IMG/VR virus record: IMGVR_UViG_3300017706_002741
Coordinates: 1-34,275 of that record
Direction: 5' to 3' (one strand)
Length of the DNA: 34,275 nucleotides
Source of the DNA: a virus
The notes under the pieces are model-generated. The model did not search any database and had not been told where the DNA came from. It worked only from the letters and a program-made list of their open reading frames with translations. Shown in pieces: positions 1-34,275 of the stretch (its first letter is position 1; every line of letters starts with the position of its first letter). Both the position numbers and the translations under genes were made by a program.

Positions 1-109
1 ATAGTATATCATTGAATAAGAAATGCGATGGTTCTAATTTTCTTTTTTGAATCTCAGTTCCCATCGCACCGTCAATGATATAAATTTTTTGTTTATTAAA
101 TTTTACCAT
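1..109 (-). CDS. Homocysteine S-methyltransferase / MetH N-terminal domain, 5' end only
   Basis: This is a partial gene: 36 codons are visible and it runs off the left edge. The ATG at 109 overlaps the QueF-like stop codon by seven bases and follows an AAGAAG ribosome site. After a short Lys-rich start the protein reads IIDGAMGTEIQKRKLEPSHF. This matches the first strand and loop of the homocysteine-binding barrel (usually DGaMGTeLq) of MetH, MmuM and betaine-homocysteine methyltransferases. These enzymes methylate homocysteine to methionine; the zinc-binding cysteines that would prove activity lie outside the window. It shares an operon with metK two genes upstream, so the two could form a methionine-to-AdoMet route. 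Whether it is a full cobalamin-dependent MetH or a single-domain enzyme cannot be told here. Confidence 0.72.
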   Translation of the reverse strand, partial: MVKFNKQKIYIIDGAMGTEIQKRKLEPSHFLFNDIL

Positions 110-546
110 TCTTCTTTTTGCCCTACCCAATCTTTAAATTGATCTTCACCGCCGCGAACTCCCCAGTCAGAATCAACAGTTAGCTTTGAAGAAATTCCTC
201 CTCGAGGATTGCATGTCATTACTAATCTAAGCCTAGCAGGTTCATAAGCAGCTATCATGTCATCGTATATTACATTAATGATTCTTTCATATGAATATAT
301 CTGTGATCTAAATGCAAAAAAGTACTCTTTTAGTGATTTAAGTTCTATTACTTTTTTACCGGGATAAAAAGTAATATACAAATTTGCAAAATCTGGTTGG
401 CCGCGTACCCCTTCAAAAGTTAACTCTGGAATTTTCATTTTAATTTCATAAGCTTCACCTGATGGATTTGGAATTGCTTTTAATATCTCTCTATTTTTAG
501 CCCAATTTCTTTTCTTTTTCTTGCGATTTTCTTCTTGAGTTTTCAT
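103..546 (-). CDS. QueF-fold (7-cyano-7-deazaguanine reductase-like) protein lacking the catalytic Cys
   Basis: The 147-residue protein aligns well with unimodular QueF (NADPH-dependent preQ0 reductase of queuosine synthesis). It has GQPDFA at 49-54, ELKSLKEYFFAFR at 68-80 and NPRGGISS at 113-120. The residues that define the enzyme are altered. The Cys of the usual CPxTGQPDFA motif is absent: the phage reads FEGVRGQPDFA, one residue shorter. The His of the usual FHE motif is Tyr (SYE, 85-87). The substrate-binding Glu and the Asp of QPDF remain, and the only Cys is residue 112. The fold is therefore clear, but classical thioimide chemistry is unlikely. It may be a binding protein or carry a new reaction, perhaps in 7-deazaguanine modification. 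It begins one base after the metK stop, behind a GTGGGG ribosome site. Confidence 0.8.
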   Translation of the reverse strand: MKTQEENRKKKKRNWAKNREILKAIPNPSGEAYEIKMKIPELTFEGVRGQPDFANLYITFYPGKKVIELKSLKEYFFAFRSQIYSYERIINVIYDDMIAAYEPARLRLVMTCNPRGGISSKLTVDSDWGVRGGEDQFKDWVGQKEEW

Positions 547-547
547 A

Positions 548-1516
548 TTATCCCCACGATTGATTTGTTCCCATATGTCCCCACTTAGCTGTCTGGCTAT
601 ACTTTGGCTTTCTTAAATCCAAGAATTTAATTATGCCACCTGGACTTAAATCATACCCAGCAACTTCTTCTTCTACACCATTTGCAATAATTGTTGCTTG
701 CACTGGCTGGTCATAACCAATAGCATATGCAAGATAAACAAATACTTCATTTTTTTGGTTGGAATTCATTGAATTAATTTTGTCAACAGCTATTCTTCTT
801 GCCATGTAAGCAGCTGATCTATCAACTTTAGTAGAATCTTTACCACTAAAAGCTCCTCCTCCAATTGGTATTGAGGGACCATAATTGTCAACAACTAACT
901 TTCTACCTGTGAGGCCTGCATCTGCATCAAAACCACCAATAATCCATTCACCTGCGGGATTACAGTGCATTTCAACACTGTCAGGGTCAATATTGACACT
1001 TTTTAACCAGCTAGAAATAATAGATCTTAAATTTGTTGTTTTTGAATTTTGAAAACTTGCAACTACTGTTTTAATTTTTCCGTTTTCTAAAGTTACTTGT
1101 GTTTTTCCATCAAATGGGTATGTCTTGTAAATCTTCTTGCAGATTTGCCTTGCTAAATAAAGTTCTTGCGGAATTAACTCTTCGTTTTCGTTACAAGCAT
1201 ACCCAACCATAATACCCTGATCTCCAGCGCCTCCAGTGTCGACACCTTGCGCTATGTAATTACTTTGATTAACTACATTTGTTGTTACTTTAATTGTTTT
1301 ACCATACACATCTTCGACAATCTGGATTATTGGTGGCTCGGCTCTAGATGTAATCTCACCTGTCACATGCACATGACCGTGACCTCCTACTGTTTCAATT
1401 GCTACTCTTGACATTGGATCATGTTCTAAACAATAATCAAGAATTGCGTCAGATATATTGTCACATATTTTATCTGGATGTTTTGGTGTTACGCATTCTG
1501 CGGTTTTAAATTTCAT
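548..1516 (-). CDS. metK: S-adenosylmethionine synthetase (compact form)
   Basis: The 322-residue enzyme makes S-adenosylmethionine from ATP and methionine. Both family signatures are present: GAGDQGIMVGYA at 96-107 and GGGAFSGKDSTKVDRSAAY from 219. The ATP-site HPDK is at 13-16, followed by ICDNISDAILD. Bacterial MetK is usually about 380 residues, so this copy is some 60 residues shorter but keeps all active-site blocks; it looks like a trimmed viral form and not a fragment. The ATG overlaps the stop of the upstream HAD gene (ATGA) and follows AAGGAG. Neighbours are a MetH-like gene and a QueF-fold gene. The product could feed the methyltransferase at 11737-12420 or nucleic-acid methylation. 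Confidence 0.95.
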   Translation of the reverse strand: MKFKTAECVTPKHPDKICDNISDAILDYCLEHDPMSRVAIETVGGHGHVHVTGEITSRAEPPIIQIVEDVYGKTIKVTTNVVNQSNYIAQGVDTGGAGDQGIMVGYACNENEELIPQELYLARQICKKIYKTYPFDGKTQVTLENGKIKTVVASFQNSKTTNLRSIISSWLKSVNIDPDSVEMHCNPAGEWIIGGFDADAGLTGRKLVVDNYGPSIPIGGGAFSGKDSTKVDRSAAYMARRIAVDKINSMNSNQKNEVFVYLAYAIGYDQPVQATIIANGVEEEVAGYDLSPGGIIKFLDLRKPKYSQTAKWGHMGTNQSWG

Positions 1517-1836
1517 TTTTTCTCCTTTTGTATTTTATCATTAAAAAATAAGTCACTATTTATTGACTTGTCACAGATGTATAGATCAAAATGAGGCTTT
1601 TCACCGACAGAAAGTTTATGATATTTACAACCCCACTCTAAAAGCTGTTTTTTTGTTACTTCGTACCAGTCTATTCCTGAGACTGACCCTCTGGCAGTCC
1701 AGTAAGTTATTTCATCGCCTTTTTCATACAGATCATTAATTTTTTTAATTCTGCTTAAAATAGGCAAAGCTAGATTGTAGTCTCTTTCTGACTTGTAATC
1801 GCAAATAGTCTCATCAATATCAACAAATATTTTCAT
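1513..1836 (-). CDS. Small HAD-family phosphatase-like protein
   Basis: This 107-residue protein has all four HAD motifs in miniature. The nucleophile motif VDIDETIC (Asp6, Asp8) comes first, then the Thr motif YWTARG near 45-50, a Lys in EKPHFD near 79-84, and an acidic motif LYICDKS near 85-91. There is no room for a large cap domain. Such capless HADs occur in capsule and LPS gene clusters as sugar-phosphate phosphatases, which fits its place one base after the NeuB-like gene; an 8- or 9-phosphate of a nonulosonate could be a substrate, but this is inference. An AGAGG ribosome site precedes the ATG. The stop overlaps the metK start. Confidence 0.8.
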   Translation of the reverse strand: MKIFVDIDETICDYKSERDYNLALPILSRIKKINDLYEKGDEITYWTARGSVSGIDWYEVTKKQLLEWGCKYHKLSVGEKPHFDLYICDKSINSDLFFNDKIQKEKK

Positions 1837-1837
1837 A

Positions 1838-2689
1838 TTAACCTCTTAGTTTTTTCAATATAGGAAATTCACTTTTAGTTACTTCTTTAAAACCGCTACC
1901 CATCATTTTGTCAACGCTCTCTATTCTTTTCTTTAGCATATCCATGCCGTGAACACTTAAGCTTGACTTTTGGTCTGTTCCCCACATTTTTCTATCAATA
2001 GTTATGTGCCTTTCAATTACTTTTGCTCCTAATGAAACAGCAATAACAGTTGGCTCTAAATCTTCTTCGTGACCTGAATATCCTATTGTACACCCGTATC
2101 TTTCCTTCAGAAAAGGAATAAGTCTTAAGTTTAACTCTTCTGGTGGCGTTGGATAGCTTGAATTTGTATGCATGATGACAATGTCGTCTGTATATTTCTT
2201 TAAATTGTTTATTGCGTCGTCAACTTCTTTTAGAGTGCTCATTCCTGTTGATATAACTACAGGTTTACCTAGCTTTGCAGTTTCTGTTACTAGGTCTTTG
2301 TTAGTCATCATTGCTGAGGGTATTTTTACAAATGGTATTTTTTCATACTCTGACAAAAATTTTAAACTGTTAATGTCCCAAACAGAAGCTGTCCAATCGA
2401 CTGGTTTTTCAAAAGCATAGTTATCAATTATATTATATTCTTTTTTTTCAAATTCAATTTTCTTTTTATAGTCAATGTAAGACATTGTACCCCATGGAGT
2501 GTCACGTCTTTTTTGCCACTGGTGTTTTGGTACACAAACTTCAGGCGTTCTTTTTTGAAATTTTGCACAATTCCAACCACAAGCATTTACAGCATCAATA
2601 AGCTTTTTTGCTATTTGAATATCGCCATTATGATTAATGCCTATTTCACCTATTAAGTAAATACTGTTATTTTTTAAAAATTCTACCAT
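1838..2689 (-). CDS. NeuB/SpsE-like nonulosonate (sialic/legionaminic acid) synthase without SAF domain
   Basis: The enzyme family condenses phosphoenolpyruvate with a hexosamine-type aldose to give sialic, legionaminic or pseudaminic acids. Diagnostic segments are GEIGINHNGD at the N-terminus, KFQKRTPEVCVP, PFVKIPSAMMTN, VVISTGMSTL, HTNSSYPTPPEELNL, TIGYSGHEE and ERHITIDR. The barrel is complete, but the protein stops at KKLRG, where other NeuB proteins enter the C-terminal antifreeze-like (SAF) domain that helps close the partner's active site. The start chosen is the ATG at 2689: a GGAGG box lies nine bases upstream, while the alternative ATG at 2698 touches that box directly. The start overlaps the SDR stop, and the box itself is coded by the SDR's GGW motif. 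Confidence 0.9.
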   Translation of the reverse strand: MVEFLKNNSIYLIGEIGINHNGDIQIAKKLIDAVNACGWNCAKFQKRTPEVCVPKHQWQKRRDTPWGTMSYIDYKKKIEFEKKEYNIIDNYAFEKPVDWTASVWDINSLKFLSEYEKIPFVKIPSAMMTNKDLVTETAKLGKPVVISTGMSTLKEVDDAINNLKKYTDDIVIMHTNSSYPTPPEELNLRLIPFLKERYGCTIGYSGHEEDLEPTVIAVSLGAKVIERHITIDRKMWGTDQKSSLSVHGMDMLKKRIESVDKMMGSGFKEVTKSEFPILKKLRG

Positions 2690-3363
2690 GCTGTCCATCC
2701 TCCGTCAACTTTAATTTCTGATCCTGTCATGTATGAAGAATCATTATTTACTAAGAATTCTACAATGCCTACTAGTTCATTTACATCCATCATTCTTCCA
2801 AAAGGTGTATTTTTATTATATTTTTTAATAAATTCTTCTGGCTGATTATTTAAAACACCACCCGGTATGATTGTGTTAACTCTTATGTGAGGAGCCAAGT
2901 GAGTTGCTAAATGCTTGCTTAACCCTAAAACACCTGATTTTGAAACTGAATAGCCAACGTGTTTTTCATCTTCACCGTATAGATCTTTTCTAGGTGAAAC
3001 AACTCCGTAAGTTGAGGAAAAATTTACGATTGAGCCTTTTTTATTTTGCCTTGCAAATTCTCTGCAAACTGAAAACAGTGCTGTTAAATTGACTTCCATG
3101 TATTGCCTAAAAGAATCTAGCGGGATATCAAATATGTTTATTCTTGTTGTATCATCTGTTATATGATGATTTAGAGCAAAAAGATTAACAAGTGCTGACG
3201 CACTATTTTTGCTAAAGTAGTCTTTAACAAAATTTTCATCTGTCAAGTCATGCCCATCAACAAAATCTAACCTTTTGACTTCCCAATTTTTGCCTTCGAG
3301 ATGTTTGCAAACAGACCTGCCTATTAAACCTCTAGAACCGGTTACAATTACACTATTTTTCAT
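2683..3363 (-). CDS. Short-chain dehydrogenase/reductase of the sugar cluster
   Basis: A 226-residue classical SDR. The NAD(P)-binding motif VTGSRGLIG is at 8-16. The catalytic Ser of NFSSTYG is followed by the YSVSK catalytic Tyr-Lys pair. IPGGV follows, and the C-terminus ends in the usual VDGGW block. It oxidises or reduces a small alcohol or sugar intermediate; the substrate is not evident. Its place between a DegT aminotransferase and a NeuB-like synthase suggests a role in tailoring or making the nonulosonate precursor or a related acid sugar. ATGA overlap links it to the aminotransferase upstream. The ribosome site is weak, so translation may depend on coupling. Confidence 0.85.
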   Translation of the reverse strand: MKNSVIVTGSRGLIGRSVCKHLEGKNWEVKRLDFVDGHDLTDENFVKDYFSKNSASALVNLFALNHHITDDTTRINIFDIPLDSFRQYMEVNLTALFSVCREFARQNKKGSIVNFSSTYGVVSPRKDLYGEDEKHVGYSVSKSGVLGLSKHLATHLAPHIRVNTIIPGGVLNNQPEEFIKKYNKNTPFGRMMDVNELVGIVEFLVNNDSSYMTGSEIKVDGGWTAW

Positions 3364-4571
3364 TTTGTTACTTCATTAATCGTCTTTCTTAGCGCATTCG
3401 CTTTTATTTCAGCAAGCTTTAAGTCTCTATAGTTTGTTTTAAAAACCATCATCCTCTTTTGTATTTTTTCAGCAACAGGACACAAACCTTTTTCAAATCT
3501 AATTTTTTTATATAGCTGGGGATATCTGTCTGCAAAACTCATGTTCTGTATAATTGGTTCTAAGTATGGTACCGACCAGGCGCCATATATCCCGTCTCCT
3601 CCATTTTTCATATACATTTTTCTAAAATCAAACCAATTAACGCCATATTTTTCGCCTGTGTACTGAAAGCCTAGCGCCCAATAAGAGTTATCTGAATAAT
3701 TCGGAACGTATTGAGGTTTTATAAAATCACAGCCTTCAATAGCATTTAAAAATAAGTTAGCAGCTTTAATTCTAAGATCTACTAATTTTTCAATATTTTC
3801 TAATTGCGCCAAAGCTATTGCAGAAGAAAACTCAGAAAGCCTATAGTTCCAGCCTAAAGAATCATGTCTTTTGTAATCAGGGTTTTGAAAGACGTCTAAG
3901 TTAGCTTTGACTTTACCTTCATCTGCATCTAGATTTTTAAATCCATGGCCACCAACCTTTCTAGCTTTTTTTGCGTATTCGTAATTATTACTAATTAGCA
4001 TTCCTCCCTCACCGCATGAAAGATGTTTTGAGTTTTCAAAACTATAACTTGACATGTCACCAATTGTTCCTGTCATTTTTCCTTTATATTTAGAAAGTAT
4101 GCACTCAGCATTATCTTCAATTACAGGTATACCGTACTTATTAGAAATATGCATGATTTCGTCCATTTCACAAGGTAAACCATATACTGATACAATTTGT
4201 ATTGCTTTTGTTTTAGGTGTTATTTTTCTCTCAATATCCTCAGGATCAATAGTGTATCTATCTTCTAAGACGTCTGCATAAACTGGAATTGCATTTGCAT
4301 GCAGAGTAGCTGTTGTATTCATAATGACAGTAAGCGCTGGTGAAATAACTTCGTCACCTGCTTTAACACCGACAGCTTCAAGAGAAGCATGAAGTGTGCT
4401 AGTTCCTGAATTGAAAGCTATTCCATGATTTGCACCTAGTTTTTTTGCAAATTGTTTTTCTAAGTTACCTGTCCAGCTGCCCTCAGTGTTAGTCCAGCTT
4501 TTAGAATTTAAAACAGAGGTTATATACTTTAGTTCATTGCCTAAATACTTCGATTTATTTTTTAGTCCCAT
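3360..4571 (-). CDS. DegT/DnrJ/EryC1-family PLP-dependent sugar aminotransferase (SpsC/LegC-like)
   Basis: About 403 residues. It shows the family landmarks: FNSGTSTLHASLEAVGV near the N-terminus, the aspartate of VIEDNAEC, and the Schiff-base Lys in FENSKHLSCGEGGM. The family transfers an amino group to keto-sugar nucleotides. With SpsF- and SpsE-like neighbours it resembles the spsC-spsE-spsF set of nonulosonate pathways, so a UDP-4-amino-sugar product is plausible but unproven. The start is taken at ATG 4571, preceded by AAGGA at a good distance. A longer frame to 4646 would overlap the upstream cytidylyltransferase by over 90 bases and adds a tail (MNFQTCLRLTFF) unlike the family. The true overlap is then 17 bases. 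Confidence 0.88.
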   Translation of the reverse strand: MGLKNKSKYLGNELKYITSVLNSKSWTNTEGSWTGNLEKQFAKKLGANHGIAFNSGTSTLHASLEAVGVKAGDEVISPALTVIMNTTATLHANAIPVYADVLEDRYTIDPEDIERKITPKTKAIQIVSVYGLPCEMDEIMHISNKYGIPVIEDNAECILSKYKGKMTGTIGDMSSYSFENSKHLSCGEGGMLISNNYEYAKKARKVGGHGFKNLDADEGKVKANLDVFQNPDYKRHDSLGWNYRLSEFSSAIALAQLENIEKLVDLRIKAANLFLNAIEGCDFIKPQYVPNYSDNSYWALGFQYTGEKYGVNWFDFRKMYMKNGGDGIYGAWSVPYLEPIIQNMSFADRYPQLYKKIRFEKGLCPVAEKIQKRMMVFKTNYRDLKLAEIKANALRKTINEVTK

Positions 4572-5313
4572 AAGAATCCTTTTTCTGGTTAGACTCCCAT
4601 TCCGCCTCAAGAAAAAAGTTAATCTTAGACAGGTCTGGAAATTCATCTATTACTTTATAAATGTTATATATATTATAATCATTACTGTCTAGTTTTTCAA
4701 TTACTTTTGTAAAAAACTTTAAATCTTCTTTGTAGTCTAAAGTCATTCTAACTTTTTTCTTTTCTAATATTTTTGGATAATTTTTGATTCTTTGTACATT
4801 GAAATTTTTATCTTTTAAAAAAGGTATGGCTATATGAGGTTCTAGTGTATAAGCATTTTTAATTTTCGATATTTCAATAATTGATTTTCTGGTAAAGCCA
4901 TAAACATCATTATATAAGCCCTGTCCATCAATGACTAAGTCTTTTATTCTGCTTTCCATATATTGAATGAAGCATGCGTCTGATAGAAAATGACTATAAA
5001 ACAAGTCGTCACCGTCAGCTGTTGCAAAAAAGTCTATTTTATATTTTTTGCAAGCTTCTTTCCATCTTTCCCATTTGTTTTCTTCTGAACCTCTAAAATA
5101 ATTTATATTATTTTTTTCTGCTATATCGCATAAAATATCATCAGATGGATTATTTGTTGTACACAGTATAATTGTATCAGCATGTTTTGATTTTTTGCAT
5201 GCATTAATTACATACTCAATTGTATGTTTATCTTTGATCTTAAGTATTGATTTGTTTTTTAACCTTGTCGATCCTGTCCTAACAGTTATAAATATTCCTA
5301 AATTTTTCTTCAA
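4555..5313 (-). CDS. SpsF-like cytidylyltransferase (CMP-sugar synthetase family)
   Basis: A 252-residue nucleotidyltransferase of the SpsF/NeuA superfamily. It opens with IFITVRTGSTRLKNKSIL, the nucleotide-binding signature (R-x-G-S-x-R-L-x-x-K). IILCTTNNPSDD follows, then FRGSEENKWERW and the acidic metal motif TADGDDL. SpsF-type proteins probably activate nonulosonates with CTP, which matches the NeuB-like gene two genes downstream. The start is a TTG at 5313 (read as Met): the first strand begins only a few residues later, no upstream ATG exists, and TAGGA lies eight bases ahead. It is AT-rich with a Lys-rich C-terminus. Sugar specificity cannot be read from the sequence. Confidence 0.82.
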   Translation of the reverse strand: MKKNLGIFITVRTGSTRLKNKSILKIKDKHTIEYVINACKKSKHADTIILCTTNNPSDDILCDIAEKNNINYFRGSEENKWERWKEACKKYKIDFFATADGDDLFYSHFLSDACFIQYMESRIKDLVIDGQGLYNDVYGFTRKSIIEISKIKNAYTLEPHIAIPFLKDKNFNVQRIKNYPKILEKKKVRMTLDYKEDLKFFTKVIEKLDSNDYNIYNIYKVIDEFPDLSKINFFLEAEWESNQKKDSYGTKK

Positions 5314-5328
5314 CTATCTATTCCTATT

Positions 5329-5997
5329 TTAATTACTTTTCTGTTTGTATTTAACTTTACAGTTCTGATGGTTGCTAGAAAAAGTTGATTGAGTTTTAAT
5401 AGAAAAACTTACTTTTTGAAAACACTCAACTACTTGATTAAATTGTCTTTTAAGTCTTTCTTGTGTTTCTTTTGTATTTTCATCCGACCATTGCGAAGAA
5501 GACCACTCATCTTTATTGTCAAGATAATAAAAAGATTCATAAAAGTCAGAACCTATGATGTTAACTTCATTGCATCCTTTGTCAAGAACTGCATTTAAAA
5601 TAGCAACTAAAAGAGAGTTTCCGACGATATTCATATAAGGCTCTAAGCACTCAGGCTGGGGTTTTACCTTTACACCTAAGCTGTTGGCAAAGCGATCTTG
5701 ATTAAAATAATCTCGCCACCAATGACTTTCATTTGTATGTCTCAACCTGGTGCAAAAAACCTCATCTAATTTAATATTGTCAATAAAATTCTTATCTAAG
5801 CCTGCCATTTCAATATTAATTATTTGTATTATTTTTGTCCCTTCTTTTGACTTCGTATTTAAAAAATGCCTTAGTTCGGAATCTTGAAAAACAAACTTAT
5901 TAAATTCATTAACGAGGTAGATGTAATCTAACTTAACTTTTTCGTAGTCTTTGTATGATACTAAGGACTCACCTCTTCCACACACTAATGCTTTCAT
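5329..5997 (-). CDS. Rossmann-like protein resembling GT42/DUF115 sialyltransferases
   Basis: About 222 residues from ATG 5997, chosen because AGGAG sits five bases upstream and the ATGA overlaps the epimerase stop; an earlier in-frame start near 6027 lies inside that gene and is unlikely. The protein starts MKALVCGRGESL, then LVNEFNKF, and later has NSLLVAILNAVLDKGCNEVN leading into IIGSDFYESF. This order (GxGxSL, xN-x-F, alanine-rich helix, strand, G-D/S-DFY) is the same as in Campylobacter Cst-type sialyltransferases (GT42) and in the related DUF115 proteins. Its place next to CMP-sugar and nonulosonate genes favours a sialyltransferase role. The match is short and no catalytic His was assigned. 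Confidence 0.45.
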   Translation of the reverse strand: MKALVCGRGESLVSYKDYEKVKLDYIYLVNEFNKFVFQDSELRHFLNTKSKEGTKIIQIINIEMAGLDKNFIDNIKLDEVFCTRLRHTNESHWWRDYFNQDRFANSLGVKVKPQPECLEPYMNIVGNSLLVAILNAVLDKGCNEVNIIGSDFYESFYYLDNKDEWSSSQWSDENTKETQERLKRQFNQVVECFQKVSFSIKTQSTFSSNHQNCKVKYKQKSN

Positions 5998-6998
5998 GAT
6001 TTCTCCTGTACTCTTTCTAAGACCCATTTATAAGTCCTTTCAATTCCTTTTCTTAAAGGCTCTGTTACTTCCCAATTTATTTTTTCTCTATACAGATTGT
6101 TGTCAGAGTTTCTACCGTTTACACCTACGGGACACTTGTGACCATACTTTCTTATAAATTCTTCTCCATCGATATTGCACACAGAGATATTTTTACCTGA
6201 GATTTCTATGATCATATTTGCAAAATCATTCATCGATATCATTTCTTCTGATCCAATATTGACCGGCCCTGTAAAGTCTGACTGCATAAGCCTGTATACA
6301 GCTTCACAGCACTCGTCTACATGTAAAAAAGATCTTGTCTGAGTACCTGGCCCCCAAATTTCAACAGTACCACCCTCTTCTGCTTCAGCAACTTTTCTAC
6401 AAAAAGCTGCAGGAGCTTTTTCTCTACCTCCTGTCCAAGTTCCAAATTCTCCAAAAATATTATGAAACCTTGCAATTCTTACATCAAGATTTTTATTTCT
6501 GCTAAAAGCTAAAAATAATCTTTCTGAAAAAAGCTTTTCCCACCCATACTCTGAGTCTGGGTTGGCAGGATATGCTGATGCTTCAGTACAGTTAGGATTA
6601 TCTGGGTCTAGTTGGTTATGTTCAGGATACATACAAGCTGACGAAGAATAGAATACTTTTCCAACATTCTTTTTTGCTGATTCATAAGCAACATTAAGAT
6701 TAATCATTGCAGAGTTATGCATAATATCAGCATCGTTTTCTCCTGTAAAAACAAAGCCGGCTCCACCCATATCTGCAGCTAACTGATATACTTCATCCAT
6801 TTCTTCGTCAATTAAAGTAGTGACGACATGCGGATCTCTTAAATCTCCAATTACAAAGTGATCTGCTATTTCATCAACACTGTGAAATTCATTATATTTA
6901 AGATCAACGCCTCTTACCCAGTAACCTTTTTCTTTTAAGTGCTTTACAAGATGACCGCCAATAAATCCGCCTGCTCCGCAAACTAATGCTTTTTTCAT
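5994..6998 (-). CDS. GDP-mannose 3,5-epimerase (GME-type)
   Basis: A 334-residue extended SDR that is unusually close to the plant-type GDP-mannose 3,5-epimerase, which makes GDP-L-galactose and GDP-gulose. The NAD-binding motif GAGGFIG is at 8-14. The epimerase residues all sit at a constant offset of 23 from Arabidopsis GME as I recall it: Cys122 (SSSACMYPE), Tyr151 and Lys155 (YGWEK), and Lys194 (GGREKAPAAFCRK). Further matches are RFHNIFGEFGTW, QTRSFLHVDEC, VNIGSEEMISM and GVNGRNSDNN. It starts in an ATGA overlap with the sulfotransferase, behind GAGGAG. With the cupin at 13370 it implies a GDP-mannose-derived sugar in the phage glycan, or use of the host GDP-mannose pool. Confidence 0.92.
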   Translation of the reverse strand: MKKALVCGAGGFIGGHLVKHLKEKGYWVRGVDLKYNEFHSVDEIADHFVIGDLRDPHVVTTLIDEEMDEVYQLAADMGGAGFVFTGENDADIMHNSAMINLNVAYESAKKNVGKVFYSSSACMYPEHNQLDPDNPNCTEASAYPANPDSEYGWEKLFSERLFLAFSRNKNLDVRIARFHNIFGEFGTWTGGREKAPAAFCRKVAEAEEGGTVEIWGPGTQTRSFLHVDECCEAVYRLMQSDFTGPVNIGSEEMISMNDFANMIIEISGKNISVCNIDGEEFIRKYGHKCPVGVNGRNSDNNLYREKINWEVTEPLRKGIERTYKWVLERVQEKS

Positions 6999-7651
6999 TT
7001 ATATACTCCTCTTTTTAATATCGTATTAGGTAGACATAATTGTTTATTAATAAGCCTACTGAAAATATTGCTTAATTTATTTATTTCTGCATTACTTAGT
7101 TTTAAAATTGTTTTAGAGTCGCTTCTTTTCTGTAAATCTTCAAAATCTAAGTCTAATTGTGTTACTTCATTAATGGCTTTTTGGGTGCTACTTAATGCTA
7201 ATGATTCATACTTTACAAATAAAATATCTATCTTTGAGTCTAAATTGTAATAAGAATCAAACCAATCTTCTAGTAAACTAAAAGAATCATTATTAGCTAG
7301 CCAGTCTTTAATATTTAATTCTTTAATAAGCGGCTGAATATTTCCTGTCATATTTTTAAAATGATTATTTATCCATAAACTCTTATCTTTACTCCTTCTC
7401 CAGTAAGATAAAAAAGCATCAACTGGGTTTGCATAAATTAATATTGCCGCCTTGTTTTGACATCCTTTCGATTCTTCGTCTTGTGGCTTGAGATTGCCTA
7501 TCAGTTGAGGTTGTTTATCTGCAAACAAGTGAGGATTATGATTCTCTTGATATTCTACAAAAAATGGCGTTTCGAACCTGTTTTTAAAAGTTTTGTTTAC
7601 AATATATTTCAGACCAGAACCACCGTATGAGTAAAAATATATTTCTTTCAT
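6995..7651 (-). CDS. Putative sulfotransferase
   Basis: A 218-residue protein with the outline of PAPS-dependent sulfotransferases. YSYGGSGLKYIVN at 7-19 has the position and glycine pattern of the 5'-phosphosulfate loop. ILIYANPVDAFLSYWRRSKD near 71-90 matches the 3'-phosphate motif (R-x-P-x-D-x-x-x-S-x-Y), with Asn in place of the usual Arg-Asp. FVKYESLA follows near 145-152, and the C-terminus is helical. It would add sulfate to a sugar or protein side chain, and its place between a glycosyltransferase and GDP-mannose epimerase suggests glycan sulfation. It is linked upstream by a TAATG overlap and has a GGAAGG ribosome site. The divergent loops keep this at moderate confidence. Confidence 0.55.
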   Translation of the reverse strand: MKEIYFYSYGGSGLKYIVNKTFKNRFETPFFVEYQENHNPHLFADKQPQLIGNLKPQDEESKGCQNKAAILIYANPVDAFLSYWRRSKDKSLWINNHFKNMTGNIQPLIKELNIKDWLANNDSFSLLEDWFDSYYNLDSKIDILFVKYESLALSSTQKAINEVTQLDLDFEDLQKRSDSKTILKLSNAEINKLSNIFSRLINKQLCLPNTILKRGVYK

Positions 7652-8625
7652 TATATCAATCCTTCCAAAAATTTTAATAATTTTTTATTTTGCTTTTCAA
7701 AATCAAACTTTTCTTCAATTGTTTTTTGAAAGTTTTCACTAATTTCTTGTCTTTTTTGTGCTGATGATAAAAGCTGGTCTAGACACCAGTACCATCCTGC
7801 TTCATTGTGTGCGACGTATCCATTTTCTCCATCAAATAGTTGTATTGCTGATGGGTAGAAATCAGATACGCAGGGTATACCTAGTTTGCCAAATATTATA
7901 GCTCTTCCCGGATTTGAAGGCATCTTAAATCTTAGTGAAAAATCATCAGGAGAGTAATTGTAGCTATTTTTTGTTATATTTTCTATTTTTTGTGTATCAT
8001 TATGAATGAGATTGTTTGGAGCAATTCCAACATCGCATTTAGACAAAAACTTTGTATAGTTTTCCATACTCCATGGGTACTGGCTTGTTTTTATTCCTTT
8101 CGGGACCCATTTTTCTTCACCAGTAAACTTTTTTTGACTGCACATTATTAACATTTCTATGTTATGTTTTTTAGAAAGTTTTTCTAATGCAGGCGTTACA
8201 TTTTCTGCCATGCACTCAAGGTGAATACTGTTTCCGTGGTACCCGATCGTTAAAACATCTTTGTCTTCATGTATCTTTTTAATGTTTGGAATGTTCGGAT
8301 ATTCTACATATCTAAATATTGGTTTTTCAGAAACTCTCCAATAATCTTCCATTTCTATACTATCACATATTAAAAAATCAGCAAATGATGCACTTTCCAT
8401 GACAGCATGAGATCTAGGATCTATTATTCCTACTTTCTTATCTGGATAATGTTCTTTTATTTTTCTTACTATGTTATGATCATAGGTCATTACAAGCAAG
8501 ATATCAAACATATTAGGGTCAATTCCGTTTTGAAAAAACGTAATGCCCTCAATAGTTTTTAATGCATTCCAGTAATAGTAAGATGCTGCTGCGTCTGGCG
8601 AAGCAGTTATAAAAAGTATTTTCAC
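7651..8625 (-). CDS. GT-B-fold glycosyltransferase (family 4-like)
   Basis: A 324-residue protein. MKILFITASPDAAASYYYW at the start and a C-terminal half with LTIGYHGNSIHLECM, DVGIAPNNL and KFEN-like helices describe a GT-B enzyme. The donor-side motif is loosely kept as FKMPSNPGRAIIFGKLGIPCV, which is similar to the E-x(7)-E region but lacks the first acidic residue. The start is a GTG at 8625 with AGGGAG six bases ahead. The 70 bases upstream hold no gene; they contain a TATAAT box (8641-8646 on the minus strand), but without a matching -35, so an internal promoter is only possible. Sugar and acceptor are unknown. Confidence 0.75.
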   Translation of the reverse strand: MKILFITASPDAAASYYYWNALKTIEGITFFQNGIDPNMFDILLVMTYDHNIVRKIKEHYPDKKVGIIDPRSHAVMESASFADFLICDSIEMEDYWRVSEKPIFRYVEYPNIPNIKKIHEDKDVLTIGYHGNSIHLECMAENVTPALEKLSKKHNIEMLIMCSQKKFTGEEKWVPKGIKTSQYPWSMENYTKFLSKCDVGIAPNNLIHNDTQKIENITKNSYNYSPDDFSLRFKMPSNPGRAIIFGKLGIPCVSDFYPSAIQLFDGENGYVAHNEAGWYWCLDQLLSSAQKRQEISENFQKTIEEKFDFEKQNKKLLKFLEGLI

Positions 8626-8695
8626 TACAGACTCCCTTGTATTATAATAATTCTCATTTAATTTTATTTCTCCGACAAATTAATAGATAATCATA

Positions 8696-9601
8696 TTATG
8701 CTTTGCTGTCTTTTACACCAGGTGCTAAATCTTGAATACCTCTGAGTGCGCTTTGGTTATGATATCCTTCATCGACAGTTTTAAAATCATAAACGTGCCT
8801 TCCGAAGTGAATATGGTAGAAAAGAGAATTTAGCTCATGATCTCCCCATCTAAACTTGTAAACACCACCTGATTCATTTAAAAACTTACTCCACTGTTTC
8901 CACTCTTCTGTTTCAAATAGTTTCATCTTAAAAACATAAGAATCTGAAAATATAAAATTTTCATGAAAGTATTTTTCATTTCTTTCCTCAACAATGTTTG
9001 CTATAAATTCACACTTCTTTTCAAGATTAAATTTTTCGACGTAATCAGCAACGTGATCCATCATTCCGATTCTTGTTTGAAAATTACCTTCGTGAGGTTT
9101 CTTAATATGTGGATAAGTTACTTTTATTGCGCCGGCCATCTCGTCTTCCATTCCGGCCAATACTTCAAAAAAGTCATATGGAACTTCTTTTAAAAATACT
9201 GACTCATCATCAACACTAAGCATATAATCATGATTATGCAATTTTGTATTTGGATACTTATAAAGATTGTTATAAAAATTCGACATATGCAAGTAGCCTT
9301 TTCTTTTTATAGTAAAACCATTGCTTACATACGGGATGTTCGTTCTATTGTAGAATAGTTCTTTTTCTTGCAAAAAAGAGGGTGTAGAATAAGGTATAGA
9401 TATAAAATGTATATTTTGACTTATATTGTTTTTAATCCACGCTCTATAGTCTTCTCTATCGTATATGTCATCAAAATAATGAACATAAACAGGATAGTCA
9501 TATCTATAGTTCCAATTTACATGAAGAGTTTTTAAGCAAGTAGGTAAACACTTGTGTCTGCTAGAAAGTATGTTTATGCATCCGTTTATTTTGTTTTTCA
9601 T
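8696..9601 (-). CDS. Glycosyltransferase resembling family GT15 (KRE2/MNT1 mannosyltransferases)
   Basis: About 301 residues from ATG 9601, with GGAGG five bases upstream; a TTG further up at 9613 overlaps that site and is rejected. Segments line up in order with fungal alpha-1,2-mannosyltransferases. DYPVYVHYFDD at 35-45 matches the acceptor strand. DYMLSVDDESVFL at 125-137 matches the DYYWRVEPDVKF-type metal motif. GGVYKFRWGDHELNSLFYHI at 245-264 matches the GGFxxERWGDxPVHSIxxxL block, and VDEGYHNQ follows. The region of the fungal catalytic Glu reads HENFIFSD and may not keep that residue. The product would transfer mannose or a relative, which fits the GDP-mannose enzymes nearby. Recognition is from memory of a few blocks. 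Confidence 0.55.
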   Translation of the reverse strand: MKNKINGCINILSSRHKCLPTCLKTLHVNWNYRYDYPVYVHYFDDIYDREDYRAWIKNNISQNIHFISIPYSTPSFLQEKELFYNRTNIPYVSNGFTIKRKGYLHMSNFYNNLYKYPNTKLHNHDYMLSVDDESVFLKEVPYDFFEVLAGMEDEMAGAIKVTYPHIKKPHEGNFQTRIGMMDHVADYVEKFNLEKKCEFIANIVEERNEKYFHENFIFSDSYVFKMKLFETEEWKQWSKFLNESGGVYKFRWGDHELNSLFYHIHFGRHVYDFKTVDEGYHNQSALRGIQDLAPGVKDSKA

Positions 9602-9618
9602 TTTTACCTCCAATAAGA

Positions 9619-10626
9619 TTAATAATATTTCAAATTACACTTATCGTAAATTTCATCAATTAAGTCTAACACATCATAAGTTGCAGATATGTCAAATTTA
9701 TTTAAGTTTTTATATAACGACGGGTGATTTGGGCAAGAACCTTCATAATTTTCATAATTATTAGGTAAAGCTTGCTCATAGTTTATCATGCTAAAAATAC
9801 TTTTAATTTCATCTTCTAGATCACTTTGCTTAAATTTGAAATCAATAACTTTGTTTAGCGCTTTTCCACCTATCTTTATAAATCCTTCACTTGTGAGGAT
9901 AGTCAGGCTACACTCAATGTTTGAAGGTTCACAAGCAATAGTGACTTCAAAAATTCCACCAAAATCTCCAAAAGAAACAATAGAGTGAACAGTATCTTCT
10001 ATTTTTGCACTCTTATGTTTTGAGCTGTATTGATTTGATGCTATCACGCTAGGTTTTCCAAATAAAAAACAAACAATATCTAAATAATGAATACCACACT
10101 CATGAAGTGTTCCGCCTCCAATCTTAGGTATACCTCGCCAATCATCAAAATAAGATAAAGGTCGTTGCCACCTTTGTGAAAGTGTTATGCTGTTAACGTT
10201 TCCTATTTTTTTGTTTTCTATTAGTTCTTTAAGAATTTTAACAGTCTTATTTAAACGAACCTGAAGTACTGAGTATGCCTTTTGATTGTTTTCTTTTGCA
10301 ATTTCAGAAATTTTTCTTACATTTTCTGGATCTAAAGTTGCAGGCTTTTCTATCAAAACATCACAATTATTTTCTAAAAAAAACTTTGCTTGTTCAAAAT
10401 GCATACTATTAGGCGTAGATATTACAACAAAATCTACGCTGCTATTAATCATCTCTCTATAATCTTTAAAGATGCTTACATCGCTAAAATTATTTTTAAG
10501 TTCAAAATATTTGCTTTCTTCATTGTCACATAAAGCCACCAAATTAAAATCTTTAGAATTTTCTATAATAGCTTCTATATGTCTGTCAAATATTTTGCCG
10601 CAGCCTAAGATTCCTACATTGTACAT
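9619..10626 (-). CDS. Gfo/Idh/MocA-family sugar oxidoreductase (WlbA/WbpB-like)
   Basis: About 335 residues. The N-terminal Rossmann domain begins YNVGILGCGKIFDRH. The catalytic LIEKPATLD motif and GGGTLHECGIHYLDI (with the conserved His) follow, and the C-terminus carries NNYENYEGSCPNHPSLY, a block I associate with WlbA/WbpB. Those enzymes oxidise UDP-N-acetylglucosaminuronate at C3, ahead of the WbpE aminotransferase, and exactly such an aminotransferase lies immediately upstream. ATG 10626 is preferred because AGGA lies seven bases upstream; the ATG at 10647 has no ribosome site and would overlap the aminotransferase. The pathway dehydrogenase (WbpA) and acetyltransferase (WbpD) are not in this window. 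Confidence 0.85.
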   Translation of the reverse strand: MYNVGILGCGKIFDRHIEAIIENSKDFNLVALCDNEESKYFELKNNFSDVSIFKDYREMINSSVDFVVISTPNSMHFEQAKFFLENNCDVLIEKPATLDPENVRKISEIAKENNQKAYSVLQVRLNKTVKILKELIENKKIGNVNSITLSQRWQRPLSYFDDWRGIPKIGGGTLHECGIHYLDIVCFLFGKPSVIASNQYSSKHKSAKIEDTVHSIVSFGDFGGIFEVTIACEPSNIECSLTILTSEGFIKIGGKALNKVIDFKFKQSDLEDEIKSIFSMINYEQALPNNYENYEGSCPNHPSLYKNLNKFDISATYDVLDLIDEIYDKCNLKYY

Positions 10627-10630
10627 TTTA

Positions 10631-11731
10631 TTATCCTGGGAAAGCATCTAAAGCGTTAATTACTTTTTTAATATTTTCGATTCCAACGCTTGGATATACT
10701 GGAATTGCTAATACACTTTTGCAAGCACTTTCACAAACTGGTATATCTAAATTTTTATATTTATCTCCAAAGAGCGTTTGTCGAGGAATAGAATAGGGAT
10801 AAAAAACAGAAGATTCTATATTGTTTTGCAACAAATACTTTTTTAGTTTATCTCTATTACTTGACCTAATAACATACTGGTGATAAACATGTTTTGCTAA
10901 TTTTTTACGAAAAGGTTTTTCTACGTGCTTTGATTTTATATTTTTATTATAAAACTCTGCATTTTCTATTCTTCTATTAGTGAAAGTATCAAGATGTCTT
11001 ATTTTAATACTTAACACAGCTGCTTGAATTGCATCAATTCTAAAATTACCGCCAAGATAAATTGAATCATATTTGTTTTTTAAATCGATACCGTGTTGTC
11101 TTAATAGTAGCATTTTTTTGTAAAGTTTTTCAGAGTTTGTTGTGACAATACCTGCATCTCCGAATGCTCCTAAATTTTTTGTTGGAAAAAAACTAAAACA
11201 TCCAGCATCGCCAAAGCTACCTACTTTTATGCCGTTCCACTCAGCGCCGTGTGCCTGTGCACAATCTTCTATTATTTTTAAATTATGTTCTCTAGCAATT
11301 CTAGTTATTTCTGTCATATTTGCACTATGGCCATATATATGAACAGGCAAGATACATTTAGTATTCTTTGTGATCTTGTCTTCAATTAAATTTTCATCTA
11401 TACAAAAAGTATCTTTGTTTATGTCTACAAAAATAGGTGTCGCGCCTACTCTTAATATTGCCTCTGTTGTTGCAAAAAAAGAAAAAGGTGTTGTAATTAC
11501 CTCATCACCAGGTCCGATATCTAAAGCTAACAAAGCCAAGATAAGTGCATCTGTACCTGAACTGCAGCCTGTTGCATATTTTGTATTACAAAAATTTGAG
11601 AATGTTTTTTCAAAACTTAATACTTCTGCACCGTTTATAAAAATCTGTGAAGAACAAACGTCTTTTATCTTTTCAATAACCTCTTTTTCATACAATCCAT
11701 ATTCTTTTTTTAAATCTATAATGTTGATCAT
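10631..11731 (-). CDS. DegT/DnrJ/EryC1-family aminotransferase (WbpE/WlbC-like)
   Basis: A 366-residue PLP enzyme. INIIDLKKEYG at the start, SSGTDALILALLALDIGPGD, the Asp of IIEDCAQAHGAEW, and the Schiff-base Lys in FFPTKNLGAFGDAG are all typical. The PTKNLGAFGDAG form is that of WbpE-type aminotransferases acting on 3-keto-UDP-GlcNAc uronates. Four bases separate it from the matching WbpB-like oxidoreductase, so the two probably act in sequence to give a 3-amino sugar. The start follows the methyltransferase stop by five bases; an AAAGG box is close to it. It differs from the other DegT gene at 3360-4571, so the two are not recent duplicates. Confidence 0.9.
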   Translation of the reverse strand: MINIIDLKKEYGLYEKEVIEKIKDVCSSQIFINGAEVLSFEKTFSNFCNTKYATGCSSGTDALILALLALDIGPGDEVITTPFSFFATTEAILRVGATPIFVDINKDTFCIDENLIEDKITKNTKCILPVHIYGHSANMTEITRIAREHNLKIIEDCAQAHGAEWNGIKVGSFGDAGCFSFFPTKNLGAFGDAGIVTTNSEKLYKKMLLLRQHGIDLKNKYDSIYLGGNFRIDAIQAAVLSIKIRHLDTFTNRRIENAEFYNKNIKSKHVEKPFRKKLAKHVYHQYVIRSSNRDKLKKYLLQNNIESSVFYPYSIPRQTLFGDKYKNLDIPVCESACKSVLAIPVYPSVGIENIKKVINALDAFPG

Positions 11732-11736
11732 GACCT

Positions 11737-12420
11737 TTAAATTGCTCCTTGAACTACTAAAACTGAATTTGGTTTACCAGATGCTGTCATTCCCATATTA
11801 AGTGTAATACTTTTACCAAGAGAAGCGATAAATTGTAATTCATTATAGCTGCCAAATCGCTCATTAAAATCATCAAACACCCATATGCAATTCTTTGATT
11901 GTACTCTTGCTAGCCTAATTAAATCTTTTAGAACTGCACCGCTTCTATGATCTCCATCAACCCAAATTAGATCTAGATTTATTGCTTTTTTTGTTATAAA
12001 TTCTGCTAGCTCTTTGCTTGTCCCTAAGATAAACTCTGTTTGTGTGTCATATTTTTCAACAAGAGACTTCTCTCTAACATCTCTAATATCACAAGAATAA
12101 GACATAGACTTACTATTTGGAATTTTGCTTATAACATCTGCCATTATAAAATGTTGATATCCTTCTGCTGTTCCAATTTCACAAAAATCTTTACAATTAA
12201 AAAACTCATATATCTCTTTTATGAGTCTACCTCGATCAATCAAAGTATTAAATGCTAACTTTTTTGTGTTTTCATCTAAGTTAAATTCTTTTGCTTTTTT
12301 TTCTTGTGAAGGGAGGTAAGATTTCTCCCATATTTCTTTGTGATCATTATTTATGAATTCTCCATCTCTGTTAACGAAGTTGTCATTTAAATATGCAATA
12401 AAATCATTTATATCTTTCAT
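11737..12420 (-). CDS. Class I SAM-dependent methyltransferase (Methyltransf_24-like)
   Basis: A 227-residue protein. DFCEIGTAEGYQHFIMADVI is motif I of a class I methyltransferase (E-x-G-x-x-x-G). It is followed by YSCDIRDV, LDLIWVDGDHRSGAVLKDL and CIWVFDDFNERFG. The WVDGDH form is common in O-methyltransferases and cephalosporin-hydroxylase-like proteins in surface-glycan clusters. The likely job is methylation of a sugar in the glycan, using AdoMet that metK in the same gene chain could supply. The gene starts in an ATGA overlap with the upstream glycosyltransferase, behind AAGGGG. The acceptor cannot be deduced. Confidence 0.75.
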   Translation of the reverse strand: MKDINDFIAYLNDNFVNRDGEFINNDHKEIWEKSYLPSQEKKAKEFNLDENTKKLAFNTLIDRGRLIKEIYEFFNCKDFCEIGTAEGYQHFIMADVISKIPNSKSMSYSCDIRDVREKSLVEKYDTQTEFILGTSKELAEFITKKAINLDLIWVDGDHRSGAVLKDLIRLARVQSKNCIWVFDDFNERFGSYNELQFIASLGKSITLNMGMTASGKPNSVLVVQGAI

Positions 12421-13373
12421 AAAATCCCCTTAAATATATCATAGTATGAATTAACACACTTTACAAAACGAGAAACTTTTTCACCGGTTTCTTCGTCTCT
12501 AAAATCACTATTAATTGTTATTTCTTTTGTTTTACTGAAATCCATAGGCGGTGGCTTGTAAAGAGCACACGGTTTTAAATCCCACTCATCCTCCAAAATC
12601 ATAGTTCCTTTACTGACAATTTCATTAGTGCCACCTGTCGATGAACATATAATTTTACATCCTGCTTCTTGGGCATCAATAACAACGTTAGGACAATGAT
12701 CTAGGTAAGCAAGATGAACAAGTGTAGAAGATCGATGATATAGGCATATTAATTGTTCGTAATTTAGCTCTCCTAGGTAGCATATTCTGTTGCTCATATT
12801 AAGATAAGTTTTTGCTTCATCCATGCCTAAGCTGCCAGCGATTGCAAATATTGCATCGTTAGGAGCGTGATCCAAAAAATAAAGAATATTTTGCAAAAGT
12901 CTTTTGTGTGGTCTCCAAGAAGCTGCAGAACACCATACTTCTTTTTCTTTATCCCAAGGCCAATTTAATTTATTAAAAGTATCTAAAATCAAAGGATGAT
13001 GTATAACTTTAGGATCTGCTGAATTATGTATTACATGACCGTTTTTATGAGGGCCAAACCAAGATTCAGTTAACTTCTTATTGAAGTTTGACTGAAATAC
13101 AACAGCGTCTGCATTATCATAAGCAAACTTTATTGGCGCATTCTGTTGATTGTAATCCTGCGTAGAATTAAAATATATACCATCTAACCTAAGAACCATA
13201 GGTTTAACCTTATGTGACTGCTGTTGTATTACACAGAATTCAACGTCAGCTTCACTATTATTATTTGCGATTGATATCTTCTTTTCACTTAATAGTCTAC
13301 TTAACAAGGTTCTAGTAAACTTGTTAGGACCGGTATTAGACTGCGGGTTGAAATTATGTGTAAACACTCTCAT
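12417..13373 (-). CDS. Glycosyltransferase family 4-like (GT-B fold)
   Basis: A 318-residue GT-B enzyme. The N-terminus reads THNFNPQSNTGPNKF, a typical acceptor-side glycine loop. VVFQSNFNKKL and VIHNSADP mark the interdomain region. SAASWRPHKRLL, YLGELNYEQL and the donor motif CPNVVIDAQEAGCKIICSS (E-x-x-x-G region with NVVIDAQEAG) complete the fold. It would transfer a sugar from an NDP donor to a lipid, protein or sugar acceptor. It is coupled by ATGA overlaps both to the cupin upstream and to the methyltransferase downstream. The donor is unknown. Confidence 0.82.
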   Translation of the reverse strand: MRVFTHNFNPQSNTGPNKFTRTLLSRLLSEKKISIANNNSEADVEFCVIQQQSHKVKPMVLRLDGIYFNSTQDYNQQNAPIKFAYDNADAVVFQSNFNKKLTESWFGPHKNGHVIHNSADPKVIHHPLILDTFNKLNWPWDKEKEVWCSAASWRPHKRLLQNILYFLDHAPNDAIFAIAGSLGMDEAKTYLNMSNRICYLGELNYEQLICLYHRSSTLVHLAYLDHCPNVVIDAQEAGCKIICSSTGGTNEIVSKGTMILEDEWDLKPCALYKPPPMDFSKTKEITINSDFRDEETGEKVSRFVKCVNSYYDIFKGIL

Positions 13374-13711
13374 CTTTTATAATCATCCTTCAATCTTATA
13401 ACATCGGCTAATTCAGGTGTACTAACTTCAATTAGCTTTGTAATTATATTACCTTTTGGAGCACCAAACCTATGTATTTGACCAGGTTTTACGTGATAAA
13501 CTGCACCTTCATTTAAAGTAATTTTGCTTTCTTCATTCTCAGAGAGCCAAATGCATAACTTTCCTGCCAACACATAAATTGTCTCTTCTTTTTTTTCATG
13601 ATACTGCAGGCTTAATCTATGCCCAGGTAATATTGTTAATATCTTACCTAGATACTTGTTGGTTTCTGCCCATATTTCTTCATAACCCCATGGTTTTTCT
13701 ATTTTTCTCAC
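13370..13711 (-). CDS. Cupin, mannose-6-phosphate isomerase type II-like domain
   Basis: A 113-residue stand-alone cupin that matches the C-terminal half of ManC/AlgA bifunctional enzymes. The protein starts EKPWGYEEIW. The first cupin motif is LPGHRLSLQYHEKKEETIYV (His38 and Glu43 as metal ligands), and VKPGQIHRFGAP contains His80. In this family the domain interconverts fructose-6-phosphate and mannose-6-phosphate, the entry to GDP-mannose, the substrate of the epimerase at 5994-6998. The mannose-1-phosphate guanylyltransferase half is absent here and would have to come from elsewhere in the phage or the host. The start is a GTG overlapping the upstream stop (GTGA). It could instead act on another NDP-sugar. 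Confidence 0.82.
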   Translation of the reverse strand: MRKIEKPWGYEEIWAETNKYLGKILTILPGHRLSLQYHEKKEETIYVLAGKLCIWLSENEESKITLNEGAVYHVKPGQIHRFGAPKGNIITKLIEVSTPELADVIRLKDDYKR

Positions 13712-14424
13712 TGGACATACCCTCTTGACCTTACTAATTTAATTGTACTCATTTGATTTTTTTCTTTAAGCGGTCTACTTTTTAAAGAGTTTGAGTTTAT
13801 TCTGTAGAGATAACATATCTCATTTAAAAATTTTCTTTCTTTTGCGAGAAACAAAATAGGTAAATACAAAGCTTGATCATATCCTCTCTCAAACCAGTTT
13901 CCATCTAGGTCTTTAAAATTTTCAGAGTTTATCTTTTTAAATGTCTCTAGCTTAAATGTCTTAAGATGAGAACTTACCCAAGGGTACTGATATGGATTGA
14001 TCTTTTTTGGTAAATCTCTAGAAATATTCATTCCGTTTATGTCCCATGAATGACATGTCCATAAAGCTTCTAAATTAGTGTCATCTTCGTACTCTTTTAA
14101 AATTAAATCAACTGTGTTTTCATTACATAACGCATCGTCGCCATCAAGTATTGCTATTAAATCGCAGTTTAATTCAGCATAATCAGCAATTAAAAAATCA
14201 TATATTCCTTTAAGCGCAAACTTTTTAACAGAGTGATTATAAAGCTTAACCCTGCTGTCTTTTTCTATGATCTTTTTTGCAATTTTTAAAGTATCATCTG
14301 TGGACATGTCATTTAAGATTACCCATTTCCACTTTTTGTTATTTTGCTCAACTAAAGATTCGTAACACTCTAAAAGCTGATGTGATGAATTAAAAGTTGG
14401 TGATAAAAATGTGACATGTTTCAT
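13708..14424 (-). CDS. Glycosyltransferase family 2
   Basis: A 238-residue GT-A enzyme. VTFLSPTFNSSHQLLECYES begins the nucleotide-binding half. WVILNDMSTDDTL is the usual (N/D)D-x-S-x-D-x-T block, LIAILDGDDALCN is the DxD metal site, and WFERGYDQALYLPIL is the ED-type catalytic region. It adds one sugar using an NDP donor; donor and acceptor are unknown. It starts two bases after the stop of the small helical gene, with GGAAGGA upstream, and its stop overlaps the cupin start. Confidence 0.9.
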   Translation of the reverse strand: MKHVTFLSPTFNSSHQLLECYESLVEQNNKKWKWVILNDMSTDDTLKIAKKIIEKDSRVKLYNHSVKKFALKGIYDFLIADYAELNCDLIAILDGDDALCNENTVDLILKEYEDDTNLEALWTCHSWDINGMNISRDLPKKINPYQYPWVSSHLKTFKLETFKKINSENFKDLDGNWFERGYDQALYLPILFLAKERKFLNEICYLYRINSNSLKSRPLKEKNQMSTIKLVRSRGYVQ

Positions 14425-14426
14425 TA

Positions 14427-14729
14427 TTATATCCTTCCTATTTTTGTCTTAGTAGAATCTTTAAGTTTTGAGACAGATTCCTTTATGAAATCTCTTCTAT
14501 TCTCTAAAGAATGACATGCTCTTAATATCTGAAGTGTCTCTTCTTCTAGCATTGATAGTTTAGATAAGTCAGCACTAAAAGCATCATGCTCTAGTTCTTC
14601 TACTAATTTAGAAAGTTTTTCTGATAAAATTCTACACTTTGATCTAAGCTCTACGTCTGTTTTGCTAAAAATTTGTTGACTCTCAATAAAAACTTGAGAA
14701 AAAACCTGAAATAAGTTTTCGTTGTTCAT
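14427..14729 (-). CDS. Small helical protein of unknown function
   Basis: A 100-residue protein that I do not recognise. It is predicted by eye to be nearly all alpha-helix, with regularly spaced Leu, Ile and Phe (for example LSEKLSKLVEELEHDAF and LEEETLQILRACHSLENRR), so a coiled coil or helical bundle is likely. There is no signal peptide or membrane segment. An AAAGGAG ribosome site and tight spacing on both sides (one and two bases) show that it is a real gene of the glycan operon. Its place between two glycosyltransferases suggests an accessory or scaffolding role, which is a guess. Confidence 0.65.
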   Translation of the reverse strand: MNNENLFQVFSQVFIESQQIFSKTDVELRSKCRILSEKLSKLVEELEHDAFSADLSKLSMLEEETLQILRACHSLENRRDFIKESVSKLKDSTKTKIGRI

Positions 14730-14730
14730 T

Positions 14731-16641
14731 TTATCTCCTTTGCTTTAGCCATGTTTTAATTATTTTTGGATGATCTTTGTCAATGTAATACCAAGGAGTA
14801 GCACTATCTAAGTCAACTCTTTTGTGAAAAACCCATCCACCGAATTTATTATTAAGAGTATTTGCCATATCTACAATTTCTTTTTCACTTACTTTTGACC
14901 AGGGTTTATTAAAGAATTTATTATTTTCTGCTGTATCATCAACTTTTTTATTGTATAAGCTTGCATGAAATCTACTCCAGAAGTCTCTATAATTATAAAT
15001 TTTTCTCTTAATATCAAACCAAGAATAATGATATACAGAAGGCAACTCTTTAGTTGCTGCGTTAATAAAATTAACATATTTTTGTAAATTGTCTTCTCTA
15101 AAACTATTATTAATAAGGATTTCATTCCTAAAGCTATCATGATCCTTAGTATAAAAATTCATATTAGCTATAGGTTGATAAGTATCAATATGAACATAAT
15201 CACATCCATCTGATCCTAATGAAAATAAATTTCCATTTTCATCATATCTTCTTTGCTTATCTGGTATATCATGAACAATATGCGTATCGTTTCTAGATAG
15301 TCTCCACTTCCAAGGGTGTACATCTAGTCTTACTTTATCTTTGTTTCCCCAGTAGTCAATTACAGGTAAACAAACAATCTTTACAGACTTTGGTATTTGC
15401 CTTGCTAGTTTTTTAACTTTATCATAGTCAGTTTCATGAACAATTTCATCAACATCTGACTGCCAGCACCATTCACTTTTGCAAAGAGATCTAGCTACAG
15501 ACTTTTGCTGAAAATCAAATAAAGCAAACCTATAATGATCCCAGTCTCTTTTGACTTGATAAACTCTTAATTTAGGTTCATTTTGTGACCAGTCTTTAAG
15601 CTCTTTCCACGTTCCATCATCGGAACCTCCATCAACTACTACTACTTCATCACAAAACCCTAATAGCGAGCTAATTGATTCTCTCCAAGGATAATCATGC
15701 TCAATTACATTTTTAGTAGTTGTATATCCACTCAAAGATACATCTCTTTCTAAAAAATGTGTTATTTTACCCCAAAAAACACCAGGGCGACTGAGCAGAT
15801 AAGATTCAATTTCATCTATGTCACCAGCAAACCAGTTTTCATTTAAATGTTGAACATTTTTATTTAAAAGAAGTTCTAAACCTAAAAGTTTAGCTTCAAT
15901 AACAGTCCTAGGGCAAGTATCCTCGCCAAGTGGTTGAAATGACAAACCGTGAAACCCTGAAAGCTTCTTTAATAAATCATAATAGGATAAACCACCAAGT
16001 ATTTCTACAGTACTTTCTGGGAACGCAGACCTAACAGACTCACAGCTTTGCGACACACCTTTGATCCAACTATTTCCGTCAATAATCCCCCAGTGATTTT
16101 TTGACCAGCCATTTTCTTCTCTTGCTTTACGCAATCTTTCAATATACTCTAGATCTTCGACAGAGAATATCGAGCTTAAAACAGTCTGATTATTACCTTT
16201 TAAAAATGGAAATCGTTTATGATATACCTCTGATTGTTTTTGTGACATCCAGAAAATATGATTAGATCCGTGCAAAAAAGCAGAAATTATTTTTCCTAGT
16301 TGCTGTTCATGGCAGTCACAATTCTTACCAGTTTCTTTTTTATGTAAGTCAATTGACCGATATTGACAAAACTTATAGTCATATTCTACTATTGAATAAT
16401 GTAAATTTGCAACAATCAATGGTATTAGATTATGGTTCATGCCTCTATAATTAAAAAACACCCAAAATTTGTTAGTTCCATTATGAATTAATTCTTCTGT
16501 TAGCTCACTCGATTTAATCTTGCACGTCTTGTATGGGGCAACTTCAAATAAAGCTTCAGTTGTTCTTTCAGCTCCGCCACCATAGTCATCAAGAAACATG
16601 TCAGCTACAAAAACTACATCTGAGCTTTCAAATTTTTCCAT
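14731..16641 (-). CDS. Two-domain glycosyltransferase (GT-B half fused to GT2 half)
   Basis: A 636-residue fusion. The first roughly 300 residues are a GT-B-like domain: VADMFLDDYGGGAERTTEAL at the start, SHIFWMSQKQ-type helices, GIIDGNSWIKG, TVEILGGLSYYDLLKKL and the donor block DTCPRTVIEAKLLGLEL. From about residue 305 a GT2 domain follows: GYTTTKNVIEHDYPWRESI, EVVVVDGGSDDGTW, then WQSDVDEIVHETD, the DxD metal site. A C-terminal part rich in aromatic residues ends the protein. It is the first gene after the fibre, with GTAGGAG at the start, so the fibre or another virion protein may be its substrate; that is inference. Two domains suggest that it adds two successive sugars. Confidence 0.82.
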   Translation of the reverse strand: MEKFESSDVVFVADMFLDDYGGGAERTTEALFEVAPYKTCKIKSSELTEELIHNGTNKFWVFFNYRGMNHNLIPLIVANLHYSIVEYDYKFCQYRSIDLHKKETGKNCDCHEQQLGKIISAFLHGSNHIFWMSQKQSEVYHKRFPFLKGNNQTVLSSIFSVEDLEYIERLRKAREENGWSKNHWGIIDGNSWIKGVSQSCESVRSAFPESTVEILGGLSYYDLLKKLSGFHGLSFQPLGEDTCPRTVIEAKLLGLELLLNKNVQHLNENWFAGDIDEIESYLLSRPGVFWGKITHFLERDVSLSGYTTTKNVIEHDYPWRESISSLLGFCDEVVVVDGGSDDGTWKELKDWSQNEPKLRVYQVKRDWDHYRFALFDFQQKSVARSLCKSEWCWQSDVDEIVHETDYDKVKKLARQIPKSVKIVCLPVIDYWGNKDKVRLDVHPWKWRLSRNDTHIVHDIPDKQRRYDENGNLFSLGSDGCDYVHIDTYQPIANMNFYTKDHDSFRNEILINNSFREDNLQKYVNFINAATKELPSVYHYSWFDIKRKIYNYRDFWSRFHASLYNKKVDDTAENNKFFNKPWSKVSEKEIVDMANTLNNKFGGWVFHKRVDLDSATPWYYIDKDHPKIIKTWLKQRR

Positions 16642-16654
16642 ATAATCTCCTACA

Positions 16655-16681
16655 TTTAGGAAATTATACTCTATTTATGAC
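16655..16681 (-). promoter_or_regulatory. Possible promoter before the glycan island
   Basis: The 62-base spacer between the fibre stop and the first glycosyltransferase holds, on the minus strand, CATAAATA (16673-16680), one mismatch from the T4 late-promoter box TATAAATA. GAGTATAATTTCC, which contains a TATAAT box, lies a few bases further on. Either could start transcription of the sugar operon. In DNA this AT-rich such boxes are frequent by chance, so the call is weak. Confidence 0.25.
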
Positions 16682-16703
16682 AAGGATAAAATTTTGTTTT
16701 ATA

Positions 16704-19223
16704 TTAGCTATGTATATTGTACTCAACTACTAACGTTATATTAATATTTCCTGGTGCTGGATTTCTCTGTACTGACACTGCGATTGCCTGCCCCTCTGTA
16801 AAGCCATGACCTATGTCATCTTGAACTGTTGTGTTAGCTGAGTTTACTACTATTGCTTTTGTTGTAGAAGTTCCACCTGTTATAGCATCACTTCCTGCAC
16901 TACTATATACCTTTACATTTAATGCATTTGAATTTCCAGTGTCACTTCTCACCATAACTTTTTTCACAGTCCCTGCAAAAGGTGCCAAAATCTGGTGAAA
17001 ATTGGATTCGAAAGAAGCATCTCCATTCCCCGAAAATCCTAGATCTAAAAAGAATTCAGTAGTATCGAGGTGTCTGTCGCCAGTCGAATAAACTTGTCTT
17101 TGTTTGGAATATAAACTTCCTGAAATATATACGTCACCGCCAAATATTGACGTACCTCTTGTTGCTGTCCCTCTAGAGCCAATCGCACCAGAAACAAAGA
17201 AATTAACGTCAGACCCACCTGCAGGATCTGGCGAGGATGTTGAACCACCAGACAAAATAAGCACTTGCGTGGATGTGAAGTTCGAAGCTGCTAAGTGGGA
17301 AGATCCAGAAACGACAAGGTCGCCTGCTACTAAAGTCGCCCCTCTTGTTCCGGTTCCTCTACTACCTGCTGCCCCGCTTAGTAACAATTTTACATCTGCA
17401 CCAACCCCTGGTTCACTTCCAAAGTCTGTGCTTAAAAGTCTCCCTAACGCAACTGCATCTTCACTTGCATCAACAAATATTGCTGAATGGTTTGTATCTC
17501 CTTTTACAAAAAAGTCATTTGTTGATAAAAGACTGTTATTGATAACGACGTCACCTTGTTCGTACGCAACAATGCTGAATGTTCCTGCTCCATCTTTTAC
17601 ACCAAAATACCTTCCTGAGGCTGAATCATTATCACTATCGATTGTAAATATTACACTTCCTTGCGAACTTAATTCAAAATTGTTTTCAGCATCAATGCTT
17701 ATTCCGTCATTATGACTACTTTGCATTCTTATGTTGCCAGTAATAAATAGATCACTCTGCAAATGAGTTGCTCCACTTACAACCATGTCTCCTGCTACCA
17801 GTGTAACACCTCTTGTGGCAGAATCTTTTGTGCCTGTCGTACCACTTAGATATAATTTTACATCGGTGCCGTAACCAGGAACTTCAGATGCTAAAGGTGT
17901 TGAATCGAAACCTTGATTACCCAATATAACAGTATTATCATTGGCATCTACAAATATTGTACCGTAATAGTCGTCTGTGTTGACTCTAAAATCAATATCA
18001 TCTCTATTAAAATTAAAAACTGTTTGTGTTGTTGTAAAAATGTTATCAGTTGTGTCGTTAATGCTGTGGTAAATGTAACTATCAGACTTTAAAATTATTC
18101 CGTCATCAGCGTCTAAAGTTATTGTTGCATTGTTTCCATTGATAAACTGGTCATTCTGGCCAGGATTGTTAAATCTTAGACTGTTATTGGCTAGTAATGA
18201 TATATCGCCTGTTGTTTCTATACTACCTGTCACTGATAGGTCATTATTTAGATGCGTAGCTCCACTAATAACAGTGTCACCAATTATTAAGGTTACCCCT
18301 CTCGTAGCACCGTCTTTAGATCCGTCTATCCCGAAAATTGATGTTTTTACATCGGTTCCAACACCTGTTCGAACAAAAGGAGTTGTTACTGACTCACCAA
18401 TTGCAACAGCATTTTCTCCTGCATCTACGTGTAGCAGAGAGTAGCCTGTAGATCCTCTAACAAAAAAGTCTCCATCTGCTTGCCTAGCAAGATTAAAAAT
18501 ATTTTGACCATGCTCATAAGACACAAAATTAGAACCAGCAATACCCTCAGTGGAAAAAAACCCGTTTGAATTATCATCGTCACTATCAACTAGTACTTTA
18601 ACATTTCCATTGGCAGAAATTTTAAAATCATTTTCTGCTCCAATATTGATACCGTTTTCATCGTCACTTTTAATATAAATGTTTCCTGTTAGGAATAAAT
18701 TATTTTTTAAATGGGTATTACCGCTAACAACTAAGTCACCTGCATTTAACGTCGCGCCTCTTGTACCAGTGTTGGTTGAACCGACTGTACCACTCAACAA
18801 AACCTTAACATCTGTCCCAATGTCTGGTCTACCAACAATTGTATTTGCAGTTGAACCTAGCGCAGCAACATTATTATTTAAATCTGCCAAAACTAAGCCT
18901 AAGTCTGTAGATCCTTTAACAGCAATTAACCCAGGAGAGTTTTGGGCATTATTAAAGATTGCTCGGCCGTCTTCATAAAATACGTGCTGGATGTTTCCTG
19001 CATTATCAGTTATCATAAACTGTGCGCCAGAAGTATCGTTGTCGCTATCTAATTTAAACTGTATTGAATTTTGAGCTGACACAACAAGGTTAGTTTCAGA
19101 TTCCCAATTGATTTCGTCACCTGTTCCATTTGTCATGTAGATGCCACCTGTCAATATTAAGTTACCATTACTCTCAATCGACCCTGTTGATACTAAGCCA
19201 GCTATTCTAAATTTTGATGACAT
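16704..19223 (-). CDS. Modular tail-fibre / virion structural protein with internal repeats
   Basis: An 839-residue, Gly/Ser/Asp/Thr-rich beta protein. It is built from repeated modules. A TRG-GD-VSG unit (GTDVK...TRG.TL..GD.VVSG) occurs at about residues 136-168, 289-321, 452-484, 608-640 and, degenerate, 670-702. Between the first four lie a DSDNDTSG-type turn, a YEHGQNIFN-type strand and a VRGSTGYSLLHVDA-type strand. After residue 735 the sequence changes to a repeat-free domain ending VVEYNIHS, probably the tip or a beta-sandwich receptor domain. Similar repeat fibres occur in marine T4-like phages. The protein probably forms a trimeric fibre. It starts after TAAGGAG, ten bases from the lectin-like gene, and is followed by the sugar genes. 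Confidence 0.82.
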   Translation of the reverse strand: MSSKFRIAGLVSTGSIESNGNLILTGGIYMTNGTGDEINWESETNLVVSAQNSIQFKLDSDNDTSGAQFMITDNAGNIQHVFYEDGRAIFNNAQNSPGLIAVKGSTDLGLVLADLNNNVAALGSTANTIVGRPDIGTDVKVLLSGTVGSTNTGTRGATLNAGDLVVSGNTHLKNNLFLTGNIYIKSDDENGINIGAENDFKISANGNVKVLVDSDDDNSNGFFSTEGIAGSNFVSYEHGQNIFNLARQADGDFFVRGSTGYSLLHVDAGENAVAIGESVTTPFVRTGVGTDVKTSIFGIDGSKDGATRGVTLIIGDTVISGATHLNNDLSVTGSIETTGDISLLANNSLRFNNPGQNDQFINGNNATITLDADDGIILKSDSYIYHSINDTTDNIFTTTQTVFNFNRDDIDFRVNTDDYYGTIFVDANDNTVILGNQGFDSTPLASEVPGYGTDVKLYLSGTTGTKDSATRGVTLVAGDMVVSGATHLQSDLFITGNIRMQSSHNDGISIDAENNFELSSQGSVIFTIDSDNDSASGRYFGVKDGAGTFSIVAYEQGDVVINNSLLSTNDFFVKGDTNHSAIFVDASEDAVALGRLLSTDFGSEPGVGADVKLLLSGAAGSRGTGTRGATLVAGDLVVSGSSHLAASNFTSTQVLILSGGSTSSPDPAGGSDVNFFVSGAIGSRGTATRGTSIFGGDVYISGSLYSKQRQVYSTGDRHLDTTEFFLDLGFSGNGDASFESNFHQILAPFAGTVKKVMVRSDTGNSNALNVKVYSSAGSDAITGGTSTTKAIVVNSANTTVQDDIGHGFTEGQAIAVSVQRNPAPGNINITLVVEYNIHS
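17118..18818 (-). repeat. Five protein-level repeats inside the fibre gene
   Basis: Units of about 33 codons lie at 18720-18818, 18261-18359, 17772-17870, 17304-17402 and 17118-17216 on the minus strand. Starts are spaced 153, 163, 156 and 62 codons apart. Shared positions are G-T/A-DVK, LSG, GS, TRG, TL, GD and VSG. The copies have drifted at the DNA level, so they are old duplications kept by protein function; the last is shortened and variant (GGSDVNFFVSG). Confidence 0.8.
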
Positions 19224-19233
19224 TTATTACTCC

Positions 19234-19554
19234 TTAACTAGATGCTTGAATAGCGTGATAGTGTACTTCACCAGTAAAAGCTGCAGAAAATCCTATGACA
19301 ACCTGTGTTAAGCTCACTGATATGATGTAAGCGTTAACATTTGCAAGATTATTTGCAGCACTATCAAAAGCATTTGCTGTTACAAATGGTGCTGATGAAA
19401 ATTGAGTTGTAAAACTAATTGTAACTTGATCTGCTGATGAAACTGATTTTTTTGATGATTCAAATATCACGTTACCCTCCGTATTTGGTTTAACTCGTAT
19501 AAACGGATAAACTTTTCTATATCTGTTATTGTCATCTTTGCTTCTAATTGCCAT
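19234..19554 (-). CDS. Fibre-associated protein with H-type-lectin-like fold
   Basis: A 106-residue protein beginning MAIRSKDDNNRYRKVYPFIRVKPNTEG. The second half reads VTISFTTQFSSAPFVTANAF, then VNAYIISVSLTQVVIGFSAAF and VHYHAIQAS. This pattern (strand, F-x-x-x-F-x-x-x-P-x-V, strands, and a terminal aromatic-His strand) resembles H-type lectin domains found in phage tail and collar proteins. It lies directly upstream of the fibre gene and starts in a TAATG overlap with PhoH. A role as fibre-attached sugar-binding or connector protein is likely but not proven. Confidence 0.6.
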   Translation of the reverse strand: MAIRSKDDNNRYRKVYPFIRVKPNTEGNVIFESSKKSVSSADQVTISFTTQFSSAPFVTANAFDSAANNLANVNAYIISVSLTQVVIGFSAAFTGEVHYHAIQASS

Positions 19555-20942
19555 TACAGAATCCTTGCTGCTACAGCAGATAAGTATGACCTTTCTCCTC
19601 TTTTTAATGATATATGTGCTGCGCAGTTTTCATTTTTAAACTTTTCGCAAACAACAGTCAAACCGTTGGACAAAGCATCAATGTAAGGTGTATCAATTTG
19701 ATCAGTGTCTCCCATTAAAATTATTTTTGAGTTTGCACCCATTCTTGTCACAACAGTTTTAAGTTCATGAATTGTTGCATTTTGAGCTTCGTCCATAATA
19801 AGGATTGTGTCATTAAATGTTCTACCTCTAATAAAAGATAACGGTGCAACTTCAAACACTCCTTTTTCTTTGAGTGTTTGGTAATACGACAAATGATTGT
19901 CTTTGAGTCCTACTCTAAAATTATCCATTATCGGTGCAAGCCAAGGCTCCATTTTTTCGTTAGCATCTCCTGGCAAGAAGCCTATTTCTTTTCCCACAGG
20001 AGTGATATTCCTGGTGAACACCATTCTTTCATAATAGCCAGCTTCAATTAAAGAATACGCTGCCATTAATGTTAAAAAAGTTTTACCGCTACCTGCCAAT
20101 CCTGAAATTGAGACGAGAGGTAAAGATGGATCTAAAAGAGCGTCTAGAGCATAAAGCTGCTCTCTATTCCTAGCTTTTATCCCTAAGGATACAAATTCTT
20201 CTAGCAGCTTTTCACTTTGTTTTATTTTTGCAACTTCTCCGTCATCATATCTACCTAAAAAAGAAGAGCTTCCAGATTTAATGCAGAAATATTCGTTACT
20301 ATAAGGTTTTCTATTTAATTTCTCCTCAAAAATCTCTAACACAGAGTCCTTTATGTCTTCTTTGATGTTTTCACATATTTTATTGTCGCCATTTGATTTT
20401 AGATTACTAAAACCTGCATATATGTGATTTATATAGTGTGGGTCATCAACTTCTAAATTAACGTGTCCTTTATAAAGGCCTTCTTCTTGTAAGACAACCT
20501 TATCCTTATAGTAATCTTCAGATTTAACACCTAAGGCATCACACTTAACTCTGAAGTTAATGTCTTTCGTGATTAATATAATTTTATGGCTTTCGCTATA
20601 AAGTTCTTTCTGATGCAATGCTAAAGCTATTATTTTATTGTCTGCATAATCAGGATCTAGCCCATCTGGAACTTTATCAAAACCGTCTAAAGCAACTTTT
20701 ATAATCTGGCCATTCTCAATCTCAATACCTTCGTGCAAGTTACCTTTCTTTCTTAGATCATCTAGATATCTATTGATATATCTCGCGTTTTCGCCTACTA
20801 GACCTTTTTTATCTTTAAATCTGTCTAGTTCGTCTAATACAACAAGCGGTATTAATAATATATTTTCATCGAAAGAGTGAATTGACGCTTTGTCATACAA
20901 TAGCACGCTAGTGTCAATAATAAAAATTTTTTTATTTTCCAT
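19554..20942 (-). CDS. phoH: PhoH-family ATPase with N-terminal PIN domain
   Basis: A 462-residue protein of the PhoH2 (PIN-PhoH) type. Residues 1-150 are a PIN ribonuclease-like domain with acidic residues in IIDTSVLL (Asp10), LDELDRF (37-40), DYADNKI (98-102) and TKDINF (127). The C-terminal ATPase has Walker A GLAGSGKTF at 281-289, Walker B ILIMDEAQN at 380-388 and GDTDQID near 411. PIN-PhoH proteins couple RNA unwinding to cleavage. PhoH genes are frequent in marine phages, where phosphate stress is often invoked but the job is unsettled. The start overlaps an AGGTG box region; a divergent promoter region lies upstream. Confidence 0.93.
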   Translation of the reverse strand: MENKKIFIIDTSVLLYDKASIHSFDENILLIPLVVLDELDRFKDKKGLVGENARYINRYLDDLRKKGNLHEGIEIENGQIIKVALDGFDKVPDGLDPDYADNKIIALALHQKELYSESHKIILITKDINFRVKCDALGVKSEDYYKDKVVLQEEGLYKGHVNLEVDDPHYINHIYAGFSNLKSNGDNKICENIKEDIKDSVLEIFEEKLNRKPYSNEYFCIKSGSSSFLGRYDDGEVAKIKQSEKLLEEFVSLGIKARNREQLYALDALLDPSLPLVSISGLAGSGKTFLTLMAAYSLIEAGYYERMVFTRNITPVGKEIGFLPGDANEKMEPWLAPIMDNFRVGLKDNHLSYYQTLKEKGVFEVAPLSFIRGRTFNDTILIMDEAQNATIHELKTVVTRMGANSKIILMGDTDQIDTPYIDALSNGLTVVCEKFKNENCAAHISLKRGERSYLSAVAARIL

Positions 20943-21001
20943 TCATCACCTATGTTAAAATGAGTTTTTCCCATTACTATAATAACTATCTAACGTAGGT
21001 A
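20943..21001. promoter_or_regulatory. Divergent spacer with a probable plus-strand promoter
   Basis: This 59-base gap separates phoH (minus) from the small HTH gene (plus). On the plus strand TTAAAA (20955-20960) and TATAAT (20978-20983) are 17 bases apart, an acceptable sigma-70 arrangement pointing to the HTH gene, with a leader of about 20 bases. On the minus strand no clear box was found. Prediction is by eye only. Confidence 0.4.
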
Positions 21002-21250
21002 ATGTTTATTATGAAATGTTTTGAATACAATAAAAAATGCAAAAAGTTATGTCAAAAAAAGGATTGCAGATACTGGATCAGCATAAAGCAGTCACAAAAT
21101 TGCTGCATCAATGCTGTTAAAAATGATAGCGAAAGTAAATTTACTTTGCAAGACATTGGTGATATTTTTAATGTCACAAGAATGAGGATATGTCAAATTG
21201 AAAAGAAAGCAATTAAAAAAGTAAAAGAAAAGATGGTTAAAATAAAATAG
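21002..21250 (+). CDS. Small Cys-rich protein with sigma-region-4-like HTH
   Basis: An 82-residue protein (79 if the second ATG at 21011 is used, which is better placed behind the TAGGT box). The N-terminal half has six cysteines (6, 13, 17, 22, 34, 35) in CxxxC and CxxxxC spacing, suggesting a zinc-bound knot. Residues 48-73 (TLQDIGDIFNVTRMRICQIE) are a sigma-70 region-4-like helix-turn-helix, the part that reads the -35 box. There is no region 2, so it cannot be a complete sigma factor; it could be a transcription co-factor or a -35-binding regulator. Similar short proteins occur in marine phages. It is the only plus-strand gene before 28288 and has its own promoter and terminator. Confidence 0.8.
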   Translation: MFIMKCFEYNKKCKKLCQKKDCRYWISIKQSQNCCINAVKNDSESKFTLQDIGDIFNVTRMRICQIEKKAIKKVKEKMVKIK

Positions 21251-21269
21251 GCAGTAGTAAACTACTGCC
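21250..21269 (-). terminator. Rho-independent terminator between convergent genes
   Basis: A perfect 9-base inverted repeat, GGCAGTAGT/ACTACTGCC around AA, starts with the last base of the HTH stop codon. Read on the minus strand the hairpin is followed by TATTTTATTTT, a good T-rich tail, so it should stop the operon ending at 21292. On the plus strand the tail is poor (CTTAAAACC), so it is at best a weak stop for the HTH gene. Confidence 0.85.
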
Positions 21270-21291
21270 CTTAAAACCTATCTAATCTTGG

Positions 21292-21492
21292 TCACTTTAC
21301 TTTTGATGCATCAATCGATGCTTTTACAATCGTGGCAGCAAGCTTTTTGGCTTCTCTTAGACCTTTTCTTGCTCTAATGCCTGCAGAGTTATTTCCTCCA
21401 GCATGTTTGACAATATCAGTCTGAAGTGATTCTACCAAAACTTTTAACTCTTCATATTGTGAAAGTAAGTTCTCGTTTAATGATGTTGACAT
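21292..21492 (-). CDS. Small histone-H1-like (Hc1-type) DNA-binding protein
   Basis: A 66-residue protein. The segment HAGGNNSAGIRARKGLREAKKLA follows the pattern (K-G-N-K-A-A-G-T-R-x-R-K-x-L-x-x-x-K-x-L-A) of the short H1/Hc1-like proteins of Bacteroidetes and some phages. It is preceded by a helix with LKVLVESLQTD. It would bind DNA through its Lys/Arg-rich helix, perhaps in genome compaction. A strong ribosome site (AAGGAGG) suggests high expression, and it is the last gene before the terminator. Length and pattern fit; the function is inferred. Confidence 0.55.
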   Translation of the reverse strand: MSTSLNENLLSQYEELKVLVESLQTDIVKHAGGNNSAGIRARKGLREAKKLAATIVKASIDASKVK

Positions 21493-21504
21493 ATTTCCTC
21501 CTTT

Positions 21505-21753
21505 TCAAATTATAAGCTTAGGCTTATTTTTATTATCACTTGTTTCTTCTTCTTTGTTAATGGTTTCTCTATATTTTTTTAATATGTTTGCAATTTCTTT
21601 CATTGCATCATTATTGTTTAAATTTAAAGTTATCTCATAAATAATATCTAATTTTTGATTTTCTGTCACGCCAAAGTCTATAATTTGTTTGGCAATTTGT
21701 CTAGACTCTGCCCTTTCTTTTGCAATTTTTTCTAATTTAACAGAATAACTCAT
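21505..21753 (-). CDS. Conserved small phage protein, unknown function
   Basis: An 82-residue, mostly helical protein: a basic first helix (KLEKIAKERAESRQIAKQII), FGVTENQKLDIIYEITLNL, then an acidic and basic C-terminal tail. It resembles small proteins I associate with T4-like cyanophages and other marine myophages, where R-x-I-V-x-x-I-L-x-F-G-V-x-x-x-Q is a recurrent pattern. No enzymatic motif is visible. TAGGAGTTAGA precedes the ATG, and it begins one base after the upstream stop. Confidence 0.65.
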   Translation of the reverse strand: MSYSVKLEKIAKERAESRQIAKQIIDFGVTENQKLDIIYEITLNLNNNDAMKEIANILKKYRETINKEEETSDNKNKPKLII

Positions 21754-21754
21754 T

Positions 21755-22240
21755 CTAACTCCTAAAAATGCTTTGGTTTATTACTTCTGTTGTAATACTA
21801 AAATTTTCCTTACCATTAATATTTAAAATTTTTAAATGGTGAGACTCATCAATTATTTCTCTTTTTAAAGTAATAAAAGTTGGGTAAAATAAATTCGTAA
21901 GTACATCTTCTACCTCTTCGTAAATTACTACTTCTGAATTATAGCTTTCTAGAATTTTTAATATTTTTTCAGGTAAAGATAATGATATATCTTCTTTTGT
22001 TCTGACACTTTGAATATCTTCTTTGCCCACTTTAATATCTGATTTACAGACTTCGTAAACTAAGTGTGTTGCACCGCAATTATTGCAATTTGCATACTTT
22101 GGTAAAACTCTGTCGTTATCATCGAATCTGGTATAAACTAAAAATTTGTGATAAATTATTGGTGTTTTCTTCTTATACAAGGGTAGTACACAGTGGCATT
22201 CAATCAAGTGTTTAATACCTCTTTTTCTACCGTCTGTCAT
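21755..22240 (-). CDS. Conserved phage protein with putative zinc-binding motif
   Basis: A 161-residue protein. The N-terminal part reads GIKHLIECHCVLPLYKKK, then YHKFLVYTRFDDNDRVLPKY, then ANCNNCGATHLVYEVC. The HxC and CxxC pairs with a following His and Cys could hold zinc. The C-terminal half is helix and strand (ISLSLPEKILKILESY, FITLKREIIDESHH). This family is, as I recall it, common in T4-like marine phages and has no assigned function. The ribosome site is weak; translation probably follows from the gene upstream. Confidence 0.7.
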   Translation of the reverse strand: MTDGRKRGIKHLIECHCVLPLYKKKTPIIYHKFLVYTRFDDNDRVLPKYANCNNCGATHLVYEVCKSDIKVGKEDIQSVRTKEDISLSLPEKILKILESYNSEVVIYEEVEDVLTNLFYPTFITLKREIIDESHHLKILNINGKENFSITTEVINQSIFRS

Positions 22241-22244
22241 AGTG

Positions 22245-22454
22245 TCATTGGTCAGCTAATTTAATTAGTGAATTAGATCCTATACTAAAAGACTTGTCGA
22301 TACTTGAATTTACAACGAAGACTATTTTTCTGACATCTTCATCACTAAGCTCTATAATTTTATTATTCCTAGCTGTTGATATGTCGTTTACTAATTGCGT
22401 TTTAATAAAGCTAATAAGAGAACTAACTTCAATCATTAAATTATTTTTTGCCAT
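22245..22454 (-). CDS. Small conserved helical protein, unknown function
   Basis: A 69-residue protein with helices MIEVSSLISFIKTQLVND and DEDVRKIVFVVNSSIDKSF. I do not recognise a family with certainty. TAAGGAG in front of the ATG, and gaps of only four and nine bases to its neighbours, mark it as a real gene of the operon. It is rich in Ile, Leu and Ser and has no Cys, signal peptide or membrane segment. Confidence 0.6.
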   Translation of the reverse strand: MAKNNLMIEVSSLISFIKTQLVNDISTARNNKIIELSDEDVRKIVFVVNSSIDKSFSIGSNSLIKLADQ

Positions 22455-22463
22455 TTTTACTCC

Positions 22464-23699
22464 TTAAGTAATTATCTTTTCAATATTATACAGCACTTCT
22501 CTTAAACTGTTAACTTTTTGATCAGCTATTTTTAAAAAACCAGGAGGGACAAAATAATTTTTTTTAAACGTCGTGTTTAAAATGCACATTTTCTTAGATA
22601 AGTTTGATATCACTTTTAAGAAGTAGTCTAACTCTCTATTAAAATTTCTATTGATAATGTATTCGGGTAAATAGACATTTGCTGACTTTACATTAAAATT
22701 TTTCAACCTATTTGTTATAGGTTCAATATTGACGTCTCCTTTGCCTAGTGATTCGCTTAGACGCCTTTTTAGAAAAGTTTTGTGAGCAATTATTTTATCT
22801 GTGTTGGCCACGCTCTTTATAAGTATTTTATTTTTTAAAAATACTATTTTCTCCCCTACAGGTAATTCTTTTCTAATTTCTTGAGATATTGTTTGTCCTA
22901 ATTTGCTAGAAACAACTCCTGAATCATGAATAATTGCCAAGTCATTTAAAATATTTAGAGTTGTCTCATCAAAATTAATTGACACTGGAAGAACTTGTGT
23001 TCTTCCCTCTTTGTTGTTTTTTAAAATGTTATATTTTACTTCATCTGACATTCCATGGCAAAATATAACATATGGACGCTTATTTTTGTTTGCATTAAAC
23101 ATTAAATGGTGTATTTCACCAACAGTTTCTAAATAACCGTCTATGATTATAAAATGATAATTTTTTATTTCTAAACCACTATTATTAACATAAAACTCAA
23201 AATCATAAGAAAACTTAAAAAGAAAATCATCAACAATTTCAACTAATATCTCTTTGCCCTTATATCTCTCAATATTGATGTTTCTCTCTAAGCTGAAATT
23301 TTCAAAAATCCACCTGGCTAGATTCTTTATGTTTTTATCTTGAATTGACTTAATTAGTTTTTTCTCATGAGATTTGTTAAAAAGCTCTTTCTTTTTAACC
23401 TTTCTTTTTTTTCCAGCATAAAAGCTTTCTAAAAAATAATCTCCTAAGTGTGGGTACAAATATTCGCATTCTTTAAATTCTTTAAGGATTAGATTTTTAA
23501 GGGATGCGTCAATATTGTCGCCAGGTAAAAAATTTAAATAGTTAAGACTACTACTTTTCATAATAGACTTGTCAGAATAAAGACATGACTCATTAGACAG
23601 TTTTGAATATAGTATTTTTTGACTGTCTAAAAAGTCGTGAATTATTTCGTTAGAATAAATCTTAGTCTTAAGAGTCACGCCACAGGTTGTTGCTTGCAT
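22464..23699 (-). CDS. Divergent GroEL-like protein (apical and intermediate domains)
   Basis: A 411-residue protein; GroEL has about 545. Residues 150-290 follow the GroEL apical domain in order: ILVEIVDDFLFKFSYDFEFY (GroEL: VVEGMQFDRGYLSPYF), LEIKNYHFIIIDGYL (ELESPFILLADKKI), KRPYVIFCHGMSDEV (GKPLLIIAEDVEGEA), NILNDLAIIHDSGVVSSKLG (MLQDIATLTGGTVISEEIG). Residues 310-365 resemble the return path through the intermediate domain. The equatorial ATPase half is much reduced: the GDGTTT motif is absent, with perhaps HLGDYFLES (84-91) as a remnant. It probably does not hydrolyse ATP as GroEL does. It overlaps prkA by 32 bases and follows GAGGAG, so the two are co-expressed; it could be a clamp or adaptor for substrate binding. 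Confidence 0.6.
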   Translation of the reverse strand: MQATTCGVTLKTKIYSNEIIHDFLDSQKILYSKLSNESCLYSDKSIMKSSSLNYLNFLPGDNIDASLKNLILKEFKECEYLYPHLGDYFLESFYAGKKRKVKKKELFNKSHEKKLIKSIQDKNIKNLARWIFENFSLERNINIERYKGKEILVEIVDDFLFKFSYDFEFYVNNSGLEIKNYHFIIIDGYLETVGEIHHLMFNANKNKRPYVIFCHGMSDEVKYNILKNNKEGRTQVLPVSINFDETTLNILNDLAIIHDSGVVSSKLGQTISQEIRKELPVGEKIVFLKNKILIKSVANTDKIIAHKTFLKRRLSESLGKGDVNIEPITNRLKNFNVKSANVYLPEYIINRNFNRELDYFLKVISNLSKKMCILNTTFKKNYFVPPGFLKIADQKVNSLREVLYNIEKIIT

Positions 23700-25611
23700 A
23701 AGTTAAAATCTCCTCAGCAGAAGATTCGTTGTACCCATAGTCTTCTATGAGTGTTTGAATCATGCCTGTATACTTTTTCTTTTGGTCGTCGTCTCTAGAT
23801 TTTGATCTTGTGACAATTCTTGCTATGTCTTTAACAGAAGAAATTAAATATTGTTCAATTGCTTCCTTGAGTGGCCCATAAGATTTATAGTCAACAACTT
23901 CGCCTTTTCTTAATCGAGCAAACATAAAAGCTGTTACATCATTTCTAAATCCGTCTCTAGATGATCCCACTACACCTATCATTTCCTCAATTGTCCTCAT
24001 GAATTTCTCATCAGGATCTCTTTCTTCTCTAGTAATCTTATTTTTAGTTCTTGTTTTTGTTGTATAGCATTCAGCATTATCAAGATAAGTGTCAAATAAG
24101 CTTTGTGCTTGCTCTTCATATGCTGTAATAAATGCTTTTGCAATTTCTGTTTCTAGAATCTTAAGATACTCTTCTCTAATTAGCTTCTGAACAATTTCCA
24201 AATAACGAGTTTTAGCATCTTCATCAATAATTTGTTCTTTAACTTGCTTAATAAGGCTATCCATAACATTAATAGGCGTGATCATACCGCTATCAGAATC
24301 TGATAATGCTGCGTCTAAAGATTTCATAATAAATCTTGTTGAAATACCTGTCATGCCCTCATGTTTTGCTTCGTCTTTTAAATCTCTGATATCAACTTTT
24401 TTCACACGACCCTTTTCAATAATTGCTTCTCCATTATAAATTTTCATTTTAGTAAGAAGGTCACATTTGTTTGATTGCTGTAATCTGCTCATTACTGAGA
24501 ACATTGATGCAACTTTCAATGTATGCGGAGCAATATGAGCGCCTCTAAAATCAGACTTATTTAAAATCTTTTCATAGATTTTTTGTTCTTGATGTAATTC
24601 CAACACGTAAGGAACTTCAATCTTAAGAACCCTGTCTAAAATAGCCTCGTTAGTGTGTTCAGATTTAAATCTGTTCCACTCTGACTCATTACAATGAGAT
24701 AATATAACGCCATCAAAATAAAGCATATCGTTCTTACCTGGCGAAGGTACACGCTTTTCTTGCGTTGCTGTTAACATTGTATGTAAGAATTCAATTTCAT
24801 TCTTAAACACTTCTACAAATTCAACTATCCCACGGTTACCAACGTTAAACGCACCGTTAAGAGAAAGGACTCTAGGATCATCTTCAGGATAAAGATCTAG
24901 TTTACTAATGTCTTCAGTTCCAATTAACACAGAAGTATCTTGAGAATTTGCGTCCATCGGTGGTACAACTGCTATACCTCTTCTACCTCTCTGAGAAAAC
25001 CCAGTTTCTTTGACAGGAAACTTTTCATATTCACCATTAAATTCGTTCATTAGTCTGTGACGACATACTGGGCAAAGATCGCCCTCAATATGCACACCTA
25101 AAATTTCTTCAAATTTAGATCTGAGGCTTCTAGGTAACAGGTGAAGGGGTTCTTCTCTAATAGGGCAACCTTCTAAGTAGTAGTAGTTATCAGCATTACT
25201 TTCCAAGGCACGCTTAACTGATTCAACCAATGCTGATTTTCCTGCACCCACCGGTCCCATCAAGAGAAGAACTTGTCTGCTTTCTTCACCTTTAAAAGCA
25301 GCAGACTTTAAAAACCGCATCAACTTATTTGTTACAGTCTCCATCCCAAAAAACTCTTTTTCAAAGTATTCATATTTTCTTATTTTGTCACCGTTAAAAA
25401 TATCCCGATAATCTTCAGAATCTACATCTAATGTCTCGAAACCTTGGTTAGAAATTGATTCGTAAAGCCTCTTGTGCGCTAATTTAACGCTCTCAGGTTT
25501 TTTCTCTACTAAGCTCAAATAATCTAAGAAAGTTCCTTCAAACTTTTCTTTTTTCTTCGCTTTTCTCTGATTGGCAATCAGATCAAGGAAATCATTTTTT
25601 TTGCGTGCCAT
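23668..25611 (-). CDS. prkA: PrkA-family serine protein kinase (YeaG-like)
   Basis: A 647-residue protein, the size of E. coli YeaG (644). The AAA-type domain has Walker A GPVGAGKSAL at 119-128; CPVC near 180 and long helical segments follow. The second half (after about 400) corresponds to the PrkA kinase domain, with ATPF-like blocks such as GMTGISTRFIMKSLDAAL and DPDEKFMRTIEEMI. PrkA phosphorylates serine residues and takes part in starvation and stationary-phase responses in bacteria. ATG 25611 is chosen over GTG 25620, because GAGGTG lies six bases ahead of it and only two ahead of the GTG. It is in an operon with SpoVR and YeaH, as their bacterial relatives are co-regulated. Confidence 0.95.
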   Translation of the reverse strand: MARKKNDFLDLIANQRKAKKKEKFEGTFLDYLSLVEKKPESVKLAHKRLYESISNQGFETLDVDSEDYRDIFNGDKIRKYEYFEKEFFGMETVTNKLMRFLKSAAFKGEESRQVLLLMGPVGAGKSALVESVKRALESNADNYYYLEGCPIREEPLHLLPRSLRSKFEEILGVHIEGDLCPVCRHRLMNEFNGEYEKFPVKETGFSQRGRRGIAVVPPMDANSQDTSVLIGTEDISKLDLYPEDDPRVLSLNGAFNVGNRGIVEFVEVFKNEIEFLHTMLTATQEKRVPSPGKNDMLYFDGVILSHCNESEWNRFKSEHTNEAILDRVLKIEVPYVLELHQEQKIYEKILNKSDFRGAHIAPHTLKVASMFSVMSRLQQSNKCDLLTKMKIYNGEAIIEKGRVKKVDIRDLKDEAKHEGMTGISTRFIMKSLDAALSDSDSGMITPINVMDSLIKQVKEQIIDEDAKTRYLEIVQKLIREEYLKILETEIAKAFITAYEEQAQSLFDTYLDNAECYTTKTRTKNKITREERDPDEKFMRTIEEMIGVVGSSRDGFRNDVTAFMFARLRKGEVVDYKSYGPLKEAIEQYLISSVKDIARIVTRSKSRDDDQKKKYTGMIQTLIEDYGYNESSAEEILTYASNNLWRDS

Positions 25612-25674
25612 GTATATCACCTCTCCTTATAGTAAATTTATACAATGTTATCTCTTGACTGTTAATAATTAATT

Positions 25675-27021
25675 TTATATTTCCCAAAGCTCATCCTCAA
25701 TGACTGTATATAGTACGACCTCATCCTTCCAAAGATTTTTTACGTGACTAATCACATTGTCAGCGTAGTCTAAGTCTAGATCTCTACCGTCGTGCTCATG
25801 TTTTAATACTAGTTTTCCGCTTTTACCAACTCTATCAACATATATGTGAGGGATCATGTTGATACCTGTATTTTTAATTAAATCGTCCCGCACAGTTTTC
25901 CAGTCATCATGATCAGAAACTTCACTTATCGATGCACTTCCGTCTTTGTGGTTTGTATAAGAGAATAAATTTAACTCTCTAAAATCTTCTTCATCTAGAA
26001 ATAATCTAATAGCAGAAACGTCATCATGTATTTCTCGCACTTCAAAACATTTTTCTATACCAAATTCGCGCTCAATTTTTTGAAAAATATAAAAGCCTAC
26101 GTGATAAGGATTGACGCCTCCTAAGTGAGGCCTTACAACAGCATTGTGCATCTTAAGAAAAGGTATATGTAAGTTGTCTGAAAGATTTAGCTCATGCAAT
26201 ATTTTATAGTGCCAAAAAGAAGCCCATCCCTCATTTAGGATTTTTGTTTGAATTTGTGGCATAAAATACCAGCTTTCTTGTTTGACAATTTCTAAAATAT
26301 CTAATTGCCAATCAGAAAACTTATGAGAAGAATACTCTGTTAAAAAAGAAAGAATATCATGATCAGGCTCAAGCAAAGTATGTTCATCTTCAAGATCATC
26401 AAAATCTAGGACAATACCTTTCTCTTTAAAAGCATTAAATTTTAAAATATGCTTCTCTTTAATCTGCTCTTTCGTTTGTCTTTTAGTGTTGTATCTATTT
26501 GTTTGGTATTTTATTGCATGAAGATTGTCTAGAAAGTCTTCAACTTTATCAGGACCAATTAGTGGATCTTCAATGTACTTCTGAATTCTTTTTCTTGCGT
26601 TTCGCATCCTAGTAACAATATTATCAGGGTCTGTATGTTTAAACATTCTGTTGTTTTTAAAAAAGTCACTGTGTCCTACACAATGAGCCATAATTAAAAC
26701 TTGCAAATAAAAGTCATTTTGGAGCATCAAGTATGCTATTGACGGATTAGAATTTATAATAAGCTCATAAGGTAGTCCACTTTGACCCATATTATACATT
26801 GTGTATGTTCTCTCAAAAGACTTGCCAAAAGACCAATGATTATAATGGCTAGGCATTCCATGATATGACATGTGCCCGATCATTTCAAAATAATCGCAAG
26901 TTTCATAAGTTATTTCGTGCCAATCCAATCCGTGACTCTTAGCGATGGCACAGATTTTTTCATCCCAAACCTTTAGGTCATCTAATGTATAAGAAGAATA
27001 GTCTTTAGACGTTAATGTCAT
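25675..27021 (-). CDS. SpoVR-family protein (YcgB-like)
   Basis: A 448-residue protein (YcgB is about 510). Blocks that identify the family are WHEITYETCDYFEMIGHMSY, HWSFGKSFERTY, YELIINSNPSIAYLM and AHCVGHSDFFKNN, then LNEGWASFWHYKILH, NPYHVGFYIFQKIE and YVDRVGKSGKLVLKHEHDGR. The His/Glu/Asp-rich motifs (ICAIAKSH, HCVGH, NEGWASFWHY) look like a metalloprotein core. SpoVR is co-regulated with PrkA and YeaH in proteobacteria; its biochemical role is unsettled. ATG 27021 follows GGAGG by five bases and is preferred; a start at 27063 would lie deep in the YeaH gene. The overlap with yeaH is then 17 bases. Confidence 0.93.
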   Translation of the reverse strand: MTLTSKDYSSYTLDDLKVWDEKICAIAKSHGLDWHEITYETCDYFEMIGHMSYHGMPSHYNHWSFGKSFERTYTMYNMGQSGLPYELIINSNPSIAYLMLQNDFYLQVLIMAHCVGHSDFFKNNRMFKHTDPDNIVTRMRNARKRIQKYIEDPLIGPDKVEDFLDNLHAIKYQTNRYNTKRQTKEQIKEKHILKFNAFKEKGIVLDFDDLEDEHTLLEPDHDILSFLTEYSSHKFSDWQLDILEIVKQESWYFMPQIQTKILNEGWASFWHYKILHELNLSDNLHIPFLKMHNAVVRPHLGGVNPYHVGFYIFQKIEREFGIEKCFEVREIHDDVSAIRLFLDEEDFRELNLFSYTNHKDGSASISEVSDHDDWKTVRDDLIKNTGINMIPHIYVDRVGKSGKLVLKHEHDGRDLDLDYADNVISHVKNLWKDEVVLYTVIEDELWEI

Positions 27022-28180
27022 ATTTACCTCCAAACAATTTGGCAAACTCTGGCCAAATATCATTTTTGTCTCTAATTTTGCATATCTTAAAAGAGTCTGT
27101 CTCTAAGACGCTAAAAATCTCTGCCATTTCTTGACCCCAGAGAGTCTCTTGTTCAGGTTTGATCTGAATATAACCAGATAGCTGACTAATGCTTGAGAGC
27201 TTTTTCATTTTATTTAGAGCTTTTTCGTTGTCTTCTGACCAATTGTCTCCGTCTGAGCAATGGAATGTGTATATATTCCAGCTAGAAGGTGAAAATCTTT
27301 CATCAATGATTTCTTCAGCCAATGAAAGACCAGAAGAAATAAACGTTCCTCCACTTGATGCTTTTTTAAAGAAATCATCTTCATTAACTTCATTTGCGAC
27401 AGTTGTGTGTGATATGAAAACAATTTCTACGTTTTGATATTTATATCTTAGAAACTGGTACAGCAAAAAAAAGAATGATCTTGCTAAAAACTTCTTCCTC
27501 TTACCCATTGAACCAGAAACGTCCATTATCATGAATATAACTGCATTTGTAATTGGTTTGCGTTTAACTTCAATGTGTTTGTATTTTAAGTCATCTTCGT
27601 GAAACGGAAATCTTTCCTCACTTTCTGGATCATACGTACCATTTTTAATTGCTTGATTTTTTCTTCGAATTTTATTTTTAAGCGTTTCTTTTTTAGAGAG
27701 TCTTGCTCTAATCCCTTTAGTTCTGTATCCTTTTCTTTTAATTTTTTCTGTAAAAATATTAGATGTACTCTTTTTAGCAAGTTCAGGTAAATTTAGATCG
27801 TCAAATAAGTAAGATGCTAACTCATCTAGAGATATTTCAACATCATAATATTCTTCACCTTTATCTTTACCTGCCTTATTAGGCTTGCCACCTTGACCTT
27901 TTTGATTTGGTTTTTTTACTACCTGGCCTTTTTCAATGTCTTGGCCTTGAGCAGAACCAACTCCTTTTGAATTGTTACCTTGATCAAAAATAAACTGGTA
28001 CTCTTTTATGCCTCTGACAGGTATGCGTATCTTTTTCTTGCCATCTTGACCAATAATGCTTTCTTCTGCGACAATATCGTGAATACCTTCTTTGATAGCT
28101 TTCTCAATCTTCTTCTTGTGCCTTCTACGATCAGAAGCTGATCTATCTGCTATTGTTTCGTGCTTTTTAAAAATTGACAT
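27005..28180 (-). CDS. YeaH-family (DUF444) von Willebrand-A-domain protein
   Basis: A 391-residue protein. The N-terminus is rich in Lys and Arg (FKKHETIADRSASDRRRHKK). A low-complexity Gly/Lys/Gln segment follows at 60-110, then a basic stretch, and a VWA-like domain from about 210. Its MIDAS is MIMDVSGSMGKRKK (Asp220, Ser222, Ser224), and a later Asp lies in FHCSDGDNWSED. In E. coli yeaH follows yeaG and is controlled with it, and the protein works with PrkA in stress responses. It is the first gene of this minus-strand operon, with an AAGAGG ribosome site and TATAAT (28222-28227) upstream. Confidence 0.93.
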   Translation of the reverse strand: MSIFKKHETIADRSASDRRRHKKKIEKAIKEGIHDIVAEESIIGQDGKKKIRIPVRGIKEYQFIFDQGNNSKGVGSAQGQDIEKGQVVKKPNQKGQGGKPNKAGKDKGEEYYDVEISLDELASYLFDDLNLPELAKKSTSNIFTEKIKRKGYRTKGIRARLSKKETLKNKIRRKNQAIKNGTYDPESEERFPFHEDDLKYKHIEVKRKPITNAVIFMIMDVSGSMGKRKKFLARSFFFLLYQFLRYKYQNVEIVFISHTTVANEVNEDDFFKKASSGGTFISSGLSLAEEIIDERFSPSSWNIYTFHCSDGDNWSEDNEKALNKMKKLSSISQLSGYIQIKPEQETLWGQEMAEIFSVLETDSFKICKIRDKNDIWPEFAKLFGGKYDINV

Positions 28181-28287
28181 TAATGCCTCTTGATTTGTGT
28201 AATTTAATCGATTTATTAATAATTATATTTGGTCTATAGAAAAGGTATACGAAAAGAACTGTAGACAGCAATTATTTTAGGTGTGCA
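28181..28287. promoter_or_regulatory. Divergent promoter region between yeaH and the Lys-rich gene
   Basis: This 107-base gap separates two oppositely transcribed gene groups and must hold at least one promoter on each strand. On the minus strand a TATAAT box lies at 28222-28227, about 42 bases before yeaH; no good -35 was seen at 17 bases. On the plus strand AT-rich TATAGA and TATACG boxes precede an AGGTG ribosome site at 28280-28284, but no clear pair was found. Confidence 0.35.
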
Positions 28288-29046
28288 ATGAAAGATTTAG
28301 AAAAATTTATAATTAAAGAGCTATTAGCTGAGGCTAAAAAGAAAGAATTGTCAAAGAAGCAAAAAGAAAAAATAGATGTGGCAAAACCTTTTGGCACAAT
28401 TGACGGTGATGATTTTGAAAAACTTAGACAAAGCGAAGATTCAGAAAGTTTAGACGAGAAAAAGAAAAAAAAGCGAAAGACTAGAACAAAACCTTCAGAT
28501 GTTAAACTTACACCCGGTTATGCGGCAAATAGATCTGCAGGTGACCAATCAAAGCTACAAAAACTAATTGCGAGATTTAAAAATGCTAAAACGCAAAAAC
28601 AAAAAAAGAAAGCAATGGATGCTAGAGTTGCTTTTGAAAAAGGTCAATACAAATCAAACAAACAAAGTGTTCACAATTATGTAGCAGAGTCATCTGAATT
28701 TAATGAATTCTTAAAAGAAATAATTGACAATCTTGACGAAAAGAAGAGAAAAAAACGAAAGAAGAAAAAGAAGAAGAAGTCATCAGGTAGAAAGATATCG
28801 AGTAAAGTTGACAAGTCATTAAAAAAGAAAGCTAAAGATAGAAATGCTCCTGTTAGTGCACTTAAAGCAATCTACAGAAAAGGTATGGGCGCGTTTTACT
28901 CATCAGGGTCTAGGTCAGGTCAAAATCCTCACTCTTGGTCAATGGGAAGAGTAAACAGTGTGCTTAGAGGCGGAAAAGCAAGAAGTGTTGATGCTGCTCA
29001 GTGGAAGCAAATTCAAAAGTTTAGACAGAGAAAGAAAAAGAAATGA
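28288..29046 (+). CDS. Very basic Lys-rich protein with CTS-like leader and C-terminal phage domain
   Basis: A 252-residue protein, about one third Lys or Arg. The leader MKDLEKFIIKELLAEA ends in (L/I)xE sites (IKE, LAE). A second copy of the theme, EFNEFLKEIIDNLDEKKRKK, occurs at 138-157, and SLDEKKKKKRK at 54-64 echoes LDEKKRKKRKK at 149-159. The C-terminal segment 187-235 (APVSALKAIYRKGMGAFYSS ... WSMGRVNSVLRGGKARSVD) resembles DUF5824-like domains of marine phages. The poly-Lys parts suggest DNA contact; the leader suggests capsid targeting as in T4 internal proteins. It ends in an ATGA overlap with the kinase-like gene. Function unknown; a packaged DNA-binding protein is my inference. 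Confidence 0.75.
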   Translation: MKDLEKFIIKELLAEAKKKELSKKQKEKIDVAKPFGTIDGDDFEKLRQSEDSESLDEKKKKKRKTRTKPSDVKLTPGYAANRSAGDQSKLQKLIARFKNAKTQKQKKKAMDARVAFEKGQYKSNKQSVHNYVAESSEFNEFLKEIIDNLDEKKRKKRKKKKKKKSSGRKISSKVDKSLKKKAKDRNAPVSALKAIYRKGMGAFYSSGSRSGQNPHSWSMGRVNSVLRGGKARSVDAAQWKQIQKFRQRKKKK

Positions 29047-30008
29047 TAACAAGAAACCGTCTAAATGCACTTATAAAAGAGTCTGTTGAAAATAGCTTAG
29101 TAGGATATATCGCAGATGACCCTACTATTAAATCATCTTTAACCAATATGATGTCTAAAAAAGATTTTTTTAGAAATATGTGTAATGAAAGTCCGCTATC
29201 TAATAAAGAGACGATAAGTAACTGGATTAATCAAAACTTAAAGCCTAACAGTATGACTGAAGATGATGTAAGAGCAGGAACAGGTGCTTCGAGATTTACT
29301 TTTCATCTAGGAGACAATGATGAGTTTGTGATAAAAATTGCACATGACTTCGAGCTAGGTGTTTTTACAAACAAGAAAGAAATACAGGAGTTTATAAATT
29401 ATGGCAACTTGTTAAGTATATTTCCAAGAATGTACCTAGCAGATAAAAATAGTTTTGAGTGGCTAGTATTAGAAAGAGTTGACGTACCGTCTAGCAGGAA
29501 CGCTGAAGCTGAACTTGGAGAGGTAATTAAAAACGACTATCCAGAAGTTTTTTCTAATTTTCCACTATGGTTAAGCCAGAACTTACCAGAGGGACTTAAT
29601 ACAAGTGATCATATTAAAATATTATTAGAAGATGTGCCTACCAATTCAGTATTTATGCATGTGCCAGATTTTGGAGGTGGAACTCCAGCAGAATACTTCT
29701 ATTTTTTAATGTTTTTATACTGTTTTCCTTTTGACGGTGTGTCAACAGACATACTTGTCGACGGATTAATAGGGTCTGACCCTTTCATGATGTTTGCACA
29801 AGCAGGTTTCAAGCAAGAATACGAGGTTGTAATAAAGAACATTATAGAAAAAATGTCAGAAAACGTTTCTTTGCGCCAGTTAGCAAATGCAGTATACACC
29901 TTGGGTGTCGACGTCCTAGACTTAGGTGTAGGAAACTTAGGGATTAGTAGAATTGATGGATCTTTAAAAATAATAGACATTAGTATATTTGAAGAACCTA
30001 ATTCTTAG
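29043..30008 (+). CDS. Degenerate protein-kinase-like protein with CTS-like leader
   Basis: A 321-residue protein. After the leader MITRNRLNALIKESVE comes a segment resembling the kinase N-lobe: GTGASRFTFHLG at 79-90 (glycine loop) and EFVIKIAHDFE (Lys98 as ATP-binding Lys). Near the end VLDLGVGNLGISRIDGSLKI (Asn298) and IIDISIFE (Asp312) parallel the catalytic loop Asn and the DFG Asp. The HRD motif is not evident (DVLDLGVGN), so activity is uncertain and it may be a pseudokinase or an atypical enzyme. Similar kinase-fold proteins occur in T4-like marine phages. It is coupled to the Lys-rich gene (ATGA overlap) and overlaps the next gene tail to tail by 11 bases. Confidence 0.6.
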   Translation: MITRNRLNALIKESVENSLVGYIADDPTIKSSLTNMMSKKDFFRNMCNESPLSNKETISNWINQNLKPNSMTEDDVRAGTGASRFTFHLGDNDEFVIKIAHDFELGVFTNKKEIQEFINYGNLLSIFPRMYLADKNSFEWLVLERVDVPSSRNAEAELGEVIKNDYPEVFSNFPLWLSQNLPEGLNTSDHIKILLEDVPTNSVFMHVPDFGGGTPAEYFYFLMFLYCFPFDGVSTDILVDGLIGSDPFMMFAQAGFKQEYEVVIKNIIEKMSENVSLRQLANAVYTLGVDVLDLGVGNLGISRIDGSLKIIDISIFEEPNS

Positions 30009-30717
30009 ATTGGCCTACAGATAATTTAATATCGTATATGTTGTTTAACATATTATACAGTCTATCAATATCACCATCAGCTCTCAGTGTTTTGTATGCT
30101 ATATTTTCCTCAGACATCTCACCAGACTTTTCAAGGCCTGACTGTCTCATCTTTCTGATCTTTTGTATTAGCTGATCGATATCATCTGGATCTTTTTTGT
30201 ATTTAGATTTTTCTATAGCAGTATCAATTTTCTTCTTTATAGACAGAACTTTTTTCTGGACATCATTTTCGCTGAACTTATCAACAAACTTTTTAGGTTT
30301 GACGACCCACTCATCATTCTTTATTGAATACACGCCTGACGATTTGTGTGGTTCGTCATCATCTTGCGGATAAAGTTCAACTTCTACAGACTCAACTTTA
30401 ATATCGTGCTTGTCGTTCCAGTACTGCCTTTTAGCTTTTAAAAACTCTTCAACAAGGTCGATATCTCTATTGATGCTTTGCTTGTCAATAATAATATGCA
30501 AATCAATGTCAGAATATCGTGTGTAATTGTAATTTGCAAAAGAGCCTGTAAATGTAATATCGATGACGTCAATCTCAATCCCTAAGTAATCAACAAACTC
30601 ATTTGCAATAACAAGTAATCTTTCTCTCACAGACGGTCTTAGTTCTTCATCGACCCAAAATTTCTTTGCTAAGTTTTGGTGAGGAAGGTGATTTTTTATT
30701 TTGCCAGTAATTGACAT
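29998..30717 (-). CDS. Nucleotidyltransferase (polymerase-beta-like fold)
   Basis: A 239-residue protein. ITFTGSFANYNYTRYSDIDL at 54-73 is the GSxxN...SDxDL signature with metal-binding Asp70 and Asp72. A third acidic residue lies in VESVEVELYPQD (near 110), and the C-terminal third is helical. The fold covers nucleotidyltransferases of many kinds, including antitoxin/MNT-type and drug-modifying enzymes; this version, GSFANYNYTRYSD, recurs in marine phages. The substrate is unknown. It starts inside the end of the UvsE gene (22-base overlap), with CGGAG as ribosome site. Confidence 0.75.
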   Translation of the reverse strand: MSITGKIKNHLPHQNLAKKFWVDEELRPSVRERLLVIANEFVDYLGIEIDVIDITFTGSFANYNYTRYSDIDLHIIIDKQSINRDIDLVEEFLKAKRQYWNDKHDIKVESVEVELYPQDDDEPHKSSGVYSIKNDEWVVKPKKFVDKFSENDVQKKVLSIKKKIDTAIEKSKYKKDPDDIDQLIQKIRKMRQSGLEKSGEMSEENIAYKTLRADGDIDRLYNMLNNIYDIKLSVGQSKN

Positions 30718-31628
30718 TGTTTATCTCCGTATAATTCTCTGTACTTAAGTATCGCCTTTTCTTTGGCTTTTGCCTCAAATACTACATCTATGTCTAAACC
30801 GTAGTCTTTAACTTCGTTAAAAATGTAGTCACTGTGTGCTTGAGGTTTTACTTTTAGTCCTTCATTAAGTGCCTTGGACTCTGAATAATGACAGCAAGGG
30901 CGAACATCACCCCAAGTGCTTGCTGCTAACTTGAGTGCTTCTTCTTCTGTCTGTTCACCTGTACAAAACTTATGATGATGGTAATCAAAAACTGTAGGCA
31001 CGCCTAATCTCTCATATACTTGATGTAAGTCTTTAGTACTGTACATACTGGCTTTGTCGTCATTTTCAAGAGTAATGCGGGTTTTAACGCTCTCTGGAAG
31101 AAGTTCATAGTTTTTGCACCACCGATCAATAGCAGACTTCTTATCACCGTAAGTAGCTCCGATGTGTATATTGATTTTTGACCAACGATTTCTTGGCATG
31201 CCCATTGTATCCATTATTTTGCCGTGTATAGACAAATCTGTGACTGCATTTTTGACCACATTTTCTTTTGGACTAGTCAAGATATTGAAAGGGCCCGGGT
31301 GAAATGATAATCTTTGTCCAACATGTCTTGCATAAGCACCTGCTTTCTTTAGATTAATCTCAATTTGCTTCCAGTCAGGCAAATCTTCAAGCTGATATTC
31401 AGACCCCCACGGGAATAAGCAGGATGACATTCTGAATACTTGAATGCCATTCTTATAGTTCCACATAAGAATAGGTAAAAGATTTCTTGTGTTATGTTCT
31501 GCCAATTCTGAGGCATACTTAATTCCTTTTGCTTTAAAAGTTCTTTTAATCATTCCTCTGTTTGTTGTAACTTTCTTCTCTTTTTGAAGTGTCATATTAA
31601 TGCATGCGTAACCAAGTCTAATTGTCAT
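30696..31628 (-). CDS. uvsE: UV damage endonuclease UvsE/UVDE
   Basis: A 310-residue TIM-barrel endonuclease that nicks DNA 5' of UV photoproducts, independent of UvrABC. It opens RLGYACIN. Metal ligands are visible in order: His in SFHPGPF, His in NIHIGATYGDK, Glu in TLENDDKA, Asp and His in VFDYHHHKF, His in CCHYSES and QAHSDY, and Glu in VVFEAKAKEKA. All usual blocks are present and the length is normal for bacterial forms. It would repair phage DNA damaged in sunlit water. GAGG lies 11 bases before the ATG. It is divergent from the protease operon. Confidence 0.93.
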   Translation of the reverse strand: MTIRLGYACINMTLQKEKKVTTNRGMIKRTFKAKGIKYASELAEHNTRNLLPILMWNYKNGIQVFRMSSCLFPWGSEYQLEDLPDWKQIEINLKKAGAYARHVGQRLSFHPGPFNILTSPKENVVKNAVTDLSIHGKIMDTMGMPRNRWSKINIHIGATYGDKKSAIDRWCKNYELLPESVKTRITLENDDKASMYSTKDLHQVYERLGVPTVFDYHHHKFCTGEQTEEEALKLAASTWGDVRPCCHYSESKALNEGLKVKPQAHSDYIFNEVKDYGLDIDVVFEAKAKEKAILKYRELYGDKQCQLLAK

Positions 31629-31714
31629 AATTTATTAACCTCTTTTTATTTTTATTATAACATAAAAATTTTTTATTTGCATTTTTGCATACTTATTTTA
31701 TATAGGAGTTTTTA
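31629..31714. promoter_or_regulatory. Divergent promoter region between uvsE and the protease genes
   Basis: This 86-base, almost pure A/T gap lies between outward-facing genes. On the minus strand a TATAAT (31654-31659) stands about 25 bases from the uvsE start; at the -35 place ATGCAA is a poor match. On the plus strand TTGCAT and several TAT-rich boxes precede TAGGAG (31703-31708), the ribosome site of the protease gene. Both assignments are tentative. Confidence 0.35.
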
Positions 31715-32455
31715 ATGATTATAAGAAAACTTAGAAATTTTTCGCTAAAAAGATTTATTCTATTTGGCTCTTTAGTTCCAATGTTGTCAATTCATGCTGA
31801 CATAAACCCTGTTGTAACGTCACAAGAAAACTCAGAGTTAAGTTTTGAGAGAGAGCACAAGGATCAATTAGAGAATTTTGTTTTTCTTATAAAGTATGTT
31901 ACATTACCTGATGAATCAGCAATTCATTCAACTGCCTCAGGAATAATTATTTCTTCTACAAAAAGCCATGCGTTTATATTGACAGCTAACCATTTTTGTC
32001 AATCAGAAGACGCAATTCTCTTTCCAACAGAGATAGGTGTCTATATTGGTGAAAACTTAAGGCTAGGTCAAATAATACATGCTGATAAAGAAAATGATTT
32101 GTGTTTAATTGGTGGTATAAAATACAAAGATGAAAAATTTAAAAATATTAAATTAGCAAAAAAGATGCCGCCTATAGGTGAATTTGTCTTTAATGTCGCT
32201 GCTCCAAATAGCATGGGTTCTCCTAACACAAGATTGCTATTTGATGGTCACTTTGGCGGTTGCGAAGAGATGTGTGTTTACACAATACCAGCAACATTTG
32301 GTTCGTCAGGATCAGCAGTATTTAACAAAAAAGGCGAACTAATATCAATACTAGTAATGGCGACACCAGATTTTGAAAATGTTGGAATAGGGCCAGATAT
32401 ATATAACATAAGAAAATTTATAAATGAAATTGAAAAAATGATGGATATTAAATGA
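31715..32455 (+). CDS. Secreted trypsin-like serine protease
   Basis: A 246-residue protein. Residues 1-28 look like a signal peptide (basic MIIRKLRNFSLKR, hydrophobic FILFGSLVPMLSI, then HADI). The catalytic triad of the chymotrypsin fold is complete: His93 in AFILTANHFC, Asp128 in ADKENDLCLIG, and Ser198 in TFGSSGSAVFNKKGEL. Three or four cysteines may form disulfides in the periplasm. The likely site is the periplasm or outside; the target is unknown (host surface, virion maturation or lysis). It is coupled to a metalloprotease gene by an ATGA overlap, so two proteases are made together. TAGGAG is the ribosome site. Confidence 0.85.
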   Translation: MIIRKLRNFSLKRFILFGSLVPMLSIHADINPVVTSQENSELSFEREHKDQLENFVFLIKYVTLPDESAIHSTASGIIISSTKSHAFILTANHFCQSEDAILFPTEIGVYIGENLRLGQIIHADKENDLCLIGGIKYKDEKFKNIKLAKKMPPIGEFVFNVAAPNSMGSPNTRLLFDGHFGGCEEMCVYTIPATFGSSGSAVFNKKGELISILVMATPDFENVGIGPDIYNIRKFINEIEKMMDIK

Positions 32456-32871
32456 AACTGTTTATTGATAAGGGCTTAGGGTATAAACCTGAGAATATTA
32501 AACTAGCTGGAGAATTCATTTTGTTCTGTGCCGATAATTTACCTATAGAAGGTGAATTTGAAGTTCACCTTGTTAATTCTCGAGAACACCACGGCATACA
32601 AACAACAGCTTTTTACGACCCAAATAACCAGTGCTCAAAAATATACGCAAAAAATAGAGCGCTTGCTGATGTTTTACGATCAGTTGCTCATGAATTGACT
32701 CACATGATGCAAGACCAAATAGGGCTATTAAGTAGTGGGCCAATTAGAGATGCTGGCGGATTTCACGAAGATCAGGCAAATGCAAAAGCAGGTGAGTTGA
32801 TTAAACTATTTGCAAAATCAAAGCCTGGTAGAAAAGCAATATACGAAAATAAAAAGTTAAAAAGTTTTTAA
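32452..32871 (+). CDS. Small HExxH zinc metalloprotease-like protein
   Basis: A 139-residue protein with the zincin motif SVAHELTHMMQDQ (His80, Glu81, His84). A probable third ligand lies in FHEDQANAKAGELIKLF (Glu106 or Glu115). There is no signal peptide. The rest is a compact fold with EFEVHLVNSREHHG strands. Similar short HExxH proteins occur in T4-like marine phages and are thought to be peptidases, with no substrate known. Its stop codon and that of the convergent gene share the bases TTAA. Confidence 0.75.
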   Translation: MKLFIDKGLGYKPENIKLAGEFILFCADNLPIEGEFEVHLVNSREHHGIQTTAFYDPNNQCSKIYAKNRALADVLRSVAHELTHMMQDQIGLLSSGPIRDAGGFHEDQANAKAGELIKLFAKSKPGRKAIYENKKLKSF

Positions 32872-34151
32872 CCTTTCTTTATAAACGCTGTTGGTCCTGC
32901 CATAAAACCTGACTTACCACCTGACTTATACTTATAAGCATTCTTGAGGGCATTTTCTTTACTCATGCCTTTTCTTACGTAGTATCGCCCTACAACAGCA
33001 CCAGTCCTATCAGCTCCATGAGTGCAGTGTATTAGTGTATTACCTTTGTCCAATTGTTTAACAATGTCATCAAAGCTAAAGTTTTGCATATTTAAACTAC
33101 CACCACCATCGCTAGCAGGAGCATACATCACATTCATACCCGCAGCTTTTGCATTATTGCTAGCACTCTTACCGCTGTTATCTGCATTAAGAGTTATCAC
33201 TGTATCTATACCGTAATCTTTTTGAAGAGACTTAAAAAATTCAGGAGAAGCGTTAACATGCTTGGGTTTCATACCAGATCGATAATTATTTTTACCGCCT
33301 TTAATTAATTTATGAAAATTAATTTCTCTAGCAGTGAATTTACCTAGCTGACCAGCCCATGACGAACTAGCTTTTGAACCAGCAGGCAATCCTTTTTTAT
33401 ACTTAGCGACGTGTGCCCTTATAAAATTTTCATATTTAGAATTAGGCGCCCCATAATATTTTTTTGTAGTATATGCATAATCACCTTTATTTACTGCATC
33501 TTTAAACTCCTGACCATAAAGATTAATCCAGGTAACTAAAGAATTTTCACAGTATTGTAGTGTGTCATTTTCCCAAGCATTACTCCACGCGGTAGGATCG
33601 TTATTGTATTTAGGCAAAGTAAATGCACCTAACACTTGATATAGACCCCATGCGCCACCTGAAATTGCTGCCCAGGGGTTAATTTTGTATGCTTTTTTAA
33701 ACGCGTTTTGGGCGTCTTGACCGTAATAAGACTTAGTGGATCCAACTGGAAAACCTGCATTTTTTAATGCAGTTTTTTGTTCGTCAGTAACAGCTTTACC
33801 AGGGACTCCTGCGTCTTTTGCATACTTAGAGTTGACCATAATATGTAGATTCCATGCCATCGCCTTAGGATTGTGATTAGATTCTTTTGCCTCCTCTGCG
33901 TATATCCATGCAGGATCAATACCTAGTTTTCTACCAAGTCTCACAGCTCTATCACCAACAGAAGCTTTAACTGATGTTGACTTGTCAAATGTTCCGCTCC
34001 ATTCTTCTCCGCCTACGTCATCATCCTTTTTATTCTTTCTAGTAAGGTTTGCTGACTTTCTAAACATTTTTTGAAGCGTGCCCTCGTGAGTCATTGACTC
34101 AACAAGGACGTCTCTTACGATTGCTCTAATTTCTAACTCTGATAATCTCAT
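32868..34151 (-). CDS. Lytic-transglycosylase-like plus dual-specificity phosphatase fusion with CTS-like leader
   Basis: A 427-residue protein in three parts. The leader MRLSELEIRAIVRDVLVESM (1-20) is amphipathic and contains LVE. Residues 60-260 resemble an SLT/lysozyme-like domain: IYAEEAKESNHNPKAM (Glu90 as possible catalytic acid) and ISGGAWGLYQVLG at 163-175. Residues 295-427 are a cysteine phosphatase: VITLNADN, YAPASDGGG (Asp348 as general acid) and IHCTHGADRTGAVVG (Cys376, Arg382, HCxxGxxRTG). The first part would cut peptidoglycan; the second would remove phosphate from Tyr/Ser/Thr or another ester. I know of no standard family with this pairing. The start overlaps the upstream gene (TAATG). 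Confidence 0.78.
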   Translation of the reverse strand: MRLSELEIRAIVRDVLVESMTHEGTLQKMFRKSANLTRKNKKDDDVGGEEWSGTFDKSTSVKASVGDRAVRLGRKLGIDPAWIYAEEAKESNHNPKAMAWNLHIMVNSKYAKDAGVPGKAVTDEQKTALKNAGFPVGSTKSYYGQDAQNAFKKAYKINPWAAISGGAWGLYQVLGAFTLPKYNNDPTAWSNAWENDTLQYCENSLVTWINLYGQEFKDAVNKGDYAYTTKKYYGAPNSKYENFIRAHVAKYKKGLPAGSKASSSWAGQLGKFTAREINFHKLIKGGKNNYRSGMKPKHVNASPEFFKSLQKDYGIDTVITLNADNSGKSASNNAKAAGMNVMYAPASDGGGSLNMQNFSFDDIVKQLDKGNTLIHCTHGADRTGAVVGRYYVRKGMSKENALKNAYKYKSGGKSGFMAGPTAFIKKG

Positions 34152-34275
34152 TAGTTAATCTCAATGACAACATCAAAAGCGCCTCTAAATCTTCCGCCTG
34201 CTCGAGTTGTTAATGATTTAGCAGAGCTTGCAAGGGTAGTTTCGTTGCCTTTAGCTTTTTGTTTTAAGAAGTTAG
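34151..34275 (-). CDS. 3' end of an unidentified gene
   Basis: The last 40 codons of a minus-strand gene enter from the right edge and end with a TAA that overlaps the ATG of the phosphatase fusion (TAATG). The visible tail has NETTLASSAKSLTTRAGG and FDVVIEIN. The Thr/Ser/Ala-rich stretch followed by a beta strand does not identify a family. It shows that the fusion gene belongs to an operon extending to the right. Confidence 0.7.
   Translation of the reverse strand, partial: NFLKQKAKGNETTLASSAKSLTTRAGGRFRGAFDVVIEIN

What the first reader, a model, noticed from the sequence alone, without database searches (positions are those of the whole stretch)
28288..34151. Three proteins share a capsid-targeting-like N-terminus: a possible ejected effector set
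The Lys-rich protein (MKDLEKFIIKELLAEA), the kinase-like protein (MITRNRLNALIKESVE) and the transglycosylase-phosphatase (MRLSELEIRAIVRDVLVE) begin with a similar amphipathic helix carrying (L/I)xE sites. In T4, internal proteins and Alt have short N-terminal capsid-targeting sequences cut by the prohead protease at (L/I)xE. If the parallel holds, this phage packages a DNA-binding protein, a kinase-like protein and a muramidase-phosphatase in its head and ejects them with the DNA. Seen: the motif. Known: T4 rule. Inferred: packaging.
Basis: partly seen in the sequence, partly recalled or inferred. Interest (0 to 1): 0.85.

Follow-up and report, generated by a model that had tools for sequence, protein, structure and literature searches.

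The report
Packaging tag on many phage proteins
Three neighbouring genes of a marine giant phage share a short N-terminal tag that its relatives put on dozens of otherwise unrelated proteins, including the small proteins encoded beside the head protease, so the tag probably sends proteins into the virus head to be injected into the host with the DNA.

Summary
A leader profile trained without this window picks exactly the three named genes (18.8, 15.3 and 12.7 bits; next best 2.6).

The window is a fragment of a jumbo marine T4-type phage. In relatives the leader (consensus MKITRRQLRKIIREEL) sits on 292 of 3,134 gene starts against 6.3 expected, up to 48 of about 256 genes in one genome. Behind it the proteins are unrelated (46 fall into 45 clusters).

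Five results favour a T4-like capsid-targeting sequence:
- Two small head-core proteins beside the gp21-type (S77) protease carry it in nearly every genome examined.
- The capsid protein's predicted maturation site, LRE|A/S, aligns with T4's FLTE|A; leaders are enriched for hydrophobic-x-E|A/S/G (82 against 21 shuffled).
- None of 433 replication, shell, tail or metabolic homologues carries it.
- The peptide is conserved while synonymous codons are near expectation.
- Its DNA pattern occurs in at least 120 viral stretches, but on only 5 contigs, all from metagenome-assembled genomes, among 84,980 prokaryote genomes.

T4's own CTS does not match the profile: functional parallel, not proven homology. 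Packaging, cleavage and ejection are inferred, not observed, and the protease gene lies outside this fragment.

The parts
28288..28332 (+). leader of the Lys-rich protein, MKDLEKFIIKELLAE|A, predicted cut after residue 15
   Evidence: 12.7 bits with a profile not trained on the window
28288..29046 (+). Lys-rich protein (252 aa), DUF5824 domain at residues 151-234; a second leader-like helix at about residues 136-150 aligns with the N-terminus of homologues
   Evidence: PF19141 E 3.2e-7, above cut-off; homologues and alignment ranges
29043..29081 (+). leader of the kinase-like protein, MITRNRLNALIKE|S
   Evidence: 18.8 bits; homologue in G002 has the canonical leader MKITRSQLKQLIWES
29043..30008 (+). 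kinase-like protein (321 aa)
   Evidence: phrog_4301 E 2.7e-6; conserved VIK lysine, E, DLGxGN and IID in a four-sequence alignment; no Pfam match
34098..34151 (-). leader of the muramidase-phosphatase, MRLSELEIRAIVRDVLVE|S
   Evidence: 15.3 bits; 713-aa homologue in G019/G021 has a 23-bit leader
32868..34151 (-). muramidase-like plus dual-specificity phosphatase protein (427 aa), HCTHGADRTG active-site motif; lies where relative G002 has an array of leader genes
   Evidence: PF22785 Tc-R-P E 7.8e-9; PF11860 Muramidase E 0.003, below cut-off; alignment; G002 array

Best explanation
The shared N-terminus is a capsid-targeting leader. It is an amphipathic basic helix of about 15-20 residues that binds the prohead core during assembly, where small core proteins with the same helix are made next to the prohead protease. 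The S77 (gp21-type) protease then cuts after a hydrophobic-x-E site in or just behind the helix, leaving the mature protein inside the head, from which it can leave with the DNA. In this phage the load includes a Lys-rich DUF5824 protein, a kinase-like protein and a muramidase-like/phosphatase protein. Shown from sequence: the leader, its modularity, its tie to head-core genes, the matching cleavage motif, its absence from housekeeping proteins. Inferred: packaging, cleavage, ejection, and action on the host.
For: 292 leader hits among 3,134 gene starts against 6.3 expected. Bodies unrelated: 229 proteins in 187 clusters, 46 in 45 within G002. Leader on two core proteins beside the S77 protease, scored with a profile trained without head genes: core 1 at 11-21 bits in 15 of 18 genomes, core 2 at 11-24 bits in 16 of 16. 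MCP site QVLRE|A/S aligns with T4 gp23 FLTE|A. Hydrophobic-x-E|A/S/G behind the core 82 against 21.1+-4.4 shuffled; the same kind of motif with D, K, R or Q in place of E is not enriched. 0 of 433 housekeeping homologues. S77 protease in 6/6 and 11/12 long leader contigs. Same-residue codons 46% identical against 42% expected in G002 and upstream regions not conserved, so selection is on the peptide. Leader-tagged domains include zeta toxin, L,D-transpeptidase, HD, GNAT, a weak ADP-ribosyltransferase and a T6SS-effector-like domain.
Against: No virion proteomics. The T4 CTS peptides and Alt do not score on the profile (-8.7 to 0.8 bits), so homology with the T4 CTS is not shown. About half of the leaders lack the strict hydrophobic-x-E|A/S/G/N motif (134 of 262 have it). 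48 packaged proteins in one phage is far more than T4 has. The protease lies outside this 34-kb fragment. The S77 base rate in large marine contigs without leaders was not measured.
Confidence: 0.77

Rival explanations
1. The leader is a docking helix for something other than the head: an infection-time assembly, a host target or a membrane site, and is not cut. The core proteins share it because they use the same docking partner.
For: Many tagged proteins are small orphans in arrays like those of early host-takeover genes; only half have the strict cleavage motif.
Against: Leader on two proteins encoded next to the prohead protease in nearly every genome; E-specific motif enrichment matching the capsid-protein site.
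Confidence: 0.12
2. The proteins are virion proteins, but the leader places them elsewhere (neck, tail tube, baseplate or outer shell).
For: A muramidase-like domain is also typical of tail lysozymes (general knowledge); an 811-998 aa leader protein sits right behind the capsid gene.
Against: 0 of 49 sheath, tube and baseplate-wedge homologues carry it; the carriers of known position are inner-core candidates.
Confidence: 0.06
3. The shared start is a DNA-level element (recombination cassette or translation signal) and the peptide is incidental.
For: Leader genes lie in arrays of unrelated bodies.
Against: Synonymous codons are close to expectation (46% against 42% in G002; the excess is larger in G018 and G014) and the 25 bases upstream are no more alike than those of other genes.
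Confidence: 0.03
4. Chance: ordinary amphipathic N-terminal helices picked by eye.
For: The Lys-rich protein's leader is the weakest (12.7 bits) and its homologues differ.
Against: 292 against 6.3 expected; pattern in at least 120 viral stretches against 0 for the reversed pattern.
Confidence: 0.02

Closest known systems
T4 capsid-targeting sequences of IPI, IPII, IPIII and Alt, with gp21 cleavage after L/I-x-E (PMC9026906)
   Same: Short N-terminal segment shared by otherwise unrelated proteins; hydrophobic-x-E then A/S; gp21-family protease and gp20/gp22/gp23-type head genes; small core proteins beside the protease
   Different: Longer, basic consensus (MKITRRQLRxIIREEL) with no significant profile match to MKTYQEFIAEA; tens of tagged proteins instead of about four; tagged proteins up to about 1,000 aa; much more uniform leader
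phiKZ/SPN3US inner-head ejection proteins (PMC5694885)
   Same: Jumbo phage with many inner-head proteins; in SPN3US gp53 and gp54 share an identical N-terminus MANFVKSKLARESVE
   Different: There propeptides are mostly over 100 residues and the protease is of the S80 family; here a short leader and an S77 protease
Polyvalent proteins and other phage-injected effectors (own knowledge)
   Same: Toxin-like, peptidoglycan-active, kinase, phosphatase and weak ADP-ribosyltransferase domains among tagged proteins
   Different: Here one common tag on separate genes in arrays, rather than giant multidomain proteins

Membership tests
T4-type CTS / internal-protein system | 10-20 residue N-terminal segment shared by otherwise unrelated proteins | tested here: met
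   229 leader proteins in 187 clusters downstream of residue 30
T4-type CTS / internal-protein system | L/I-x-E cleavage site at the end of the segment | tested here: met
   247 of 262 hold hydrophobic-x-E; outside the core 82 hold hydrophobic-x-E|A/S/G against 21.1 shuffled. Motif only; cleavage not observed
T4-type CTS / internal-protein system | gp21-family (S77) prohead protease in the same genome | tested here: inconclusive
   The window is a fragment without head genes; relatives 6/6 long records and 11/12 long leader contigs have it
T4-type CTS / internal-protein system | sequence homology to the T4 CTS (MKTYQEFIAEA) | tested here: not met
   T4 ipI, ipII, ipIII and alt score -5.8, 0.8, 0.0 and -8.7 bits. 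Filed as 'works like', not as a homologue
T4-type CTS / internal-protein system | proteins present and N-terminally trimmed in virions, ejected with DNA | not testable with these tools
   needs mass spectrometry of virions
T4-type head (gp20/gp21/gp22/gp23 order) | portal, S77 protease, core proteins, scaffold and gp23-like capsid protein in one operon | tested here: met
   In relatives; not within the window itself
phiKZ-like inner body | S80 protease and long (>100 residue) propeptides | tested here: not met
   The relatives' protease matches PF03420 (S77) and the leaders are short; an additional S80 enzyme was not searched for

The most novel reading that the evidence does not exclude
Jumbo marine T4-type phages use one standard N-terminal tag as a general loading signal and pack tens of different proteins (up to about 19% of called genes), mostly orphans, with effector-like domains among the few recognisable ones. 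That would make the head a delivery vehicle for a large, fast-changing set of injected proteins that can be listed from sequence alone.
Probability: 0.6. Interest if true: 0.9.

Novelty: new variant of a known kind. Interest (0 to 1): 0.78.

Why it matters
If true, a simple sequence rule names the injected proteins of a whole group of uncultured giant phages, most of which match no known family (9 Pfam families among 145 leader proteins against 80 among 145 matched controls). It would turn an unannotated fifth of these genomes into a testable list of proteins delivered at the first moment of infection. It would also give a second, unrelated-looking capsid-targeting tag besides T4's, possibly useful for loading cargo into phage heads.

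Tried and rejected
Direct search for relatives of the muramidase-phosphatase and the kinase-like protein in IMG/VR and INPHARED found none; PrkA served as the handle to relatives instead. tblastn with a 20-aa leader consensus in cultured phages found nothing and is too short to be informative. AlphaFold2 of the kinase-like protein (pLDDT 34) and of the muramidase-phosphatase (pLDDT 46) failed for lack of homologues, so no fold search was made. A base rate of S77 proteases in large contigs without leaders was attempted with a reversed pattern (no hits) and a random 16-mer (13 small contigs): not measured. A recombination or expression element at DNA level was considered and rejected on codon data. 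Literature searches for the motif strings and for marine or jumbo-phage capsid targeting found no prior description in the papers held.

Full report
OBSERVATION. The window is a 34,275-base IMG/VR virus record. A position-specific profile of the leader, trained on relatives without the window or its nearest homologues, gives 18.8 bits (29043+), 15.3 bits (32868-, from the start at 34151) and 12.7 bits (28288+). No other window gene exceeds 2.6 bits. Each of the three holds a hydrophobic-x-E followed by A or S: IKE|S, LVE|S, LAE|A.

WHAT PHAGE IT IS. The window carries PrkA, SpoVR and a YeaH-like DUF444 protein. PrkA led to 36 loci in IMG/VR, the closest 88-90% identical, among them contigs of 123 to 293 kb. 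All six of the records longer than 115 kb encode a T4 gp21-like S77 prohead protease. Their head operon reads terminase, portal, a ~280-aa protein, S77 protease, small proteins, a scaffold-like ~490-aa protein and a gp23-like capsid protein. The nearest cultured phages by portal are Flavobacterium phage immuto (37%), Microcystis phage Mel-JY01 (43%) and Rhodothermus phage RM378 (31%).

THE LEADER IS A COMMON TAG. With an ungapped 18-residue profile, 292 of 3,134 gene starts from these genomes score above the 99.8th percentile of internal segments, where 6.3 are expected. G002 has 48 among 256 called genes, G018 48 of 341, G017 35 of 403, G014 36 of 158 (a simple gene caller was used, so these counts are approximate and a few hits, such as the MSYSVKLEK family, are not true leaders). 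The consensus is M-K-I-T-R-R-Q-L-R-K-I-I-R-E-E-L, and some genomes also use a dialect M-K-N-L-R-Q-Y-I-R-K-I-L-L-T-E-A. Behind residue 30 the 229 proteins tested fall into 187 clusters, 165 of them single; in G002 46 proteins give 45 clusters. The same domain can occur with or without the leader, for example a DUF192-like protein and a Nudix-like protein (domain names by eye). The leader is therefore a detachable tag.

IT ACTS AS PEPTIDE, NOT AS DNA. Within a genome, codons for the same leader residue are identical in 43-49% of pairs against 33-42% expected from codon usage. The 25 bases upstream are no more alike than those of other genes.

IT IS VIRAL. The same pattern read backwards found none. 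In 84,980 prokaryote species genomes it occurs in 9 stretches on 5 contigs, all from metagenome-assembled genomes; two of these contigs hold clusters of matches and lie in assemblies with an S77 protease. With one mismatch allowed the pattern is absent from T4, immuto, Mel-JY01, RM378, Salicola phage SCTP-2 and three huge uncultured phages.

IT IS TIED TO THE HEAD CORE. Directly behind the S77 protease, or one gene further, lies a 135-185 aa protein starting like MAKxxRxxLKxIVKECLVEILxEGL. Next to it lies a 70-105 aa protein starting like LTPxLLRRLVLEEK. A profile trained without any head-region gene scores core 1 at 11-21 bits in 15 of 18 genomes and core 2 at 11-24 bits in 16 of 16 (per-segment p about 1e-3, conservative because true leaders contaminate the null). 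In T4 the small core proteins gp67 and gp68 lie next to gp21 in the same way.

CLEAVAGE MOTIF. The T4 rule is cleavage after L/I-x-E, with 10-19 residue propeptides that target internal proteins to the core (PMC9026906). Aligned with T4 gp23, the relatives' capsid proteins have QVLRE|A/S or QLLRE|S/F exactly at T4's FLTE|A. Outside the conserved core, 82 of 262 leaders have hydrophobic-x-E followed by A, S or G, against 21.1+-4.4 after shuffling (z 13.9). Replacing E with D, K, R or Q removes the effect. The motif is an inference about cleavage, not an observation of it.

NOT ON HOUSEKEEPING PROTEINS. Of 433 homologues of 27 replication, metabolic, shell, tail and PrkA-group proteins, none carries the leader. 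Only 9 Pfam families match 145 leader proteins, against 80 in 145 genome- and size-matched controls. A second set of 148 leader proteins matched P-loop kinase/zeta-toxin, YkuD, HD, PAP2, GNAT, exonuclease, HAD, DUF5824 and, weakly, ADP-ribosyltransferase domains.

THE THREE WINDOW PROTEINS. (a) The 427-aa protein has a phosphatase domain (Tc-R-P, E 7.8e-9; motif HCTHGADRTG) and a sub-threshold muramidase match. Its 713-aa homologue in G019/G021 also carries the leader, while the linker behind it is not conserved. In G002 the same place, after the trypsin-like and metalloprotease-like genes, begins an array of leader genes (227-236 kb), so the window probably ends just inside such an array. (b) The kinase-like protein shares a kinase-like pattern (VIK, E, DLGxGN, IID) with G002 141888, which has the canonical leader, and with L013/L014, which start with another short helix ending FLKE|S. 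(c) The Lys-rich protein carries DUF5824. Its homologues at the same place start with a different amphipathic helix ending in hydrophobic-x-E before a Lys run (LNE|KKK, VSE|KKK, ISE|GKKK), and one DUF5824 protein elsewhere has the canonical leader at 24.8 bits. It is the least secure of the three.

KNOWN VERSUS NEW. Capsid targeting by a short N-terminal propeptide is known from T4, and reviewers have suggested that it lets T4-like phages carry various proteins (PMC9026906). Giant SPN3US-type phages carry many ejected proteins, with long propeptides (PMC5694885). A uniform short tag on tens of proteins in one phage was not found in the papers searched. T4's own CTS peptides do not match the profile, so convergence cannot be told from deep homology.

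LIMITS. No step from packaging to ejection was observed. The window lacks head genes. The S77 base rate in comparable contigs without leaders was not measured. Structure predictions failed.

Noticed in passing
window 23668-28180: PrkA, SpoVR and a YeaH-like DUF444 protein together, a bacterial stress-kinase trio. It marks a whole group of jumbo marine phages (41-43 homologues of each in the loci fetched); role in infection unknown.
   Followed up: partly
window 22464-23699: Protein with a GroEL-like PHROG match (phrog_5725) next to PrkA; possibly a diverged chaperonin fragment.
   Followed up: no
window 29998-32871: Nucleotidyltransferase, UvdE endonuclease, trypsin-like protease with a hydrophobic N-terminus, and a metalloprotease-like protein (HELTH motif); most are found together across many relatives, always without the leader.
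   Followed up: partly
window 548-14424: Long run of sugar and surface-glycan genes (NeuB-like synthase, epimerase, aminotransferases, glycosyltransferases; by eye) plus an S-adenosylmethionine synthetase.
   Followed up: no
L071:16006-19002 and the same place in G002: A 998-aa (811-aa in G002) protein just behind the major capsid gene starts with a leader variant (MLLTRRLFSKIIFEAILLEIKKED); a candidate very large internal protein.
   Followed up: partly
L288 and L283 (NHDW01000006.1, PBIO01000025.1): Contigs filed under Methylococcaceae and Halobacteriovorax MAGs carry dense leader arrays, and an S77 protease is in each assembly; probably jumbo-phage contigs binned with bacteria.
   Followed up: partly
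G018 249-263 kb against 9-10, 170-178 and 237 kb: Two leader dialects in one genome (MKNLRQYIRKILLTEA and MKITKRQLRRIIKEE), each kept to its own gene clusters.
   Followed up: no
G017 176269 and 178261: Two adjacent, closely similar major capsid protein genes in a 293-kb phage.
   Followed up: no
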